Under the pieces are notes generated by a model that was not told the origin of the DNA, ran no database searches, and saw only the letters and a program-made list of their open reading frames with translations. From Paraprevotella clara YIT 11840 (GTDB lineage: Bacteria > Bacteroidota > Bacteroidia > Bacteroidales > Bacteroidaceae), in NCBI RefSeq assembly GCF_000233955.1, contig NZ_JH376604.1:1-64000 (forward strand): a DNA stretch of 64,000 nt. The letters are read 5' to 3'. A program made the position numbers and the translations under genes. Positions 1-64,000 of the stretch are shown piece after piece (within the stretch, counting starts at the first letter, position 1; each line of letters opens with the position of its first letter).

Positions 1-79
1 TGCCGACAGGCGTGTTCGGGTTTCCTGCGGCACTACTGCGGACATCACAATCGCTATTCAAAATATCATTCTTTTCCAT
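1..79 (-). CDS. Partial CDS at left edge, unknown phage gene (N-terminus only)
   Basis: A leftward reading frame opens with ATG at 79 and stays open to the window edge, giving about 26 residues beginning MEKNDILNSDCDVRSS. It follows the DUF4494 gene in the same direction, so it is probably the next gene of the phage early operon. Too little is visible to name a family. The start is chosen because it is the only ATG in the frame here; the protein continues beyond the window. Confidence 0.5.
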   Translation of the reverse strand, partial: MEKNDILNSDCDVRSSAAGNPNTPVG

Positions 80-140
80 ATTTTTTTTAATTCGTTTTGT
101 GTTTTCTATTTATTCCGGTATCCACCAATCTGGAATGAAA

Positions 141-596
141 TCATTCTCCATGGGATGCCTCCGTCTCCTTGTAGTGGAACACGTCCATGATGGCCGTCTC
201 GCTGACAGATGCAATCTCGTAGTCGGCCATGGTACATCCCATCACTTTGTCCAAACGCTTCACGGCATCCCACAAGCCGGAGGCTTGTACCATCATGGTT
301 TGCATTTTACGCTTTTCAATGCCACTCCTTTCATCCAACGTGACGAATGCGACCTTGCATTTAAACCATTTGTCGGCAAGCTCCTTGTCGTCTTCAAAAA
401 GCTCGCTGATTTTCCGTTTGGCCACGGCCTTGACTTCGTATTCACCGGCCATGAACGGCTGTATATCTTCGATAAACCGCTGTTCGGCTTCGGTGAAGCT
501 GATGGCTTCCACCAAGTAAGGCTCATTCACATATTTCTGCATTCCGTTTTCAAGCGTCTTTTCATATCTGACGCTGCATTCAAACCATTCGTTCAT
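141..596 (-). CDS. DUF4494-like phage protein
   Basis: A 151-residue acidic soluble protein with no signal peptide or membrane segment. It opens MNEWFECSVRYEKT and has alternating charged strands plus a KVAFVTLDE segment, which I recognise as the DUF4494 pattern common in Bacteroidales phages and integrative elements. The function of the family is unknown. Its ATG overlaps the stop of the upstream gene by 4 nt, so the two are probably translationally coupled in the leftward early operon. Family assignment rests on sequence memory, not a search. Confidence 0.75.
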   Translation of the reverse strand: MNEWFECSVRYEKTLENGMQKYVNEPYLVEAISFTEAEQRFIEDIQPFMAGEYEVKAVAKRKISELFEDDKELADKWFKCKVAFVTLDERSGIEKRKMQTMMVQASGLWDAVKRLDKVMGCTMADYEIASVSETAIMDVFHYKETEASHGE

Positions 597-823
597 TGCT
601 TGCCTCCTTTCTCCCTTTCGGCTATCATCGCATCGGCGATTTCATAAGCCGACTCGGCCACGTTGCCGGGATTGTGTATGAAAAAAGAGCGAACTTCGTA
701 TCTCAGCCCTGCCAATTTCCTGATGCGTTGGACGGGAGTGATACGTTGTTTTATGCTTTTATCCAGTATTATTTTCATCGCTTCAAGCGCGATGTGGTCT
801 CGTGATATGTTACTTTCATTCAT
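593..823 (-). CDS. Small hypothetical phage protein
   Basis: A 76-residue basic, helix-rich protein beginning MNESNISRDHIALEAMKII. No catalytic motif, signal peptide or membrane segment is visible. It lies 2 nt downstream of the NinB-like gene and overlaps the next gene by 4 nt, so it is part of the leftward early operon. I do not recognise the family; the tight spacing and a full-length frame support it being real. Confidence 0.65.
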   Translation of the reverse strand: MNESNISRDHIALEAMKIILDKSIKQRITPVQRIRKLAGLRYEVRSFFIHNPGNVAESAYEIADAMIAEREKGGKQ

Positions 824-825
824 AA

Positions 826-1263
826 TTAAATAAATTCTTTATTACGTTCTATCTCTAATTCCATTAATTGTATCAACCTTTCTTCATCAGGGCTTGGGAT
901 ATAGACACCGGCATTTGATGAACACCAGTTACGGAAACGGTCTACCGTAAGGGAAAATTCCGAACTGTCCAATTCGGAGGAACTTCGCAGGTATTTCACA
1001 CGGCCAAGGTATTTGTCTTCCCTCTCCCTTATGAAAGTATCGGGGTTACAAAGTATCTTGTAGTAGTTCCTCTTCACATACTCCATGGTTTCGCCGATTT
1101 GGCATCCGAAGTATGAAAGGCAGACGTGAAGGTATTTGTTGGCCTGAATGCTTCTTTGGGGCTTCTTTTCAGTCAAGTCAAATATCTTTTTGTCTTTGAT
1201 GAGCTTTTCTAATTTTGCCCTCGCCTGCCGGGCATGAAGTTCATTGGAACCGTCGTACCTCAT
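826..1263 (-). CDS. Phage recombination-associated protein, possibly NinB-like
   Basis: A 145-residue soluble protein. The central segment QRSIQANKYLHVCLSYFG followed by a conserved-looking ETMEYVKRNYYKIL resembles the core of NinB/YbcN-type phage recombination mediators, which bind single-stranded DNA. It sits immediately after the SSB-like gene (3 nt gap) and close to the nuclease and ATPase genes, which fits a recombination module. The NinB assignment is tentative; the placement in the operon is clear. Confidence 0.55.
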   Translation of the reverse strand: MRYDGSNELHARQARAKLEKLIKDKKIFDLTEKKPQRSIQANKYLHVCLSYFGCQIGETMEYVKRNYYKILCNPDTFIREREDKYLGRVKYLRSSSELDSSEFSLTVDRFRNWCSSNAGVYIPSPDEERLIQLMELEIERNKEFI

Positions 1264-1266
1264 AGA

Positions 1267-1707
1267 TTAAAAAGGAAGGTCGTCTTTAGGATTCCCGTTA
1301 TCATCCACTTGTGGAGGAAACTGTTGCATGTCGGTGCCCGGTTGTGACGTTGGCTGTTGGAAAGGTTGTGCCGGTTGTTGTACCGGTTTTCTCGCTTCCA
1401 GTTTATAACATCGTATGGAAACCATACGCTTTGTTTGTCCGTCTTGATTCGTCCATTCTCTACCTTGCAAAGCAAAAGAAACCGTGATTACATCACCAAC
1501 TCTAAAGTTATCAAGTTCAGCGCATTTCTCGCCGGAAACTTCAAGAAGTAGAATGTTTTCATATTGACTTCGCTCGCCAGTATAAGGATCGTGTATAGTT
1601 GCATCGAGTAAGAACTCACGCTTTAAAAACGGGTTGCCTCCATTCTTGGATGGGATTTGGACGGTTTGGCCGAACCAGGTCAGCCGTCCTGTTATTTGGT
1701 TACTCAT
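1267..1707 (-). CDS. Single-stranded DNA-binding protein-like, DUF3127
   Basis: A 146-residue protein beginning MSNQITGRLTWFGQTVQ, with an OB-fold-like N-terminal 105 residues (DUF3127-type in Bacteroidetes), a Gln/Pro-rich linker, and the acidic C-terminal tail DDLPF. That tail matches the SSB C-terminal tip that recruits replication and repair proteins. It probably coats single-stranded DNA during phage recombination or replication. It overlaps the upstream nuclease gene by 8 nt. The tail plus the OB-like domain make this one of the firmer calls in the phage operon. Confidence 0.8.
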   Translation of the reverse strand: MSNQITGRLTWFGQTVQIPSKNGGNPFLKREFLLDATIHDPYTGERSQYENILLLEVSGEKCAELDNFRVGDVITVSFALQGREWTNQDGQTKRMVSIRCYKLEARKPVQQPAQPFQQPTSQPGTDMQQFPPQVDDNGNPKDDLPF

Positions 1708-2494
1708 CTTCTGCGAATATTTTTTTATTAGTTATCAAATCTCTGTTGTCATTCAGGAACCGGATTAGTTCCTCGCAATGTGACGTGAGGATGGGAATAT
1801 CACGTTCCGGAACGAATGTGTAGCTTTCAGTGTAGGTTTGCCTGAAATCGGTCACGTTATACTCGAACTGCCTTACATCGCTACCATTCTGCATCAGGCA
1901 ATACGGATAGACAACATGCTGCCAGTGGTCTTTGAACTTGCCTACATAATAACTCCCTGTGGTTTTGATGTCGTGTATGGACATGGGCATCAGTTCGTCT
2001 ATATAGCCATATAGAAGTACATTGCCGAAGCACGTAGGTAAAACGGCCTGTACGAATTGCTGCGTAAGTGCGCCTTTGTAATAATTGGCGAACTCTTTCA
2101 ATAAAGGCATGGGGAACAGAAAAGCGCGGCTGTTGTAAGCTGCCATAAGTTCCACTACTTTTTCTTCCTTGCCCGGTTTGAAAGAGCTGCACGCTATCTT
2201 TCCACCCTCATACACTTTGATAAACTGCATTCCAACCGGAGGGCGATTTTCAATCAGGCAATCGACGGCTTCATTGAAAGCCGTCCCCTTGTCGGCTGCT
2301 TCACTGTCGAACGGGACACGGTTTATCGTGTCTATCAGGCTTTGGAATTGCTTTTCCCTGAACTCTTCGGGGGTATGCGGGGGATTCTCGCTGAATCCCC
2401 AATACCTTTCATATATCGCGTCGCTTTTCAGATACCCCGTGAAGGCATCGAGAAGCGTTGCATAGAACTTAAAGTCAAGCTGCCTTGTCTGCAT
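1700..2494 (-). CDS. PD-(D/E)XK nuclease superfamily protein (phage exonuclease-like)
   Basis: A roughly 264-residue protein with the layout of RecB/Cas4/YqaJ-type nucleases: GTAFNEAVD near the first third, then YIDELMPMSIHDIKTTGSY (the D...DxK catalytic pair), then a helix with K-x4-W-x2-V resembling the Q-containing motif. It probably makes 3' single-stranded tails for recombination with the neighbouring SSB and Sak4-like proteins. I chose the ATG at 2494, which puts QLDFKFYATLLDAF at the N-terminus as in relatives; ATGs at 2515 and 2527 are also in frame. The start overlaps the upstream ATPase gene. Confidence 0.75.
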   Translation of the reverse strand: MQTRQLDFKFYATLLDAFTGYLKSDAIYERYWGFSENPPHTPEEFREKQFQSLIDTINRVPFDSEAADKGTAFNEAVDCLIENRPPVGMQFIKVYEGGKIACSSFKPGKEEKVVELMAAYNSRAFLFPMPLLKEFANYYKGALTQQFVQAVLPTCFGNVLLYGYIDELMPMSIHDIKTTGSYYVGKFKDHWQHVVYPYCLMQNGSDVRQFEYNVTDFRQTYTESYTFVPERDIPILTSHCEELIRFLNDNRDLITNKKIFAEDE

Positions 2495-3413
2495 AAGTCT
2501 TGGTCTCTTTGTCATATACCAACCCAAGGGCTTTCACCTTGGCCGAAAATATGTTTCTTGTCATTTCCAATGAACTGCCAACATGTTTGAAGTCCTTTAT
2601 CTTGGATGCAAATTCGTTGGCCGACTTGGCATCAGTCACTTCCCGTTCTATTGAATCTTTGATTTCCGCAATCAGTTTCTCATATTCTTCCTGCATTTCC
2701 TTTTTCTTTTGCAACATGCCAAGATAGGGAGAGATTACCCGGGTGGTAATGAAGTCGTTCTTTACCGTTGGGTTGCTGTCCTTGTCAAGGATATTAGGCA
2801 CGAACATGATGCCCGGCAAGTTGCAGGTGTTCTTTCCATCATTCCTTGATGTAGGATCGAAAGTGATTGTACGCTTCTGTATGCCGTTCTCATTGCGCAT
2901 CTCCAAATATCCCAAAAGGTCAAGTTCCGTCACGATGGAGTTGTAGGACTTCTCACGCAATGCCGGGATGAAAACCGTATCGTCTCCCTCCTTGCGCGTG
3001 TCCCGGTGAGCTACGAATACCACATTCTTGTTCAAAGAGGAAAGTGTACGGGTTAGCCATGAAAATTCGGCATTGATACCTCCCCAGTCCTTGATTTGTG
3101 GCTGTCTTGTACCACATTTGTAAGTGATGATGAAGTCCATCATCTTACCGATGGTATCAACCACGATAGTCTGATAATCGGAGAGGTTTTCTTGCAATAC
3201 TTGTTGAACGTCCTGCCAAGAGGTTATCTGAACGATGTCCACACCGTCAAGATGCGCCATGTTCACGCGTTTTACACCGTTGTCGAAATCAAGCAACAAC
3301 GGTTTCGGTGCACTCAAAGCTAACGTACTCTTTCCCATACCGGCTTGACCGTAAATCATAATCTTTACGATTGATGGGATAACTAATTCATTGGATTTCT
3401 TAATCAAGCTCAT
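2475..3413 (-). CDS. RecA-like ATPase, Sak4-type phage recombinase
   Basis: A 312-residue ATPase with Walker A GQAGMGKS at residues 22-29, a Walker B-like TIVVDTIG segment, and a later VVFVAHRDTRK strand. This arrangement fits the phage AAA_24/Sak4 group, single-strand annealing partners of SSB. The C-terminal third is charged and helical, probably coiled coil (QKKKEMQEEYEKL). It lies in one operon with the SSB-like and nuclease genes, so a recombination role follows from context. Confidence 0.8.
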   Translation of the reverse strand: MSLIKKSNELVIPSIVKIMIYGQAGMGKSTLALSAPKPLLLDFDNGVKRVNMAHLDGVDIVQITSWQDVQQVLQENLSDYQTIVVDTIGKMMDFIITYKCGTRQPQIKDWGGINAEFSWLTRTLSSLNKNVVFVAHRDTRKEGDDTVFIPALREKSYNSIVTELDLLGYLEMRNENGIQKRTITFDPTSRNDGKNTCNLPGIMFVPNILDKDSNPTVKNDFITTRVISPYLGMLQKKKEMQEEYEKLIAEIKDSIEREVTDAKSANEFASKIKDFKHVGSSLEMTRNIFSAKVKALGLVYDKETKTYADKAA

Positions 3414-3433
3414 AATATTTTGTTTTAAAAGAA

Positions 3434-3733
3434 TTATTTTATTGTTCCCCTCGCTACAATCCCGGCTATATTCGCCATAGAAAGTGCTTGTTTTATTTCA
3501 GCTTTTGAATAGTAAAGCGGAGAGTTTCGTCCAGTTCCTTTCCTTGTAGCCCGAATCACACCTTCCGAAACCAAACGGTTAAAACGCTTGATGTCTATCC
3601 GCATCATTTTTAGCCACTGTTTTACTTCGGATACTCGGACAAAGTCTTGCGGTGGCTCATACGCCTTGACGGCCTGCATATAGCCCACTTGAACAAAGTC
3701 TGCTATGACAGTATTTAGTTCTTGAATATCCAT
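3434..3733 (-). CDS. Small putative DNA-binding protein (winged HTH / excisionase-like)
   Basis: A 99-residue protein. The middle contains VRVSEVKQWLKMMRID and VSEGVIRATRKGTGRNSPLYY, resembling a MerR/excisionase-type winged helix with its turn and wing. It lies 20 nt upstream of the Sak4-like gene in the leftward operon. It could be an early regulator or an excisionase; the sequence does not decide between them. Confidence 0.6.
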   Translation of the reverse strand: MDIQELNTVIADFVQVGYMQAVKAYEPPQDFVRVSEVKQWLKMMRIDIKRFNRLVSEGVIRATRKGTGRNSPLYYSKAEIKQALSMANIAGIVARGTIK

Positions 3734-3740
3734 AATAATT

Positions 3741-3983
3741 TCACTTTATACATATAATAGAGATATAACCGGGATATTCTTTTGCAGAAACCCTAAACTT
3801 CACATCCATTGCTGTTTTTAGTTCATCCAGAAGCCGTCCCTTATTATTTCTACGGCTTGATTCTGCCCTGATTCCATTATATCTTTTTTTCTCGAACGGT
3901 ACTTTGTACACATCCCCCTTCTTCATGCTATCAAATAAGCCAACATGAGTATAATTTTCATCTATCACTATTTCCTTTATCAT
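3741..3983 (-). CDS. Hypothetical phage protein
   Basis: An 80-residue protein rich in lysine and arginine (KKRYNGIRAESSRRNNKGR) with alternating predicted strands at both ends. No recognised motif. It is placed between two leftward genes with short gaps (7 and 17 nt), and an AG-rich stretch upstream of its ATG may be the ribosome binding site. Function unknown. Confidence 0.55.
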   Translation of the reverse strand: MIKEIVIDENYTHVGLFDSMKKGDVYKVPFEKKRYNGIRAESSRRNNKGRLLDELKTAMDVKFRVSAKEYPGYISIICIK

Positions 3984-4000
3984 ATTTTACCTCCTTTCAT

Positions 4001-4219
4001 TTACCATAAATTTTTATCTGACAATGTGTCATAATACTCTTTGTGAGCCATGTATTCTTTGGCTATCTCGCTGTCCGTGTCATGCCCCAAACCTTTGATG
4101 AGTTCATAAACATGCGGATTCAGGCTGTTTACTATCTCGTTTGTCCGGTCAGCGTGTCCAGCCAATCCCAATGCCACTATAAACAATGTGGCAATTCCAA
4201 TGTTTCTTAATGTTTTCAT
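4001..4219 (-). CDS. Small secreted or membrane-anchored protein
   Basis: A 72-residue protein with a classic signal-peptide-like N-terminus: MKTLRN, then a hydrophobic stretch IGIATLFIVALGLAGHA, with possible cleavage after AGHA. The mature part is a 45-residue helical, acidic peptide. It is the first gene of the distal leftward set and faces the divergent metallopeptidase-like gene. Function unknown; a role at the envelope during lysogeny is possible but not shown. Confidence 0.55.
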   Translation of the reverse strand: MKTLRNIGIATLFIVALGLAGHADRTNEIVNSLNPHVYELIKGLGHDTDSEIAKEYMAHKEYYDTLSDKNLW

Positions 4220-4333
4220 ATTGTTTGTTTTGGTTCATGTTCCCCTCAACGGCTTAAACCGGTTGTTACCCCGAATCTTACGGGAGGGGATGTATCTGAA
4301 AAAGGCGCACTTCCAATGAAGTAAAAGAAAAAT

Positions 4334-4411
4334 CGTCACACTTAAAACTTACTTTGATATTGGAAGTACGCCGGGATTATTCTATATTTGCAGCGTCACA
4401 TTTAAAACTTA
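4334..4411 (+). promoter_or_regulatory. Upstream region of the metallopeptidase-like gene: 18-bp direct repeats and a -7 box
   Basis: Two copies of cgtcacaYttaaaactta, differing at one base, lie at 4334-4351 and 4394-4411, exactly 60 bp apart; the second runs into the start codon at 4411. Between them is TATATTTG (4383-4390), a match to the Bacteroidetes -7 box. A partial inverted repeat (ggcgcacttccaat at 4305-4318 and its near-complement at 4359-4372) spans the first copy. The repeats could be operators; that is inference. Confidence 0.45.
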
Positions 4412-5139
4412 TGATTACAAATAGAATTTCAACAAATTTATACGTTGCGGAAGACCCTCGTTTTGGCAACTACAACAAGGATATTGTCTACCGCCTATTA
4501 CAACAAGTCCAAATTGATTTCTCAAATTGGATAGGAAATGATGTATTCCATACAAGTGATTGCATAATATCATACAAGGATGAATGCCCTACCATATATG
4601 ATAATGGTCAAATTGGCCATAAGATATGCTTACATGTAAGTGGTGACGACTGGTGGCGTTGGGTTTACCAATTCTCTCATGAGTACTGCCACCACCTGAT
4701 TAACGGCACAATGTCCGGTGATATATCAGGGATGATATGGTTTGAGGAAGCTATTTGCGACCTTTCGGCGATCGCCCATTTAAAAAGGCTAATTGTTCTT
4801 TGCGATGTTCTTCGGATAGATAGCCTTCTTTCGTATAAAGATTATGTAATCCTCTGTCTTCATGCGAACCTTGGTTCTGCTCAAAAAAACTGTCGGGAAT
4901 ATCTAAGGTCAAATATGGCGACACTCGAACAACCCGTGTACCAACGGGAAATTTACTCAAATCTATCCGCGACAATTCTTCCGTTTTTTGAAGAGAACAA
5001 TCATCTTTGGAAGATAATCCTCCATTTTGGGGACATGCGCAAGTGGGATTCCCTTGAAGATTTGTTCTCCCATCTTTTTTATACCTCTGACGATAGTTAT
5101 TCCGTTTCATTACGCAAACTTTATAATCTGTTGCTGTGA
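4411..5139 (+). CDS. Putative HExxH zinc metallopeptidase, phage accessory gene
   Basis: A 242-residue protein with SHEYCHHLI, an HExxH zinc-binding motif, followed about 20 residues later by WFEEAICDLSA, where a glutamate could be the third ligand as in gluzincin-type ImmA/IrrE-like proteins. No signal peptide, so it is probably cytoplasmic. It is transcribed opposite to the early operon, a position typical of lysogeny-expressed accessory genes. The ATG at 4411 is preferred over an upstream alternative start at 4354 because a -7 box lies at 4383-4390. Its substrate is unknown. Confidence 0.65.
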   Translation: MITNRISTNLYVAEDPRFGNYNKDIVYRLLQQVQIDFSNWIGNDVFHTSDCIISYKDECPTIYDNGQIGHKICLHVSGDDWWRWVYQFSHEYCHHLINGTMSGDISGMIWFEEAICDLSAIAHLKRLIVLCDVLRIDSLLSYKDYVILCLHANLGSAQKNCREYLRSNMATLEQPVYQREIYSNLSATILPFFEENNHLWKIILHFGDMRKWDSLEDLFSHLFYTSDDSYSVSLRKLYNLLL

Positions 5140-5185
5140 ACTTAATGGTTTGTTATGTTCCACCGCGCCAATTCGATTGACGGCA

Positions 5186-5353
5186 TCACGCCTTTTGCGG
5201 TGGATTATATGTATCATGAGTTTCGGCGGTAGCGTGCTCGCGCCCCAATGCGATATACTTGATGGGATAAGGTGAAATCCCGCTGTCCGCTTTCTCTTTC
5301 AGCCTTCCGCTTGGGTGGTTTCTCCGCGTTTCCGCTCGCCAACATTCCGGCAT
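5186..5353 (-). CDS. Possible small ORF (55 aa)
   Basis: A short leftward frame encoding 55 residues, ending with a hydrophilic segment (KYIALGREHATAETHDTYN). It lies downstream of the 5428-5784 gene in the same direction and would fill most of the 5140-5427 gap. No recognised motif and no strong ribosome binding site, so it is listed as a candidate only. Confidence 0.25.
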   Translation of the reverse strand: MPECWRAETRRNHPSGRLKEKADSGISPYPIKYIALGREHATAETHDTYNPPQKA

Positions 5354-5392
5354 GGCTGATGTTCACAATATGTCAAAGAACTATTGTCTTGC

Positions 5393-5433
5393 TGGTGGCC
5401 GGGGAATCGAACCCCGGCTTCATCCCATCACCA
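5393..5433 (-). other. tRNA acceptor/T-arm-like minihelix
   Basis: On the minus strand the order is TGGTG, a 10-nt bulge, GCCGGGG, TTCGATT, CCCCGGC, CACCA. The two arms make a 12-bp stem (5 + 7) closed by TTCGATT, a canonical tRNA T-loop. Twelve base pairs is the length of a stacked tRNA acceptor plus T stem. It begins at the stop codon of the 5428-5784 gene. It has no uridine run, so it is not a classic terminator. It could be a tRNA remnant, an RNA-processing signal, or an old attachment site. Confidence 0.4.
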
Positions 5434-5784
5434 ATATATCCCGTATCCGTAACCGTATGCGCGGTCTAAGGCCATACGGTTGTCCATTACGGCCTCGTAT
5501 TCTTCATCATCCCGCATCTCTTCGAGGTACACTTCATTGTCTATTTTTTCGGTGCTTATTGAATCCTCTATCAGCTTTTGGACGTTTGGGTAAGACTTGC
5601 GGACATCATCACCGTATATCATGGCTTCCACCTTGCCCGTCAAAGCATCGTATGATACTTCAAGGTCGCACGTCTCACCGCTCATGCAAATGGAAGATGA
5701 GCGTTTGCGATGGTCGAACTCGTTTACCAAAGCATCTTCTATCGTGGCCAAAAGGCTTTTCAATTCTACGTCTTTCATAATCAT
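5428..5784 (-). CDS. Hypothetical phage protein
   Basis: A 118-residue acidic protein (MIMKDVELKSLLATIEDAL at the start) with a Gly/Tyr-rich end GYGYGIYW. No membrane segment or known catalytic motif. Its start overlaps the stop of the upstream HTH gene by 4 nt, which supports coupling and a real gene. Function unknown. Confidence 0.6.
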   Translation of the reverse strand: MIMKDVELKSLLATIEDALVNEFDHRKRSSSICMSGETCDLEVSYDALTGKVEAMIYGDDVRKSYPNVQKLIEDSISTEKIDNEVYLEEMRDDEEYEAVMDNRMALDRAYGYGYGIYW

Positions 5785-6071
5785 ATCCTTTTATTTGATT
5801 GTATCAATCTGGCTTGCAAGTAATATGGCTTTCGCCCGATACGTCCGGCTGGAGACAAGTAACTTTCCTTATCCCATCTCCACAAAGTCGATAACGTTAC
5901 GCCTAATTGTTGCGCGGCTTCTTTGGGTGTCAGCCTTTTGTCCGGCTTGCCCTCTTTGGCCAACAGGGATTTGACCTCTTCGGCCACCGTCAGGGCAAAC
6001 TCCTTCAGGTCGGCAGGCGTGACGGATATTGTCACATTTTGGCCGTTGGCTATCAATTCTTGTATGTTCAT
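5781..6071 (-). CDS. Helix-turn-helix protein, MerR/excisionase-like
   Basis: A 96-residue protein. The N-terminal half is helical; residues near 50-90 read LTPKEAAQQLGVTLSTLWRW and then GRIGRKPYYL, a standard DNA-binding helix-turn-helix followed by a wing, as in excisionase and phage helix-turn-helix domain proteins. It lies early in the leftward operon, downstream of the operator region, so it is probably an early regulator or directionality factor. Confidence 0.65.
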   Translation of the reverse strand: MNIQELIANGQNVTISVTPADLKEFALTVAEEVKSLLAKEGKPDKRLTPKEAAQQLGVTLSTLWRWDKESYLSPAGRIGRKPYYLQARLIQSNKRI

Positions 6072-6117
6072 AAATCCTTCCTTGCATTTTTAGAATCTAT
6101 TATACATTACCATATCC

Positions 6118-6309
6118 TTACTGGTTACGTGTTACAATAAAGTTCGGATACTCCGAACGTGTGGAAAACCGCATATCCGTCACTGTTTGTATCTGACCGA
6201 TAGTAGAGCGTACAGATAATGCTCTCCAAAGTGGGAATGCTTCCTTATCCCCTACTTGCATTCTCTTCAATGTCGGCCCAATCGGCTTTTTTTCTACTTC
6301 TTTTTCCAT
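6118..6309 (-). CDS. Small hypothetical protein, first gene of the leftward early operon
   Basis: A 63-residue basic protein beginning MEKEVEKKPIGPTLKRMQVGD, with LWRALSVRSTIGQIQ in the centre. It is the first gene after the leftward promoter, in the position of a cro-like gene, but I see no clear helix-turn-helix. Its position makes it a candidate early regulator; function is otherwise unknown. Confidence 0.5.
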   Translation of the reverse strand: MEKEVEKKPIGPTLKRMQVGDKEAFPLWRALSVRSTIGQIQTVTDMRFSTRSEYPNFIVTRNQ

Positions 6310-6351
6310 ATTTATTTCTTTATGATACTTATTATTTGTGCTTTATTTATA

Positions 6352-6445
6352 ACTTTATAGTGCAAATATAAAGTATGTTTTATAATTGAACAAGTTTGCT
6401 TTATATAAGATACACGCTATTAACATTATTTATAAAGTATATTTG
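6352..6445. promoter_or_regulatory. Divergent operator/promoter region of the phage repressor
   Basis: Half-sites ACTTTATA (6352-6359) and TATAAAGT (6367-6374) form an inverted repeat with a 7-nt spacer; a third TATAAAGT lies at 6431-6438. The leftward -7 box (TATATTTG, minus strand of 6363-6370) sits inside the first pair, and the rightward -7 box (TATATTTG, 6438-6445) abuts the third half-site. The layout fits a repressor controlling both directions. The rightward box ends only 2 nt before the ATG at 6448. Confidence 0.55.
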
Positions 6446-6447
6446 AT

Positions 6448-6834
6448 ATGAATACGGAGAAATTGAAGGTTTTATTTGAGAAAAGCGATGATAAATATGC
6501 TGATTCTCAAAAAATTGGAACCACCTATCAAACTATGTATAATATTATATATAAAGGTAGTATATGCAAAGTAGACTTGTTACAAAAGATAGCTTCTTTT
6601 TATAAAGTGCCTGTTGGATATTTCTTTGATGAGGAATCAATATCATCAAATGAAGATATAACAAACGAACTTAATATTGCGTATCAGGAAATTAATAAAT
6701 TGAAAAAGGAAATAGAACTTCTTCGTTTAGGGAAGAGAGGTTCGACTAAAGTTGTCGTTGAGCTTGATGTTGATGATGATGAATTTATCAAAATGGGATT
6801 GAAAGACAAGGTTATTCAGGTATTAAGTAAGTAA
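6448..6834 (+). CDS. XRE-family phage repressor-like protein
   Basis: A 128-residue protein. Residues 1-70 form a helix-turn-helix of the XRE type, with the C-terminal segment KIASFYKVPVGYFFDEE that is characteristic of these repressors. Residues 75-100 are a likely coiled coil (NKLKKEIELL), suited to dimerisation. It is divergent from the early operon and flanked by three TATAAAGT half-sites, so it is the probable lysogeny repressor. No peptidase domain is present, so induction would not go through LexA-type self-cleavage. Confidence 0.75.
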   Translation: MNTEKLKVLFEKSDDKYADSQKIGTTYQTMYNIIYKGSICKVDLLQKIASFYKVPVGYFFDEESISSNEDITNELNIAYQEINKLKKEIELLRLGKRGSTKVVVELDVDDDEFIKMGLKDKVIQVLSK

Positions 6835-6899
6835 TACAAAAGCAACAACTAAATAGGTTTCTATTAAATTTAAATAAATGCAAATATAACTATAACATT

Positions 6900-7250
6900 A
6901 TGGTCGGATTAAACGGAATAGAAATAAAAGAGTGTTTGGGTGATTATGAGGTCCTATTTAGTAATATGGCTGTAATAAGCAATGGAACTCCTTTCTCTAT
7001 AAACGTGGATATAATTGAAATTAGATTTATTTTCATCAATGATGGCAAGGAAGCATCGGCTTATACAAAGCCGAATGATAATACATTAATTATAGAAGTG
7101 AAAAATGTACCTGTAAAAGGCTATCTAAATTCTCAAACTCCTTTAAAAATCGGTAAATTGAAAGGAAGAGATTTATATATTGTTTTTAACATTTCACAGC
7201 TTGATGAAATATGTTCGATTTTCTATTATACACTTTTGTTATCTAAATAG
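6900..7250 (+). CDS. Hypothetical accessory protein
   Basis: A 116-residue, AT-rich gene product with alternating predicted beta strands (IIEIRFIFIND, NTLIIEVKNVPVKGYL) and no signal peptide. It lies between the repressor and a membrane protein in the same direction, with 8 nt to the next gene. The base composition and position suggest a lysogenic-conversion gene. I do not recognise the family. Confidence 0.55.
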   Translation: MVGLNGIEIKECLGDYEVLFSNMAVISNGTPFSINVDIIEIRFIFINDGKEASAYTKPNDNTLIIEVKNVPVKGYLNSQTPLKIGKLKGRDLYIVFNISQLDEICSIFYYTLLLSK

Positions 7251-7258
7251 TTAAATCT

Positions 7259-7939
7259 ATGAATTGTATAAATACGGTATTAAATATAGCTTCAATATTA
7301 TTATCTATTTCTGCAATAGCAATTGCAAACGCAAGAATAGGGAAAGTAGAATATGACCCTAATGGGTTTTATGGATGGGTATGTGCATGTTTAGGATTAA
7401 TAATTACAATATTGATGGCGTGGCAGATTTTTAATATAATTTCTATCGATAAAAAGATAGAGAAAAACGTGAAAAAAATTCAAAGCAGCGCGAAAAAAGG
7501 GATAATGAAGGACTATTATGAAAACCAGTATAATACATTAAAGGTGCTATGGACTGATTTTAGAGATACAAAAAAATGGAATTTATTGATAGACACTCAT
7601 ATTTACATGATAAACATTTCAATAAAATGCAAAAAAAGAGACACTTCTAATGATATTATATGCAAATGCAAGGATTTATTAGGATTCAGCGCACAAATGG
7701 AACAATATCAAGTAGATAGATTAAAAGAAGTAAGAGAACTTATAAAAGAAATTCCTTTAACCGACGAAATATTTGATTTATACAACGACTTCGTAAAAAA
7801 ATCATCTATAAGTCTCAATAAAATTGATATAAATCCTGTCAAAATAGATACACAACAAACAAATTCCCAAAACCACAATTCTGAAACGAAAAGCGGTAAA
7901 ACGGTAAGCACTAAAAAACATCAGCAAACAAAGAGATAA
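7259..7939 (+). CDS. Membrane protein with cytoplasmic domain, unknown function
   Basis: A 226-residue protein with two predicted membrane helices, roughly residues 4-24 and 40-62, then a long charged helical domain, and a low-complexity Lys/Asn/Gln/Ser tail. The gene is strongly AT-rich. It follows the 6900-7250 gene by 8 nt and is probably co-transcribed. Small membrane proteins of this form next to phage repressors often act in superinfection exclusion or defence; here that is only a possibility. Confidence 0.55.
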   Translation: MNCINTVLNIASILLSISAIAIANARIGKVEYDPNGFYGWVCACLGLIITILMAWQIFNIISIDKKIEKNVKKIQSSAKKGIMKDYYENQYNTLKVLWTDFRDTKKWNLLIDTHIYMINISIKCKKRDTSNDIICKCKDLLGFSAQMEQYQVDRLKEVRELIKEIPLTDEIFDLYNDFVKKSSISLNKIDINPVKIDTQQTNSQNHNSETKSGKTVSTKKHQQTKR

Positions 7940-8307
7940 GTAGAATCACGAGCGACTATAACCCTGATTCCTCTCATACAAAATCATAGTTGACACCCCA
8001 TCCACCAAATAAAGATATGGAAATAAGGTACATTATTAAAGCAGCGTCTTTTCCCAATCCAATGTTGAATATAATAAAAAGGCGCATCGTTTCGGTACGC
8101 CTTCTGTTGTCAATTAATTCTTGATTTTATATCAGAGCCTCACGGCCGGAATATTTGAACTCTGATTCAGAGATGGATGGGTAACAGGTGAGAGGATAGG
8201 CAGAGCGTTTAAGGAATAGTTTTGCAAATTGTTTACCTATTGTTTTCCCTTATCGCAATAAAATAAATATAAATAAATCAAAAATAAGTAGTTAGCAAAT
8301 ATCTCCT
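7940..8307. other. Noncoding end of the integrated element
   Basis: No credible gene is visible. It contains a hairpin with arms AAGGCG/CGCCTT (8079-8103), which could end the rightward transcript, and a perfect palindrome CTCTGA-T-TCAGAG at 8160-8172. It lies between the last element gene and the tRNA half, where integrase arm sites are expected. Confidence 0.4.
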
Positions 8308-8354
8308 CTTAGATTCCGGTTCTGAAGGTCGAGGGTTAGAATCCCTCCGGGGTC
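8308..8354 (+). other. 3' half of tRNA-Arg(CCG): attachment-site remnant
   Basis: The sequence folds as the 3' half of a tRNA. Anticodon stem TTAGA (8308-8312) pairs with TCTGA (8320-8324) with one G-U. The loop TTCCGGT has U33 and anticodon CCG (8315-8317). A 5-nt variable region follows, then T-stem GAGGG/CCCTC (8330-8346) around TTAGAAT, acceptor strand CGGGGTC and discriminator A at 8354. The 5' half (D-arm, acceptor 5' strand) is absent upstream. This is the expected scar of site-specific integration into a tRNA gene. Confidence 0.7.
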
Positions 8355-8360
8355 ACGAGA

Positions 8361-8401
8361 AAAATCCCTAAGTATATAATTAATAAATACTTAGGGATTT
8401 T
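8361..8401 (+). terminator. Rho-independent terminator of the tRNA-Arg
   Basis: A perfect 13-bp stem, AAATCCCTAAGTA (8361-8373) and TACTTAGGGATTT (8387-8399), ends in a T run. It lies 7 nt after the tRNA half, so it is the original terminator of that tRNA gene. Confidence 0.8.
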
Positions 8402-8618
8402 TGTTTGTGAATTTTGCCTGCGTTCTACCTACCAACTCGAATAATCCACCTTTTTGGGCGTTTCAATAGATAGAGGGATTGGTATTCTTTCAGATGCCCG
8501 TTCTTGTTAAATTCAAATAGAGGAAATCTCCTTTAGATAGGATGGGATTTTGCCATGAAAAAACGGATGGCCAAACCGCCACCCGTAAACCTTTGAGAGC
8601 TGATAGCCCGTGTTACTG

Positions 8619-8729
8619 TTAAATCATGTGGTTGGCCTTTAACCACCGTTTGCCCGATGGGGTAAGGCACCAAATCAAGAACACCACGCAAGGCAAACCT
8701 ATCGCAGACAATACAAAAATGGCTTCCAT
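8619..8729 (-). CDS. Small single-span membrane protein (36 aa)
   Basis: The ATG overlaps the stop of the upstream gene in the form TAATG (8731-8727), a standard sign of translational coupling. The product has an N-terminal hydrophobic helix (AIFVLSAIGLPCVVFLIW) and a basic end (SGKRWLKANH). Small proteins of this form, one membrane helix plus a KRW-containing tail, are common in Bacteroides next to DUF6722-like genes. Function unknown. Confidence 0.5.
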   Translation of the reverse strand: MEAIFVLSAIGLPCVVFLIWCLTPSGKRWLKANHMI

Positions 8730-8920
8730 TATTTTTCCTCCTCCTTTTTATTACTTAATACCAACCCGGCTAAGAGGGTGGAACAAGCCACCAACAAGCC
8801 AAGCCCATAGATTAACATCTTGCTTTCGCCTAAGTCCTTAAACAAGGATGCAATTACTACACCCGTCAACACATATTTTGACACATCAATAAGATATGCG
8901 CCTAATTTCTCTTTCCACAT
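8729..8920 (-). CDS. Small membrane protein, DUF6722-like
   Basis: A 63-residue protein with two predicted membrane helices (about residues 10-27 and 33-55) and a charged C-terminus (NKKEEEK). The pattern MWKEKLGAYLIDVSKYV then GLGLLVACSTLLAGL resembles DUF6722-type proteins. A -7 box TATATTTG lies on the minus strand only 4 nt upstream of the ATG, so the mRNA would have almost no leader. It is coupled to the 8619-8729 gene. Confidence 0.55.
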   Translation of the reverse strand: MWKEKLGAYLIDVSKYVLTGVVIASLFKDLGESKMLIYGLGLLVACSTLLAGLVLSNKKEEEK

Positions 8921-8937
8921 ACCGCAAATATAACATT

Positions 8938-9045
8938 TTATTCAATCCCTTGCAATGTTTTCACCTCCTTTTGCTCGTCTGTCAACCTTATACTAATATT
9001 AAAACTTTTCTCACAATGAGGACAATGTATAATTTCTCTTTGGGT
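8938..9045 (-). pseudogene. Possible remnant of a small zinc-ribbon protein
   Basis: A 35-codon open frame on the minus strand contains HCPHCEKSFNISIRL followed by a charged helix (TDEQKEVKTL). The CPHC knuckle looks like half of a zinc ribbon. There is no ATG in frame and a stop lies directly upstream, so it is either a decayed gene or uses a rare start. Listed because the motif is clear although the gene is not. Confidence 0.3.
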
Positions 9046-9076
9046 TTATCAAAGAGTCTGTTAAATACATGTTTTC

Positions 9077-9382
9077 TCACATGAAAGGTTTGACTATCTC
9101 AACTCTCATTCCAAGTGCATTTATTATTCTGTAAAAAGTAGATACGCTTGGCGTAATCATTTCTTTTTCGATCCGTGATATGTAGGACTTTGTGGCATTT
9201 ATACGTTCGGCAAGTTCCGACTGTGTCATTTGGGCTTCTTTCCTTGCGTTAAGGAGTATTTGGCTGGTGTAGAAAGCGTATGCTTCTTCATCGAACTTAG
9301 TTCGTTCTGTGGTTCCCAGTTTTCCGTATCTTTGTTCAAGAACCGCACTGTAATCACTTGTTTTATGATTGTTTGTCTCCAT
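9077..9382 (-). CDS. HigA-like antitoxin, XRE family
   Basis: A 101-residue protein. Residues about 45-95 form an XRE helix-turn-helix (MTQSELAERINATKSYISRIE, then TPSVSTFYRIINALGM). The N-terminal extension is typical of HigA-type antitoxins encoded after the toxin. Its start overlaps the toxin reading frame by 20 nt. It should bind the toxin and repress the pair's promoter. The antitoxin is intact while the toxin is frameshifted. Confidence 0.75.
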   Translation of the reverse strand: METNNHKTSDYSAVLEQRYGKLGTTERTKFDEEAYAFYTSQILLNARKEAQMTQSELAERINATKSYISRIEKEMITPSVSTFYRIINALGMRVEIVKPFM

Positions 9383-9702
9383 AATATGCCTCCTTTATTT
9401 TTAATGCCTTTTCAATTTCTGATTGTGGTGTTTTCAGTGTCTTCTTCTGAAATCCATTGAAGAGGACAACTATTTTGGCCTTCGTCGAAGATGAAGAATA
9501 CCCGATAAATATTACTGCTATATTCCATACGTAATTCATATAATCCGTCACGCAAGAATTTTATGAACTTTACGGGCAACTTATCTTCTATTTCAAGCAA
9601 AGAGATAATATAATCCAACTTTTTCAGTTCTTTATCCGTCAAAGTGGAGATGAATCTCTCAAAATATCCGCCGTATGTTATGATTTTATGTTTATATAGC
9701 AA
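9363..9702 (-). pseudogene. Frameshifted HigB/RelE-family toxin
   Basis: Two minus-strand frames join into one RelE/HigB-type protein: the first ends ...GLYELRMEYSSNIYRVFFIF-DEG, the second continues KIVVLFNGFQKK-TLKTPQSEIEKAL. The join is at the GGCC of 9477-9480, where one extra C shifts the frame. HigB toxins cleave mRNA on the ribosome, and the second half carries conserved residues, so the product is probably inactive. No ATG precedes GGYFERF; a TTG at 9702 lies inside a TATCTTTG -7 box, so the start may also be damaged. A base error in the sequence is the alternative. Confidence 0.65.
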
Positions 9703-9825
9703 AGATAGTAGAAGTTTCAATATGATACAACTTTTAAGGCACAAAAAAGCCCGAGCCTTTTTATGTGTTTTGTATTTGGGGATTTTTGTATGTTTTCGTT
9801 TTCTGCTTTCCAACGGGTTCAGACT

Positions 9826-9860
9826 AAAAAAAGATAGCCGTCTTTCACAAGACAGCTACC
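9826..9860 (-). terminator. Leftward rho-independent terminator
   Basis: On the minus strand AGCTGTCTT, a GTGA loop and AAGACGGCT form a 9-bp stem with one mismatch, followed by ATCTTTTTTT. It lies about 350 bp downstream of the glycosyltransferase gene and upstream of the toxin, so it probably ends the 12166-to-10209 transcript. Confidence 0.6.
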
Positions 9861-9923
9861 TTTACATTAACCTAATTTCAATAATGAAAAACAATTCTTA
9901 TTCCGTTCATGCTCGCTTGCATG

Positions 9924-10133
9924 ATTGCTCTCTTAGTAAGAGATATACAAGTGGAATAAAAAACCTTCTTCACCGACAAAATTAAGCAAAATCAGCGAAC
10001 CTGCAAAATATAGGATTGTTTTTTTTCGTTCGCAAACGCTTCCAAATGTTGATGAAATCGTTCCATCCGAAAACATAAATCTCTATAAATTAGCGCAATG
10101 GAAATCCCCATTGCTCTCTTACTAAGAGATATA
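9924..10133. repeat. Pair of 24-bp palindromic direct repeats in a gene-free gap
   Basis: The copies at 9924-9947 and 10110-10133 differ only at the central base (G or C). Each contains the palindrome TCTCTTA-N-TAAGAGA. They are 186 bp apart in a 500-bp stretch (9703-10208) where I see no gene. A hairpin CAATGG/CCATTG abuts the second copy. They could mark a small inserted element or be protein-binding sites. Confidence 0.5.
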
Positions 10134-10208
10134 TTTTTTTCTCCCTGATAGATAGTATTTTGTGTTTTTTTGATGCCTGCTTGTTTTTGTTTGACCTGAA
10201 GGACGAGT

Positions 10209-11366
10209 TTAGGTGTTTAGGTATTTATAGAAAACCGGTTTGTAACGCCTGAAAAGTTGTAGTATTTTCTCTGTATATAAGGACTGGGGGGTGGGTTCCG
10301 GCTCCCGGATGAGATGTTCGATAAGTAAGTTGACATTATGGGCCCAGAAAATGAATGTACGGTTGGGGTGGAAGGTCGAACTGAATTCTAATAAACGGTC
10401 CAAAGAGAAACTGGTGGAGATAATACCAGCTCCAGCACACATGGCATCGTAGGCATTGCATTCCTGTTCTATATGCGCTGGAACCATCAAGACAGGCTTG
10501 CCCATGTAAATAGCTTCGCAGATAGATTCGAATCCGGCGGTACTGGCATAGGCACGACATCCGCTCATTTGTTTCAGGAAGGCGTGGTCGTCTAATGGAT
10601 AGAAACTCAGCGTGTCGTCGATGTGGCAGACTTCCGTTTCGTTTTTGCGGTCCCAAAAGAAACGAAGAGGAATGTGGGGATACGCTTTATGCCAGGCCAT
10701 GACTTGGGACGAGAATCCGGAATTCACCATGTAACCATGGATGTAACGGCCTTCGGATACCGTTTGTTGCAGAACTTCTTTGCGCAAGAGAGGGGGGACG
10801 ACGTAGATACGTTGCTTTTTATCATCGGCCATCCTGCTGAAAGAAAGAGCCAGCATACGGTCTGAACCGATAGCCGTAAGCCGTGTGAACATTTTCAGAA
10901 GTCCGAGTTGAGTACGGTTTACCCGAGGAAAACGAAAGTCTTTGTGGAGGAAAAGATATTGGTGTCCGATACATATCTGTCGGGTTTCGGGACGACAGAA
11001 CAGGTAGGTCAGCCCGGTCAGCAGTTCGTAAAAGTTGACCACGATGTCCGCGCCGGAGGCTTTGATGCGTTGGCGGATGAACAGGATGCTTCGGGAGAAT
11101 GCCGGCAAGCGCACGATATTATAAAGTATGCTTCCCGTCAGGTTGTTTTTGCGGTTGGCAGGGGTAGGCAGGAAGTTCGGACTCTCGAAACGACTGAGGG
11201 GAGCTTTGAGTTTTTGCCGAAAAAATGTTGGTAGTTCCCGGTTACGGCTCTTGCCGACAAGTACTTCTACGACCTCGTGCCCTTCGCGTAGCAGATGTTC
11301 TTCGAGTGTGAGAGCTTGCGTCAGGTGCCCCCTTCCTTCTCCTTGCACGATAAACAGGAATTTCAT
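10209..11366 (-). CDS. Glycosyltransferase, GT-B fold, MurG/GT28-like
   Basis: A 385-residue protein. The N-terminus MKFLFIVQGEGRGHLTQAL has the GxGHxxQ loop of UDP-sugar glycosyltransferases, and the C-terminal half has CRAYASTAGFESICEAIYMG and KPVLMVPAHIEQECNA, the donor-binding region of MurG-type enzymes. It should transfer a nucleotide-activated sugar to a lipid or other small acceptor at the inner membrane. The ATG at 11366 overlaps the stop of the metallophosphatase gene by 4 nt (ATGA). An upstream in-frame start at 11447 would sit inside that gene and is rejected. Confidence 0.75.
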   Translation of the reverse strand: MKFLFIVQGEGRGHLTQALTLEEHLLREGHEVVEVLVGKSRNRELPTFFRQKLKAPLSRFESPNFLPTPANRKNNLTGSILYNIVRLPAFSRSILFIRQRIKASGADIVVNFYELLTGLTYLFCRPETRQICIGHQYLFLHKDFRFPRVNRTQLGLLKMFTRLTAIGSDRMLALSFSRMADDKKQRIYVVPPLLRKEVLQQTVSEGRYIHGYMVNSGFSSQVMAWHKAYPHIPLRFFWDRKNETEVCHIDDTLSFYPLDDHAFLKQMSGCRAYASTAGFESICEAIYMGKPVLMVPAHIEQECNAYDAMCAGAGIISTSFSLDRLLEFSSTFHPNRTFIFWAHNVNLLIEHLIREPEPTPQSLYTEKILQLFRRYKPVFYKYLNT

Positions 11367-12166
11367 GAGGCTATGGTCAGTAAATTGGTGGCCGGTGTGT
11401 CTTGCGGGAGGCTGTCGGCGATGTCCGTATAGAAAATGATGTTCCAATGTCCGTCTTCATCTTCGGCCAGTGCGGAAAGGGTCTCCACCCAGTCGCCGGA
11501 ATTGAGGTAATGTATGCCTTCGTATTCGGTATTATCCGGATGATGGATGTGTCCGCAAATGATTCCGTCGTATTTGCGGGCACGGGCAAATTCGGCCAAG
11601 GTGTGTTCGAAGTCCGAAATATAGTTGACGGCGGACTTCACTTTTTGTTTTACATGCTGCGAAAGCGAATAATAAGGTTTGCCGTGTCGTACGCGGTAAC
11701 GGTTGTAGAAACTGTTGAAAGCCAACAGGAGAGTATAGCCGAGGTCACCCAACAGGGCGAGCCATTTCATTTGTGTCGTGACCCGGTCGAATATATCACC
11801 GTGAGTGACGAAGTAACGTTTGCCGCCGCTTTCCAGTTCATAGTCTTTCACGATGCGGAGGTTGGCGAACGTGAGAGGAGTCAGATTGTCCAGAAAATCG
11901 TCGTGGTTCCTGCGGACGTAGATGATTTCGGTGCCTTGGCGTTCCATCATTTTCATCAGTACTTTAAAGAAACGGGTGTGTCGGGGCTGCCATTTTCTCG
12001 TACCGCCTTTTTTCAGATGCCATCCGTCTATGATGTCGCCGTTGAGAATCAGGCGGTCGCAATTGACGTGGCTCAGGAAATGGCTGACTTCTTCTGTTTT
12101 GGAATGCGAGGTACCCAAATGAATGTCGGAGAGCACGAGCGTGCGGTAATGCCTTCTTTGTTCCAT
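11363..12166 (-). CDS. LpxH-like metallophosphoesterase (UDP-2,3-diacylglucosamine diphosphatase family)
   Basis: A 267-residue calcineurin-like phosphoesterase. The metal-binding motifs appear in order: SDIHLG (residue 13 on), NGDIIDGW, RRNHDDF (equivalent of GNHD), VTHGDIF and CGHIHHPD. In Bacteroidetes this type of protein can hydrolyse UDP-2,3-diacylglucosamine in lipid A synthesis or a related pyrophosphate. Coupling to a glycosyltransferase suggests a role in envelope glycolipid assembly. The specific substrate is not proven by the motifs. A -7 box TAACTTTG lies on the minus strand at 12192-12199. Confidence 0.75.
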   Translation of the reverse strand: MEQRRHYRTLVLSDIHLGTSHSKTEEVSHFLSHVNCDRLILNGDIIDGWHLKKGGTRKWQPRHTRFFKVLMKMMERQGTEIIYVRRNHDDFLDNLTPLTFANLRIVKDYELESGGKRYFVTHGDIFDRVTTQMKWLALLGDLGYTLLLAFNSFYNRYRVRHGKPYYSLSQHVKQKVKSAVNYISDFEHTLAEFARARKYDGIICGHIHHPDNTEYEGIHYLNSGDWVETLSALAEDEDGHWNIIFYTDIADSLPQDTPATNLLTIAS

Positions 12167-12253
12167 GTGCTTCTGTTTTTTTAGGACGCTACAAAGTTAG
12201 GCGTGGGATATGACAACCCGGTTTCTTTTCGGTGAGAATACGGTAACAAAGCG

Positions 12254-12290
12254 AAAAGAGACTTATTCCGTCGGGAACGAGTCTCTCTTT
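12254..12290 (-). terminator. Terminator of the large secreted-protein gene
   Basis: Arms AGAGACT (12257-12263) and AGTCTCT (12280-12286) enclose a second short stem, TTCC/GGAA. Read leftward, the structure is followed by TTTTCGCTTT. It lies about 20 nt past the end of the 12311-16360 gene. Confidence 0.6.
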
Positions 12291-12310
12291 CGAACAGTTG
12301 AATATTGAGG

Positions 12311-15300
12311 TTAATGTTGGATAGTCTTTTTATGTCCTACGATGTAAATGCCTTTAGACAATCCCCTTGTGGCTTGCTTGGCGGGGACATTGCTACGCAA
12401 TTTCATGCCTTGCAGGTTGTACACATCGACATTTTCTGTATCCGCTTCACCGAGGATTCCCGATACGTCGTTTATGATTTCGTCTTTGCTGTATAGTTTT
12501 ACCTGATCGATGTATAGGCGGGTGTTGTAGGCAGCTCCTACTCCGGCTGTGGTTTCGAGTCCCATGCTGACGGTCACCTGCGTTTCCGTCTCAAGCGAAA
12601 AAGGGCATTCCACAGTTTCCCAATGGTTGGCTAACCGGGGATATTTGTATATTTCCGTGTCGCCGAAACGGATGCCGCAACGGGAATAATTGAGGTTGTC
12701 GCCGGTCGTGGCGATGGTGTAATCGTTGATGTGCCGCATTTCGTTGGCGCACACGTATTGTGCCAGAAAACTCAATTTGTATTCGCCTTTGGGCAAGGTG
12801 AAGGTTTGCGAGATGCTGTTATTGCCGCTGTCCCAGGAGTTCAGGATGCTCAGGCAGCGTTTGCCGCAGGCATCATCCGTGGCAGGAGCCGCCATGATAC
12901 TGGCCGAATTGCCCACGTTGGACGGAGATACGCAATACATGGTGGTGCTGTAAGGCATGGAATACAGTACGGCGAAGTTGGAGCCGCCTTTCAATCCGTT
13001 GCCGGGTGTCCAACCTTGGATGGGCAGGACTTGCGGCCATTTGCTGTCGGCAGCTTTGACCGTATTAATGTAGCAAGGATCGTAGACCACTCCGTTCAAT
13101 GTCACTTTGCTTTCCGTTCCATAGGTCTGGTCTTCTTCAAAACCGGGATTGGAGAGAAACTGTGCGGTGACATCGAAAAACTCCTCCTGTTCTTCTTTGA
13201 GGTCTACGGTTTCGATGAGGATTTCGTTTCCGACAGCTTTGACGGATACACAAGATTCATGTTCCACAGTGACCGGTGCGGTCAGTTTATTCCCGTCAGC
13301 CCAAATCGTGACTTGGGCTTGTTGCTTTTGTCCGCTATAATTATAGAGGTAGGCACCGCAAGAGTCGTTTTCCATCTGTCGGGCGGAAAGTCCGTCGCCT
13401 TGGATGAATACACGGAGCGTATTGGCCACGCTGTGGTTCACGTCGCAGCGGAATGTGGCCGTGGCGCCTTGCCCGTTGACGGCAGTCATTTCCGTGAAGA
13501 CCGGTGCTCCGTCTGGCAAAAGGATGTCTTTCAGGGTGCAGGCCGTTTCTCCGAGATAGTTGCTCAACAGTAGATAACGCGCACTGTCAGGGTCGCTGAC
13601 GATGACGCCGTTCCAACCTTCGGCTACTTGTGCCGTCAGGGACAGTACGTCAGCGGCCAACTGTTCCGTGTCGGCTGAGTCCACATTACTATAATATATA
13701 ATGTGTCGGCGGTCTACGATGCTTCCGTTGCTGAAGCTACGTCCGTCGGCCGAGTAAACCGGATAAATCTTGGACAGGAAGATGGAACTGTTCAGTTCAC
13801 GGTCTCCGAAGGCGATGGACTTGTCGGTGGTCGTGTTCACGATTCCTACCTCATTGTCGATATTGACCCAATTTCCCATGAATGATTTCAACTGGCTGCC
13901 ATCGGTTTGCAGGCGTCCTTTGCTATGGTAGAGTGTACGTTTCTCTTTTGTGAACGGATCGGTGCTGATGGCCATCAGACCGCCTTTCTCTTCGGTAATG
14001 GTTCCATTGGTTTTGCCCACCACGTAATCCATGTAGATGAAAGCATTGCCCGGAGTGGAGAAGAGAGTGAAGTTGTTTTCCAGACTGTTCCCGTTGGTCA
14101 TCAACTTGCCGTTCATGGTGTAACTGTTCCCGTTCAGGTCGTAGATGCCGCTGATGACGGGCGAGGCATCTGTGGCCTTGCCGCTTACGGTGTACCAACC
14201 CAGGATGTTTCCCGTGTTGTTCTTCTTATAGGGCACGATGATTTTGTTTTTGTCAGGTTTGTTGGACGCGATATATCCGGTATAGCTCTTCAGTCCGTTG
14301 CTCCACGAGAATACGCTGAAACGGTCGGGCGTATTGGCCCGTACTATGTTTTGCGGGGTGAAGATGTAGGCTTGTTCCTGCGATTGGCTGAAGTCTTTCC
14401 AGGATGTGGCCTGTATGTCGGCCGTAGAAGCCAGTTCATGCATTAGGTAAGTCATCATGACGCGATGTCCTTCCACACCCATACGTCGTGGGCCGATGTC
14501 GCTGTTGAGCAACCAGCTTCCGTCCTGTGTCGTGCTCTGGCGGGCCTTGATATGTTTGTAAGCCAGATTTTCCAGCATCAGGGCATTCGGGTCACGCAGG
14601 AAACAGGCAGCCGTGGTGTAGCTGGTGATTTGGTCGTAGAGGAACATGCTCCAGTCGTTGCCGTTCGGCATAGCCAGTTCTCCATCGGCCAACGCCAGAC
14701 GGCAGAGCACTTCGTCCATGACTTTCTGGTTGTTGTGCATCAAGGCGTTGGTCTTCCATTTCGGGTTTCCTCCCTGGAACAGATGGAGAGCCAGATGGGA
14801 TTCGCCCAGCTCCTGCATCACGACATTCTGGTAAGAAGTATGGAAGTAATTGTGGTTTTGCAATGTATAGTCGTCATACAGGTTTTTGCCGATGTACAGG
14901 TCTTGTACGGTGGTCTCGTCATATTCGGGGTCGATGACCGTAGTGTTTTGGGCGTCATCGACGTGCGAATAGCAATTGATGGCAAACGCACGCAGGCGGT
15001 CGAACCATTTGGGGGCCAGTGCATCGTCGGGGTATAGCCCCAAAGCACAGGACAAGATGTTGGTTTCCCAACCGTTTTCTTCGGCTTTCGTATCGCCGTT
15101 GTACCCCGTGGGAATGCTGCGCTCCAGTTCGTAATTGCATTCCGCCTTGATCATGTTGTAAATATAAGTCTTTTGGCTCTCGTCCAATTCTTCGTTCAGG
15201 AAATAAGAGGCGTATGCCAATGACGTGGCCCAAAGCGAACTTTCCCATACGTGGTCGGCATTGCTGACGGAACCCCAATATTTGTTGTCCGAAGTAATTT

Positions 15301-16360
15301 TGAATTTATTGGCTTTATGGGTGGAATAACCGAAGACGAGCGACTTCATGGCCATGTCCTTCACCATGTCCCAAGTGACGCCTTCCGGAAGGGTGACTTT
15401 ACCTTTGCCATATTTACAAAGGAAAGCGCAAATCATGGAAAAGTCGGCATTTGTGCGCACTCCGTCCTCGTTGCTTTGTCCGGCACTGTTCGCCTTGAAA
15501 TACCCGCAAGTTTCCCCTTTACTGTTGGGTGTCGCGCAGTCGTACCATATATTATGGGCGTATGTCAGAGAGTTGGCTAACATTTGCAACAGATCCTGCT
15601 GCATGGCAGATTCTTCCACGAATTCATGGGATATGACACCTTCGGTGGGGGAGGACACTTGGTCTTCCGTGCCGCCTTCAATACTCGGTGCGTTGGGGTC
15701 GAGGCTGCCCTCCGGCAGTTGCGTCAGCGTAAAATGGTCGTATGCGATGCAGCTTCCGCCGTTGCCCCAACTCATTTGTGCCGACAGAGTAATGGCGGAT
15801 TCTTCCTCCAGTTTGAATTTTAGGGAATTTTCCGTCCATGAGGAAGTTCCCATGATGCCTGCGCTTCCGTTCGTGCAGATTATCGTCAGTTTATCCAGCG
15901 ATTTCAATGCTTCGTCGCTGACAGTGACGGTCGCACTGGTCGCGGCATTGTTGGCGGCAAAAGCCTTACTGAAGAATTTTAGTTCGTATTCTCCGGCCGG
16001 CAAGGGTGTGGATGTGGTTTGCCGCATTTCCGAATTTGCACTGCCCCAACCGAAACGTTGGTAGTAGGCAAATTCTCCGTCGGCTGCTTCCGTTTTGCCG
16101 AAACCGTTGTCCGTGGCACATTCCTTGTTGATGAGAAGTGCTTTTCCAGGACTGGTGGTTTGCCATCCTTTGGGCGACAGGTTCCATCCCCGCAGTCCTT
16201 CGTCGCCTTCATAAATCGCGTTGGGGGAATCCTGTGTACACGCCGTTGCGTCCTCTTCGAAAGAGGGATTGGCCAAATAAATGGATGTGATATCTTGTTG
16301 TCCGTATGTAGCCGCACAACCGAGTAACATGCTGTAAAATCCTAATACAGTTCCTTTCAT
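12311..16360 (-). CDS. Large secreted protein with carbohydrate-binding-like modules and type IX-like tail
   Basis: A 1349-residue protein with an N-terminal signal peptide (MKGTVLGFYSMLLGCAATYG). Two similar jelly-roll-like modules lie near each end: NPSFEED close to residue 30 and NPGFEED after residue 1100, each followed by a Trp-rich segment and an LPAGEY/LPKGEY strand. The middle (about 270-650) is helical with many Trp, Asn and His, like an alpha/alpha toroid of polysaccharide lyases or glycoside hydrolases. It ends VYNLQGMKLRSNVPA then GLSKGIYIVGHKK, like Bacteroidales type IX sorting tails. Probably a surface glycan-acting enzyme; the family and substrate are not identified. Confidence 0.7.
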   Translation of the reverse strand: MKGTVLGFYSMLLGCAATYGQQDITSIYLANPSFEEDATACTQDSPNAIYEGDEGLRGWNLSPKGWQTTSPGKALLINKECATDNGFGKTEAADGEFAYYQRFGWGSANSEMRQTTSTPLPAGEYELKFFSKAFAANNAATSATVTVSDEALKSLDKLTIICTNGSAGIMGTSSWTENSLKFKLEEESAITLSAQMSWGNGGSCIAYDHFTLTQLPEGSLDPNAPSIEGGTEDQVSSPTEGVISHEFVEESAMQQDLLQMLANSLTYAHNIWYDCATPNSKGETCGYFKANSAGQSNEDGVRTNADFSMICAFLCKYGKGKVTLPEGVTWDMVKDMAMKSLVFGYSTHKANKFKITSDNKYWGSVSNADHVWESSLWATSLAYASYFLNEELDESQKTYIYNMIKAECNYELERSIPTGYNGDTKAEENGWETNILSCALGLYPDDALAPKWFDRLRAFAINCYSHVDDAQNTTVIDPEYDETTVQDLYIGKNLYDDYTLQNHNYFHTSYQNVVMQELGESHLALHLFQGGNPKWKTNALMHNNQKVMDEVLCRLALADGELAMPNGNDWSMFLYDQITSYTTAACFLRDPNALMLENLAYKHIKARQSTTQDGSWLLNSDIGPRRMGVEGHRVMMTYLMHELASTADIQATSWKDFSQSQEQAYIFTPQNIVRANTPDRFSVFSWSNGLKSYTGYIASNKPDKNKIIVPYKKNNTGNILGWYTVSGKATDASPVISGIYDLNGNSYTMNGKLMTNGNSLENNFTLFSTPGNAFIYMDYVVGKTNGTITEEKGGLMAISTDPFTKEKRTLYHSKGRLQTDGSQLKSFMGNWVNIDNEVGIVNTTTDKSIAFGDRELNSSIFLSKIYPVYSADGRSFSNGSIVDRRHIIYYSNVDSADTEQLAADVLSLTAQVAEGWNGVIVSDPDSARYLLLSNYLGETACTLKDILLPDGAPVFTEMTAVNGQGATATFRCDVNHSVANTLRVFIQGDGLSARQMENDSCGAYLYNYSGQKQQAQVTIWADGNKLTAPVTVEHESCVSVKAVGNEILIETVDLKEEQEEFFDVTAQFLSNPGFEEDQTYGTESKVTLNGVVYDPCYINTVKAADSKWPQVLPIQGWTPGNGLKGGSNFAVLYSMPYSTTMYCVSPSNVGNSASIMAAPATDDACGKRCLSILNSWDSGNNSISQTFTLPKGEYKLSFLAQYVCANEMRHINDYTIATTGDNLNYSRCGIRFGDTEIYKYPRLANHWETVECPFSLETETQVTVSMGLETTAGVGAAYNTRLYIDQVKLYSKDEIINDVSGILGEADTENVDVYNLQGMKLRSNVPAKQATRGLSKGIYIVGHKKTIQH

Positions 16361-16394
16361 GGTTTCATTATTGATGAGGTCAATTATTTGGTGT

Positions 16395-16425
16395 CAAATA
16401 TACAATAAAAGTGTGCGTGCACAAA
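16395..16425 (-). promoter_or_regulatory. Bacteroidetes-type promoter for the 12311-16360 gene
   Basis: On the minus strand TTTG (16425-16422) is followed after 19 nt by TATATTTG (16402-16395), a full match to the -33/-7 consensus. It lies 35 nt upstream of the ATG at 16360. Confidence 0.6.
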
Positions 16426-16472
16426 AAATAAATCTATTTATTTTAGAGAAAATCGCCTTATCATGTTTTATA

Positions 16473-16503
16473 ACATAAAAAAAGGACAAAAAAGTAGTCC
16501 TTT
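16473..16503 (-). terminator. Hairpin with T run upstream of the leftward gene
   Basis: AAAGGAC and GTCCTTT form a 7-bp stem (16481-16503) followed, on the minus strand, by a T run. No leftward gene ends here; it lies between pepT and the leftward promoter and may insulate the two divergent genes. Confidence 0.4.
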
Positions 16504-16562
16504 ATTGCGAAAAACTGTAGGATTGATTAATTTTACGACTTAGATTAAACGAATGATGAATT

Positions 16563-17786
16563 ATGGAACTGATAGAACGATTTTTGAAATACGTGAGTTT
16601 TGACACGCAGTCGAGTGAAGAAGGAGAAGGTTGTCCGAGTACTGACAAGCAGATGGTGTTTGCGCGATATTTGGAGAACGAATTGAAAGCGATAGGGCTT
16701 GAGGAGGTGTCGTTGGACGAACATGGATATTTGTACGCCACGTTGCCTGCAAACACGGAACGCGAAGTGCCTACAATCGGCTTTATAGCTCATATCGATA
16801 CTTCGCCGGATTACTCGGGCAAGGATGTGAAGCCGCGAATCGTGGAGCAATACGATGGTGGGGACATTGTATTGTGCGCTGAAGAGGGAATTGTCACCTC
16901 GCCGAAGCAATTTCCCGAATTGTCGGACCATGTGGGAGAGGATTTGATTGTCACGGACGGCTATACCTTGTTGGGAGCTGACGACAAAGCCGGTATTGCG
17001 GAAATCATGCAGGCTATGGTCTACCTTCGGGAACATCCGGAAATCAAGCGTGGCCGAATCAGGGTGGGCTTTAATCCCGATGAAGAAATCGGTATGGGAG
17101 CGCATCTTTTTGATGTGGAGAAGTTCGGCTGCGAGTGGGCTTATACTATGGATGGCGGAGAAGTCGGTGAACTGGAGTTCGAGAATTTCAACGCTGCGGC
17201 GGCCAAGGTGACGGTGAGAGGGCTGAACGTGCATCCCGGATATGCCAAAGGCAAGATGCGGAATGCCATGCTGACAGCGGCCGAGTTCATCCGAAGAATG
17301 CCTTCGGACGAAACCCCGCAAACCACGGAAGGCTATGAAGGCTTCTACCACCTGACGGGTATGAAAGGTACGGTGGAGGAAACCGTCTTGTCTTATATCA
17401 TACGCGACCACGACCGGCAGAAGTTTGAAAACCGTAAGGCATTCGTGCGGCAGTTGGCGGAAGAACTGAATGCGGAAAACGGGGAGGGTACGGTGACGGT
17501 CGAGGTGCGTGACCAATATTACAACATGCGCGAGAAGGTGGAGCCGGTGATGCATATCATCGACATTGCGAAGAAAGCCATCGAGGCATCCGGCGTGGAA
17601 TGTCGGGTGAAGGCGATTCGTGGGGGAACAGACGGGGCGCAGCTTTCATTCAAAGGATTGCCGTGCCCTAACATCTTTGCCGGGGGACTGAATTTTCACG
17701 GGCGCCATGAGTTTGTTCCGGTACAAAGTATGGAAAAGGCGATGATGACCATTGTGAAGATAGCAGAGTTGACGGCCTTAAGATAG
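16563..17786 (+). CDS. pepT: Peptidase T (tripeptide aminopeptidase)
   Basis: A 407-residue M20-family zinc aminopeptidase that removes the N-terminal residue from tripeptides in the cytoplasm. Metal-binding and catalytic segments are present: [10 protein letters not shown] (His-x-Asp), [18 protein letters not shown] and the late [15 protein letters not shown]-type region (here [18 protein letters not shown]). Length matches the family. It is followed after 6 nt by the antiporter gene, so the two are probably co-transcribed. Confidence 0.93.
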
Positions 17787-17792
17787 TAGAAA

Positions 17793-20042
17793 ATGGAACA
17801 GATTCCGACGTTGATTCAAGATTTGGCGTTGATCTTGCTGATTGCCGCTGTGGTTTCCCTTTTATTCAAGTGGTTGAAGCAGCCGGTAGTCTTAGGGTAT
17901 ATTGTGGCGGGTTTTATTGCGGGGCCTCATTTCATTTATACCCCGTCGGTACATGATTCGGGCAGTATCGATATTTGGGCACAAATCGGTGTCATAATCT
18001 TGTTGTTTACGTTGGGATTGGAGTTCAGTTTCAAGAAAATACTCAAAATGGGGGCGGCACCAGTCATTGCCGCCCTTACCATTATATTCTGCATGATGTT
18101 TCTGGGCACGTCCGTCGGGCATCTGTTCGGATGGAAAAGCATGGATTGTATCTATCTGGGCGGAATGTTGGCCATGTCCTCCACTACCATTATATACAAG
18201 GCTTTTCAGGACTTGGGTGTTTTGCAGAAGAAGTTTGCGGGAGTCGTGCTCAGCGTGCTGATACTGGAGGACATACTGGCCATTGTGTTGATGGTGATGT
18301 TGTCCACTTTGGCCGTGAGCCATAATATAGAAGGAGAGGAACTGATAGAAGGATTGCTCCGTTTGGGCTTTTTCCTGATACTTTGGTTTGTAGTCGGATT
18401 ATACCTCATACCTATTATATTAAGGAAAAACCGGAAGTTCCTGAATAGCGAGACCTTGTTGATCGTGTCGTTGGCGCTTTGCTTCGTCATGGCCGTGGTG
18501 GCTGTGGAGTCGGGTTTTAGTGCGGCGTTCGGTGCCTTTGTGGTAGGTTCCATCTTAGCCGAGACGGTAGAAGCCGAGCGGATAGAAAAGCTGGTGGCTC
18601 CGGTGAAGGATTTGTTCGGTGCCATCTTCTTCGTGTCTGTGGGGATGTTGGTAGACCCGGAAGTATTGGTTGAGTATGCTTGGCCGATAGCGGCCTTGAC
18701 CTTGACCATTATCGTGGGGCAGGCTTTTTTCGGGACGTTCGGTTTCGTATTGGCCGGGCAGCCGTTGAAAGAGGCGATGAAGTGCGGTTTCAGTATGTCG
18801 CAAATCGGGGAATTTGCTTTTATCATCGCTTCTTTGGGGATGTCGCTCGGCGTGACGAGCCATTACCTCTATCCTATTGTGGTAGCTGTTTCCGTAGTGA
18901 CGACTTTCACTACGCCTTATATGCTGAAAGCCTCCGGTCCGGCTTATTGCTGGTTGTGCCGCGTGTTGCCCCACGGTTGGGTGGCGTGGTTGGAACGCTA
19001 TACGCCGGGCACGGTGGTGCAGAGTCATTCCGGAAATTGGAAGAAATTGATTTCCGCCATGTTGAGGCAGATTGTGGTCTTCACGATTCTTTCCGTGACG
19101 GTCATTGCGCTGTCTTTCCGTTTTTTGTTACCCTTTACCCGAGAGATACTGCCCCATTGGTGGGCGAATGCGCTTTGCGGAGTCGTCACGCTGCTTTGCA
19201 TCGCTCCTTTTTTGCGGGGTATCATGGCACGCGGCCGCCGTTCGTCTTTGTTTCAGGCCTTGTGGAAGGAAAGCCGTTACAACCGTTTGCCGTTGGTCTT
19301 TACGCTTATTGTAAGGGCGGTGGTGGTCTGTATGCTCATTTTTTATATCATTCGCTTTTTAGTGCCGTTTGCCGACCCCTTGTTGCTGTTGTTGGCCCTG
19401 TTGATTGTCGGGGGCATCTCCTTGTCCAGTCCGTTGCGTCGGAATTCCATCCGGATGGAGAAAGTCTTTATGGACAATCTGCATAGCCGGGACATGCTGG
19501 CGCGTCGCGATGGTAAAGTGCAGCCCGGTTATGCCGAACGGCTGCTGTCTAAGGATTTGCATCTGGCAGACTTTGAAGTTCCGGAAGAGTCTATTTGGGG
19601 AGGCCGTTTACTGGGTGATTTAAAATTAGGGCAACGTTATGAGGTCAACGTCGTTTCCATTATTCGCGGAACGCACTATATGAATATTCCCAACGGCAAT
19701 GACCGTATTTATCCTCGCGACCATATTCAGGTGATAGGTACGGACGAACAGATAGAACGTTTTTCCGGTGCATTAGCGAATACGGTCATTGTAGAGGCGG
19801 AATATCAGGACCGTGAGATGCAGTTGAAACAGTTCCTGATTACCGAGGTGTCCGGATTCGTAGGGGTGAAAATAAAAAACAGTGGCATCCGCGACCGGTA
19901 CCACTGTATGATTGTAGGTATTGAGACCCCCGACGGCATATTGGAGAAGCCGGAGGCCGAAAGGGTTTTCCGTGTCGGAGACATCATTTGGCTGGTAGGG
20001 GAGAAGGAAGCCCTGTCCCGGCTTTTTTCCGGTAAGCCTTAA
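17793..20042 (+). CDS. Kef-type cation:proton antiporter (CPA2) with two TrkA-C-like domains
   Basis: A 749-residue membrane protein. Residues 1-380 hold about 12 membrane helices of the CPA2 (monovalent cation:proton antiporter-2) type, including GYIVAGFIAGPH and GAIFFVSVGMLVDP. After a further membrane segment (about 430-560) come two RCK_C/TrkA-C-like modules, near 595-665 and 675-745. The NAD-binding TrkA-N domain of classical KefB/KefC is absent, so gating by NAD or glutathione as in E. coli is not expected. It probably exchanges K+ or Na+ for protons. Its stop overlaps the convergent S4 gene by 4 nt. Confidence 0.85.
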   Translation: MEQIPTLIQDLALILLIAAVVSLLFKWLKQPVVLGYIVAGFIAGPHFIYTPSVHDSGSIDIWAQIGVIILLFTLGLEFSFKKILKMGAAPVIAALTIIFCMMFLGTSVGHLFGWKSMDCIYLGGMLAMSSTTIIYKAFQDLGVLQKKFAGVVLSVLILEDILAIVLMVMLSTLAVSHNIEGEELIEGLLRLGFFLILWFVVGLYLIPIILRKNRKFLNSETLLIVSLALCFVMAVVAVESGFSAAFGAFVVGSILAETVEAERIEKLVAPVKDLFGAIFFVSVGMLVDPEVLVEYAWPIAALTLTIIVGQAFFGTFGFVLAGQPLKEAMKCGFSMSQIGEFAFIIASLGMSLGVTSHYLYPIVVAVSVVTTFTTPYMLKASGPAYCWLCRVLPHGWVAWLERYTPGTVVQSHSGNWKKLISAMLRQIVVFTILSVTVIALSFRFLLPFTREILPHWWANALCGVVTLLCIAPFLRGIMARGRRSSLFQALWKESRYNRLPLVFTLIVRAVVVCMLIFYIIRFLVPFADPLLLLLALLIVGGISLSSPLRRNSIRMEKVFMDNLHSRDMLARRDGKVQPGYAERLLSKDLHLADFEVPEESIWGGRLLGDLKLGQRYEVNVVSIIRGTHYMNIPNGNDRIYPRDHIQVIGTDEQIERFSGALANTVIVEAEYQDREMQLKQFLITEVSGFVGVKIKNSGIRDRYHCMIVGIETPDGILEKPEAERVFRVGDIIWLVGEKEALSRLFSGKP

Positions 20043-20476
20043 TCGTCTTCCCCGCCTTCTTCGTCCTCGACATCGAAGTCGAACAACAGGTCGTCCAAAT
20101 ATTCGGGTGTGGTGAACTCCTCCAAGCTCCGGCGGTCTTTCTTCGTAGGGCGTCCGGTTCCACGGGCGCGGCCGATGAAGCCGCTCAGGCGGCTCATCTC
20201 CAGAAGTTCGTATTGTTCCGGCGGAGTGACGTTTTCCAGTATTTCCGGAATCAGCTTGGCACCGACACGTTTTTCTATGGTCTGCTTGACCTTAAAAGAA
20301 TAAGTGACAGGAGGTTTGCGCACTTCAATGACATCGCCGGGTTTGACGGTACGTGAAGGTTTCAGTTGCGCCCCCTTCATGGAAATCTGCCCTTTCTTGC
20401 AGGCTGCGGCGGCCATCGAACGTGTCTTGAAGATGCGGGCGGCCCACAGCCACTTGTCTATTCTCGCTTCATTCAT
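20039..20476 (-). CDS. S4-domain RNA-binding protein, Hsp15 (HslR)-like
   Basis: A 145-residue protein with an N-terminal S4 domain (RIDKWLWAARIFKTRSMAAA, then GDVIEVRK) and an acidic tail (DFDVEDEEGGEDD). Hsp15-type proteins bind stalled 50S subunits carrying peptidyl-tRNA, which fits its place 8 nt after peptidyl-tRNA hydrolase. I chose ATG 20476 because it puts MNEARIDKWLW at the N-terminus; a longer frame from 20554 would overlap pth heavily. Confidence 0.85.
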   Translation of the reverse strand: MNEARIDKWLWAARIFKTRSMAAAACKKGQISMKGAQLKPSRTVKPGDVIEVRKPPVTYSFKVKQTIEKRVGAKLIPEILENVTPPEQYELLEMSRLSGFIGRARGTGRPTKKDRRSLEEFTTPEYLDDLLFDFDVEDEEGGEDD

Positions 20477-20484
20477 ACGTTCTT

Positions 20485-21048
20485 CTACTTCTTGTTGAAT
20501 TGGTTCATGGTAATCTGGATACCGGCCAGACAGAAGCTTTTTATCATTTCGCAAGCCAGTCCCACCCGTTCGTCCATGGTTTTCAAGTCCTCTTCCGTGA
20601 ATTGTCCCAGTACGAAGCCGATTTGTCCGCCCCGGGGGAAATCGTTACCGATGCCGAACCTCAGACGGGCGTAAGCCTGTGTACCTAAGACGGAGGCAAT
20701 GTTTTTCAATCCGTTATGACCGGCATCACTTCCGCTTGGTTTCATACGCAGGGCACCGAACGGGAGAGCCAAATCGTCTACGACCACCAGGATACGTTCA
20801 AGAGGAACGTTCTCTTTGTTCATCCAGTACCTGACGGCGTTTCCGCTCAAGTTCATGTAGGTGGACGGTTTCAAAAGCACCAGTTGCTGCCCTTTCAGCG
20901 AGAGGGAAGCCACAGCGCCGTAGCGTTTGTCCTCAAAAACAAGATTGGACGCCTTAGCCAAGGCGTCCAATACTCTAAAACCTATATTGTGACGGGTTCC
21001 GGCATATTCGCTTCCGATATTGCCCAAACCGACAATTAAGTATTTCAT
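20485..21048 (-). CDS. pth: Peptidyl-tRNA hydrolase
   Basis: A 187-residue protein matching Pth: [21 protein letters not shown] (catalytic His at residue 20), [20 protein letters not shown], and [11 protein letters not shown]. It cleaves the ester bond of peptidyl-tRNA released from ribosomes. It lies 14 nt after the L25 gene and 8 nt before the S4-domain gene, so the three form one translation-related operon. This L25-Pth order is common in bacteria. Confidence 0.95.
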
Positions 21049-21062
21049 TCGCAGTTTATGGA

Positions 21063-21656
21063 TTAATTGTCAGCAGATGCGGCAGATCTTGCACCACGCG
21101 TCATCTTAACCTGGCAAACGACAACTTCTTTGCTGGTAACCAATTCCAAACCTTCGAAATGCAGTTCGCCGACTTTGATAGTCTTGCCCAGACCCAAGCT
21201 CGTCACGTCGATGTTCAGGCGTTCGGGGATATTGGTATAAACAGCTTTTACTTTCAATTTACGTACGGATGCAGCCAGACGACCACCGGCTTTCACACCT
21301 TCAGCCAAACCGTTCAGTTTGATGGGCACTTCCATCACGATGGGCTTCGTGTCGGTGATTTCATAAAAATCCACGTGCAGTACGTTATCTTTTACGGGGT
21401 GGAACTGAATTTCTTTCAGAATGGCTTTACACTCTTTGCCGTCGATGTTCAGGTTTACGGCATAGATGTCCGGAGAATAAATCAGATTGCGCAGTTCGTC
21501 GTTTGTTACGGTGAAGGGCAATGCGACCGGTGCACCGTTTTCGTCTTTTGCTTCTCCATACAAGTTACAGGGTACGGCGTTAGCTTTACGGATTTCACGC
21601 GCAGCCTTCTTGCCGAATGCAGCTCTTGCTGTACCTTTTACATTAATTTCTTTCAT
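21063..21656 (-). CDS. rplY: 50S ribosomal protein L25/Ctc, long form
   Basis: A 197-residue protein with the N-terminal L25 5S-rRNA-binding domain ([20 protein letters not shown], later VLHVDFYEI) and a C-terminal Ctc-type beta domain ([15 protein letters not shown]). The two-domain form is usual in Bacteroidetes. It binds 5S rRNA in the large subunit. A consensus promoter lies upstream at 21754-21785, so it is the first gene of the rplY-pth-S4 operon. Confidence 0.95.
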
Positions 21657-21753
21657 TGCATTAATTTTTTTGTGTTACTCTAAATTAAGTGATTTATGCT
21701 TAATCTCACCATCACACGATGTGTGCATCTTTCGATGATGCTGAAAAGCGGTG

Positions 21754-21785
21754 CAAAATTACGGCTTTTCGTCGGAATGGCCAAA
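21754..21785 (-). promoter_or_regulatory. Promoter of the rplY-pth operon
   Basis: On the minus strand TTTG (21785-21782), a 20-nt spacer and TAATTTTG (21761-21754) match the Bacteroidetes -33/-7 consensus well. It lies about 100 nt upstream of the rplY ATG. Confidence 0.65.
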
Positions 21786-21801
21786 TGTTGCGGGCGTTTT
21801 T

Positions 21802-23055
21802 TCATATTTCTGCCACGCGGTACCGGTTTCCGTAATGTGTGTGTATTTTCTGTACTCCTGCGGCTACGAGGGCTTGAGCCAGCTTGGGCAGCGTTATGCC
21901 TGCCATCGCTCCGGGTTCCAGCCGCCGTAGCCGTGCGAATATTTCGGGCAGCGAAAGCAGCCGTACCTTCTCGTTCGGCTGAGCCGCACGATAGTAACGG
22001 CGTAATACCTCCCCAGCCGGGCAGATGCGGTAGAAAGCCGCGTTGTGCAACCGCAGGGCGTTCTCTTCCCCGTGGTTGAACCAGTACCGTTCCCCTCTTT
22101 CCAATTCCGCCTTCAGTTGGGCGTAGATTTGCGCATGGTCGATACCCGTGCTGTCGATGGGATGCTCCACGAGCACACAGATGAACCTACGGCTTCCCGA
22201 AGGGTCGGAAAGCAGTTCGCGCGAGTTGGACGTGCCGATGAAGGAGGCGATGCGCGGCAGGGCTTGGCTGTGCCTTTGGTACGCCTTGCGCAGGTTGAGA
22301 GCGGAGAGCTGCATGAGGTTCTTCAGGAGCGGGTGTTTCTTCTCGGGTATGCGGTCGAATTCGTCCAAGTTCAGCAGGCCCATCTCGGTGAGCTGCCGTT
22401 CCACCTTGTCGGGACGCGCGAGGTTCACGCTGTCGGTGTAGTAATCCTGTAACTCCGGTGGCAGCAGGGCGCGGCAGAAGGTGGACTTGCCGAGTCCTTG
22501 TTCGTCGCTGACGAGCAGGGGCGCGGTGCTATGTGCGTGCAGTCCGTCGGAGAGTCCGGCCCATTGCGCGGCCAGTCCGAGCATCCACCGGTGGAAGGTT
22601 TGTATCCACAGGGGACTGTCCGACACACGGGTGGCCAAGTCGTGCAGTCGGTCGCGCCCGTCCCATGTCGGGAGCCGTTGGAAATACTGTAGGAAGGGAT
22701 GGTATTCCCGTACATCAGCGGAGTGCACCATGCGTGCCACATCGCGGTCCCAGCAGTCGATGCCGTGGCGGTGTGCTTCGAGGCAGATGGCATTCAGGTC
22801 GCGTTCCGTGACGGGCCGGAATGTCCCGTTTCCCTCATCAGACAGACAGCGGAATTCCGTGGCTTCTGTGAGCACATTGAAGCGGAACTCGTATCGTTCG
22901 GCGAGGAAGCCGCCGAGGGCGGATTCGAGGTTAGCGGCTTTCGGGAGCGTTTCCGCCTGCGGTGTAGCGACGTGGGTCGTACCCATCGTCTTTCTTTCCG
23001 TTCGTTTTTCGTTCCATCGCCTTACGGCATTATGTGCAATCCTTTTGAAATCCAT
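21802..23055 (-). CDS. VapE-like P-loop protein with DUF3874-type end (BT4734/BF3469 family)
   Basis: A 417-residue protein. The middle has Walker A-like DEQGLGKSTFCRALLP, then LNLDEFDRIPEKKHPLLKN (Walker B region) and SFIGTSNSRELLSDPSGSRR, the sensor region of VapE/virulence-associated E ATPases. The C-terminal 80 residues resemble DUF3874. Related proteins act as primase-helicase partners on mobile elements; this one is isolated, with no primase beside it. ATG 23055 is chosen (MDFKRIAHNAVRRW); the longer frame from 23130 lacks support. Confidence 0.8.
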   Translation of the reverse strand: MDFKRIAHNAVRRWNEKRTERKTMGTTHVATPQAETLPKAANLESALGGFLAERYEFRFNVLTEATEFRCLSDEGNGTFRPVTERDLNAICLEAHRHGIDCWDRDVARMVHSADVREYHPFLQYFQRLPTWDGRDRLHDLATRVSDSPLWIQTFHRWMLGLAAQWAGLSDGLHAHSTAPLLVSDEQGLGKSTFCRALLPPELQDYYTDSVNLARPDKVERQLTEMGLLNLDEFDRIPEKKHPLLKNLMQLSALNLRKAYQRHSQALPRIASFIGTSNSRELLSDPSGSRRFICVLVEHPIDSTGIDHAQIYAQLKAELERGERYWFNHGEENALRLHNAAFYRICPAGEVLRRYYRAAQPNEKVRLLSLPEIFARLRRLEPGAMAGITLPKLAQALVAAGVQKIHTHYGNRYRVAEI

Positions 23056-23624
23056 AGTAGCTGTGTTTAGGGTCTGTTTTCTGCCTGCAAATATACGACA
23101 TGAAAAAGCCCTTGTCAAGCCCTTCACCATAACCCTATTGATTACCAGTCGGTTTACATTTGTAAATCGGAATCTGTATGCAGTGTATCATTTCCCGGTG
23201 AAATCCCGGTGAAGGATGTAAAGGCAGAAAGTTCACCTTAAAACGTTGATATAGAAGAGGTATGAAGGAAGCGAACCTTTTCGGGTGAAAAACCGTTTGT
23301 GGGAGGTGGAGAAGCGGAGAATACTCTCCGGAAAACACCCACGTCTCCTTTTTATCTGGTGTTCGGCACGGTAAAGCTCGTAAAGCGGATGTCGGCATAT
23401 CTGAAAATCGTTCTCAGTAGATTGAAAAATCGTTTGGCTTAGAACGGAAAATCGTTTGGCGCAGATTGTACGGGGCATATCGTAGAGTAAAATATTTATA
23501 GTATTTAAAAATATTCTAATAAGTATTATATCGAATAAGGTTTTAAGATATTGTTTATATAGCGTAAGATTATATATCTTTGCATACAAACTGATGATAT
23601 TAAAGATAAGAGATAGATAACAAT
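23056..23624. other. Gene-free gap with degenerate tandem repeats and the hsd promoter
   Basis: No gene is supported. At 23403-23467 are three degenerate tandem copies of about 21-23 bp related to gaaaatcgtttggcKYagat. The hsdM promoter occupies the right end. The gap divides a GC-richer VapE-like gene from the restriction locus. Confidence 0.45.
23551..23582 (+). promoter_or_regulatory. Promoter of the hsd operon
   Basis: TTGT (23551-23554) and TATCTTTG (23575-23582) are 20 nt apart; the -7 box is a full match to TAnnTTTG. The hsdM ATG lies 42 nt downstream. Confidence 0.55.
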
Positions 23625-25121
23625 ATGATAACCGGCGATATAAAACAAAAGGTGGATGCTGTGTGGCAGACATTCTGGAACAAAGGGTTTACCAACACTT
23701 CGGCGATATTTGAGCAGATAACCTATTTGCTCTTTATGAAGATGCTCGATGACAAACAGTTGGAAAAGGAAGCAATTGCCAATCTTATAGGCGATCTCCT
23801 GCTTAACCCTACGTTTCCAGATGGTATGTGGCACAATCCGACTACCGACCAAGATGTGCCATACAATGAAATGCGTTGGCACGTATTCAAGGAAATGGAG
23901 CCGACAAAGATGTTGAATCGGGTGCGCAACGATGTGTTTATCTTTTTGCGTTATGTGGGAAAAGAGGGGTCGGCTTATAGTAAAGCAATGGAAGATACTG
24001 TTTTTCAAATCACCGATGCCCGTTTTTTGTCACGTGTGATTGAGGGGATTGATGAAATTTCTTCCGATGGGGCGGACATGATGGGGGACGTGTATGAGTA
24101 CATGCTCGGCATAATGGCGGCATCGGGCACTAACGGACAGTTCCGCACCCCTCGTCACATCATCCGTATGATGGTGGAACTGATGCGCCCAACTCTTGAC
24201 GATACTATCTGCGACCCGGCTATGGGCTCTGCCGGTTTTATCATGGAAGCAGCCAAATACATTACAGAGCATCAAAGTGATGAATTGCTTAATATTGAAG
24301 AGAAGGAGCGTTTTCGCAAAGAGATATTTCATGGCTCGGACTCGGACGCCTCCATGCTCCGCATAGGCTGTATGAATATGATGCTTCACGATGTGGATGA
24401 GCCCAATCTGTACTATCGTAACTCGTTGTCGGACGAGAATGACGATACCAACCGCTATACCCTTTGTCTGGCCAATCCTCCGTTTGCAGGTAGTCTCGAT
24501 ACTGACGACATAGCGCATACGTTGAAAGCGGCTGTCAAGACCAAGAAAACCGAACTGCTGTTTCTTGCCTTGATGATGCGGATGCTTCAGTCGGGCGGTC
24601 GGTGTGCTTCCATCGTGCCGGACACGGTTCTCACAGGCGATTCAAAAGCCTATAAGACGATACGCTCTGCATTGGTGGACAACCATTGCATGCAAGCCGT
24701 CATCACGATGCCTTCGGGGGTGTTCCAGCCTTACAGCGGGGTTTCCACCGCCATCATCATTTTTACGAAAACAGGTGCAGGTGGAACAGACAAAGTCTGG
24801 TTTTACGATATGCGTGCCGATGGATTCTCGCTTACCACACAACGCACTCCACAGCCCGAACAAAACGATATTCCCGATGTCATCTCCCGTTTCCACAACC
24901 TCGAAGCGGAAACCGACCGCAGCCGCAAAGAGCAATCGTTCTTTGTTACTGCCGATGAGATTCGTGCCAACGGCTACGACCTCAGTTATAAACGTTATCA
25001 CGAGGTGGAACGTGAAGCGGTTGAATACGAAGCTCCGGAAACGATTATCGCTCGAATGGAGAAAAGGCAGAAGACTATTGATGCAGCCTTTGCAGAGTTT
25101 AAGAAACTGGTAAATTCGTGA
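23625..25121 (+). CDS. hsdM: Type I restriction-modification system, DNA methyltransferase subunit M
   Basis: A 498-residue N6-adenine methyltransferase. The N-terminal HsdM helical domain (DAVWQTFWNKGF, ITYLLFMKMLDD) is followed by SAM-binding motif I DPAMGSAGF (residue 197 on) and the catalytic motif NPPF (residue 284 on). With HsdS it methylates one adenine on each strand of a split target site. It is first in the hsdM-hsdS-small ORF-hsdR order and 4 nt from hsdS. Confidence 0.95.
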   Translation: MITGDIKQKVDAVWQTFWNKGFTNTSAIFEQITYLLFMKMLDDKQLEKEAIANLIGDLLLNPTFPDGMWHNPTTDQDVPYNEMRWHVFKEMEPTKMLNRVRNDVFIFLRYVGKEGSAYSKAMEDTVFQITDARFLSRVIEGIDEISSDGADMMGDVYEYMLGIMAASGTNGQFRTPRHIIRMMVELMRPTLDDTICDPAMGSAGFIMEAAKYITEHQSDELLNIEEKERFRKEIFHGSDSDASMLRIGCMNMMLHDVDEPNLYYRNSLSDENDDTNRYTLCLANPPFAGSLDTDDIAHTLKAAVKTKKTELLFLALMMRMLQSGGRCASIVPDTVLTGDSKAYKTIRSALVDNHCMQAVITMPSGVFQPYSGVSTAIIIFTKTGAGGTDKVWFYDMRADGFSLTTQRTPQPEQNDIPDVISRFHNLEAETDRSRKEQSFFVTADEIRANGYDLSYKRYHEVEREAVEYEAPETIIARMEKRQKTIDAAFAEFKKLVNS

Positions 25122-25125
25122 GGGT

Positions 25126-26247
25126 ATGAAAGTGGATAAATCGAAATGGTTATCTTGTACGTTGGATAGTGTTTGCGATATTCAATTTGGAACACGTATT
25201 GTCAAAAAACAGACAGAAGCCGGGCAATATTATGTATATGGTGGAGGTGGCGCAACCTTTACCACAAAGAGTTATAATCGAGAAAACGCTATTACAGTAT
25301 CTCGTTTTGCTCTTTCTAAGGAATGTACAAGATTTATTGAAGGTAAATTCTTTCTCAATGATAGTGGATTAACGCTTCATCCCAAAACTAATTTATTATT
25401 ATTCCAATTTTTAAAATGGCATGTTTTTGCATTAAATGACAAAATATATTCATTAGCAAGAGGTGCCGCTCAAAAGAATTTAGATGTAAAGCGATTTTCA
25501 AAACTTCTTATTAAATTGCCTAAAAATAATGAGCAATGCACTATTGCCACAGAATTGGATACACTGCAAAAAATGATTGACGGCTACAAGGCGCAGATTG
25601 CCGACCTTGATGTCCTTGCGCAATCTATATTCGTTGATACCTTTGGTAATGTTGCGGTTAATGATAAATGTTGGGATATTATACAAATGGGGCAACTTGG
25701 CAACTTCAAAAATGGGCTAAACTATAGTAAGGGAGAGATAGGAAAGCCATTGAAAATAATAGGTGTTGGAGATTTCCAAAACATTAAATGTCTTTCTTCA
25801 TTCGACAATATATCCTATATTAACATTGAAGACATTTCACAAGAATATTTGCTTCATAACGAAGATATTGTGTTTGTACGTTCAAATGGAAATAAAAATT
25901 TGGTGGGGAGATGTTTGGAAGTTTTTCCTAATAGCACAGAAGTAACATTCAGTGGGTTCTGCATTCGATTTAGGAAGTCTGTGGAGATTATAAATAAGTA
26001 CCTGATAGCTACATTAACGGATATAGGATTTAAGAATACTCATATTTTGAAATCTAATGGTATTGGTATTCAGAATATAAACCAAAAACTATTAAGTAGT
26101 TTGCCTATACCCGTTCCTCCTATTGGTATGCAGAAAAAATATGCAGCCCAAGTCGAAGCCATCGAAAAACAGAAAGAGTTGATTCGCCAGCAATTAGCCG
26201 ATGCAGAAACACTGATGAAAGAACGGATGCAATATTATTTCTCCTAA
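25126..26247 (+). CDS. hsdS: Type I restriction-modification system, specificity subunit S
   Basis: A 373-residue protein with the standard two-half layout: target recognition domain 1 (about 1-140), a central helix (LDTLQKMIDGYKAQIADLD), domain 2 (about 185-340) and a C-terminal helix (EKQKELIRQQLADAE). The two domains each read half of a bipartite DNA site and the helices set the spacing. The gene is more AT-rich than hsdM and hsdR, as usual for exchangeable S genes. No inverted repeats or adjacent recombinase were seen, so shuffling is not indicated. Confidence 0.92.
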   Translation: MKVDKSKWLSCTLDSVCDIQFGTRIVKKQTEAGQYYVYGGGGATFTTKSYNRENAITVSRFALSKECTRFIEGKFFLNDSGLTLHPKTNLLLFQFLKWHVFALNDKIYSLARGAAQKNLDVKRFSKLLIKLPKNNEQCTIATELDTLQKMIDGYKAQIADLDVLAQSIFVDTFGNVAVNDKCWDIIQMGQLGNFKNGLNYSKGEIGKPLKIIGVGDFQNIKCLSSFDNISYINIEDISQEYLLHNEDIVFVRSNGNKNLVGRCLEVFPNSTEVTFSGFCIRFRKSVEIINKYLIATLTDIGFKNTHILKSNGIGIQNINQKLLSSLPIPVPPIGMQKKYAAQVEAIEKQKELIRQQLADAETLMKERMQYYFS

Positions 26248-26261
26248 AACAAGACAATGGC

Positions 26262-26420
26262 ATGAAAGAAATAGACAAGAAACTAATAGAGACCATCAGC
26301 CGATATGCAGCTTCGGGGATAGACCAACAGGTTGCAAATCTTGAAAAAGACAGAATTTTACAGTATCAAGTTATCATGAATGATACTGTAAATGATACGG
26401 CAAGTGATACTGTAAATTAA
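26262..26420 (+). CDS. Small ORF between hsdS and hsdR (52 aa)
   Basis: An ATG at 26262 opens a 52-codon frame, MKEIDKKLIETISRYAASG, ending in a repetitive tail NDTVNDTASDTVN encoded by a near-repeat of aatgatactgta. It fills the gap between hsdS and hsdR and ends 7 nt before hsdR. It may be a small accessory protein of the locus or only a spacer ORF; I do not recognise it. Confidence 0.45.
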   Translation: MKEIDKKLIETISRYAASGIDQQVANLEKDRILQYQVIMNDTVNDTASDTVN

Positions 26421-26427
26421 TTAAGTT

Positions 26428-29400
26428 ATGAGGAACTTTGACATTATAAAAGACATAGACGGATTAGAAACAATCCACCGTTATTGTGCCATAGCAGAGG
26501 ATTTTCAAGCGACTAATCCGATGATTTCGGCACAGCAGGCACGGCTGGCGCTGGAAACAATGGTTAAGACCGTTTACCGCCTGAAGGGGTGGCAAATAGG
26601 AGAACGTGCTTCGTTGCTTTCGCTCACCACCGATGAACGCTTCACGGCATTTGTAAATAGCGAAGACCTGATGAAACGCATCCACTATGTACGCAAAATC
26701 GGAAACAATGCAGCACACGCCAATGACGGATTTGTGGGACGACGTGAATCTTTCTTTGCCGTGCTGAACCTTTATTACATTGTGGGTTCTATCATGTTGG
26801 CTTGGCAGGTGATTGATACATTGCCTGACTTTGACAAAGAGTTGGTTCCTCAGTCGGCAAAAACGAGTACGCTTACCGTTGTTCCTCAACCCGACCAAGC
26901 ACAAGCCGCTACCACGCAATCTGCTGATGCCTTGGCGCAGGCGGTGGGAGAAAGTTCCGATGCACAGCCTGCAACAGTGGAAGCCCGGCCTGTTGTAAAC
27001 GACCTCTCGGAAGCGGAAACCCGAAAATTGTATATCGACCTGTTACTTCACGAAGCAGGCTGGACAGTAACAGAACAGGTGGGAAAAATCGTTCCTCGTC
27101 AAGCCGGAATAGAGATAGAGGTGCAAGGTATGCCTAATGAGAGCGGTATGGGATATGCAGACTATGTACTGTTTGATGCGGACGGAACGCCACTGGCTGT
27201 AGTGGAGGCAAAGCGTACTAGCGTGGATGCTGTAGCAGGTCGTCACCAAGCGGAATTATATGCCGATTGCTTGGCTGCACGCTACGTTTGTCCTCGACCG
27301 GTAATCTATTACACCAATGGTTTTGAAACCAATATAATAGATGGAATCGGTTATCCGTCACGTAAAGTAATGGGATTCCATACCATTGATGAGTTGCGCC
27401 GTATGATTGCGCAGCGTGGTCGGGCGGATATTACTGATTTGCAGATTTCGGACAGGATAACCAACCGTAACTACCAAAAGCGGATGATTGAATCGGTTTG
27501 CAAGCATTACAACAGCAAGCACCGCCGTGCTTTGTTGGTAATGGCTACCGGTACGGGAAAGACGCGTGTCAGCATCTCGCTCGTAGACGTGTTGGTGCGG
27601 AACAACTGGGTGAAGAATGTGCTGTTCCTGGCCGACCGTATAGAGCTGGTCAATCAGGCAAAAAGGAATTACGCCAAGTTGTTGCCCAATATGACGGTCA
27701 GTTCCTTGCGTGACAGTGATGTGGATATATCGGCACGCATCCTGTTCTCCACCTATCAGACCATGATAGGACATTTGGACAAGGATGCCAAGACGTTTTC
27801 ATTAGGCAGATTTGACCTCATCATCATTGACGAGGCTCATCGTAGTGTGTTTGGCAAGTATGGAGCTATTTTCGAGTATTTTGACGGGCTGCTCTTGGGA
27901 CTGACGGCAACTCCACGCGATGAAGTGGACCGCTCCACATACGACCTCTTCGGGATGGAGCAGGGCGAGCCGACCGACAGCTACGAATATGACGAAGCGG
28001 TAGCCGATGGGTATCTGAAGCCGTTCCGTGCAATAAAAGATAACTCAAAGATTCTGACGGAAGGAATTGACCCCGATCAGCTTACCCCGGAAGAACGGGA
28101 GCAGTTGGATGAGATTTTCGAGTATGAGAAGATGAAGGCTGGCTTAGAACCGGACGACCCGTATAGCCGCACCATCAATGCAACGGAAATATTCAAATAC
28201 ATCTACAACCACAATACCGTCGACTATGTGCTGAACAGGTTGATGAACGATGGTATCCGTGTGAAAGACGGTACCCTGATAGGCAAAACCATCATATTCG
28301 CCTACAACCACAAACATGCTGTACTCATAGCCGAACGGTTTGCTGTCCTTTACCCTGACTTGGGGCCAGACTTCTGCCGGGTAATTGACGATAAAGAAAA
28401 GTATTCATCCGACCTGATTGACAAATTTGCAGACGTAGAAAGGCTACCTCAAATCGCCGTATCGGTCGATATGCTTGATACGGGCATTGATGTGCCTGAA
28501 ATCGTGAACTTGGTTTTCTTCAAACCTATTCACTCTAAGATAAAATTTTGGCAGATGATAGGTAGAGGTACACGTTTGTGCGAAAACCTGTTTGGCGAAG
28601 GTAAAGATAAGGAAGAGTTTTTGATATTCGACTTCTATCGGAATTTTGAATATTTCGAGATGAATCCCGAAGGTGCCAAACCGGCAAAATCGCAGTCTAT
28701 TGTAAGTCTGCTTTTTAATCTGCGCACAGATATTAAATTCGCCTTGCAGGATGGAACACATCAAAGTAAAGAAGAATCAAAGGCTTTTCACGATAACCTT
28801 GCCGACATCTTGCACCAGCAAATAGCTAATCTGAACAGAAACCGGATAGATGTGCGCCTTCAACTGAAAGCCGTAGAGACATACGCCACGCCGGAAGCTA
28901 TGGTTTGCTTGACTCTTGGCGATGTGATGGCAATGAAAGGTAATATCTCACCCTTATTCAAAAATGCGATAACAGACATTTCTGCTTTAAAGTTTGATGC
29001 ACTTGTACTTAAATCCCAACTTGCATTGGTAGATGAAACTGTCAATTCCACATCATCAGAGCGGAAAATAATGGACATAGCCGGTTGTCTCAAAGAGAAG
29101 AAAGCTTCCATTCCACAAGTGATGGCTAAGATGGATGTACTGAACGAGGTGTTGTCTGCTCGTTTCTGGGAATCGAAAAGTTTGGGTTCGCTCGAACGCA
29201 TAAGGTTGGAACTTCGTGACCTTATCCAATACATGGATGGCGGCATGGGAGGACAGACATTTATCATCAATGTGACGGACACATTTGAAGAGGACAATTC
29301 TGGGGTCAATGTAACCCCTATCCGTACCTATCGCCGCAGGGTGGAAGACTATCTCAAAGAGCATTTATCGGACGATGACACATTGCAAAAGATATACCAC

Positions 29401-29778
29401 CTTGAACCTCTTTCCGGACAAGACATCACCCGGTTAGAGCTGATTTTCTGGGAAGAACTGGGCTCCAAGGCTGAGTTTGAGGCACAAACAAGGACGAAAC
29501 CCTATCAGCATAACGTAGCCGCCTTCATCCGTTCCATCATTGGCGTGGAGCAGGAAGTGGCATTGGAGAAATATCGTGCATTGATTCATGGCGCGGAACT
29601 GACTCGTATGCAAGAGGAGTATCTGCGCATGCTCATCCGCTATGTGTGCGAGAATGGCGATATTGCCACCGTGGTATTGCAACAACCACCTTTCAATAAG
29701 TTTCCTGTCATCTTCCGTGATAGTCGCGAATCACTTATAGATTATGTGAAACTTATCAGTCAGGTGATTGCGGTGTAA
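26428..29778 (+). CDS. hsdR: Type I restriction endonuclease subunit R
   Basis: A 1116-residue protein. Residues 1-135 resemble DUF4145; about 200-330 hold the nuclease domain with VVEAKR (Glu260, Lys262). The helicase core follows: Walker A ATGTGKT (373-379), DEAH (468-471), GLTATP, and QMIGRGTRLC near 710. The C-terminal 300 residues match the EcoEI-type R C-terminal domain. The complex translocates DNA and cuts unmodified DNA far from the site. All core motifs are intact, so the system looks functional. Confidence 0.95.
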   Translation: MRNFDIIKDIDGLETIHRYCAIAEDFQATNPMISAQQARLALETMVKTVYRLKGWQIGERASLLSLTTDERFTAFVNSEDLMKRIHYVRKIGNNAAHANDGFVGRRESFFAVLNLYYIVGSIMLAWQVIDTLPDFDKELVPQSAKTSTLTVVPQPDQAQAATTQSADALAQAVGESSDAQPATVEARPVVNDLSEAETRKLYIDLLLHEAGWTVTEQVGKIVPRQAGIEIEVQGMPNESGMGYADYVLFDADGTPLAVVEAKRTSVDAVAGRHQAELYADCLAARYVCPRPVIYYTNGFETNIIDGIGYPSRKVMGFHTIDELRRMIAQRGRADITDLQISDRITNRNYQKRMIESVCKHYNSKHRRALLVMATGTGKTRVSISLVDVLVRNNWVKNVLFLADRIELVNQAKRNYAKLLPNMTVSSLRDSDVDISARILFSTYQTMIGHLDKDAKTFSLGRFDLIIIDEAHRSVFGKYGAIFEYFDGLLLGLTATPRDEVDRSTYDLFGMEQGEPTDSYEYDEAVADGYLKPFRAIKDNSKILTEGIDPDQLTPEEREQLDEIFEYEKMKAGLEPDDPYSRTINATEIFKYIYNHNTVDYVLNRLMNDGIRVKDGTLIGKTIIFAYNHKHAVLIAERFAVLYPDLGPDFCRVIDDKEKYSSDLIDKFADVERLPQIAVSVDMLDTGIDVPEIVNLVFFKPIHSKIKFWQMIGRGTRLCENLFGEGKDKEEFLIFDFYRNFEYFEMNPEGAKPAKSQSIVSLLFNLRTDIKFALQDGTHQSKEESKAFHDNLADILHQQIANLNRNRIDVRLQLKAVETYATPEAMVCLTLGDVMAMKGNISPLFKNAITDISALKFDALVLKSQLALVDETVNSTSSERKIMDIAGCLKEKKASIPQVMAKMDVLNEVLSARFWESKSLGSLERIRLELRDLIQYMDGGMGGQTFIINVTDTFEEDNSGVNVTPIRTYRRRVEDYLKEHLSDDDTLQKIYHLEPLSGQDITRLELIFWEELGSKAEFEAQTRTKPYQHNVAAFIRSIIGVEQEVALEKYRALIHGAELTRMQEEYLRMLIRYVCENGDIATVVLQQPPFNKFPVIFRDSRESLIDYVKLISQVIAV

Positions 29779-29807
29779 ACAACTGAAAGGACAATTTCAA
29801 GCCCCGG

Positions 29808-29839
29808 TACTGCCGCTGATTCCTGTGTTGGCGGCAGTA
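29808..29839. terminator. Hairpin downstream of hsdR
   Basis: TACTGCCGC (29808-29816) and GCGGCAGTA (29831-29839) form a perfect 9-bp stem with a 14-nt loop, 30 nt past the hsdR stop. There is no T run on the + strand, so it may stabilise the 3' end or serve as a weak terminator. Confidence 0.4.
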
Positions 29840-29899
29840 ATTATGAGAAGTGGGATAAGGTAAGAACATCCCACGGCTATCCATGTTTCGGTTGAATAT

Positions 29900-30352
29900 T
29901 TAGGACAGGAGTGCCAATAAAGTGAATCCTGTGTAGAGATATTCCGAGATTGTGGATGTTGGAGAAGAAGGTGTTTCGGAGGAAGGAAAGATAAGCTTTG
30001 GTATTTTTTTTATATTAATCTGTTCGAAAACTGCTAAAAGATTAGGTTGGCTCGTCTTGTCATCCATGTGATATACTTGTTTCAACAGAGATAAAGCCAC
30101 ATCCTTATAGTGTCGTTTTTCTGAAATACGGGCATAGTTTATGAAGAACAAGATGACGCCTTCCAGTCCGTCCATTCCTTTTGGTGGTATATTATTTTCT
30201 TGATGAAGTGATGTGATTAAATAGTGTGCTATTTTATCAAGTTGTTTCAAGTAAGTATGATATGTTTGTAGATCAGTGATAACATAGCCATTGTTCTTTA
30301 ATTCTTTTTTCGAACGTGGTAAATATCCATATATGGAGATAGAGGTGTTCAA
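29900..30352 (-). CDS. Short LanC-like protein
   Basis: A 150-residue protein. GLEGVILFFINYARISEKRHY followed by a helix (KDVALSLLKQVYHM) matches the first helical hairpin of LanC-like alpha/alpha toroids, with the same G-x-x-G turn seen in the two longer LanC-like proteins of this region. It stops after about one third of the usual length, so it may be a truncated member. It is downstream of the DUF707-like gene (11-nt gap) on the minus strand at the left border of the export cluster. Confidence 0.5.
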   Translation of the reverse strand: MNTSISIYGYLPRSKKELKNNGYVITDLQTYHTYLKQLDKIAHYLITSLHQENNIPPKGMDGLEGVILFFINYARISEKRHYKDVALSLLKQVYHMDDKTSQPNLLAVFEQINIKKIPKLIFPSSETPSSPTSTISEYLYTGFTLLALLS

Positions 30353-30363
30353 TCTGTGTTGTT

Positions 30364-30978
30364 TTACGTAATCATTTCCTTTTTTACATTTTGTGGCCGA
30401 TAACTTTGTACTGGGCGGGTATGGATTGCTTTCAGGCAGTCTATTACCGCCATGTCTTTCTGATTAGAATCTATTAATATAGGCCAATGCCATTCCGTTC
30501 CCCATCCGCTTTCATTGGCATTGAACGTGTGTAACACTTTCCTTAATGCATTTTTGGAAAAGCATGGGAACATCATTTCTACGAAACTGGTATAATGGAG
30601 TACGGACAGTTTGTTTCGTAAAGTGTGGGGATAAGTGTAATATGAGTCGCTCAATCCTGGTTGTGCAATTTGTAGGTTGTATCCTCGCATTAACATGAAC
30701 AAATTATTGATGTTTTGGCTGTCCATCAGGATGTCATCGTCCGGAATGAAAAAATATTCATATTTTTCAAGGTATTCAGGATGGCGGTTCATGTATTTAT
30801 ATACCAACTTGAGCTTATATCCTTTCATTGAACAAATATATTCCGTATCATTCTTGTATTTGTCATAAGAATCATCATATATGATAAGGTGGAGGTCGAA
30901 GTTTTTATACCCCTTTATCCAATTTTGATGCAGGCTGTCTTTCCCTATAGCCGCAATTACGCAGTCTCTCTCTTTCAT
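30364..30978 (-). CDS. DUF707-like putative glycosyltransferase
   Basis: A 204-residue protein. FDLHLIIYDDSYDKY, then YFFIPDDDILMDSQNI (an acidic DDD like a GT-A metal site), IAQPGLSDSYYTY, ESGWGTEWHWP and AVIDCLKAIHTRPVQSY follow the DUF707 pattern. No reaction has been assigned to this family as far as I know, but the fold pattern suggests sugar transfer. It is divergent from the UDP-xylose synthase gene. A paralog lies at the other border of the cluster (52771-54003). Confidence 0.7.
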   Translation of the reverse strand: MKERDCVIAAIGKDSLHQNWIKGYKNFDLHLIIYDDSYDKYKNDTEYICSMKGYKLKLVYKYMNRHPEYLEKYEYFFIPDDDILMDSQNINNLFMLMRGYNLQIAQPGLSDSYYTYPHTLRNKLSVLHYTSFVEMMFPCFSKNALRKVLHTFNANESGWGTEWHWPILIDSNQKDMAVIDCLKAIHTRPVQSYRPQNVKKEMIT

Positions 30979-31000
30979 ACTTTATATATTAATATGAGGA

Positions 31001-31080
31001 CAAATTTAATAAAAAATAAGTTGAATACACAAAAAAACCTGTTTAAGTCTATTGTATATGAAAAATAAAATGTATTTTTG
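31001..31080. promoter_or_regulatory. Divergent promoters at the left border of the export cluster
   Basis: Leftward: TTTG (minus strand of 31030-31033) and TAAATTTG (31008-31001) with a 21-nt spacer, serving the DUF707-like gene. Rightward: TATTTTTG (31073-31080), with TTGT at 31052-31055, 33 nt upstream of the UDP-xylose synthase ATG. Both -7 boxes match the consensus, so the cluster probably has its own start here. Confidence 0.55.
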
Positions 31081-31113
31081 CATTTATCTAAACCATAAAA
31101 AACCGATTTCAAT

Positions 31114-32103
31114 ATGAAAGACATATTAGTTGCGGGTGGTGCGGGTTTTGTAGGTTCTCATTTATGTGAGATTCTATTAAGACAAGGTCATAGAGTGACC
31201 TGTATAGATAACTTCTATACAGGACGCTATGAGAATATTTCACATCTTTACGCTTTCCCTTATTTCAAATTTATAAGGCATGACGTACTTCAGCCTTTAT
31301 CGATTGTAGGGATAGATGAAATCTATAATTTAGCTTGTCCGGCTTCTCCATTGCATTACCAAAAGGATTCCATATATACGCTGAAAACATCGGTAATAGG
31401 GACGTTGAATTTATTGGAGTTGGCGCGGAAAAATCATAGCCGATTCTTGCAGGCTTCTACCAGTGAGGTTTACGGTGATCCTCAGGTACACCCTCAAACG
31501 GAAATTTATTGGGGTAACGTAAATCCGAATGGTGTCCGTTCCTGTTATGACGAAGGTAAACGTTGTGCAGAAAGCCTATGTATGGATTATTATCGTCAGC
31601 ATGGATTGCCGGTGAAGATTATTCGCATATTTAATACTTATGGCCCCAATATGTCTTTTGATGATGGCCGGGTTGTTTCTAATTTTATCATCCAAGCCTT
31701 AAGGAGGCAAGATATAACTCTATATGGAGACGGAAGCCAAACCCGCAGTTTTCAATATATAGATGATTTAATAGATGGTATGCTCCGTATGATGTGCACG
31801 GTCGATTCGTTTACCGGTCCTGTGAATCTGGGAAATCCGGAGGAGTGTACCATAAAAGACCTTGCTGTTCAGGTAATAAAGTTGACTCAATCTGATGCGA
31901 GAATCGTTTGTCGCCCTCTTCCGATGGATGACCCGTGCAGAAGAAAACCGGATATAGGGTTGGCATGCCGAATGTTGGAATGGAAGCCTATGGTTTCTTT
32001 GAATGAAGGTTTGTTGAATACGATACATTATTTTAAAAACATTTTAAATACAAAGGAACATGAAGAAGTTGACATTAAAGGATTTGCAGTCATTGGCTCA
32101 TGA
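31114..32103 (+). CDS. UDP-glucuronate decarboxylase (UDP-xylose synthase)
   Basis: A 329-residue short-chain dehydrogenase-type enzyme. NAD site [11 protein letters not shown] (residues 6-16), [44 protein letters not shown] (Tyr-x3-Lys) and [10 protein letters not shown] are the signature blocks of UXS. It converts UDP-glucuronate to UDP-xylose in the cytosol. Its end overlaps the first GG-leader gene by 44 nt in another frame, so the two are tied together. In this cluster it would supply donor for the GT14 enzyme. dTDP-glucose dehydratase is less likely because the SEVYGDP...YWGNVNP block is UXS-specific. Confidence 0.88.
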
Positions 32104-33439
32104 GTTGCCGGTGGTTAGTGAGAAGGAACAGCGCGTTTACGTGGGTGGCGGCACAGGTAGCAATCTGAATCCGTTCAGTGAGGAAGAATACCGTTCGATG
32201 TTGGGTGACGGTACTTGGGAAGGCGGTTTTGTGATGACCGACGAATCAGGTTCGACAGGAATGTCGATGCAATATATACCTTCTTCCACTTCGGCAGAGG
32301 AAGATTTGTTGCCTGAATCAGCAGAAAATCACGATTTGTATTCGATGTTTGACAACCACCAGCTCATGACGATGGATTTGAATGATGGTGATAGCGAGAA
32401 TTGTAGCACGATGCCTTCTGGTTATTGGGATGGTTCAGGCTTTTGGACGGGATCAGGTTATTTGGATGGTTCGGGCTATTGGGATGGTTCCGGTTATGTA
32501 ACGGCTTCTGGTTATTGGGACGGTTCGGGTTGGACTGATAAGGTTTCCGGTGATTGGGCTTTTGAGCGTGATTTGTCAGAAGTTGATGTACGCCCGGAAA
32601 AAGGAGGTACTTCCGAGGTCGTGGTTCGTCCGGGATCCGGTGGTGGAAGTTTCGGTGGTGGTTTCCAAGACATAGGTGGTTTGTTTGATGGCGGAGGACA
32701 TAATGGAAGTGGAAACACGGGCAGTGGCAATAATGTAGGAGGAGGTACATCCGGTGGAAGTGGGGCTTCTTTAGTTGGGGGTGGTTCTTCTTCCAATGGG
32801 ATTATAACTGGAGGTCATGGGGTTGGACACGGAGGTGGAAATGACTCTAAGACGGATGAGGAACGGTTCAAGGATAATGTCGTAAAGGGGGAAGAATGGA
32901 AGAGCTTGACCCAAGCGCAAAAGGATATATTCAAAAAACTGGATATTCAAATAAACGAAGATTTGGATAATCCTCAATATGATTCAAAGAATAATGTCAT
33001 GTATATTTATGATGCCAATATGAATGTCAATTCATTAAAACATGAAATGCTACATGCATATCAAGACCAAATTTTAGATGCGTTAGATGGTGCGACAAGC
33101 CATTCAAATGGTGAATTTCAAGCTTTCCTGATGGATAGTATAAGAGGAAATATTAATATGAATAAGATTACCAACGAGGGCCTTTCTGCTTTTTACGATT
33201 GGCATGGAAAATATGTTGAGTTAGGGGATACCACTATCACGGTGGATAAGAATGCCTTTAAGAGTGCCGAGTTTGACAAGATGTATGCAGGCTTTAGGGA
33301 TCGTCACAAAGAACTGGCAGAGAAAGCAACGGACAAATCGCTCAAAGCGGCTTATGAAAAATATGCCCAAGCCCCGGATCCCAATTATAAGTGGGAGTGG
33401 GAGAAAGTGTTGGATTTTTCCGGTGTTCAAGTAAAATAA
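32060..33439 (+). CDS. GG-leader export substrate 1 with YWDGSG repeats and an HExxH domain
   Basis: A 459-residue protein. Residues 1-31 are a double-glycine leader ([14 protein letters not shown]..., VGGG at 28-31) suited to the C39 peptidase transporter. Residues 122-157 hold six repeats of YWDGSG type; about 185-265 are Gly/Ser-rich with several more GSG sites. The C-terminal domain (about 280-459) has HEMLH (328-332) and Glu352 in NGEFQAF, a gluzincin-like zinc site. It has no Sec signal. Probably cleaved after Gly-Gly, exported and possibly O-glycosylated on GSG serines. The target of the peptidase-like domain is unknown. Confidence 0.8.
32423..32530 (+). repeat. Six 18-bp repeats encoding YWDGSG-type units
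   Basis: Six in-frame units of 18 bp encode [30 protein letters not shown] and YWDGSG, followed by W. Each unit keeps an aromatic residue first and Ser-Gly last; four of the six match DGSG. Codon use for Gly and Ser varies between copies, so the repeat is kept for its protein sequence rather than by recent DNA slippage. Confidence 0.9.
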
Positions 33440-33446
33440 ACTGTTT

Positions 33447-34067
33447 ATGAGAAGGTTAAGTGCTTGCATGGTGTTGCTGTTTTACTTTTCATTAGGTTAT
33501 GCCGGTGATTATGGTAAAATCGTAAAGTATGATGTCCTTTACAGCGGGGATAGCGTTTGTTGGAAGATAGGGCCTTTTAAAACTTACATGGCGGAGTTTT
33601 TGAAGGATGTCCCCCGGTATACGTATGAATGGGAGGTTCGGCAGTACCAGATGGATTATTATGGAGCGAGGATATTGGAGCCGGAGTTTTGGCCTTCGGG
33701 GATGCGATATAACCGATATGTAAGGGCAGATTATGACGTGTTGACCAACTTCTTTGTGCAGTTGTTGACTTATGAGGAACGAGAGGCCTTGTTGGCACAC
33801 AAAGGGAAGTTGTGGTTTGATTGTGCCGTAGACTGCAATGGACGTGTGTGCCTGGTGCCTTATATTTACGTGTCTCCTTCTTTGTGGGAGTATTTCCCGG
33901 CAGAGCGCTTGTATGTACTGATCCGGCATATCAAGAACAACGCGCAGTTCACCCTGCCTCCTTCGTCCATGACTTTTGGCTGCATGTTTGTGACGGCGGG
34001 ACTTTCTCTGTTGAGGCCTAATTACCTTTCGGGTGTGTTATATGAAAAAGTTTACGAATATGATTAG
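33447..34067 (+). CDS. Secreted protein of duplicated pair, type A (copy 1)
   Basis: A 206-residue protein with a signal peptide (MRRLSACMVLLFYFSLGYAG). The mature part has YSGDSVCWK near the start, LTYEEREALLAHKGKLWFD in the middle, then CNGRVCLVPYIYV and PAERLYVLIRHIKNN. The V-D-x-x-G-R-V plus following helix weakly resembles a TonB C-terminal-type fold. A paralog (type A copy 2) lies at 34672-35271 with the same landmarks. Function unknown; location in the export cluster suggests an envelope or immunity role, which is inference. Confidence 0.65.
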   Translation: MRRLSACMVLLFYFSLGYAGDYGKIVKYDVLYSGDSVCWKIGPFKTYMAEFLKDVPRYTYEWEVRQYQMDYYGARILEPEFWPSGMRYNRYVRADYDVLTNFFVQLLTYEEREALLAHKGKLWFDCAVDCNGRVCLVPYIYVSPSLWEYFPAERLYVLIRHIKNNAQFTLPPSSMTFGCMFVTAGLSLLRPNYLSGVLYEKVYEYD

Positions 34068-34653
34068 AGTGTTTTTGTTGTGCCTGTGCCTTTCAGTCTT
34101 TAAGGCTTACGGCCAAGATGTGCGGATATTAAAAAGTGTCCCCTTGCCGGAAGGGGATACGGTCGTATGGGGTCGTGACAGTTTGTGGGGAAACTACGTC
34201 TATTTCCAAAAAGAGTATGAAAGGTATGTGGAGTTTTTCCATTACCGTGATACGGCCAAGACGGATGACGAGTCCGTATGGCTGATGTACCAAAGCCTTC
34301 GTAAGCCTGGGTTAAGAGAGGTTCAGAAAAAGTTGGGTGACCTTTTGATAGGTTGCATGGCGACAATGGCTGCACCGGATACGATAGAAATCCAGAATGT
34401 GTCTTTTATGCTTGATAAAGAGGGCAGGATTGCTGTAGTAGGCCGGATGTACGTGTCAGATAATCCTAAAATGTTAAAAATGCCTGTCGAAGTATTCTCG
34501 GCCATTTCCCGCCGCATGAAAACGGAGATAAAGTATCCCTCCTTGCCGGGCAAGGATTATTATCCGTGGGGAATAAGTATAGAACTTATAGACGTGAATA
34601 TCGGTCATTATACATTTCCATGGATTTCGGATATTTCGGCGACTGTTTATTAG
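34042..34653 (+). CDS. Secreted protein of duplicated pair, type B (copy 1)
   Basis: A 203-residue protein with a signal peptide (MKKFTNMIRVFLLCLCLSVF, cleavage near KAYG). Landmarks are EGDTVVWGRD, VYFQKEYERYVEFFHY, SFMLDKEGRIAVVGRMYV and DYYPWGISIE. The B family shares the strand-G-R-strand-helix pattern with type A and is probably a distant relative. ATG 34042 gives a 26-nt overlap with the A gene, exactly the overlap seen in the second A-B pair, which supports this start. Confidence 0.65.
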   Translation: MKKFTNMIRVFLLCLCLSVFKAYGQDVRILKSVPLPEGDTVVWGRDSLWGNYVYFQKEYERYVEFFHYRDTAKTDDESVWLMYQSLRKPGLREVQKKLGDLLIGCMATMAAPDTIEIQNVSFMLDKEGRIAVVGRMYVSDNPKMLKMPVEVFSAISRRMKTEIKYPSLPGKDYYPWGISIELIDVNIGHYTFPWISDISATVY

Positions 34654-34671
34654 GCGATATTGATGATGTCC

Positions 34672-35271
34672 ATGAAAGTAGTGTGTATTTTGTTGGCGGT
34701 GTGCTGGATGGTGTGTATCCATCCGGCCTCCGGCCAAATATTGGGAGAAGGTTATGAAATCCTTTCCAATGGGGACACTGTCTGTTGGAAAAATGGAAGA
34801 TGTGATACATTGTTCTTTTTAAATGATATTCCCCGATATAAGTTGGAAAAAGTGAGGCAGAATGAAAAGGATTACAATGAAGGCGCGGTTTCCATATACT
34901 GGGGGTACACAACACTGTTTGATGCTTACGTGAAAAAGTATCATGCCACCTTGACAAATTTTTGTTACCAAATGCTGACGTATGAGGAACGCATGGCATT
35001 GGTAAACAGTGGCGGTGAGTTTTTCTTTCATTGTGCGGTAGATTCCAATGGACGTGTGGTATTGATACCTTTTTTTGCGATGCCACATGAAGTGAGGAGG
35101 GTATTCACGGCAGAACGTTTGTATGACTTTTCTCGTCATATAAAAAATATCTGTCAATATCCGCTGCCTCCGGCCTCCATGACGATGGGTTGCATGTTTT
35201 TGTTCGTTGATTTGACATCTTATTTTTCTGAGGAAGGAGTATTTTATGAAAGGTCTTGTGGTTATTATTAA
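34672..35271 (+). CDS. Secreted protein of duplicated pair, type A (copy 2)
   Basis: A 199-residue paralog of the 33447-34067 product with signal peptide MKVVCILLAVCWMVCIHPASG. Shared landmarks: SNGDTVCWKNG, QMLTYEERMALVNSGGEFFF, SNGRVVLIPF, AERLYDFSRHIKN and PLPPASMTMGCMF (PLPPSSMTFGCMF-like in copy 1). Several ATGs are in frame; 34672 is chosen because it begins the signal peptide. Function unknown. Confidence 0.65.
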   Translation: MKVVCILLAVCWMVCIHPASGQILGEGYEILSNGDTVCWKNGRCDTLFFLNDIPRYKLEKVRQNEKDYNEGAVSIYWGYTTLFDAYVKKYHATLTNFCYQMLTYEERMALVNSGGEFFFHCAVDSNGRVVLIPFFAMPHEVRRVFTAERLYDFSRHIKNICQYPLPPASMTMGCMFLFVDLTSYFSEEGVFYERSCGYY

Positions 35272-35869
35272 GTCGTTTATGTTTGTGGCGTGTTTCCTTC
35301 CCCTTCCCCTTTCCCTTTATGGCCAGGCTGAGCGGGAATTCAAGCGCGAGGTTTTGTCTAATGGAGATACGGCGGTTTGGACGCATGCGAAATGGAGGGG
35401 GAAGATTCCTATGTTTCGTGTCTATTTCCAAAAAGAGCATGAAAGTTATGTCTGCCAGTATAAATACAAAGATACGGTTCGGGCTCGTGATTTGGATGTT
35501 GATTTGTGGCGTACTTATCATAGTCTTTCCAATCCGTATATATGGAAATCCCACAAAGAACTGGGGGATTTTCTGGTAGAGAATATTGGTGCCTTGGGAA
35601 AAGAATTCCGGTTACCGCTTTTCGTTGTGTTCATGCTGGATGGCGATGGTAGGATTGTGTCCGTGGATCATTTTTCTTTTTTAGACTCCCTGAGTGAAAA
35701 GATTCCGGCCGAGTACCTGTCTGATGTGTCGTGTCGCATGAAAAAGGAAATCAAATATCCACGGATGTATGGAAAAAGGTATTATCCATGGGGGATAAAA
35801 ATCTTGAAGGAAGACATGGGGCGTGGCCACTATGAGTTTCAATATATTCCATTTAATTTCTTGCACTGA
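35246..35869 (+). CDS. Secreted protein of duplicated pair, type B (copy 2)
   Basis: A 207-residue paralog of the 34042-34653 product with signal peptide MKGLVVIIKSFMFVACFLPL, cleavage near LYGQA. Shared landmarks: LSNGDTAVW, VYFQKEHESYVCQYKYKDT, FMLDGDGRIVSVDHFSF and KRYYPWGIKIL. It overlaps its A partner by 26 nt and ends in TGATG overlapping the next start. Function unknown. Confidence 0.65.
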   Translation: MKGLVVIIKSFMFVACFLPLPLSLYGQAEREFKREVLSNGDTAVWTHAKWRGKIPMFRVYFQKEHESYVCQYKYKDTVRARDLDVDLWRTYHSLSNPYIWKSHKELGDFLVENIGALGKEFRLPLFVVFMLDGDGRIVSVDHFSFLDSLSEKIPAEYLSDVSCRMKKEIKYPRMYGKRYYPWGIKILKEDMGRGHYEFQYIPFNFLH

Positions 35870-36720
35870 TGATGAAAAAAATCTATATAATATTATTGAT
35901 ATTTGTTCTATATTCAGTAGATTATGTTCGTAGTATAAATGTAACTGATGAAAATCAACATTGTAATACTGAATCAGTAGAGCAACGGATTTTATCTTTT
36001 TATAGTTTATATATGCGAGAAATGGAGGACTTGATGGCTTTGGAAAAAGAATATTTAACTAAGAATATGAGGGATAAATGTATACGTGTGTCTTCAGTTA
36101 ATGATATAAATGTTTTTCTTCGTGCTCAGGATTATACGGATTATGCATTGCAAACATTATCGTGTAGGCATTTGGAAGGATTATGGTATGAAATCTCTTA
36201 CAGATTTTATGAGCATTCGGAGATTGTAAGAATTCCGCTTCGGTTAGACAATCTTTCGAGGGAACCTCGTATTACCTATGTGGTTCCTTTATGGGGAGGA
36301 CAAGAGTATGGAGATTCTCTTTTTCAAGTAACTCCAGTAAGGATCGAAGATGATGAACCAGACTCTTTTCTTCGGACTTTTTATCAGGTGTATACAAACT
36401 TATATGTGATTATGCCGGATACTTTAGATATAGGATTGTCTCATTTACGTGAAATGTATTGTACTTCTGATTTTAAAATGCAATATGATTCTTTGAAACA
36501 ATATTATAAGGAATATGATGGGATATTGACGTATGACGCCTTGGTAGATAACTCGGACTTTGATGCTTTTTGGAAATCATCATTGGGGGGTGAAAGAAAA
36601 GATTCGTTGCAATACCAAGTTTCATATAGAATAGATAAGTCTTGGGAGAAATCATTTTTGGTATACCTGAAAAAAGAAGGAGGAGGTTATAAAATAGATA
36701 GGATTGTGGATGACTTCTAA
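35869..36720 (+). CDS. Secreted hypothetical protein, possibly DUF3828-like
   Basis: A 283-residue protein with a signal peptide (MMKKIYIILLIFVLYSVDYV). It has two similar halves: RILSFYSLYMREMEDLM...TYVVPLWGGQ...RIPLRL and LSHLREMYCTSDFKMQYDS...VDDF, each a helix pair followed by strands, as in DUF3828-type proteins. It is translationally coupled to the B2 gene (TGATG). The gene is AT-richer than its upstream neighbours. Role unknown. Confidence 0.55.
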   Translation: MMKKIYIILLIFVLYSVDYVRSINVTDENQHCNTESVEQRILSFYSLYMREMEDLMALEKEYLTKNMRDKCIRVSSVNDINVFLRAQDYTDYALQTLSCRHLEGLWYEISYRFYEHSEIVRIPLRLDNLSREPRITYVVPLWGGQEYGDSLFQVTPVRIEDDEPDSFLRTFYQVYTNLYVIMPDTLDIGLSHLREMYCTSDFKMQYDSLKQYYKEYDGILTYDALVDNSDFDAFWKSSLGGERKDSLQYQVSYRIDKSWEKSFLVYLKKEGGGYKIDRIVDDF

Positions 36721-36728
36721 TAATTTTG
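36721..36728 (+). promoter_or_regulatory. Candidate -7 box before the GT14 gene
   Basis: TAATTTTG matches TAnnTTTG and begins right after the stop of the preceding gene, about 50 nt upstream of the GT14 ATG. No clear -33 element at the right distance, so it may be a weak internal promoter. Confidence 0.35.
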
Positions 36729-36777
36729 TTAAAAGGAAAGAGCGAATGTTTATAGGTTTTTAAAAGAACATGTCACC

Positions 36778-38256
36778 ATGAAACACGCTGTGCTTATTTT
36801 GGCTCATAAGAATTATCCTTTGTTGTGTAGACTTATACGATATTTTGCAAAGGATTGCGAAGTGTTCGTCCACGTGGATAAGAAAAGTAAGTTCACAAAG
36901 GATGAGATAGGGCAATTGTATGAATATGATTCGGTGAAAGCAGTAGTTCAGAAGTATGATGTGCACTGGGGAGGATTCAGCATGCTGAAGGTGGAACTGT
37001 ACCTGCTTCGGTTGGCGATGAAGCAATCTGATGCTGCATATTTTCATTTGATCAGTGGTCAGGATTATCCTGTGAAGCCTTTGCCTTTATTTCTTGCTTT
37101 TTTTGAAAAGAATAAAGGAAAGATTTATCTGGATTATAAACATATTCCTTTTGTGGGGCGCGATTATAACGGGTTTTATCGTTTCCAGTATTACATGCCT
37201 TATGATTATATAGACGGTAGGTCACCTAAAGGAAAGCGAATCATTTATAAATTTTACGTATGGCATAAGAGGTTGCATATTAAAAGACGGATCCCAGACC
37301 AGTTTTATCATTTATATGGTGGTTCACAGTGGTTCTCTATTACCCGTGAGGCAGCCGACGTGTTAGTGGGTTATACCCGTAAACATCCGGCTTTTTACCG
37401 TCGGATGAGATTTACTTTTGCTCCGGAAGAGAGCTATGTGACGACTGTTTTGGTGAACAAAATGCCTGGGAACCTAATTGTCAACAATAATCTGAGATAT
37501 GTGAGATGGATGTGCGAGAACGGTAATAATCCGTCTAATCTGGGGAAGGAACATTTTGAAGGAGTGGTGAAAAGTACTGCCTTTTTTGCCCGTAAAATGG
37601 AGTCTCCTTATTATGAACCGCTGACAATGTGGATTGATCGGTATTTATTGTCAGACCATGGCATACGTTTCTTGGAAAATGGGGTATGGGTATACCGTTC
37701 GCTTAATATGTTTCGTTATGATGCTTCTTTGGCAAAAACAATGGTTTTATTTTGTCGGTTGGCAGGGGTGGTGAATGTTGTGGATGCCGGATGTGGGTGT
37801 GGAATGTACGTGGCTGCATTGCGGAAAAATGACATCCCTGTGGTTGGATTTGACGGAAACCCTTATACTCAAGAACTTGTAACTTCTCTTTATCCTATGG
37901 GATTACCTTGTACTGTTGCTGATTTGACAGATGAATTGGAAACAGATGGTACTCCGTTTGATTTGGCTGTATGCTTGGATGTACTGCCATATATAAATCG
38001 GGAACATGAAAATCAGGTTTTGGCAAATTTGGTTGGATTGACGAAAAGGTATATTTTACTATCCTGGCCTGCTGTCGGGGCAGGAACTTTAGGGTATGTG
38101 AGTCTGCGTCCGGCAGAATATGTTGTAAGAAGGTTGGAAGAATTCGGTTACAAAAAAAGTGACGGATGGACTGATTATTTCTGCTCTTCGGCTTCTTTGC
38201 CGGATTATAAGACCTCTTTGTTTTTATTTGAGAAAACAGGAACCGACCTTAAATAA
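36778..38256 (+). CDS. GT14 (core-2/I-branching, xylosyltransferase family) glycosyltransferase fused to a methyltransferase-like domain
   Basis: A 492-residue protein. Residues 1-280 match the GT14/Branch family: EVFVHVDKKSKF, YDVHWGGFSMLKVEL, AAYFHLISGQDYPVKPL, YGGSQWFSITREAADVL and FAPEESYVTTVL. GT14 includes GlcNAc-transferases and animal peptide O-xylosyltransferase. Residues about 325-490 form a SAM-binding-like domain (VVDAGCGCGMYVAAL, CLDVLPYINREHE). Beside UDP-xylose synthase and GSG-repeat substrates, xylosylation of exported proteins is a reasonable inference. Alternatives are another sugar donor or a polysaccharide acceptor. The methyltransferase-like part could cap the glycan. 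Confidence 0.8.
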   Translation: MKHAVLILAHKNYPLLCRLIRYFAKDCEVFVHVDKKSKFTKDEIGQLYEYDSVKAVVQKYDVHWGGFSMLKVELYLLRLAMKQSDAAYFHLISGQDYPVKPLPLFLAFFEKNKGKIYLDYKHIPFVGRDYNGFYRFQYYMPYDYIDGRSPKGKRIIYKFYVWHKRLHIKRRIPDQFYHLYGGSQWFSITREAADVLVGYTRKHPAFYRRMRFTFAPEESYVTTVLVNKMPGNLIVNNNLRYVRWMCENGNNPSNLGKEHFEGVVKSTAFFARKMESPYYEPLTMWIDRYLLSDHGIRFLENGVWVYRSLNMFRYDASLAKTMVLFCRLAGVVNVVDAGCGCGMYVAALRKNDIPVVGFDGNPYTQELVTSLYPMGLPCTVADLTDELETDGTPFDLAVCLDVLPYINREHENQVLANLVGLTKRYILLSWPAVGAGTLGYVSLRPAEYVVRRLEEFGYKKSDGWTDYFCSSASLPDYKTSLFLFEKTGTDLK

Positions 38257-38277
38257 CATTCTGTAAAAAGAACCTTA

Positions 38278-39735
38278 ATGAAAAGCTTCTGGATTATATT
38301 ACTTTTATACTTCCCTTGCCCTTTGTTGAGGGCAGATCGCCCCATTACATTGGAAATGGCGATAAATGAATTGGCACTGAAAAGTACCTCTGTACAGGTA
38401 GAATTACTACGTTTGAAAAATGAATTACTTACTTTTGATAACTATAAGAAAGAATTTCTCCCGGCTTTGCAGTTGACGACCCGGTTGGTTGAATTTAATC
38501 ATTCTTTGAAGCTTCTGCAAAATGCGTTGGATGGAAACTATCTTAATGTAGAAGATTATTCTACGAGTAGCAGTGTAGGGATGACTATACAACAAAAAAT
38601 ATTTCATACAGGAGGAACTTTTGCATTAAACAGTAGCGTGAGTGTTTTGCGAGAACATTCCGACAATCGTAATAATTTCACAACAACTCCTTTTTATGTC
38701 AGTTACAGCCAATCGTTTTGGGGTGGGCGTAAGCAAAACATCATGGAACGAAGCCTTTATCGTTTAAGGTATGATTTGGCATTGAAAAATTATTGTACGT
38801 CGGTTTCTTCAATACAGCAGAAAGTCTTAGTCTTATATTTGGAGGCATTTCTGAGTAAATTAGAGCAAGAACAGCTTCGTGAGGACATTCAAATCAATGA
38901 TACTTTGTTGCAGATAGCCGAACTGAAACTAAAAGAAGGTTATATTACGGAATATGATTACAACCAAATTGAATTACAAGGCTTGCACATTAATTATGCT
39001 TATGAGAATGCGTTACGAATATTTCGCGAGAATTTGCGGAAATTATCTGCCGAGTTGGGAATTGACGAACAGATAAGCATTCAGTATCCGGATAAAGATA
39101 TATTGCCTGGCTTTTTAAATGAAGACGTGGTCATTCGGTACATCGAAAGAAATAATCCTCAGAGATTGGCTTGGGATATGCAACGTAAACAGGCTGAGTA
39201 TGATTTGTTCCAAGCTCAGGCAGAAACGAGGTTTAACGGGACTATTTCTGTGAATTATGGGTTGAACCAGTATGCTGAGGATTTCTTTACAGCCTATAGG
39301 CATCCAAATTCTCAACAGAATATAAGTGTAGGGTTGTCAATTCCTGTATTTCAGTGGGGGATTAATAGGAATAAGCGAAAGATAGCCCGCAATGAATATG
39401 AGGCTACCTTATTAGAAATAGAAAAGTCGGAACTGGATTTTTTAAGTAATCAGAAAGAACAGATCAATAATTATAATTATGCTGTGCATACTTACGATTT
39501 GATGGAAAGGGGATATGAACTGGCTTGCAGGCAGTATCAGTTGGCGGTACAGAAATTTGCATTAGGCAAGATTTCCGTATACGAATTGACTTCAACGAGG
39601 CAAGAACAATATACGGCTATGCAAGACTATTATACAGCTATGGAGAGTCTGTATGTAAATTACTATAATTTACGTCATTTGTCGCTTTATGACTTTGTAC
39701 GTAAACAATCTTTAGAGGAGTTGTTGGTGCCATGA
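38278..39735 (+). CDS. TolC-family outer membrane efflux protein
   Basis: A 485-residue protein with signal peptide MKSFWIILLLYFPCPLLRA. It has the two-repeat helical hairpin layout of TolC: LTLEMAINELALKS-like start, SVGMTIQQKIFHTGGTFAL strands, then a long second hairpin (LLQIAELKLKEGYITEYDYNQ) repeated near the end (YQLAVQKFALGKISVYEL). It should form the outer membrane exit for the HlyD-like and ABC proteins of this cluster. Stop and next start overlap (ATGA). Confidence 0.85.
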   Translation: MKSFWIILLLYFPCPLLRADRPITLEMAINELALKSTSVQVELLRLKNELLTFDNYKKEFLPALQLTTRLVEFNHSLKLLQNALDGNYLNVEDYSTSSSVGMTIQQKIFHTGGTFALNSSVSVLREHSDNRNNFTTTPFYVSYSQSFWGGRKQNIMERSLYRLRYDLALKNYCTSVSSIQQKVLVLYLEAFLSKLEQEQLREDIQINDTLLQIAELKLKEGYITEYDYNQIELQGLHINYAYENALRIFRENLRKLSAELGIDEQISIQYPDKDILPGFLNEDVVIRYIERNNPQRLAWDMQRKQAEYDLFQAQAETRFNGTISVNYGLNQYAEDFFTAYRHPNSQQNISVGLSIPVFQWGINRNKRKIARNEYEATLLEIEKSELDFLSNQKEQINNYNYAVHTYDLMERGYELACRQYQLAVQKFALGKISVYELTSTRQEQYTAMQDYYTAMESLYVNYYNLRHLSLYDFVRKQSLEELLVP

Positions 39736-40733
39736 AAGAGGATATGGAAAGAGTAAGAATGGTAATCAGGCATTTTGCTGATTATGTATTGTTGGATAGT
39801 TGTGCTTATCAATCTGCTGGTTTTTATAACGGGCAAGCTGGAGTTGCACTGGCTTTGTTTGAATCTGCCCGTATGTTGGATGATTCTTTTTTGGAGGAAC
39901 AGGCTTTTAATTTGTTTCAGAAATCGCTTTTAAGTCAAGATGCAGATATGGGCTTTCAAGAAGGATGGGCGGGGATAGGTTTTGTGTTGGCTTATTTGTC
40001 ACATTACCGTTTTATTGATACAGATCTTGATGAGTTGTTTAAAAAACGGATCTACCAGATCTGTGGCTATATTGAAGATGGGATTAACAAGCATAGATAT
40101 ATGGTGCAGGACATAGCATTAGGTTTTTTTATGAATTTCCTTACGAAACAGTGTGGTTGGGAAGAAATGGAAAGTCTAAGGTATGGGTTTTATAAGAGTG
40201 TTGAAAGTCAAATCCTTTGTGCTTTAGAGGCATACGAAATGAAACCCAATCAAAATTTTAGGATGTCATTTCCTGATTTGTTTGTTACTTATTTGGAGTT
40301 GTCACGATTTGATGGTTTTTATGAACGGGAAAATATTATAGAGATGTATGGAAGGATTAGTGGTAAGCATTCTGCTATCCATTCTTTTTATATAGAACAA
40401 ACAGGTGGTTGGAATGGAAAAAATAAACGCCGGACTTTATATGAATGGCCTATGCTTTTGCGGGGGCTGCCGTTAAAACACTTTATGAATGTGCTACATT
40501 TACTTTTAATAGATAAGGTGCATAACATTGAAGTAAGTAAGTGGATTGCAGAAAGGTTGATAAATCAGCCTTTGGATGAGATAGAAAAGGAACTTTTATC
40601 TCATTTGCATCCTAAGATGCTGTTGTCTGGATATGGTGACGGGGTTTCGCGATTTTTGTTGTTATTATGTCAACTTATGGGAGAATGTGATAAGATGGAC
40701 ATGGGGCGGATGAATTGTTTATTTAAACCATGA
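39732..40733 (+). CDS. LanC-like protein lacking the zinc ligands
   Basis: A 333-residue helical protein. SAGFYNGQAGVALALFESARM and QEGWAGIGFVLAYLSHY are G-x-x-G turns of the LanC-like alpha/alpha toroid. The Cys, Cys and His that bind zinc in LanC cyclases (WCxG and CHG blocks) are not found, so thioether cyclisation is unlikely. No lanthipeptide dehydratase is nearby. It may bind or present the GG-leader substrates, or act on their sugars. It is coupled to the TolC gene by an ATGA overlap. Confidence 0.65.
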   Translation: MKEDMERVRMVIRHFADYVLLDSCAYQSAGFYNGQAGVALALFESARMLDDSFLEEQAFNLFQKSLLSQDADMGFQEGWAGIGFVLAYLSHYRFIDTDLDELFKKRIYQICGYIEDGINKHRYMVQDIALGFFMNFLTKQCGWEEMESLRYGFYKSVESQILCALEAYEMKPNQNFRMSFPDLFVTYLELSRFDGFYERENIIEMYGRISGKHSAIHSFYIEQTGGWNGKNKRRTLYEWPMLLRGLPLKHFMNVLHLLLIDKVHNIEVSKWIAERLINQPLDEIEKELLSHLHPKMLLSGYGDGVSRFLLLLCQLMGECDKMDMGRMNCLFKP

Positions 40734-40734
40734 A

Positions 40735-41991
40735 ATGAAAATGAAAAATGTTAATTTATTTTTGATGGATATGATCAATGTGGGGGCTATGAATGGAGTT
40801 ACCCGATATTTGAATATATTAGCCGGATTGTTGTCTCAAAAAAATATTTATCATGTAACTTGGATAAGATTTACATGGGATAGAAAATTGTTAGGAATCA
40901 AACGAATTGTATGTGACGGCTATGTGCAAATAATAATTCCGCTTCCACATGATATGAATCGGTTGTTAGGGAATCCCCATTGCATGCGAGATTATAATAA
41001 AGTGGTATTTCATTTGTTAAAAGAGGATTTTGAAAAAGGTGGAATTTGTATTCTACATTTACATACGCTGAATTTGATAGATTTGGCTATGTATATAAAA
41101 CAAAGGGTTCCATGTAAAATCATTACGCATTTGCATTGCATTCCATGGAAGGGGTTGTACAATACGGATAAAGAACGTTTCAATGATTTGTATCAAAAAT
41201 ACTATCTCGGTAAGGGGGATGTCCGGATGTCGGACTTTATATCTAAACGATACGAATTGCAGTCGTATCTCTTTTCGGACGCTGTGGTTTGTGTGACAGC
41301 GTGTGCAAAAGATTTTATATTACGTTTTTGTGTTGTCCCTTCTTCTCGTATACGAGTGATTTATAATGGAATGAAAGACGAATGTAAAGAGAGAAATATA
41401 AGAAGGAAAAAGGTGGATTTTCCTGTGAAATGTCTTTATGTAGGCAATATGAACGAAAGTAAGGGATTGCATCTGATATTGAAAGCGCTGAATCTCGTTC
41501 GGGAAAAGTATCCGGTTATTTTGACTGTTGCAGGACAATGCTCTCAGAAGCAGAGGGAAAAATGGCAAGAAGAGTATCCGAATTTGTTCTTGAAGTTTAC
41601 AGGGTTGATTCCTTTTGAGGAATTGAAACAATGTTATATAGACAATGAGATAGGCATAATTGCTTCTTTACAAGAACAATGTAGTTACGTGGCTTTGGAA
41701 ATGATGATGTTTGGACTGCCCGTCGTCACTACGAATGTGGACGGGTTAGATGAACTTTTCGTTCAAAACGAGAATGCTCTTAAGGTTCCCACTTGTTATG
41801 ATGAGAATGTCGGACTTACAGTGAATTTGGAACAGTTAAGCACTGCTATTTTAGAACTTATTGAGAAGAAAAACTTACGTGAACGGATAGGACATAATGC
41901 AAGGCATACTTTCATTGACAGATTTACGGAAACACGGATGGTGGAAGAAACGCATAATTTGTATCAGGCAGTACTACAGAATGATTTATAA
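40735..41991 (+). CDS. Glycosyltransferase family 4 (GT1/GT4-like)
   Basis: A 418-residue GT-B protein. The C-terminal half has CLYVGNMNESKGLHLILKAL, VAGQCSQ, FTGLIPFEELKQCY and the E-x7-E type motif ASLQEQCSYVALEMMMFG followed by PVVTTNVDG. The N-terminal part has HLHTLNLIDLAMYI and ITHLHCIPWKG. It should transfer a sugar from a nucleotide donor in the cytoplasm. Two nt after the LanC-like gene; likely part of glycan assembly on the exported substrates. Confidence 0.85.
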   Translation: MKMKNVNLFLMDMINVGAMNGVTRYLNILAGLLSQKNIYHVTWIRFTWDRKLLGIKRIVCDGYVQIIIPLPHDMNRLLGNPHCMRDYNKVVFHLLKEDFEKGGICILHLHTLNLIDLAMYIKQRVPCKIITHLHCIPWKGLYNTDKERFNDLYQKYYLGKGDVRMSDFISKRYELQSYLFSDAVVCVTACAKDFILRFCVVPSSRIRVIYNGMKDECKERNIRRKKVDFPVKCLYVGNMNESKGLHLILKALNLVREKYPVILTVAGQCSQKQREKWQEEYPNLFLKFTGLIPFEELKQCYIDNEIGIIASLQEQCSYVALEMMMFGLPVVTTNVDGLDELFVQNENALKVPTCYDENVGLTVNLEQLSTAILELIEKKNLRERIGHNARHTFIDRFTETRMVEETHNLYQAVLQNDL

Positions 41992-42013
41992 AATGTAAAC
42001 TAAAAACGAATTC

Positions 42014-42280
42014 ATGAAAAAGTTGACATTGAAAGATTTACAGTCATTGGCGCATGTAATGGCACATGTGAGCGAAATGGAACAACGTTGTTTTGTTGGT
42101 GGCGGTACTGATGGTAACTATATAGTATTAGGAGAAGTTGCTCATAGGAATATTCCGATTACTGTAAAGATGCCTGTTGGTACATTTGACACATCGCAGA
42201 AATTGCTTATGCTCATACCCGGTTGGGGGATTGCGATATCTTACGTTATAGGGGTTACTGATACAATGATTGGTTACTGA
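42014..42280 (+). CDS. GG-leader export substrate 2 (small, hydrophobic)
   Basis: An 88-residue protein with the cluster leader, [20 protein letters not shown], and VGGG at residues 28-31. The mature part of about 58 residues ends in a hydrophobic segment (LLMLIPGWGIAISYVIG). It has the size and form of a small bacteriocin or pore-forming peptide. The next gene (142-aa membrane protein, 1 nt downstream) has the position expected of an immunity protein. No HExxH or repeat is present. Confidence 0.7.
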   Translation: MKKLTLKDLQSLAHVMAHVSEMEQRCFVGGGTDGNYIVLGEVAHRNIPITVKMPVGTFDTSQKLLMLIPGWGIAISYVIGVTDTMIGY

Positions 42281-42281
42281 T

Positions 42282-42710
42282 ATGTGGTGTGTTGATTTTT
42301 TATATTGCAGCCTTTATAAAACAAATCAATGGAACAGGAATTTCGGAAATGCTCCTGTTGGGGTATGTATTGTGACATTGAGCGTTTGTTTGTTATGTAT
42401 CTGTTTAGGTGTGGGGCTGTATGTGGAATACTTTACAGGATTTCAGGTGTTATATGTCATAAGTGGGGGGAAGTATGGTAAGATATGCTTTTTCGTTTTT
42501 TATGGTTTGGTTTCTTTCCCTTTTTGGTATGTTTATGCACATTGCAAAAAAGGACAAGAAGTCTTGAAAGAATATAATCGCAGGCTTGGCAGCACATTTC
42601 TTTATAGGATGCCCCATCAGTTGATAACTTTTCTATTGATTGTAGGTTCATTTCTTGTACCTCTAAGCGTGGGGATCTTGTTTGGAATAAGAGATGGTTG
42701 GGGTAATTAA
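42282..42710 (+). CDS. Membrane protein, candidate immunity protein
   Basis: A 142-residue protein with three predicted membrane helices (roughly residues 26-46, 55-85 and 115-135) and basic loops. It starts 1 nt after the stop of small GG-leader substrate 2. Membrane proteins in this position often protect the producer from its own bacteriocin; that role is inferred from position and size only. ATG 42282 is preferred over an in-frame TTG at 42270. Confidence 0.55.
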   Translation: MWCVDFLYCSLYKTNQWNRNFGNAPVGVCIVTLSVCLLCICLGVGLYVEYFTGFQVLYVISGGKYGKICFFVFYGLVSFPFWYVYAHCKKGQEVLKEYNRRLGSTFLYRMPHQLITFLLIVGSFLVPLSVGILFGIRDGWGN

Positions 42711-42766
42711 TTCAATATGATACTTAGGAAACGAATAGAGGAAATTTTCATAAAATAAAATTGAAT

Positions 42767-43606
42767 ATGAAAAAGTTGACATTGAAAGATTTACAGTCAT
42801 TGGCGCATACAATGGAGCATGTGAGCGAAACGGAACAACGTTGTTTTGTTGGTGGCGGTACGGGTGGTAACTTGGATCCGTTTACTTACAAAGAGTATGA
42901 GAACATGTTGAATGGCGGTACGTGGAATGGAGGCTTTGTCCTTATGGACGGAAGAGATGGTTCGGATTCCTCCATGCAATATATTCCATCTTCTTCGTTC
43001 GGAACGGATGAAGATTTGGTATGTGAGACTTTTGATTCTCAAATGTCTTTGTATGAAAATCATCAGATAATGACGATGGCTTTGGGTAATACGGGAAACG
43101 ATGGCGGAACGGTACCGTCCGGTTATTGGACGGGATCCGGATATATAAATGGATATTATGATGAATCCGGTGTGTGGATTAGTTCTGGTTATTTGAATAA
43201 TTCTGGAATATGGATTGATTCGGGAGCATATAACCCAGAGGAAGATTGTTATGACAAAAGCGGATATTTTCCTGAGATAACGGTTTGGCCAGAGGATGAT
43301 CCTTATTCATTTTTTACGTCTCAAGGACTGGCAAAAGATGTGAGGATTGTCTATTCGAATGGAAATATTACTTATGATCTCAATAGTTTACCAACTATTC
43401 CAAACGATACTTGGGATACCATGTATAAAGGTGGATTTGAAATAGGTTTTAAGGCAGGTATTAGTAGTATCCCCAGTTTTTTTGTGGATTTATATGCTAT
43501 GGTGAATTATGCTGTAGCTGAAGAAGATTGGTCTACTTTTTATTATGCGAAAGGATTACAAGATGGTTTGAATATGGGGAAAAATGCGTATGAACATTTC
43601 CGATAA
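42767..43606 (+). CDS. GG-leader export substrate 3 with degenerate Trp/Tyr-Ser-Gly repeats
   Basis: A 279-residue protein with the cluster leader (VGGG at residues 28-31), whose first 100 nt are nearly identical to substrate 2. After the leader it parallels substrate 1: [21 protein letters not shown], an EDL segment, then PSGYWTGSGYINGYYDESG and VWISSGYLNNSGIWIDSG. The C-terminal 100 residues have no HExxH and include a possible hydrophobic helix. ATG 42767 is chosen over a TTG at 42761. Probably exported and possibly glycosylated like substrate 1. Confidence 0.75.
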   Translation: MKKLTLKDLQSLAHTMEHVSETEQRCFVGGGTGGNLDPFTYKEYENMLNGGTWNGGFVLMDGRDGSDSSMQYIPSSSFGTDEDLVCETFDSQMSLYENHQIMTMALGNTGNDGGTVPSGYWTGSGYINGYYDESGVWISSGYLNNSGIWIDSGAYNPEEDCYDKSGYFPEITVWPEDDPYSFFTSQGLAKDVRIVYSNGNITYDLNSLPTIPNDTWDTMYKGGFEIGFKAGISSIPSFFVDLYAMVNYAVAEEDWSTFYYAKGLQDGLNMGKNAYEHFR

Positions 43607-43607
43607 A

Positions 43608-45404
43608 ATGAGAAGATTTATGAATTTCTTTTTCTTGATATTACTTGGGCTTGTAACATTTTCTTGTACTCATTCTAATTCAGTAACGGAGAGATGTTAT
43701 ACGGATGTATATCGATTGGATTTTGATTTGTCAAAGAGGTGTGAAAATGGATATCCGTGGTTACAGAATCCTGTATATAGTAACTTTCATATTCCAAATA
43801 TAGAGAACGAAGATGGGCGCAAACTTTTGAAATTTTGTGGGTTGGAGGGGTTTCCCATACAGGAAATGAATCAATTAAAAGTCGATTTGTATCAAAAGAT
43901 ACTAATGCCTTTACAAGCAACAAAAGATGGGTGTGTGCGGTTGGAATGTAAAGGGAATAATTTAAGAAAAGTTGCTTTAATTATAGGAGGGGAAACAGAA
44001 CAGGAAAAGAGGCTTTTTTTGGATACGTTGTTGTTTAATCCAGATAGTTTATGGGGAAAGTATTCCATATCATTTCCTTCTCAGAAGGTAAGCCTTTTAT
44101 CCATAAGAATATATGCAGAAGGAATCCCCATGAAACCTGCTACTTTGACATTGTCTCGTTGTGCCATATCTTTAGATGGTAAACCTATTGATGATTTTGA
44201 GGTTAGAGTTCCATTTCCTGTTACGGAGGAGGAATATACAACTATAAGTTTGAATGTGGGAGATATTGGGGATTCGATTTTTTCGGTTTGTCCTGCTAAA
44301 ATTATAGGCTTGTGTGAATCTGTCCATAGAAGCAGCGGGATACAGAGGTTGGAAGCTAATTTAATAATGGAACAAGTCCACCATGGACGGACAAAACTTA
44401 TTCTTATAGAGAGGTCTCTAGAGTCTTCTTTAGCTTATAATCATTATATACATCATGAAGAGGTTGATTTAGATACTGTACTTTTTTATGATGCTCCAAA
44501 TCCTTTTTTATTGGAAGAATTGAGGATGTTTAATGCCGGAAGAGCTGAGGAGGAGCAGGTAAGTATATTAGGAATAGATTATGAATATGAAAAAGCGGAT
44601 TCTCATAGTTATTGTGGAGATATGCTGTTTGATTTCTTGGTTTGGGTGAATACCGGGAAACAAAGTAGAGCCGTAAATCAATTGGCGGAATTAGTGGTGT
44701 CGGGAGAATGGTATCAGGCCAATGGATTATTTAAGGGGAGAAAAGCAGAAATGTTAGAAATATTGAGTGGAGAGGAATACGAGTGTATTGATCTTGTTTT
44801 GAGATATGCCCAGAAAATAAATAAAGATAGGGTAGGGGGAAGCATTGCAAGAGATTCAATGATGTTTGAACGTTCTCGATTTTTAATAGAACATTTAGGG
44901 TATAATTCGGAACGAATTTTTCTATGTGGTCAAGTTTCACATCTTAATTTAGCTTCTTCTTATCCAAATCCAATAGATGTAAAACCTTTAGGAAAGGCTT
45001 TGAAAGATAGATACGGAGGGGAATATATGTGTTATTTATTATCGGTTAGTAGTGGAAATACGGAGAGGTATGGGCAAGATTTTAAGATTGAAGATAGGGA
45101 GTTGCAACTTACACCGGAAGGCAGTCTGGAGTATAGTTTGATGGAAAGGAAGTACTTATCGGTGTATGTTCCCATAACAAGGAAACTTGATAGATTACTT
45201 CTGACTCGTTGGGGAGGACTCTTTCAACTCGAACAGGAATTTTATCCCATGAATTTATATTCAAGATACAATGGTCTTTTTTTTGTAACTGATACAGTCT
45301 TAAATACTCCAAAAAGAAATACTGATATAATGGTTAAGGATATTAATAGGCAGAAATATCGAAAAAAAATAATGTGTGAAATTCTGTCTAATGGTAAAAA
45401 ATGA
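43608..45404 (+). CDS. Erythromycin esterase-like lipoprotein
   Basis: A 598-residue protein with a lipoprotein-type signal (FFFLILLGLVTFSC, Cys as the first mature residue). Residues about 20-210 look like a beta-rich domain. The second half carries the EreA-type motifs: IIGLCESVHRSSGIQ (Glu-x2-His), LILIERSLESS, and IARDSMMFERSRFLIEH (R-D-x3-M-like). The EreA/ChaN/TIKI clan contains metal-dependent hydrolases, not only macrolide esterases. In this cluster it may process the exported product at the cell surface. Starts 1 nt after the stop of substrate 3. Confidence 0.7.
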   Translation: MRRFMNFFFLILLGLVTFSCTHSNSVTERCYTDVYRLDFDLSKRCENGYPWLQNPVYSNFHIPNIENEDGRKLLKFCGLEGFPIQEMNQLKVDLYQKILMPLQATKDGCVRLECKGNNLRKVALIIGGETEQEKRLFLDTLLFNPDSLWGKYSISFPSQKVSLLSIRIYAEGIPMKPATLTLSRCAISLDGKPIDDFEVRVPFPVTEEEYTTISLNVGDIGDSIFSVCPAKIIGLCESVHRSSGIQRLEANLIMEQVHHGRTKLILIERSLESSLAYNHYIHHEEVDLDTVLFYDAPNPFLLEELRMFNAGRAEEEQVSILGIDYEYEKADSHSYCGDMLFDFLVWVNTGKQSRAVNQLAELVVSGEWYQANGLFKGRKAEMLEILSGEEYECIDLVLRYAQKINKDRVGGSIARDSMMFERSRFLIEHLGYNSERIFLCGQVSHLNLASSYPNPIDVKPLGKALKDRYGGEYMCYLLSVSSGNTERYGQDFKIEDRELQLTPEGSLEYSLMERKYLSVYVPITRKLDRLLLTRWGGLFQLEQEFYPMNLYSRYNGLFFVTDTVLNTPKRNTDIMVKDINRQKYRKKIMCEILSNGKK

Positions 45405-45431
45405 TTGTTGTATAATCTTTTATGAAGATAA

Positions 45432-46730
45432 ATGAGTGAGAAAATGGAGAAACAAGAGATGGAACGTTCCGAAGAAATCCGTGATATTATAGACCGGATG
45501 CCGACACGGTGGTCGGGTTGGATTGCATTGGTGGTAGGCGGGTTGATGGGAGTTGTATTGTTATTGGGATATCTTATTAAATATCCTGATACAGTGGATG
45601 GCCAAATTTCCATAACGGGCACGCATGCGCCTATTCGTTTATTGGCCGGTACAAATGGACGTATTCATTTAATGGTTTCCAATCAAGCAAGAGTAAAAGA
45701 GGGGGATTTGATAGCTTATATTGAGAATGGAGCCGATATGGATGACATACAGACTCTGGAGCAACTTGTTGGAGAGGATATCAGAATGGACACGGAACTG
45801 ACGTTACCAACCGGATTGGAATTGGGAGATTTGAGTTCGGTGTATAATTCCTTTTTACTTTCTTATCGGGTGTATGACCAATATAGAAAATCAGAATTAT
45901 ATACCAATATGAAGAGTACGTTATTAAAACAAATAGATGTGGATGGAAAAGTGGCAGACAATCTGAAACGGGAACTGAAATTGGTGGGTAGGATTGTGGC
46001 AAATGAAAGGGAACATTTGAAAAAAGACAGTTTGTTATTGCTGAAAGGTGGAATCAGTAAATTGAATTATGATGATCAACATAATGCATTGCTCGCTCAA
46101 GAAGAAACGGAGGTTGGATTACAAAGTTCGCATTTGTCTAAACTTTCAGATATTAATAAAAACAAACTGGAGATAGACCGGCTTAATATTGAAGAGTCTG
46201 AAACTTTACAAAAAGCATACGAAAGTGTATTGGTAAATTATAACGAGTTGATGAATCAGTTGAATGTATGGAAAATTAAATATCTGTTGATTGCTCCTGA
46301 AGGAGGGGATTTGGAATATTTAGGTTTTTGGCGTGAAAATACGCATGTGCAAGTTTCAGAAGAACTGTTTACGATTTTGCCGGAGAAGAATGAGGTGATA
46401 GGAGAGGTATATATGACATCTGTAGGAGCAGGGAAGGTTAAATCGGGGCAGGAGGCAAATGTGAAACTGACGGATTATCCTTATGATGAATATGGTTTAT
46501 TGAAAGGTCGAGTACAAAACGTATCCCAATTGACAAATACGATTTCTACCCAAAACGGTACGGTGGAAACGTATCTTGTGACCGTAACGTTTCCTGACGG
46601 ATTGAGAACGAATTTTGGAAAACAGTTGTCTTTAAACTTTGAAACTAAAGGTTCCATAGAGATTATTACGAAACCGAAGCGGTTGATACAACGTTTATTT
46701 GATAATTTAAAAGCAAAAAGTACAAAATAA
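45432..46730 (+). CDS. HlyD-family membrane fusion protein
   Basis: A 432-residue periplasmic adaptor. One N-terminal membrane helix (WIALVVGGLMGVVLLLGYLI, about residues 37-56), a biotinyl-lipoyl-like half (APIRLLAGTNGRIHLMVSNQ, VKEGDLIAYIENG), a long coiled coil (about 160-280) and a C-terminal beta-barrel region (VKSGQEANVKLTDYPYDEYG). It should join the ABC transporter to the TolC-like protein. It lies 7 nt before the transporter gene. Confidence 0.9.
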   Translation: MSEKMEKQEMERSEEIRDIIDRMPTRWSGWIALVVGGLMGVVLLLGYLIKYPDTVDGQISITGTHAPIRLLAGTNGRIHLMVSNQARVKEGDLIAYIENGADMDDIQTLEQLVGEDIRMDTELTLPTGLELGDLSSVYNSFLLSYRVYDQYRKSELYTNMKSTLLKQIDVDGKVADNLKRELKLVGRIVANEREHLKKDSLLLLKGGISKLNYDDQHNALLAQEETEVGLQSSHLSKLSDINKNKLEIDRLNIEESETLQKAYESVLVNYNELMNQLNVWKIKYLLIAPEGGDLEYLGFWRENTHVQVSEELFTILPEKNEVIGEVYMTSVGAGKVKSGQEANVKLTDYPYDEYGLLKGRVQNVSQLTNTISTQNGTVETYLVTVTFPDGLRTNFGKQLSLNFETKGSIEIITKPKRLIQRLFDNLKAKSTK

Positions 46731-46737
46731 GAAAGTT

Positions 46738-48936
46738 ATGTTTTGGAAAAGATTTCCGATAGAATATCAAATGGATTCTCAGGATTGTGGTCCGGCTACG
46801 TTGAAAATGATAGCAAAGTATTACGGGAAATATTATTCCTTACAGTACTTGAGGGATAAATGTGGACTAACGAAAGAGGGAGTCTCTTTATTGGATTTGA
46901 GTACGGGGGCGGAAAGTATCGGCTTGCATTCGCTGGCTCTGAAATGTACAATGGAAGAGTTGGTGAATAAGGTGCCTTTCCCCGTCATCGTATTTTGGAA
47001 TGAGAATCATTTTGTTGTCGTGTATGGTGTGACGAAAAAGCATGTGTTGGTATCGGATCCTATGAAAGGGCATGTGAAATATACCTACAAGGAATTTAAA
47101 AAAGGGTGGTATCTGGATGAGAAGAAAGAAGGAGTGTTGTTGGCCATTGAACCGACAGCGGACTTTAAACTTTCGAAAACAGAAAAGTTGCAGCAAAAGG
47201 ATAGCTTTCTGAGTATATTGAGGTATTTGAAGCCTTATAAGGGAAAGTTTGGCCTTATCTTTGTCATTATGTTGTTTGTTACGATGCTACAGGGCTTTCT
47301 TCCTTTTATATCCAAGGCTGTGATTGATGTCGGCATAAAGACTTCGGATGTAAATTTTATCAATATGGTATTGATTGGTAATGTGAGTATCTTAGTGAGC
47401 GTTATGATTTTCAATGTCATTCGGGACTGGCTTTTAATGCATATTACTGCACGGGTTAACATTGCATTAATATCTGATTATTTGATTAAATTGATGAAAC
47501 TTCCGGTTACGTTTTTTGAGAACAAGTTGTTGGGGGATATATTGCAACGTGCGCAGGATCATGAACGTATCCGGAGTTTTATTATGAATAACTCTTTGGC
47601 CTTGGTATTCTCTACACTGACATTTTTTGTGTTTTCCGTGATTCTATTGCTTTATAATGCAACGATATTTTATATCTTTCTTGGTGGGTCAGTAGTATAT
47701 GTAATATGGGTTTTGTTGTTTTTGAAAGTACGGAAAAAGTTTGATTGGCAGTACTTTGAATTGTTATCTCGAAATCAAAGTTATTGGGTGGAAACCGTTT
47801 CGGCTATTCAGGATATTAAACTATATAATTATGAAAAGATTAGAAGATGGAAATGGGAGGAAATCCAAGCTGGATTATATCGGGTGAATAAGCAGGTTTT
47901 GACTGTGACCAATACACAAAATCTCGGGGCGCAGTTTGTCGAAGGAATTAAAAACATGTCTATTGTATTCTTTTGTGCTACAGCCGTTATCAAAGGAGAA
48001 ATTACAATGGGGGTTATGATTTCTACGCAATTTATCATAGGTATGCTAAATGGCCCTTTAGCACAGTTTATTAATTTTGTAGTATCGGCTCAATATGCGA
48101 AGATTTCTTTTTTAAGGATGAATGAAATCCGAAACTTGGATGATGAAGAAGATTTGCTATCTGTGGGTTCTACAACCATTCTGCCGGAAAGGAAGGATAT
48201 AAAATTGGAAAATGTGATGTTCCAATACACGGTGAATGCTCCTTTGGTATTGAAAAATATATATTTAACGATACCTGAAAATAAGGTTACGGCAATTGTA
48301 GGCGGAAGCGGAAGCGGAAGTGGAAAATCTACCTTATTGAAATTGTTGATTCGTTTGTATAAGCCAAGTTACGGAGATATTAAGATGGGAGATATGAACG
48401 TGACGGCTATAAACCTGAGGCAATGGAGGGCACTTTGTGGGGTTGTAATGCAAGATGGAAAGTTGTTTAGTGATACAATATTGAATAATATTGTTTTGGA
48501 TGATGAGAAGATTGATTATGAACAACTCCACCTCTGTAGCCGAATAGCACAAATAGAAGATGAGATTCATGCCATGCCTAAAGGATATGATACGAAAATA
48601 GGGGAAAATGGACGGGGATTGAGTGGAGGGCAGAAGCAAAGGCTGCTTATAGCTCGTGCGTTGTATCGTAACCCTAAATTTTTATTCTTAGACGAGGCGA
48701 CCAATGCTTTGGATACCATTAACGAAAAGAAAATCGTAGACGCGTTGAATACGGCTTTTGAGAATCGTACGGTTGTGGTTATTGCTCATAGGCTTAGTAC
48801 CATACGAAATGCAGATCAAATTGTGGTAATGGATCAGGGGCGTATTGTAGAAATTGGGAACCATGAAAGTTTGATGGCGCAAAAAGGGGAGTATTATGCA
48901 TTGGTTTCTTCGCAAGCCGAGAAACTCGGAGAATAG
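46738..48936 (+). CDS. Peptidase-containing ABC transporter (C39, GG-leader processing and export)
   Basis: A 732-residue PCAT. Residues 1-140 are a C39 peptidase with Cys17 (DSQDCGPATL), His91 and Asp107; about 155-450 is a six-helix ABC membrane domain; the rest is the nucleotide-binding domain with LSGGQKQRLLIARAL and LFLDEATNALD. It should cut after Gly-Gly and export the four leader-bearing substrates. The Walker A at 522-532 reads GGSGSGSGKST, two residues longer than the usual GGSGSGKST, encoded by an extra GGAAGC repeat unit. Whether the ATPase tolerates this is open. Confidence 0.92.
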   Translation: MFWKRFPIEYQMDSQDCGPATLKMIAKYYGKYYSLQYLRDKCGLTKEGVSLLDLSTGAESIGLHSLALKCTMEELVNKVPFPVIVFWNENHFVVVYGVTKKHVLVSDPMKGHVKYTYKEFKKGWYLDEKKEGVLLAIEPTADFKLSKTEKLQQKDSFLSILRYLKPYKGKFGLIFVIMLFVTMLQGFLPFISKAVIDVGIKTSDVNFINMVLIGNVSILVSVMIFNVIRDWLLMHITARVNIALISDYLIKLMKLPVTFFENKLLGDILQRAQDHERIRSFIMNNSLALVFSTLTFFVFSVILLLYNATIFYIFLGGSVVYVIWVLLFLKVRKKFDWQYFELLSRNQSYWVETVSAIQDIKLYNYEKIRRWKWEEIQAGLYRVNKQVLTVTNTQNLGAQFVEGIKNMSIVFFCATAVIKGEITMGVMISTQFIIGMLNGPLAQFINFVVSAQYAKISFLRMNEIRNLDDEEDLLSVGSTTILPERKDIKLENVMFQYTVNAPLVLKNIYLTIPENKVTAIVGGSGSGSGKSTLLKLLIRLYKPSYGDIKMGDMNVTAINLRQWRALCGVVMQDGKLFSDTILNNIVLDDEKIDYEQLHLCSRIAQIEDEIHAMPKGYDTKIGENGRGLSGGQKQRLLIARALYRNPKFLFLDEATNALDTINEKKIVDALNTAFENRTVVVIAHRLSTIRNADQIVVMDQGRIVEIGNHESLMAQKGEYYALVSSQAEKLGE

Positions 48937-48970
48937 TGTTTGTTAAATTATTATTTTAAATAGAATCCTA

Positions 48971-49570
48971 ATGAAAAGTTTGAAAAAATTATCAATTGAT
49001 CAAATGAGAATTGATTTTAAAGTGTTGACACCTTCCCAGTCGCAAGAATTTGTAGGTGGAGGAAATCCGATAAAAATCGGTGGAGGCTTCTTGGAAGTAA
49101 CGGAGATTGACGGAGTAAAAGGAACTATTTATAAAGGAAATGATGGTTCAACTTATTTTTTTGAAGGTGTTAACGTTGGAAGTGGAGATGGGCCGACAGT
49201 TGGAGGAACTGCATGTCAGATAGGTGGTACAATATATGTGGGAGATAACCCTAATTCTTTTGATATTAATGATATGGTGCATGAATATGGACATTTTTTA
49301 CAAGAAGAGGCAATGAGAGGGAAGGCTGCTTGTATCGGTGGTACACTTGGTTATGCTTATGTTGGTATTAAAGGGGGTATGGTAGGAGCTTATTTAGGTT
49401 ATATGTACGGATATGCATTGTACTGTGGGGGATTTAGTGCTTATGGTTATGTGTGTAATATGTCCGATGAAGATTATTATAATTTACCGTCTGAAAAGTC
49501 TGCAAATGAATATGGAAATGAATATATGAGAAATAAATATGGGAAAGATGCTCCTCAAGCAACTGAGTAA
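48971..49570 (+). CDS. GG-leader export substrate 4 with HEYGH metallopeptidase signature
   Basis: A 199-residue protein. The leader differs in sequence (MKSLKKLSIDQMRIDFKVLT) but keeps VGGG at residues 28-31. The mature part has HEYGH (104-108), a zinc-binding HExxH, and SEKSANEYGNEYM (Glu175, Glu180) in the place of a third ligand. Between them is a Gly-rich hydrophobic stretch (GYAYVGIKGGMVGAYLGYMYG) that could insert in a membrane. It follows the transporter by 34 nt. Probably an exported peptidase-like or pore-forming effector. Confidence 0.72.
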   Translation: MKSLKKLSIDQMRIDFKVLTPSQSQEFVGGGNPIKIGGGFLEVTEIDGVKGTIYKGNDGSTYFFEGVNVGSGDGPTVGGTACQIGGTIYVGDNPNSFDINDMVHEYGHFLQEEAMRGKAACIGGTLGYAYVGIKGGMVGAYLGYMYGYALYCGGFSAYGYVCNMSDEDYYNLPSEKSANEYGNEYMRNKYGKDAPQATE

Positions 49571-49582
49571 ATTATTTGAATC

Positions 49583-50767
49583 ATGAAAAGAGTTGTAATG
49601 ATTGTAATATTGTGCAGCGTAATGTTGCGAATAGTAGCACATGTAAAGGTGGATACAGTGAAAGTTGAGTATCGTTCTTCATGTGGAATGGAAGTAATAG
49701 GCTTTTTGTATATTCCGGATATATCCTGTCGTACAGATAAATTATTGATAAAGGTTGGGGAACGTAATCCTGTTCCCACAACTCAGGTAGCAGCTTTGAA
49801 GAAGAAAAATTCATTCGCTTGTGATTTATTAGGGAAGGGAATTGCATACTATGAATATTTCTTCCCTGAGGTAATGAATCCTGTATGGGAAAGCTTGAAT
49901 TACGGGTATATGGATATAGCGCGTGATGCGAAGGATGCATTAAACATATTGAAAGGTATGGATATGACCCGACATATGAAATTAGGCTTGACTGGAACAG
50001 GTTCTTCTGGTTGTGCGGCAGTCGTATTAGCTTCAGAAAGTTCAAGCGTAGATTTTTTGGTGATTTTATCCTCTAACTTGACCGAGGGTAAGGATTTTGT
50101 GAGGGTGGATTTTCGTTTGAAAGATTTTATTCTTCCTAGTGCTGTATGGATGAAACAATGTTTAGCGGATACTTCTTTTATTTTTAAGGGAAATTCTTTT
50201 GAGGGTGAAAAGATGGAAGAGGCTATTGCTAGATGCTTGTATGAAACAATAGATTCTGTAGTTCAATATATATATGATTATGGAAAAGATGATACTATGA
50301 TACAGAAAAAATCGGCTTTGATTATAAAGGATTTATGGAATGGAACTCATTTTAAGGCAGAAATGAAAAAGGGGAAAACTGATGGATTTGATATTTGGGT
50401 AGATAGTATGTTTTCTCAGTCTTTCTTTTCTAAGAACAATGCCATACAGATGTACCAATGGAGGCCGGAAAAATATTATGCTAAAATAGATATTCCTGTG
50501 TATATTGGTTTATCTGGGAATGACAAATCTTTTAATTGTGAAGATAATTACGATAAAGCACTATCTATAAAAAGAAAGTATAAAAAAAGTAATTTTGAAA
50601 TTGTTTTTTTTAGAGATTTAGGCCATGGATTAAGTCGTAAAAAAATAGAATATGATGTTGATTTGAAAACAAAAAGTGAATCTAATGAAACATTTGTGTA
50701 TAATTATTATATAATGGATGAAATGGCTAAAAAGGAATTAATATCTTGGATTGTTAATTTGAAATAA
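49583..50767 (+). CDS. Secreted alpha/beta hydrolase
   Basis: A 394-residue protein with signal peptide MKRVVMIVILCSVMLRIVAH. GLTGTGSSGCAAVVLAS holds a G-x-S-x-G nucleophile elbow, IPVYIGLSGNDKS fits the acid-bearing strand, and FFRDLGHGLSRKK carries the likely catalytic His. The set fits a serine esterase or S9/S15-like peptidase. Twelve nt after substrate 4. It may deacylate or process exported products or protect the producer; the substrate is unknown. Confidence 0.65.
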   Translation: MKRVVMIVILCSVMLRIVAHVKVDTVKVEYRSSCGMEVIGFLYIPDISCRTDKLLIKVGERNPVPTTQVAALKKKNSFACDLLGKGIAYYEYFFPEVMNPVWESLNYGYMDIARDAKDALNILKGMDMTRHMKLGLTGTGSSGCAAVVLASESSSVDFLVILSSNLTEGKDFVRVDFRLKDFILPSAVWMKQCLADTSFIFKGNSFEGEKMEEAIARCLYETIDSVVQYIYDYGKDDTMIQKKSALIIKDLWNGTHFKAEMKKGKTDGFDIWVDSMFSQSFFSKNNAIQMYQWRPEKYYAKIDIPVYIGLSGNDKSFNCEDNYDKALSIKRKYKKSNFEIVFFRDLGHGLSRKKIEYDVDLKTKSESNETFVYNYYIMDEMAKKELISWIVNLK

Positions 50768-50784
50768 TTTATAAGTAGAATAAT

Positions 50785-51558
50785 ATGATGTATTTGAAAG
50801 ATTTGACTTTTATTATACCAGTTCGCTTGGATACGATAGAACGTATAGAGAACATTATAGCTTCTACTAATTATTTATTACATTGTTTTGATACAAAAAT
50901 AATCGTTTTGGAAGCTTGCGAGGTTAAGAATAATATTTTGGAAAAGTTGTTAGATTCTCGAGTGGACTATATTTATATGCAGGATAAAAATCCTGTCTTT
51001 CATCGAACTAAATACTTGAATGTTTTAAGCAAGCTTGTTGTGACTCCTTTTTTGGCTGTTTGGGATGCTGATGTTATTGTTTCGTGTCAACAAATTATAA
51101 GTTCTATACAACTGTTGAGGCATGGGGGTGCTGATATTGTATATCCTTATGATGGACGTTTTTTAGATACAACTTTGAAATATAGAAAATTATTTATTGT
51201 ATCCTCAGATATAAAGTCTTTATATGCGGTACAGAATCACTTTGTTTTGCCTTATGGCATTTATGCGATAGGAGGAGGGTTTCTTGCGAATAGATTTATG
51301 TATAGTTGTTCTGGAGGGGAAAATGAGAATTTTTATGGTTGGGGGCCTGAAGATCAAGAAAGGCTAAAGAGATGGGAAATTTTAGAATATAATATTAAAA
51401 GAGTTGAGGGACCAATGTTTCATTTGTCTCACCCAAGAGGGATTAATAGTTGTTTCGGAGACTATAAAAGAGAAGAAGATTCAATCAAAGAATTGCTTAG
51501 GATATGTAAGATGTCTAAAAAAGAATTATGTGATGAAATTAAACATTGGAATTGGTGA
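50785..51558 (+). CDS. Beta-1,4-galactosyltransferase-like GT-A enzyme (GT7/GT2-type)
   Basis: A 257-residue protein: LTFIIPVRLDTIERIENI at the start, FLAVWDADVIVS (metal-binding Asp-x-Asp), GIYAIGGGFLANR, YGWGPEDQERLKRW and GPMFHLSHPRG. The GWGxED motif and the His-containing end are the hallmark of the beta-1,4-galactosyltransferase (GT7) catalytic domain and related bacterial enzymes. In animals the GT7 member B4GALT7 adds galactose to xylosyl-serine. Here the donor and acceptor are not known; the parallel with the GT14 enzyme is striking. Confidence 0.75.
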   Translation: MMYLKDLTFIIPVRLDTIERIENIIASTNYLLHCFDTKIIVLEACEVKNNILEKLLDSRVDYIYMQDKNPVFHRTKYLNVLSKLVVTPFLAVWDADVIVSCQQIISSIQLLRHGGADIVYPYDGRFLDTTLKYRKLFIVSSDIKSLYAVQNHFVLPYGIYAIGGGFLANRFMYSCSGGENENFYGWGPEDQERLKRWEILEYNIKRVEGPMFHLSHPRGINSCFGDYKREEDSIKELLRICKMSKKELCDEIKHWNW

Positions 51559-51562
51559 TGAT

Positions 51563-52594
51563 ATGAAAAATATAGATGATTTTATTAAACAGATTTCTTT
51601 TGAGATTCTTTCAAAAGATTTGAAATCTAAGGATGTAAGTCTGTTGAAGGGGAAAATGGGCCTTGTGATTCTGTTTTATGAACTTAATAGCGTATATCAA
51701 CAAAAGGATTACGAGTTGTTTGCAGAGTCATTATTTGAGGATATTTTGGAGATAGGTAATAATATTCATTTTCCTATTCGATTTGACGGAGGGTTATTAG
51801 ACTATGGTTTAGGGTTAGAATATTTAATGGGACGTGGTTTTTTGATTATTGATAATGATGCAAAGAATAAACTGCAAAAGATTTGGGGAATAGTGAGTCA
51901 GTCTTTAATTCATTGTCCTCCTATTGAATTGAATATTCAAAATGGCATATTGGGCTTTGGTTTTTATTTTTTATATTGTATTCGAAATGGTGCTTTTGGT
52001 GAAGAAAATTTGAGAACATTACATTGCAAACAGTTATTGGCTGTTGATGTATTAGATTGTATTGAAAGATTGTTGAACAAGAATATAAAATCCCTAAATG
52101 AAAAGAAAAAAACATATGATTTGATGTGGAACCTTCCTTGTTTATTGTATTTTTTGTATGAACTTTATAAGTTGGATATTTATAATGTAAAGGTGAAAAA
52201 ACTTATATCTTTTATTATAAAGAACTTAGGTACTAGTATAGAGTTACCCCAAGAACAATGGAATGTCTTATATTTATTAACGGTGCTGAATAAAATCAAT
52301 AATGTTATGAATATAGATGATGTTTGTAATAAAATTTTAATGGTTTATGACTATGATAAATTGGTTAGAAATTGTCTATCTATATGTTCTATTTCAAAAA
52401 ATGTTGAAATTTTATTCCTTTTAGTGTTATTGAATGATAAAAAATACAAGCAAGAGGTGGAAGAGTTATTTTTGATATTGGGTACTCAATATGATAATGA
52501 GCCGTTTGGAAATAAGTGTGTGTTATTGGATGGCATAGGAGGATTAGTTGTGAGCATGTTAATATATAGAATGTTCAGAAAAAATAGTTCCTAA
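51563..52594 (+). CDS. LanC-like protein, second full-length member
   Basis: A 343-residue all-helical protein. LKGKMGLVILFYELNSVYQQ and DGGLLDYGLGLEYLMGRG are the repeated hairpin turns of a LanC-like toroid, and IQNGILGFGFYFLYCIRNG is a third. No WCxG or CHG zinc-binding block is seen. The ATG at 51563 follows the galactosyltransferase stop by 4 nt; a longer frame from 51404 overlaps that gene and is rejected. It ends the rightward series of the cluster. Confidence 0.6.
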   Translation: MKNIDDFIKQISFEILSKDLKSKDVSLLKGKMGLVILFYELNSVYQQKDYELFAESLFEDILEIGNNIHFPIRFDGGLLDYGLGLEYLMGRGFLIIDNDAKNKLQKIWGIVSQSLIHCPPIELNIQNGILGFGFYFLYCIRNGAFGEENLRTLHCKQLLAVDVLDCIERLLNKNIKSLNEKKKTYDLMWNLPCLLYFLYELYKLDIYNVKVKKLISFIIKNLGTSIELPQEQWNVLYLLTVLNKINNVMNIDDVCNKILMVYDYDKLVRNCLSICSISKNVEILFLLVLLNDKKYKQEVEELFLILGTQYDNEPFGNKCVLLDGIGGLVVSMLIYRMFRKNSS

Positions 52595-52770
52595 ACTTTC
52601 TGGATATAACTATATATCCGTATTTAAGCTTTTCTCGTGAGTGTTTTTTTTGTGGATTTTTTTAGATGTATCCAGATGGAGTATTGGCTTTTGTTAAGCA
52701 AAATTGTATTGTGCCTGAAGGTGTCGTTGTAATGGTGATAATGGGGATATGTAGTTATGGTTGGTATTGA

Positions 52771-54003
52771 TTAGTGATTTGTGTAAAATGTGGAAAGAGC
52801 CTTTTTCAGGGCATTACGTGAGAAAAAATAGGTCATTATTTTTGCAGAATTGGTACTTTTTATAAAGTATGATTCTTCGTACAGGGGATGAGAATGGCTG
52901 AAATGAGAGTTTATTAACGCTTGTTGGGTTATGTCCAAATGGTATTTCTCCATTAATTCAAACATTCTGGTGATATGGTAGGCATCGGTTTGAGTATTAT
53001 CGTCTGGAAGAAAAAAATAGTCGTAATGTTCCAAATACTCAGGATGGTGTTGTAAGTAATCAAATACTAAATTTAACTTGTTCCCTTTATGATAACTGAT
53101 AAAGACTGCGTCTTCATAAAAGGTATTGAATGATTGATCATATACAATGAGGTGTAAGTCAAACAAAGTAGACTCTTTGCCTTGAAGCCATTTCTTGTGC
53201 AAGCTTTTTGAACCAACAGCAGAAATCACGCAATATTTTTTTAGTTTATATGACGTAGGCATGTACTTTTCCTTTATGGGATGATAAAGCATATTGGGTT
53301 TTTCTTCTTGGATGGGTAACGGAAGATGTGAAAATGTATTTTTATCGTAAAGTTTGTTGTGAAATCCATCAATAACAAAGTGCCCGTTTCCACCCATATC
53401 TGCCATGCTACATTTCCGTTGTGATAGCAAAGTTGGAATTAATACTTCATGGTGTCCACTCCAACCGTTTAAAAGTGCTTCGTGGAGGTATGCAAGAGCC
53501 TGTCTGGATAATCTATATATTGGATTGAATGAATGTATCTTATTTTCCTCGTCGATTCTTTCACGTCCTGTTTGCAAGGTATTCCACCAATACCAATCCG
53601 GCTCTTCTTGGTATTTTCTCAGGTATGCTGATATAAAATCAAATGTATATGTTGTGAAGAGGGCAAAAAATGATTTCCAATTACCATTAAAATACACGTC
53701 GTCTTCGATGAGCCAATAGTAGTCATAATCAGGATGTGACAGGTAAAATTTAAGAATTGGGAAATGGTTACTACCTGGAATCAGGTGTGGAGCTATAGCC
53801 CGATATCCCATATCTTGTAAAATATTGGATGTGAATATATAGTGAGGGAACTTTTTAATCGTATCGGGTACAAGCTTTTCTTTTTGGTGGTAAAGAAAAA
53901 TGATATCGTTTTCATCAGAACGATATGTTCCTGATAAATGGTTGAATTTTTCAGTTATACAGAAATCCGATTTTTCGCTTAAAAAAAGTATAGCTTGTTT
54001 CAT
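52771..54003 (-). CDS. Two-domain putative glycosyltransferase, C-terminal DUF707-like part truncated
   Basis: A 410-residue protein. Residues 1-220 form a GT-A-like domain with YYWLIEDDVYFNGNW (acidic metal site) and SFNPIYRLSRQALAYL. Residues about 255-410 match the DUF707-like protein at 30364-30978: LFDLHLIVYDQSFNTFYED, HPEYLEHYDYFFLPDD and ITQQALINSHFSHSHPLY. It stops at LSTFYTNH, just before the segment equivalent to the paralog's GWGTEWHWP and IHTRPV, so about 45 residues are missing and function may be impaired. No remnant of the lost part is readable in 52595-52770. Confidence 0.65.
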   Translation of the reverse strand: MKQAILFLSEKSDFCITEKFNHLSGTYRSDENDIIFLYHQKEKLVPDTIKKFPHYIFTSNILQDMGYRAIAPHLIPGSNHFPILKFYLSHPDYDYYWLIEDDVYFNGNWKSFFALFTTYTFDFISAYLRKYQEEPDWYWWNTLQTGRERIDEENKIHSFNPIYRLSRQALAYLHEALLNGWSGHHEVLIPTLLSQRKCSMADMGGNGHFVIDGFHNKLYDKNTFSHLPLPIQEEKPNMLYHPIKEKYMPTSYKLKKYCVISAVGSKSLHKKWLQGKESTLFDLHLIVYDQSFNTFYEDAVFISYHKGNKLNLVFDYLQHHPEYLEHYDYFFLPDDNTQTDAYHITRMFELMEKYHLDITQQALINSHFSHSHPLYEESYFIKSTNSAKIMTYFFSRNALKKALSTFYTNH

Positions 54004-54060
54004 GAGTTTGGAATATTAGGTTAATCTTTCCGGAAGCAAATTTTGGAGCTATTAAAGATT

Positions 54061-54088
54061 AGGTTTAGAATCATGTGATTCCAAACCT
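54061..54088 (-). terminator. Terminator of the PUR-domain gene
   Basis: AGGTTTaGAATC, a 4-nt loop ATGT and GATTCcAAACCT form a 12-bp stem with one mismatch. It lies about 30 nt past the stop of the leftward 54117-54506 gene, between it and the convergent-side cluster gene. Confidence 0.65.
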
Positions 54089-54116
54089 ATCCTTTTACTT
54101 CCTTTATATGTTAGCG

Positions 54117-54506
54117 TTATTCTACATTTAATCCGATATCTTCCACGTTTAAGTCCATGTTAATTTTCAAATCTGAACTTATGTTACTTTCATCACCTGT
54201 TGTATTGTAATTTTGTCGCGGTTCTATTCCTGGCTGTTCTGCGCGGACGAAGTTCACAGCTTCTTCCAACCCGGACATAAAGTGCTCGAAATCCTCCTGA
54301 TAGAGGAATATTTTATGTTTTTCAAAATTTATGGATGGAGATTCCGTATCGCCCGATATGACTTTTTTGCTTTCTGTGAGGGCTATGAATAATTCACCTT
54401 TTCTGTTTTTCTTCACATCCACATAATAAATGCGTTTTCCTGCCTTTACGGATTTGGAAAAGACTATGTCTTTATCCCTTTCTTGGTTCTTTTTGAAATC
54501 TTCCAT
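54117..54506 (-). CDS. PUR-domain nucleic acid-binding protein (DUF3276)
   Basis: A 129-residue protein. IVFSKSVKAGKRIYYVDVKK, GELFIALTESKK and FEKHKIFLYQEDFEHFMSGL match the Bacteroidetes DUF3276 / PUR-alpha fold that binds single-stranded DNA or RNA. The C-terminal 45 residues are acidic and variable. ATG 54506 puts the PUR domain close to the N-terminus as in relatives; a longer start at 54563 is possible. It is divergent from nusB. Confidence 0.8.
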   Translation of the reverse strand: MEDFKKNQERDKDIVFSKSVKAGKRIYYVDVKKNRKGELFIALTESKKVISGDTESPSINFEKHKIFLYQEDFEHFMSGLEEAVNFVRAEQPGIEPRQNYNTTGDESNISSDLKINMDLNVEDIGLNVE

Positions 54507-54604
54507 ATTTTGCGGTTTATAAATAACTACTTCAAAATTGAGAATATTTTTTAAAACATCCAAAAAAAATGAGGGAAAGATGGTCTTTTTATCTATAAAA
54601 TACG

Positions 54605-54612
54605 TACTTTTG
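54605..54612 (+). promoter_or_regulatory. Candidate -7 box of the nusB-yajC operon
   Basis: TACTTTTG matches TAnnTTTG and lies 21 nt upstream of the nusB ATG. A clear -33 TTTG at 20 nt is lacking. Confidence 0.45.
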
Positions 54613-54633
54613 CACTACAATATATAATATTAT

Positions 54634-55566
54634 ATGATAAACAGAGAGATTATACGCTTAAAGGTTGTTCAGATTACTTATGCTTATTACCAAAATGGGG
54701 GGAAGAACATAGATACGGCGGAAAAAGAGCTTTTTTTCAGTCTGGCCAAAGCATACGATTTGTATAATTATCTATTGACCTTAATGGTAGAAATCAACCG
54801 GATAGCAGAACGTGCCGTAGAGACGGCGCAAAGTAGGTATAACCGTATCAAGGTGGGCGAACCGCCCAGCACGAAGTTCATTGACAATCGTTTTATCATG
54901 CAGTTGGAAGTGAATAAACAACTGTTGGATTTTCGTGAAAACCAGAAAAAAAGTTGGGTGAACGAGGAGGATTTTGTGCGTTCGTTGTACAAGCAAATAA
55001 TAGAGACGGATTACTACAAAGAATATATGGCGTCGGCAGAGTCTTCTTATGCACAGGACCGGGAGTTATGGCGCAAGATATATAAGAATGTCATTTGTAA
55101 TAATGAAGAGCTGGACTCTTTGCTTGAAGACATGAGCCTGTATTGGAATGATGACAAATATATCGTGGATACGTTTGTGCTGAAGACCATCAAGCGTTTT
55201 GACGAGGCCAAAGGAGCCGATCAGGAACTTTTACCGGAATTCAAGGATGAAGAGGATCGGGAATTCGCCCATCGTTTGTTCCGTAACACGTTGTTGAATG
55301 CGGAATATTACCGTAAACTGATAAGCGACAACACGAAGAACTGGGAATTCAATCGGATTGCCCTTATGGATTTGTTGATTATGCAAATCGCATTGGCAGA
55401 GATTCTGACGTTTCCCAATATTCCGTTGAATGTCTCATTAAACGAGTATGTAGATATAGCCAAGATCTACAGTACGCCGCGTAGTGGGGCATACGTGAAT
55501 GGATTGTTGGATGCCGTTTCCAAAAAATTAGTAGCAGAGAAAAAATTAGAGAAGACAAACAATTAA
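54634..55566 (+). CDS. nusB: Transcription antitermination protein NusB (long Bacteroidetes form)
   Basis: A 310-residue protein with an N-terminal NusB-like helix (INREIIRLKVVQITYAYYQN) and a C-terminal NusB domain (NWEFNRIALMDLLIMQIALA, then PLNVSLNEYVDIAKIYSTP). The insertion between them is typical in Bacteroidetes. It acts with NusE in rRNA transcription antitermination. It is followed after 12 nt by yajC, a conserved order in the phylum. Confidence 0.9.
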   Translation: MINREIIRLKVVQITYAYYQNGGKNIDTAEKELFFSLAKAYDLYNYLLTLMVEINRIAERAVETAQSRYNRIKVGEPPSTKFIDNRFIMQLEVNKQLLDFRENQKKSWVNEEDFVRSLYKQIIETDYYKEYMASAESSYAQDRELWRKIYKNVICNNEELDSLLEDMSLYWNDDKYIVDTFVLKTIKRFDEAKGADQELLPEFKDEEDREFAHRLFRNTLLNAEYYRKLISDNTKNWEFNRIALMDLLIMQIALAEILTFPNIPLNVSLNEYVDIAKIYSTPRSGAYVNGLLDAVSKKLVAEKKLEKTNN

Positions 55567-55578
55567 AATAATATAACC

Positions 55579-55896
55579 ATGAATTTATTGACAATTTTAT
55601 TGCAGCAACAAGGCGGAGGCATGTCTATGATTATTATGATGGTCGCTATTTTCGCCATCATGTATTTCTTTATGATTCGTCCTCAGAATAAGAAACAAAA
55701 AGAAATCCAGAAATTCAGAAACAGTATCGTTCCGGGTACCGATGTGGTAACGGCAGGCGGAATTTATGGAAAAGTGAAAGAAGTGAATGAACTTGATAAT
55801 ACATTGATGGTGGAGATAGCCTCCGGCGTAAAAATTAAAATCGCTAAGAATTCAGTGTATGCCGGTGTGCCGACCGACACGGCCGCAGGTAAATAA
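55579..55896 (+). CDS. yajC: Preprotein translocase subunit YajC
   Basis: A 105-residue protein with a single N-terminal membrane helix (MIIMMVAIFAIMYFFMIRP) followed by PQNKKQKEIQKFRNSI and a small beta domain (GTDVVTAGGIYGKVKEVNE). This is the YajC pattern; it associates with SecDF at the Sec translocon. Twelve nt after nusB and 5 nt before the YbbR gene. Confidence 0.95.
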   Translation: MNLLTILLQQQGGGMSMIIMMVAIFAIMYFFMIRPQNKKQKEIQKFRNSIVPGTDVVTAGGIYGKVKEVNELDNTLMVEIASGVKIKIAKNSVYAGVPTDTAAGK

Positions 55897-55901
55897 CCGT
55901 A

Positions 55902-56906
55902 ATGGATTCAGTTCAGTTCAAGAAATACTATACTACAGTCAAGAACTTCTTGTTAGGGCCTAAAAACAAGGAGTTCTTGATTTTTTTGTTTTTTTTCTTC
56001 GTCTCTGCGGCTTTTTGGCTGTTGCAATCTTTGAATGAGACATTCGATGTAGAATTGAAAGTGCCTTTGAAATTGGAGAATGTGCCGTCTGATGTGGTCA
56101 TTACATCGGATTTGCCTTCTGATTTAAATGTTATGGTAAGAGATAAAGGTACGGTTTTGGTTCGTTATATTTATGGTACGGAACAAGTTCCTGTACGGGT
56201 GGATTATAAGGATTATGACAAGGGAAACGCTTCAGGACGTGTTTCCGTTACGCTTTTGGATGTCCAGAAGAAAGTACAGGCACAGTTGTTGTCTTCCACT
56301 CGTATTGTGTCTTTAAAACCGGATACACTGGAGTTTTTTTTTAATAAAGGTGCTCGTAAGAAGGTTCCGGTCAAGTTGGCCGGAGTCGTGGAAACCTCTC
56401 CGGAGTATTACTTGCAACGGGTGGAGTTTACACCTGATTCGGTGGAAGTGCTGGCGCCTTCCGCTATTTTGGATACCATAACCGAAGCTTTTATCACTCC
56501 GGTTTATTTTTCGGATTTGTCTGCTAACGAAAAGACGATAAGCATGTTGCGTCCTGTGAGAGGGGCGAAGTTCATCCCCGATCAGGTGGAGATGAATGTG
56601 ATGATAGATTTATATACGGAGAAAACGGTGGAAGTACCCGTATTCGGCGTGAATTTTCCCGGTAGTAAGGACTTGCGTACATTTCCTTCAAAAGTAAAAG
56701 TTACTTTTCGTGTGGGGATGAGTCGGTTTAAGGAAATTACGGCGGACGATTTTGTATTGGCTGTCACGTACGAAGAACTAATGAAGAACCGCAGTCCGAA
56801 AATACAGCTTCATCTAAAGTCGATGCCGTCTGGAGTATCGAATGTGCGTATAGACCCTTCTGAGGTGGATTATCTGATAGAACAAGTACAGGAAGAAAAC
56901 GAGTGA
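55902..56906 (+). CDS. YbbR-like domain protein
   Basis: A 334-residue protein with one N-terminal membrane helix (FLIFLFFFFVSAAFWLLQSL, about residues 24-43) and a periplasmic region of two or three YbbR-type beta modules (VPLKLENVPSDVVITSDLPS, KVPVKLAGVVETSPEYYL, TVEVPVFGVNFPGSKDLR). In Firmicutes such proteins (CdaR) regulate diadenylate cyclase; in Bacteroidetes the role is not established. In one operon with yajC and coaE. Confidence 0.8.
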   Translation: MDSVQFKKYYTTVKNFLLGPKNKEFLIFLFFFFVSAAFWLLQSLNETFDVELKVPLKLENVPSDVVITSDLPSDLNVMVRDKGTVLVRYIYGTEQVPVRVDYKDYDKGNASGRVSVTLLDVQKKVQAQLLSSTRIVSLKPDTLEFFFNKGARKKVPVKLAGVVETSPEYYLQRVEFTPDSVEVLAPSAILDTITEAFITPVYFSDLSANEKTISMLRPVRGAKFIPDQVEMNVMIDLYTEKTVEVPVFGVNFPGSKDLRTFPSKVKVTFRVGMSRFKEITADDFVLAVTYEELMKNRSPKIQLHLKSMPSGVSNVRIDPSEVDYLIEQVQEENE

Positions 56907-56907
56907 T

Positions 56908-57507
56908 ATGATTAAGGTTGGTCTTACGGGGGGTATTGGTTGCGGGAAAAGTTATGTGGCGGATTTATTACGTCGTCGGCATATTCCCGTATATGATACG
57001 GATAAGGAGGCAAAGCGTTTGATGATGGAATCTGCAACCATTCGCCGGGGATTGGTGGATTGGGTCGGAGAGCGGGCTTATATGCCGGACGGGACATTGA
57101 ACCGTGAACGGATAGCTTCATATTTATTTGCCTCTCCGCTCCATGCAGAGCGTATCAACCGGCTTGTACATCCGGTGGTGCAGGATGATTTCCTGCAATG
57201 GGTGGATAAGCAGGACGGACCGTTGGTCGTTATGGAATGTGCCATTCTTTACGAGTCCGGTTTCGACCGTTTGGTGGATGAAGTCTTGTTGGTACGTGCT
57301 CCGGAAAGAGTTTGCTTGGAGCGTGTCATGAAACGCGACGGGGCTTCCGAAGCTCAGGTAAAAGCGCGTATGGCAGCCCAGATGTCGGACGAAGAGCGTT
57401 GCAGACGGGCGCATTATATTATAAATAATGATGGGGGCTCGGATGTGGAGGGTGCCTTAAGAGATATATGGGTGAAGATTGACAGGGGGCGGCTGCGTGA
57501 AGATTAA
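56908..57507 (+). CDS. coaE: Dephospho-CoA kinase
   Basis: A 199-residue P-loop kinase. VGLTGGIGCGKSYVADLL holds the Walker A (residues 8-15); YDTDKEAKRLM is the substrate-binding block; HPVVQDDFLQW and VVMECAILYESGF follow in the family order. It phosphorylates dephospho-CoA in the last step of coenzyme A synthesis. It starts 1 nt after the YbbR gene. Confidence 0.95.
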   Translation: MIKVGLTGGIGCGKSYVADLLRRRHIPVYDTDKEAKRLMMESATIRRGLVDWVGERAYMPDGTLNRERIASYLFASPLHAERINRLVHPVVQDDFLQWVDKQDGPLVVMECAILYESGFDRLVDEVLLVRAPERVCLERVMKRDGASEAQVKARMAAQMSDEERCRRAHYIINNDGGSDVEGALRDIWVKIDRGRLRED

Positions 57508-57526
57508 GCTTTTTTAGAAAGAAGAT

Positions 57527-57558
57527 TTTGAAAAAAAGTAGGTGAAGGGCTATCTTTG
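57527..57558 (+). promoter_or_regulatory. Promoter of the DUF5606 gene
   Basis: TTTG (57527-57530), 20 nt, TATCTTTG (57551-57558): a full match to the -33/-7 consensus with ideal spacing, 34 nt before the ATG. Confidence 0.7.
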
Positions 57559-57592
57559 CATTTGTTTTGAAAAATAAAATATAAACCTGAAT

Positions 57593-58039
57593 ATGTTAGA
57601 AACGATTTTGGCTATTTCCGGAAAACCCGGTTTGTATAAGTTGGTTTCGCGTGGAAACCGTAGTTTGATTGTAGAAACGCTGGACGAGGTGAAGAAACGT
57701 ATGCCGGCTTTTGCTACCGATAAGGTAATTTCCCTGGCAGATATAGCCATGTATACGGATGAGGGTGAAGTGCCTTTGAGAGAAGTTTTGAATAGTCTGA
57801 AGAAAAAAGAGAAGGGTCAGCTTTCTGCTTTTGATTATAAAAAGGCTTCACGTGAGGAACTGGCTTCTTATTTTGCAGAGATATTGCCTAATTATGATCG
57901 TGACCGCGTTTATCCTGCCGATATCAAGAAGTTGGTAAGCTGGTATAATTTGTTGGTCAAGGCCGGTATGACGGATTTTGACGAGGTTTTGGCTCCTACG
58001 GAGGGAGACCATATATCCGACCGGGCAGAACAGGAATAA
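57593..58039 (+). CDS. DUF5606 family protein
   Basis: A 148-residue soluble protein beginning MLETILAISGKPGLYKLVSR, with VISLADIAMYTDEGEVPL and an acidic tail. The sequence matches the Bacteroidetes-specific DUF5606 pattern. It has its own consensus promoter. Function unknown; conservation across the phylum suggests a housekeeping role. Confidence 0.85.
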   Translation: MLETILAISGKPGLYKLVSRGNRSLIVETLDEVKKRMPAFATDKVISLADIAMYTDEGEVPLREVLNSLKKKEKGQLSAFDYKKASREELASYFAEILPNYDRDRVYPADIKKLVSWYNLLVKAGMTDFDEVLAPTEGDHISDRAEQE

Positions 58040-58243
58040 ATCTAAAGGTATAGAATGTACAAATAACAGGGGAGGGCATGGATGTGTTTTCCCCCTGTTT
58101 TTTTAAACAGAGAATAATTTTTGCCCGTAAATTTGTGTAATTCCAAATTTCTTCTTTTATTTGCATCCGGTTAACTCATTTATTAATTATTAAACGTTTA
58201 TTGCCTATCGGAATACTCTTACTTAACTATAAAATAAAGAAGG

Positions 58244-58837
58244 ATGGAGAGTTTTGCAAATTTGACTGACGAAATGTTGGTTAAACTGTATGCCGGAGGT
58301 AATAATAGTGCTTTTGACATCTTGTTGGAGAGATATGAAGAGAAGATTTTTTCTTATATCTTTTTTATTGTGCACAATCAAGATGTGGCTGATGATATAT
58401 TCCAGGAAACGTTTATGAAAGCTGTGGTGACTATTCAGCAGGGACGTTATGTGGAAAATGGCAAGTTTCAGGCATGGATTACCCGCATTGCCCATAATTT
58501 GATTATTGATTATTTCAGGCAGACCCGCAATGAGAATTGTGTGTCTAACGATGAAGTGGAGTATGATTTGTTCAATGACATCAAATTGGCTGAAACGAAT
58601 GTGGAATCCAAAATGGTGCGGGAACAGGTGCTTGATGATGTGAAACTGTTGGTAGAACACTTGCCCCAAAACCAGAAAGAAGTGGTTTTCATGAGGTATT
58701 ATCAGGAATTGTCTTTTAAGGAAATTGCAGATATAACAGGGGTAAGTATCAATACGGCTTTAGGCCGTATGCGTTATGCTTTGTTGAACTTACGTAAGAT
58801 GGCGGTGAAAAAGGAACTTCATTTGGCTATTTCTTAA
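58244..58837 (+). CDS. ECF-type RNA polymerase sigma factor (sigma-70 family)
   Basis: A 197-residue sigma factor. Region 2 includes FDILLERYEEKIFSYIFFIV and ADDIFQETFMKAV; region 4 includes VFMRYYQELSFKEIADITGV with its helix-turn-helix and INTALGRMRYALLNLRK. No anti-sigma gene follows directly; instead a 43-aa conserved-looking ORF lies 74 nt downstream. Its regulon cannot be read from the window. Confidence 0.9.
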   Translation: MESFANLTDEMLVKLYAGGNNSAFDILLERYEEKIFSYIFFIVHNQDVADDIFQETFMKAVVTIQQGRYVENGKFQAWITRIAHNLIIDYFRQTRNENCVSNDEVEYDLFNDIKLAETNVESKMVREQVLDDVKLLVEHLPQNQKEVVFMRYYQELSFKEIADITGVSINTALGRMRYALLNLRKMAVKKELHLAIS

Positions 58838-58911
58838 AAATAACTATCCTGCGATATACTAAATAAGCGGTCAGAGCGTTATAATAGCAGATTTAAGTAA
58901 CCTGACAGCTT

Positions 58912-59043
58912 ATGGATATAACTATACCTAATGGAATGCAGCGACCGTCGCGGCGGACTATTGCTTTTCTGAAGCTATTCGCACGCAGTTATAAAGAATT
59001 GGAATTTGCAGACGGTGAGTTTGCCAGAATGATTTTGAAGTAA
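58912..59043 (+). CDS. Small protein downstream of the sigma factor (43 aa)
   Basis: ATG at 58912 opens a 43-codon frame: MDITIPNGMQRPSRRTIAFL, then LKLFARSYKELEFADGE and MILK. The amphipathic sequence and its place after the sigma gene suggest a short partner or regulator of it. No strong Shine-Dalgarno, as usual in this phylum. Confidence 0.5.
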   Translation: MDITIPNGMQRPSRRTIAFLKLFARSYKELEFADGEFARMILK

Positions 59044-59069
59044 GGTGGCATATTTTACAGTGTGCTTGC

Positions 59070-59100
59070 TTGCGCATATAGGATATTTAATATAACTTTG
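59070..59100 (+). promoter_or_regulatory. Promoter of rpe
   Basis: TTGC (59070-59073) and TAACTTTG (59093-59100) with a 19-nt spacer; the -7 box is a full match and the -33 element is partial. It lies 31 nt before the rpe ATG. Confidence 0.55.
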
Positions 59101-59131
59101 TGCATATATACGTATTTAAAATATATGTACT

Positions 59132-59782
59132 ATGAAGCATTTTGTGGCTCCTTCCCTGTTGTCCGCCGATTTCGGGAACCTGAAATCGGAAATGGACATG
59201 ATTAATCGTAGTGAATGCGATTGGTTGCATATCGACATCATGGATGGTGTGTTTGTTCCCAATATTTCTTTCGGTTTTCCTGTTTTGAAGTATGTGGCTC
59301 GTTTGTGTGAGAAGCCGCTGGATGTGCATCTGATGATTGTGCAACCGGAAAAGTTTCTGAATGAGGTGAAAGCTTTGGGGGCTTATTCCATGAATGTACA
59401 TGTAGAGGCTTGTCCGCATTTACATCGTGTAGTACAGCAAATCAAGGAGACCGGTATGAAAGCCGGAGTGACATTGAATCCGGCCACTCCTGTTTCGTCT
59501 TTGACAGATATCATCGAGGATGTGGACATCGTTATGTTGATGGCTGTCAATCCGGGATTCGGAGGCCAGACATTTATTCCCCATACATTAGATAAAGTGC
59601 GGGAATTGCGCCGTATGATAGACGGAAGCCGGTCGAAAGCCTTGATAGAGGTAGATGGTGGGGTGAACCGTGATACGGGACGGTTGTTGGTCGAGGCCGG
59701 TGCGGATGTGTTGGTAGCGGGAAGTGCTGTTTTTCATGCGGCAGATGCCATAGAAGAGATTCGTGTTTTGAAAAATTTGTAA
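59132..59782 (+). CDS. rpe: Ribulose-phosphate 3-epimerase
   Basis: A 216-residue TIM-barrel enzyme: PSLLSADFGNL, WLHIDIMDGVFVPNISFG (metal-binding His and catalytic Asp), VHLMI, MAVNPGFGGQTFIP and VDGGVN. It interconverts ribulose-5-phosphate and xylulose-5-phosphate in the pentose phosphate pathway. All signature residues are present. Confidence 0.97.
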   Translation: MKHFVAPSLLSADFGNLKSEMDMINRSECDWLHIDIMDGVFVPNISFGFPVLKYVARLCEKPLDVHLMIVQPEKFLNEVKALGAYSMNVHVEACPHLHRVVQQIKETGMKAGVTLNPATPVSSLTDIIEDVDIVMLMAVNPGFGGQTFIPHTLDKVRELRRMIDGSRSKALIEVDGGVNRDTGRLLVEAGADVLVAGSAVFHAADAIEEIRVLKNL

Positions 59783-59827
59783 ACGCTGACTGGAGATTGT
59801 TCGGAATCTTGGCGGAAATACCCTTTT

Positions 59828-61945
59828 GTGAGGCTGGCTGTTCCGCTTCTTCCCGGTTTGTGGCTGGGACGATTGTTGTGGCAATATGCGGAAAGTAGCG
59901 GTTGGGCCGGACTTTTTCTTTCCATAGGAGTATTGCTAAGCGGTGGTTGGTGTTTGTGGGCAGGTATATATTCGTTGCATCGGCGTGCTTGTCATGGTGA
60001 GTTGAGAAGCTACGTGTCTTTCGGTGTTTCTGTTTGTTTTCTGTTTTTCTTTTTCGGATTGTGGCGTTCCTTTTATGCGTGGGAGAACCTACGTGGGGTT
60101 TGGACGGATGAGGAACGTGAATATCATGCCATATTGTTGAATACTCCTCAGATTTCATCCCGTACGGTAGGGGCAGAGGCTATGTTGGTGGCCGGAGACG
60201 ACGGTTCTTCTGTGAGGCAAACCGGTAAATTATGGTTGACTTTCTCGCGGGATTCTTTGGCGGAAACTTTGCGTACGGGAGATGAGTTGGTTTTTAAGGG
60301 GCGTATCCGGAGACCGAAAAACAAAGGTAATCCGGAAGAGTTCGATTATGCGGAATATTTGGCCGTGAAAGGTATATCAGGCCGTGTATTCATCGGAAAG
60401 GAGCGTTGGAAACGAATCCATGGATATGAGGATAAGGAACGGCATCTTTCTTTGGGGGTAGATTTGCGCATCAAAGCTCTGTTATGGCGAGATAGAATAT
60501 TGGAGGTATATCGTAATACCGGTTTGCAGGGTGAGGCTTTGGACTTGTTTGCAGCTTTGACTTTAGGGGAAAAGTCGGGACTGTCGGATGAGTTAAAGGA
60601 TATTTATGCGGGAGTCGGTGTCAGTCATGTGTTGGCTCTGTCTGGCATGCATCTTGGCTTTTTGGTAGCGATGTTGAATTTATTTATACTGAACTATTGT
60701 AGGAGGCGCTATTTGCGGCTACTGGGGGCGATGCTTGCTACGGTACTGGTTTGGGGGTATACCTTTTTGGCCGGTTTGCCTCCTTCTCTTGTGAGGGCGG
60801 CACTGATGTATTCCTTGATGTTGGCCGGTTCTTTGGTCGGCCGTTCGGGATTTTCAGTTAATTCTTTAGCCATGAGTGCGGTGTTGATGTTGTGCATCAA
60901 TCCTTTATGGTTCTATGATGTGGGCTTTCAACTATCTTTTTTAGCCATGTTCGGTATTCTGACGATATGTCCCCGGTTTCAGGAGTTGCCGTTGATGCGA
61001 TGGCGTTATGTGAGGTGGATTTTTCAAAGTTTGTTGGTGTCATTCGCAGCGCAGTTGTTCACCGTTCCTTTGGTGGCTTATCGTTTCGGTACATTTTCGT
61101 TTTATTCGGCATGGGCGACTTTGGTAATATCTCCTTTAACGGCACTATTGATTTATGGGATGCCTCTGATATTATTATCTGGGATTACCGGTATCGGTAC
61201 AACAGTTTGTGCATGGTGGATTGCCCGGTTGGGCACGTGGCAAAATGATTGTCTGCGTGCGATGATGGAGTGGCCGTATGCGGTGATCCATACGGATTGG
61301 TCACTATGGTTTACGGTATGGTGCTATGTGGTATTGTGTGTTTGGGTGATGCCTTTCTGCCGCTCTTATACCCGACGGGTACAATTCGGACTTATGAGTG
61401 TGATATTGACTTTGTGTGCCTTTGCTGTAAACAGGCAGTTTTGCAGGATCCGACCGGAAATCGTGTTTTATAATCACTCTTCTTGTCCGTCTGTTCACGT
61501 GATTTATTCATCAGAACGCTCTTATTTGTTTTCGACTGAAGAGGATAGTGTGAGAGAGCGTATGTCTTATATCTCGGAATCCTTTTGGGAAAAGAAACTT
61601 TCGGACGTACCCGTGGTCGTGACCGGTGATTTTAGGGATAATTACATTTCTTCCGTACATGGCTTGGTGGCGGGTAGGAACGGCATCTCCTTTTTGATGC
61701 TTACGGATAACCGCTGGGATGGGATAAAAGGCATGCATCGGGCTGAGGTTGATTTTCTTTATGTTTGTCGCGGCTATCATGGCAGTCTGCATGAACTGTC
61801 CCGTTTGTTCAATCCCCGTTGTGTGGTGCTGGATGCTTCCTTGTGGCGAGGTGACAGGAAGCGTTATATTCAAGAATGTAGCAGATTAGGTTGGAATTTC
61901 TATGACATGGAAGTCAAAGGAGCGTTAAAAGTTGCTTTAAATTGA
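59828..61945 (+). CDS. ComEC/Rec2-family competence protein
   Basis: A 705-residue membrane protein. An N-terminal DUF4131-type domain (about 95-220; FKGRIRRPKNKGNPEEFDYA) is followed by the Competence domain with many membrane helices (HVLALSGMHLGFLVAML, SLVRAALMYSLMLAGSL). The C-terminal region (about 540-705) replaces the beta-lactamase-like part seen in some members. ComEC forms the DNA uptake channel in competent bacteria. The frame has no ATG; GTG 59828 is used, but codons upstream (reading KYPFV) may belong to the protein. Confidence 0.85.
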   Translation: MRLAVPLLPGLWLGRLLWQYAESSGWAGLFLSIGVLLSGGWCLWAGIYSLHRRACHGELRSYVSFGVSVCFLFFFFGLWRSFYAWENLRGVWTDEEREYHAILLNTPQISSRTVGAEAMLVAGDDGSSVRQTGKLWLTFSRDSLAETLRTGDELVFKGRIRRPKNKGNPEEFDYAEYLAVKGISGRVFIGKERWKRIHGYEDKERHLSLGVDLRIKALLWRDRILEVYRNTGLQGEALDLFAALTLGEKSGLSDELKDIYAGVGVSHVLALSGMHLGFLVAMLNLFILNYCRRRYLRLLGAMLATVLVWGYTFLAGLPPSLVRAALMYSLMLAGSLVGRSGFSVNSLAMSAVLMLCINPLWFYDVGFQLSFLAMFGILTICPRFQELPLMRWRYVRWIFQSLLVSFAAQLFTVPLVAYRFGTFSFYSAWATLVISPLTALLIYGMPLILLSGITGIGTTVCAWWIARLGTWQNDCLRAMMEWPYAVIHTDWSLWFTVWCYVVLCVWVMPFCRSYTRRVQFGLMSVILTLCAFAVNRQFCRIRPEIVFYNHSSCPSVHVIYSSERSYLFSTEEDSVRERMSYISESFWEKKLSDVPVVVTGDFRDNYISSVHGLVAGRNGISFLMLTDNRWDGIKGMHRAEVDFLYVCRGYHGSLHELSRLFNPRCVVLDASLWRGDRKRYIQECSRLGWNFYDMEVKGALKVALN

Positions 61946-61966
61946 GGAATAGCAGACTTTTTATAG

Positions 61967-61974
61967 TATATTTG
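61967..61974 (+). promoter_or_regulatory. -7 box of the DHH phosphoesterase gene
   Basis: TATATTTG matches TAnnTTTG, 29 nt before the ATG at 62004; TTGA at 61942-61945 is a partial -33 element with a 21-nt spacer. Confidence 0.5.
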
Positions 61975-62003
61975 TAAATTATAAACCGTAATACGATTTT
62001 TAT

Positions 62004-63041
62004 ATGTTGGATAATCTCTTGTCCGAAGTTGACGTGCAACATTTGTGTACGTTGTTGGATAAGGCACACAATATCATTGTAACTTGTCATGTGTCTCCCG
62101 ACGGGGATGCAATGGGGGCTGTTTTGGCTTTTTCTCATTTCCTTTGGCGAAAAGGCAAGAATGCTCAGCCCGTGGTACCGAATATCTTTCCTGATTTCTT
62201 GAAATGGATGCCCGGAGTGGAACGTGTCCGTATCTATGAGAAACATGAAAACGAAGTGGCTCCTTTGGTAGCGGCTGCCGACTTGATTATTTGTTTGGAT
62301 TTCAACGCCCCCGATCGTTTACAGGGGTTACAGAAACCCGTAACGGATTCCCAGTCTCCTAAGATCATGATAGACCATCATCTTGATCCTGTAGACTTTT
62401 GTGATTGGGTCGTTTCTCGGCAGGAGATGAGTTCGACGTGTGAATTGCTTTATCGTATATTGGTGCAGTTGGAGGGCTTGGATCCGATGACATACGAAGA
62501 AGCGGTATGTCTTTACACCGGAATGATGACGGATACCGGTTGTTTTTCCTATAATTCCAATCGCAGCGATATTTATTATATTATAGGCCGCTTACTGACA
62601 AAAGGCATCGACAAAGACAAGATATACCGCAATGTGTTTTTCAATTACTCAGCCGAGCGTTTTAGGCTGATGGGGTATATGCTATATGTCAAACTGGAGT
62701 ATTTTCCGGAATATCATGCTTCATTGATGACTTTGACAAGAGAAGAACAGAAACGGTTTTCGCATAAGAAAGGCGATACGGAGGGTTTCGTGAATATACC
62801 GCTCCAAATCGGAAAATCCCGTCTTTCGGTATTCCTGCGTGAAGATACCGAACGTCATAATATCCGTGTGTCTTTGCGTTCTGTGGATGATTTTCCTTGT
62901 AACCGGATGGCGGCGGAGTTCTTCAATGGCGGGGGGCATTTGAATGCTTCGGGCGGGGAACTTTCTTGTACGATGGATGAGGCCGTACAGATTGTCCGCA
63001 AAGCTTTGAAGAAATATGCTTCTCTATTGACAGATAGATAA
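62004..63041 (+). CDS. DHH/DHHA1 phosphoesterase, NrnA-like (nanoRNase / pAp phosphatase)
   Basis: A 345-residue protein. HVSPDGDAMGAVLAF, LDFNAPDRL and MIDHHLDP (the DHH motif) form the metal-binding N-terminal domain; the DHHA1 domain ends with FNGGGHLNASGGEL, which binds the nucleotide. NrnA-type enzymes degrade 2-5 nt RNAs and dephosphorylate 3'-phosphoadenosine-5'-phosphate. Four nt before the following ORF's longer frame and 24 nt before its likely ATG. Confidence 0.9.
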   Translation: MLDNLLSEVDVQHLCTLLDKAHNIIVTCHVSPDGDAMGAVLAFSHFLWRKGKNAQPVVPNIFPDFLKWMPGVERVRIYEKHENEVAPLVAAADLIICLDFNAPDRLQGLQKPVTDSQSPKIMIDHHLDPVDFCDWVVSRQEMSSTCELLYRILVQLEGLDPMTYEEAVCLYTGMMTDTGCFSYNSNRSDIYYIIGRLLTKGIDKDKIYRNVFFNYSAERFRLMGYMLYVKLEYFPEYHASLMTLTREEQKRFSHKKGDTEGFVNIPLQIGKSRLSVFLREDTERHNIRVSLRSVDDFPCNRMAAEFFNGGGHLNASGGELSCTMDEAVQIVRKALKKYASLLTDR

Positions 63042-63065
63042 AATGTGATTTATAAAAAACTAAAT

Positions 63066-63764
63066 ATGAGAAAGATTGTTTATATTTTGTTTGCTCTGTT
63101 AGGTGTAGGAGGGGGATTGCAGAGTTGTGATAATGGAGAAACCTACGCCGAACAACGGGAGAAAGAGCGTGATGCCATTTCGGCTTTTCTGAACCGCGAT
63201 GTTGTGATTCGTTTGAGCGATGGGGAAGAGTTGATTCATGTCGGTAAAATCAATACGATTTCCGAAGGGGAGTTTTATGCCCAAGACAGTACGACCAATC
63301 TCGAAAGAAACGAATACGTAGTCTTTGAGAATACCGGTGTGTATATGCAGATTGTACGTAAAGGGGCGGGTGAAAAGATGAAGAACGGCCAGCAAAAGCG
63401 CATCATTTGCCGTTATACGGAGTTCAATATATTGAGAGATTCCGTGCAGACTACGAACAATTCGGCTTATTGGCAGACGAATCCTGATATCATGGATGTG
63501 ACGGATACTTACGGCACCTTTACCGCTTCTTTCAATACGTCAGTGAACGGGGGCGGGGCGATGTATCAGTATTACGGTTCGAAAGCAGTGCCTGCGGGGT
63601 GGCTGGTTCCTTTAACCTATATCAATATCGGTCGTCAAATCAATGCAGATGAAGAAATAGCCAAAGTACGTCTCATTGTACCGCATTCACAGGGGCATAG
63701 TGATGCTTCTTCCAATGTATACCCCTGTTTTTATGAAATCACTTATCAGGAGATGAGGAATTAG
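63066..63764 (+). CDS. DUF4827 lipoprotein
   Basis: A 232-residue protein with a lipoprotein signal (IVYILFALLGVGGGLQSC, Cys as first mature residue). The body (DSTTNLERNEYVVFENTGVY, NSAYWQTNPDIMDVTDTYG, AVPAGWLVPLTYINIG) matches DUF4827, an FKBP-like group restricted to Bacteroidetes. It probably sits in the periplasm or on the outer membrane. ATG 63066 is chosen as it begins the signal; an in-frame alternative start at 63045 is less likely. Confidence 0.85.
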   Translation: MRKIVYILFALLGVGGGLQSCDNGETYAEQREKERDAISAFLNRDVVIRLSDGEELIHVGKINTISEGEFYAQDSTTNLERNEYVVFENTGVYMQIVRKGAGEKMKNGQQKRIICRYTEFNILRDSVQTTNNSAYWQTNPDIMDVTDTYGTFTASFNTSVNGGGAMYQYYGSKAVPAGWLVPLTYINIGRQINADEEIAKVRLIVPHSQGHSDASSNVYPCFYEITYQEMRN

Positions 63765-64000
63765 TCAGTCTGGAACGTAAAGCAAATCACTCATAATGCC
63801 GTCGGAAAGAAAGATTCCCCGGCGTGTCAGTTTGAGCAAGCCTTCGGGGGCTTGCTCTTTTTTTTCCGTAATTTCGAGCTGTCCGTTTCTCAGGTGGACA
63901 GCGGCAGCTTGCAGGCAGTAATCCGTTAATGGTTGGCCGAATTTTCGTTTCAATTCGCTCAGATTCAGTCCGTCGGACGTACGCAAGGAAGTGATGATGC
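63765..64000 (-). CDS. hemW: Radical SAM heme chaperone HemW-like, C-terminal part (cut by window edge)
   Basis: About 78 C-terminal residues are visible, with ITSLRTSDGLNL and the end GLLKLTRRGIFLSDGIMSDLL, which match the C-terminal domain of HemW (formerly HemN-like). The radical SAM domain lies beyond the right edge. HemW inserts heme into target proteins. Its stop directly abuts the stop of the convergent DUF4827 gene. Confidence 0.8.
   Translation of the reverse strand, partial: IITSLRTSDGLNLSELKRKFGQPLTDYCLQAAAVHLRNGQLEITEKKEQAPEGLLKLTRRGIFLSDGIMSDLLYVPD

Follow-up and report, generated by a model that had tools for sequence, protein, structure and literature searches.

A UDP-xylose synthase, Ser-Gly repeat proteins and a GT14-methyltransferase in a Paraprevotella island: a candidate for bacterial serine xylosylation

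Can a bacterium place xylose on serines of an exported protein, as animal GT14 peptide xylosyltransferases do? The question is raised by a 64,000-nt stretch of Paraprevotella clara YIT 11840 (contig NZ_JH376604.1, positions 1 to 64,000; the window), for which an earlier note had proposed a three-part serine xylosylation system consisting of a UDP-glucuronate decarboxylase, a GSG-repeat protein with a double-glycine (GG) leader, and a GT14 enzyme. To our knowledge, serine-linked xylose made by GT14 enzymes is described only in eukaryotes, and our literature search found no bacterial case.

Gene content of the island and the Ser-Gly repeats

All three genes lie on one strand of a low-GC Paraprevotella island, in a run to position 52594 that looks operon-like (Table 1). 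The same run encodes a C39-peptidase ABC exporter, HlyD and TolC proteins, two LanC-like proteins, GT4 and GT2 glycosyltransferases and, beyond PreA, three leader proteins (PreB, PreC and PreD). The cluster contains a double-glycine leader, C39 ABC exporter, membrane-fusion protein (MFP, assigned by homology only) and TolC, as expected for bacteriocin-like proteins of the GG-leader/PCAT type. The window's GT4, to which the SdgB model gave only a weak match (E 2e-4), and its GT2 are two further glycosyltransferases that could use or place sugars. The Pfam scan covered 19 of the 21 genes of the run, gene 34669-35271 being among those left out. A class I lanthipeptide assignment was rejected: LanB was absent from the Pfam results for these 19 genes, and both LanC-like matches fell below the cut-off.

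The decarboxylase identity proposed in the earlier note held up. Among solved structures searched with phmmer, human UXS1 was the top match and the next family followed at 2e-37; the protein (UXS) is an extended SDR-fold enzyme nearest to characterised UDP-xylose synthases, with conversion of UDP-GlcA to UDP-Xyl predicted, and candidate UDP-sugar dehydrogenases are present in the same genome. Its gene overlaps that of PreA by 44 nt, in the order and at the coordinates previously described. The GT14 gene does follow in the same direction, but five genes (33447-36720) intervene, and the enzyme, whose GT14 assignment stands, also carries a C-terminal methyltransferase domain unmentioned before; we refer to this fusion as GT14-MT. 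Two of the intervening small proteins (33447-34067 and 34042-34653) are putative immunity proteins, and homologues of the DUF3828-like protein occur near GT14-methyltransferase genes in four other loci (L117, L125, L135 and L177).

Table 1. Features of the island, with positions in the window.
Feature	Position	Strand	Evidence or remark
DUF707-type protein, short, divergent	30364..30978	-	54-57% identity to part of the L117/L118 protein directly before GT14-MT
UXS, UDP-glucuronate decarboxylase (UDP-xylose synthase)	31114..32103	+	phmmer human UXS1 E 4e-110; Epimerase PF01370
PreA, GG-leader exported protein	32060..33439	+	two linkers (Ser-Gly repeat and Gly-rich), HExxH-type domain at the C-terminus
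PreA repeat, six GSG-type units (five GSG, one ASG)	32423..32530	+	candidate acceptor serines
Small protein	33447..34067	+	N-terminus signal-peptide-like (by eye); 45% paralogue of 34669-35271; no Pfam match
Small protein	34042..34653	+	N-terminus signal-peptide-like (by eye); 39% paralogue of 35246-35869; no Pfam match
Small protein	34669..35271	+	N-terminus signal-peptide-like (by eye); paralogue of 33447-34067
Small protein	35246..35869	+	N-terminus signal-peptide-like (by eye); paralogue of 34042-34653; no Pfam match
DUF3828-like protein	35869..36720	+	Pfam score just below cut-off
GT14 glycosyltransferase fused to class I methyltransferase (GT14-MT)	36778..38256	+	PF02485 E 5.6e-23; PF13649 E 9e-7
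TolC-like outer-membrane efflux protein	38278..39735	+	PF02321 E 1e-25
LanC-like protein 1	39732..40733	+	PF05147 E 7e-4, below cut-off
GT4 glycosyltransferase	40735..41991	+	best model TIGR04157 E 5.9e-53, below the model's cut-off
PreB, short protein with PreA leader	42014..42280	+	
PreC, GG-leader protein	42767..43606	+	279 aa; 50% identity to PreA across 185 aa
PreC repeat units	43124..43225	+	Gly after Ser at 7/8 in 50-aa repeat region
Erythromycin-esterase-like protein	43584..45404	+	PF05139 E 9e-11
HlyD-like membrane-fusion protein	45432..46730	+	position and homologues adjoining exporters; no Pfam match
C39-peptidase ABC exporter (PCAT)	46738..48936	+	PF03412 E 1.5e-36, PF00005, PF00664
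PreD, GG-leader protein	48971..49570	+	HEYGH motif
GT2/7C glycosyltransferase	50785..51558	+	PF02709 E 7e-6
LanC-like protein 2	51467..52594	+	PF05147 E 0.001, below cut-off

PreA is 459 aa long (N-terminus [31 protein letters not shown]), and its six units read [36 protein letters not shown], with DGSG in four of six, exactly as had been claimed; Tandem Repeats Finder places an array of 18-nt period at 32416-32531. The protein contains nine GSG; shuffling that preserves its composition gave 1.0 on average, and none of 20,000 shuffles reached nine. Serine codons of the units differ (TCA, TCA, TCG, TCC, TCT, TCG), and the serine and the next glycine are invariant. Within the repeat regions, glycine follows every candidate acceptor serine of PreA (8/8) and seven of the eight of PreC, the remaining one being followed by serine. 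Over the 100 aa from the GTWxGGxV segment, Ser precedes Gly at 8 of 17 serines in PreA and 6 of 15 in PreC (2 and 49 of 5,000 shuffles, respectively). A serine followed by glycine is the acceptor preference of XT1 (PMC5992326). Identity of PreA or PreC with the Bfe1 type VI secretion effector was rejected, as NF053698 matched neither; its match to the effector of another locus, L138, whose C-terminal domain PreA's resembles, was at E 0.004 and 16.6 bits, far under the cut-off of 315.

Association of UXS with GT14-MT in other genomes

The pairing was examined at 25 GT14-MT loci, all outside the window's genome, with UXS counted at 50% identity or more. UXS lay near 7 of them and near none of the 53 loci with an unfused GT14 (p 1.8e-4), and was present in 6 of the 16 GT14-MT loci with at least 7 kb of upstream sequence; the other 18 of the 25 showed no UXS within the DNA covered. 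Within the genus, UXS was found in 4/5 genomes with GT14-MT and in 0/14 without it. In G004, an 82% complete genome, GT14-MT genes were present and UXS was not found. No GT4 or GT2 of the window's type was found near the 25 loci, and therefore these transferases do not explain the link. Small clusters built around a leader peptide or an effector show the pairing again (L131, L136, L137, L138 and L159), and L138 presents the system in miniature, with UXS, a DUF4422 protein, GT14-MT and the effector whose C-terminal domain is like that of PreA. These observations support the conclusion that UXS and the GT14-MT type belong together beyond the window locus, and their occurrence together in some other bacteria suggests, short of proof, bacterial xylose on serine.

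UXS itself is widespread, being present in 266/384 genomes order-wide and 87/374 family-wide, and also occurs in clusters lacking GT14 (contig C8 of the same genome, G011 and G017). A branch with support 100/99 parts the cluster UXSs from background UXSs in the tree, and no homologues of other window genes were found within ~1.5 kb of background UXSs (29 order-wide, 28 family-wide).

Ser-Gly excess was judged against 5,000 shuffles per peptide within the stretch tested. Leader peptides with an excess were found at three of the seven loci carrying both UXS and GT14-MT: L136, with [ADE]DAGSGC repeats (3/5,000 shuffles as high), L137, in its first peptide (2/5,000), and L159 (0/5,000). The excess was absent in the tested stretch of L127, L131, L138 and L117, the last having a single Ser-Gly, below the shuffle mean of 4.35. 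A second PreA-like protein of G009 has GSG linkers with Ser-Gly excess (7/5,000) in a cluster without GT14 or UXS. There, as in G016 and G275, a GT4/LanC module accompanies PreA-like proteins and UXS was not found; therefore the module does not need UDP-xylose in these genomes. The link of UXS-GT14 to Ser-Gly repeats is thus weaker than that between the two enzymes. The three-part system of the earlier note is partly supported: the enzyme pairing and the excess at three loci speak in its favor; the four loci without excess, the GSG-rich protein of G009 and the missing XT1 features described below speak against it.

Comparison with XT1 and other known systems

From its sequence, GT14-MT is proposed to be a peptide O-xylosyltransferase. 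It matches XYLT1 with E 2e-12, or 1.5e-27 as a profile compared to 3.6e-9 for core-2 enzymes, a difference that is family-wide. The kinship with XT1, previously taken as a pointer to xylosylation, carries no particular weight, since bacterial GT14s without the fusion match XT1 just as well. Like animal XT1/XT2, the window pairs a GT14 catalytic domain with acceptor-like serines preceding glycine, acidic residues near some units and UXS in the pathway, and Trp392, Trp495, Glu529, Arg598 and Lys599 (XT1 numbering) are kept in all 29 aligned GT14s. Unlike the animal enzymes, GT14-MT is bacterial, its function is predicted, and it lacks several of their features. The xylose contact Asp494 is replaced by Gln in GT14-MT (Q 17, A 7, T 4 and C 1 in the 29 rows), and Leu526, the gatekeeper at xylose C5, is Ala; this position is V, I or L in 5/9 UXS-associated rows versus 0/20 others (post hoc p 0.001). 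According to PMC13038410, an XT1 Leu526Ala mutant was equally active with all three sugar donors tested. The disulfide-bonded, peptide-binding flap at the XT1 active site, whose shortening abolishes XT1 activity, is missing: in the profile alignment XT1 is 13 residues longer at this place, and the window's GT14 has a single Cys in this stretch. By Pfam, the GT14 domain is followed by the methyltransferase domain, and Xylo_C, the hallmark of glycosaminoglycan-type xylosyltransferases, is absent.

Other known systems share parts of the design. Serine-repeat adhesins (SdgB, GtfA/B) undergo cytosolic glycosylation of the serine-rich repeats of exported proteins; unlike in the window, the sugar is placed by GlcNAc transferases of GT4 type, and export follows a different route. 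BfUxs1/2 of Bacteroides fragilis are Bacteroidales members of the UXS family which, in work of Coyne from 2011, are reportedly tied to polysaccharide rather than an exported protein. Glycocins (sublancin, glycocin F and others) have a glycosylated peptide, a double-glycine leader and C39-peptidase ABC export, and their core is short, Cys-containing and glycosylated by a SunS-like transferase. We rejected a glycocin assignment, since PreA and PreC run to hundreds of residues (459 and 279 aa), the short PreB core has no Cys, the transferases are GT14, GT4 and GT2/7C, and the proposed sugar is xylose; known glycocins carry Glc or GlcNAc placed by other transferases (in part PMC12457901). RiPP clusters of Bacteroidales that carry rSAM, LanC-like and CAZyme genes resemble the island in GG leaders, PCAT, MFP, outer-membrane protein and LanC-like proteins without LanB, some also having glycosyltransferases; the main text of that report (PMC10352776) names neither xylose, GT14 nor a UDP-xylose synthase (xylos, GT14 and epimerase each count 0).

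Competing explanations and significance

We tentatively favor, as a reading that falls just short of probable, a glycosylated-bacteriocin (RiPP-like) island in which GT14-MT xylosylates serines of PreA and PreC with UDP-xylose supplied by UXS. From gene order, protein families, repeats and the UXS-GT14-MT association in other genomes, all present in the sequences, we infer the action of GT14 on the repeats, UDP-xylose as donor, the O-Ser linkage, methylation, export and a toxic role. UXS would make UDP-xylose in the cytosol, and before export GT14-MT would put xylose on the Ser-Gly repeats, where the methyltransferase part of the fusion may add a methyl group to the sugar; further sugars would probably be added or directed by GT4, GT2 and the LanC-like proteins. 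The C39-ABC exporter would then cleave after the double glycine, the modified proteins would leave via HlyD and TolC, and the producer may be protected by the small proteins encoded 3′ of PreA.

It is unlikely, though worth serious weight, that GT14-MT attaches another sugar (e.g. GlcNAc, Glc or galactofuranose) to the serines and that UDP-xylose serves another transferase (GT2, DUF707/DUF4422 proteins) extending the glycan. The Ala at the Leu526 position, which broadens the donor range in the XT1 mutant, agrees with this, as do the second UXS of the same genome, found with UDP-galactopyranose mutase (GLF), GT4-like and GT2 genes and without GT14, and the seven other genomes with this type of GT2, all seven among the UXS genomes. 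GLF also occurs near 6/25 GT14-MT loci, almost as often as UXS; however, it is not enriched there over unfused GT14 loci (7/53, p 0.33), as UXS is, and GT14-MT is the sole transferase recognised by reference proteins near UXS in L131, L137 and L159 (profile search of part of the ORFs; L131 ends 0.6 kb past GT14-MT). We consider it rather improbable that GT4 with a LanC-like partner (or GT2) adds the first sugar and GT14-MT branches it in the style of core-2 GlcNAc transferases. GT4 and LanC-like genes do stand beside PreA-like proteins in G009, with its GSG linkers, and in G016, G275 and G289, with no GT14 labelled in the DNA read, and 5/10 plasmid-borne related GT14s among the matches listed are annotated as beta-1,6-N-acetylglucosaminyltransferases. 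Against such branching, L120 and L123 contain an effector and GT14-MT with no other same-orientation transferase from the reference set, the window-type GT4 was not found near the 25 loci, and the GT14-MT profile is nearer XT1 than core-2 enzymes, albeit family-wide.

The repeats might also be mere flexible linkers, with UXS, GT14, GT4 and GT2 making a surface polysaccharide or lipid-linked glycan and encoded here by chance. Spacers rich in Gly and Ser are common, UXS is widespread, and a GT14 on contig C39 of the same genome has polysaccharide-looking neighbors, as read from translations. We regard this explanation as very improbable: flippase and polymerase families were absent from the Pfam results for 19 of the 21 genes of the run, the UXS-GT14 pair recurs in small leader-peptide or effector clusters, and the tree sets the cluster UXSs apart.

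The putative serine xylosylation by GT14-MT is a good candidate for a modification new to bacteria. More widely, it is possible, yet on balance doubtful, that Bacteroidota possess their own GT14 peptide O-xylosyltransferases that act on Ser-Gly linkers, and perhaps Ser-acidic ones, both in leader-peptide bacteriocins and in secreted effectors of modular build, fed by a dedicated UXS lineage; by fold family and the logic of acceptor choice, they would be a bacterial counterpart to the step with which animal proteoglycan synthesis begins, with a methyl group perhaps added. If this is true, gut bacteria decorate competition proteins with serine-linked xylose, and Bacteroidota UXS genes have a role beyond polysaccharide regions. 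Compact clusters such as L138 would then offer tools for placing xylose on peptides in E. coli, and the origin of peptide xylosyltransferases would gain a testable bacterial branch.

Gene content of the run and its leader proteins

The earlier note had placed a UDP-xylose synthase (UXS), a leader protein with GSG repeats and a GT14 glycosyltransferase on one strand, and we confirmed this arrangement within a plus-strand run of 21 genes, many of them overlapping and neighbors never more than 57 nt apart. The genome is a 4.23-Mb Paraprevotella draft; the Pfam scan covered 19 of the 21 genes. GC content was 0.31-0.44 in the run compared with 0.43-0.51 in the 10 kb 5′ of it, a contrast with the preceding DNA that suits an acquired island. 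The window contained seven matches (3.2 expected) to a Bacteroides-type promoter pattern, none of them directly 5′ of UXS on its strand, while the terminator-like sites within the operon were consensus matches only. No tRNA was found in the window, and nothing conserved was seen in a DNA alignment upstream of three UXS loci. Elsewhere in the same genome, an exporter cluster (L075) carries GT2, LanC-like and GG-leader protein genes together with a 1337-aa DUF707-type protein; the window segments matching parts of this protein may be remnants of an L075-type DUF707 gene on both flanks of the operon.

Positions and order of features in the window and in related loci
Feature	Position	Strand	Content or remark
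Gene run	31114-52594	plus	21 genes
Run, first half			UXS, PreA, four small proteins (two paralogous pairs), DUF3828-like protein, GT14-MT, TolC
Run, middle			LanC-like 1, GT4, PreB, open frame, PreC, erythromycin-esterase-like protein
Run, end			HlyD, C39-peptidase ABC exporter, PreD, hydrolase-like protein, GT2/7C, LanC-like 2
Open frame	42270-42710		
PreD	48971-49570		GG-leader protein
Directly 5′ of island	23625-29778		type I restriction-modification-like genes (by reading translations)
DUF707 match, 3′ flank	52771-54003		70% identical to first part of L075 protein
DUF707 matches, 5′ flank	30364-30978 and 29900-30352		match later parts of L075 protein
L075, own contig C39	~255700-269400		exporter cluster
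L136 leader peptide	6887-7171		[ADE]DAGSGC repeats

UXS matched human UXS1 at E 4e-110, with the next family far behind. Its 3′-most 44 nt overlap the start of PreA, and from this overlap the two are probably co-translated. PreA (459 aa) begins with a double-glycine leader common to the leader proteins PreB and PreC, followed by a 20-residue segment, the repeats, a stretch rich in Gly and, at its C-terminus, an HExxH-type domain, whose profile found no match among solved structures. PreA as a whole had nine GSG (shuffle mean 1.0) and the 50-aa repeat region of PreC seven SG (shuffle mean 1.4), counts reached in neither case by any of 20,000 shuffles. PreC has a single GSG. Gly usually precedes Ser in PreA, whereas PreC varies at this position; the feature common to both is Ser followed by Gly. 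The repeat regions had been picked by eye. Over the 100 aa past the GTWxGGxV segment, 8 of the 17 Ser residues of PreA and 6 of the 15 of PreC were followed by Gly, and the excess persisted (2 and 49 of 5,000 shuffles as high, respectively). PreD, with a different leader type and an HEYGH motif, is possibly a second metallopeptidase-like cargo.

UXS and GT14-MT in other genomes

The GT14 enzyme joins a Pfam Branch domain to a methyltransferase domain (GT14-MT). A nine-protein GT14 profile was run against named genomes, and the best 80 of 201 relatives gave 78 loci with at most 10 kb per flank, a set from which the window's own genome is possibly absent. Our own split by query coverage yielded 53 unfused enzymes and 25 GT14-MT fusions, the latter including a broken copy (L177) and one split over two frames (L142); some of the 78 loci come from the same MAG. 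UXS of at least 50% identity lay near seven of the 25 fusions (L117, L127, L131, L136, L137, L138 and L159), always on the GT14 strand, compared to none of the 53 unfused loci (Fisher p 1.8e-4), a comparison confounded by taxonomy, since the unfused set takes in Flavobacteria and lactobacilli. Remote UXS relatives (23-34% identity) at the unfused L148, L166, L168, L172 and L175 were left out of this count. Fusion loci with at least 7 kb of upstream DNA had UXS in 6 of 16 cases, and one UXS placed randomly in 3.3 Mb per genome would reach at least 7 of 25 with a probability of ~1e-10. At 40% identity, DUF4422 genes stood near 4/25 fusions vs 0/53 unfused loci, and the C39-peptidase exporter (PCAT) near 7/25 vs 2/53. 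A separate scan of viral contigs gave 80 kept loci, with matches starting no earlier than residue 287 and so confined to the methyltransferase domain, and none of 29 records in the plasmid search spanned 80% of the query.

Within the genus (19 genomes), GT14-MT was detected at E ≤1e-50 in G000, G004, G007, G011 and G017, and UXS of at least 57% identity in four of these, with G004 as the exception, vs 0/14 genomes lacking GT14-MT (p 0.0013); two of the 14, G005 and G012, had weaker GT14 matches. The UXS of G011 sits in another cluster type. In G017 the GT14-MT is broken, and the contig 61 cluster that contains UXS also has an exporter and a GT14 of the unfused kind. GT14-MT copies broken by stop codons were seen on contig C21 of the window's genome (L029) and on G017 contig 37 (L030). 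At E 1e-90, UXS occurred in 266 of 384 genomes of the order and 87 of 374 of the family. Unrooted trees separated 12 UXSs from leader-peptide, effector or GT14 clusters, three of them of the GT14-less C8 type, from 15 background UXSs with support of 100/100 and 100/99. A check of outlying UXSs covered L233, which is on the same contig as L138 and so not independent, L234, where UXS adjoins the UDP-galactopyranose mutase gene (GLF), and L235-L237, in which tblastn found no GT14. As judged from gene neighborhoods, the other genomes strengthened the case that UXS and GT14-MT belong together.

Other partners for UXS were also weighed. GLF, which would point to UDP-galactofuranose as the linked donor, was near 6/25 fusions and 7/53 unfused loci at 40% identity and thus not enriched near fusions; we keep this donor as a rival. 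GT2 was tested as the specific partner because a GT2 homologue adjoins a second UXS, but homologues in other genomes, mostly in LanC/PCAT clusters, had no UXS of at least 51% identity in the surrounding DNA that was read; GT2 was therefore rejected as a specific partner, though it could still use UDP-xylose. Window-type GT4 and GT2 (40% identity) were near none of the 25 fused or 53 unfused loci, six of the latter having remote GT4 relatives. In clusters L042 (contig C8 of the window's genome), L197 (G017 C8) and L198 (G011 C32), UXS was accompanied by GT4-like, GT2, small leader-like peptide, and LanC-like or GLF genes, and GT14 was not found.

GT14-MT enzymes had two kinds of neighbor. Modular proteins marked by the segment NPYTxEEFExMLxxGTWPGGYV (L117, L118, L120, L121, L123, L124, L125, L127, L135 and L138) continue mostly with a Ser/Asp/Trp-rich linker, a Gly/Asn stretch and, where recognized, an enzyme domain: NlpC/P60 in L117, CHAP in L124 and an HExxH-type motif in L138. 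Neither a GG leader nor a C39 exporter was seen for these ten in the locus DNA examined. The L138 locus reads UXS, DUF4422, GT14-MT, effector, and the C-terminal domains of this effector and of PreA are probably homologs (22% over 177 aa, pairwise E 1e-4); the L138 protein also shows a weak resemblance (E 0.004) to the model for the T6SS effector Bfe1. The other kind (L131, L136, L137, L142 and L159) comprised small leader peptides accompanied by a radical SAM protein (rSAM), an outer-membrane protein and an exporter, with no UXS seen in L142. In L036 and L037, which adjoin leader peptides or exporters, the GT14 domain is continued by a GT2-looking domain instead of a methyltransferase.

Relation of GT14-MT to animal peptide O-xylosyltransferase

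A profile of 29 proteins matched the animal peptide O-xylosyltransferase XT1 with E 1.5e-27; the value for core-2 GlcNAc transferase was 3.6e-9. That XT1 is the nearest solved relative is no special evidence for the fusions: 16 unfused GT14s reached E 1.6e-23 vs 6.5e-22 for 16 fused ones, so that likeness to XT1 is a family property; the unfused set matched core-2 GlcNAc transferase at 1.1e-10. With XT1 numbering placed by counting along the pairwise alignment, Trp392, Trp495, Glu529, Arg598 and Lys599 were kept in 29/29 rows, but not Asp494, and the XT1 flap has 13 extra residues relative to the GT14-MT profile. At the gatekeeper position Leu526, the enzymes of the window and of L117, L127 and L138 have Ala. 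Those of L131 and L137 have Val, and with L136, L159 and the enzyme of G017 contig 61 they make up the 5/9 UXS-associated rows with Val, Ile or Leu there, vs 0/20 others (p 0.001, a post hoc comparison). Outside this comparison, an unfused GT14 of G004 has Ile there, and UXS was not found in that genome. Because of this residue, the best bacterial peptide-xylosyltransferase candidates may be enzymes of the rSAM type and not that of the window. The window enzyme plausibly works like XT1, but GT14-MT is better not classed with XT1-type enzymes, since defining features of XT1 were looked for and not found in it.

Proposed Ser-Gly acceptors and pathway

In the cores of the small leader peptides, Ser-Gly per Ser was 3/9 in L131, 8/11 in L136, 6/7 and 2/4 in the two L137 peptides, 8/21 in L142 and 11/13 in L159. 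Shuffles were as high in 3, 2, 0 and 81 of 5,000 for L136, the first L137 peptide, L159 and L142, respectively; L131 (2,559/5,000) and the second L137 peptide (1,656/5,000) showed no excess over composition. The L136 peptide, from another Paraprevotella, has a core almost entirely of [ADE]DAGSGC repeats with 8 GSG in 95 aa (0/20,000 shuffles as high), close to the XT1 site as described in PMC5992326, a Ser flanked by Gly with acidic residues between −4 and −2. With a UXS frameshifted around residue 66 and a shortened mutase, this copy may be decaying or misassembled. Modular proteins at loci with UXS gave 1/19 in L117 (shuffle mean 4.35), 0/9 and 0/12 in L127 and 4/24 in L138. Asn/Cys-rich cores at L133 and L134 had 0/12 and 1/8, with UXS not found and little upstream DNA, and G017 contig 61, which has UXS, encodes NSSC/NSTC-type cores.

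As a rule for UXS and GT14-MT loci, Ser-Gly richness was therefore rejected: by composition-keeping shuffles it holds in L136, L159 and the first of the two L137 peptides and fails in four of seven (L131, L117, L127 and L138), which lowers the odds for Ser-Gly xylosylation. A second PreA-like protein in G009 had 7/14 Ser-Gly, a count reached by 7/5,000 shuffles. No GT14 and no UXS were detected in its cluster, which has GT4 and LanC-like genes, and its 91% complete genome gave no UXS at E 1e-25. Ser-Gly linkers thus also occur where xylosylation through GT14 and UXS is improbable, and the GT4 module may itself act on serines. The xylosylation system proposed in the earlier note from UXS, GT14 and repeats is partly supported: it gained from the link between the two enzymes in other genomes, and Ser-Gly as its acceptor has support in the window and three further loci, against four without. 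No bacterial peptide or RiPP xylosylation, and no GT14 in such a cluster, was apparent from the title or opening abstract of the literature matches listed, which is weak evidence with most subscription papers outside the search; background came from PMC5992326, PMC13038410, PMC10352776, PMC3482391, PMC12457901, PMC13404148 and PMC5607165.

The genome has four UDP-sugar dehydrogenase matches above the Pfam cut-off, and these candidates would provide UDP-GlcA for conversion to UDP-Xyl by UXS. GT14 would then transfer xylose to the repeat serines, perhaps followed by methylation, GT4 and GT2 would add further sugars with the help of the LanC-like proteins, and the leader would be cut and the modified protein exported; this is the most likely order of the enzymatic steps, each of which we infer. 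That GT14-MT xylosylates Ser-Gly repeats with UXS as the source is the best explanation, held tentatively at a little under an even chance. Somewhat more doubtful is the wider reading, in which Bacteroidota would possess GT14 peptide O-xylosyltransferases for Ser-Gly, possibly Ser-acidic, linkers, served by a dedicated UXS lineage.
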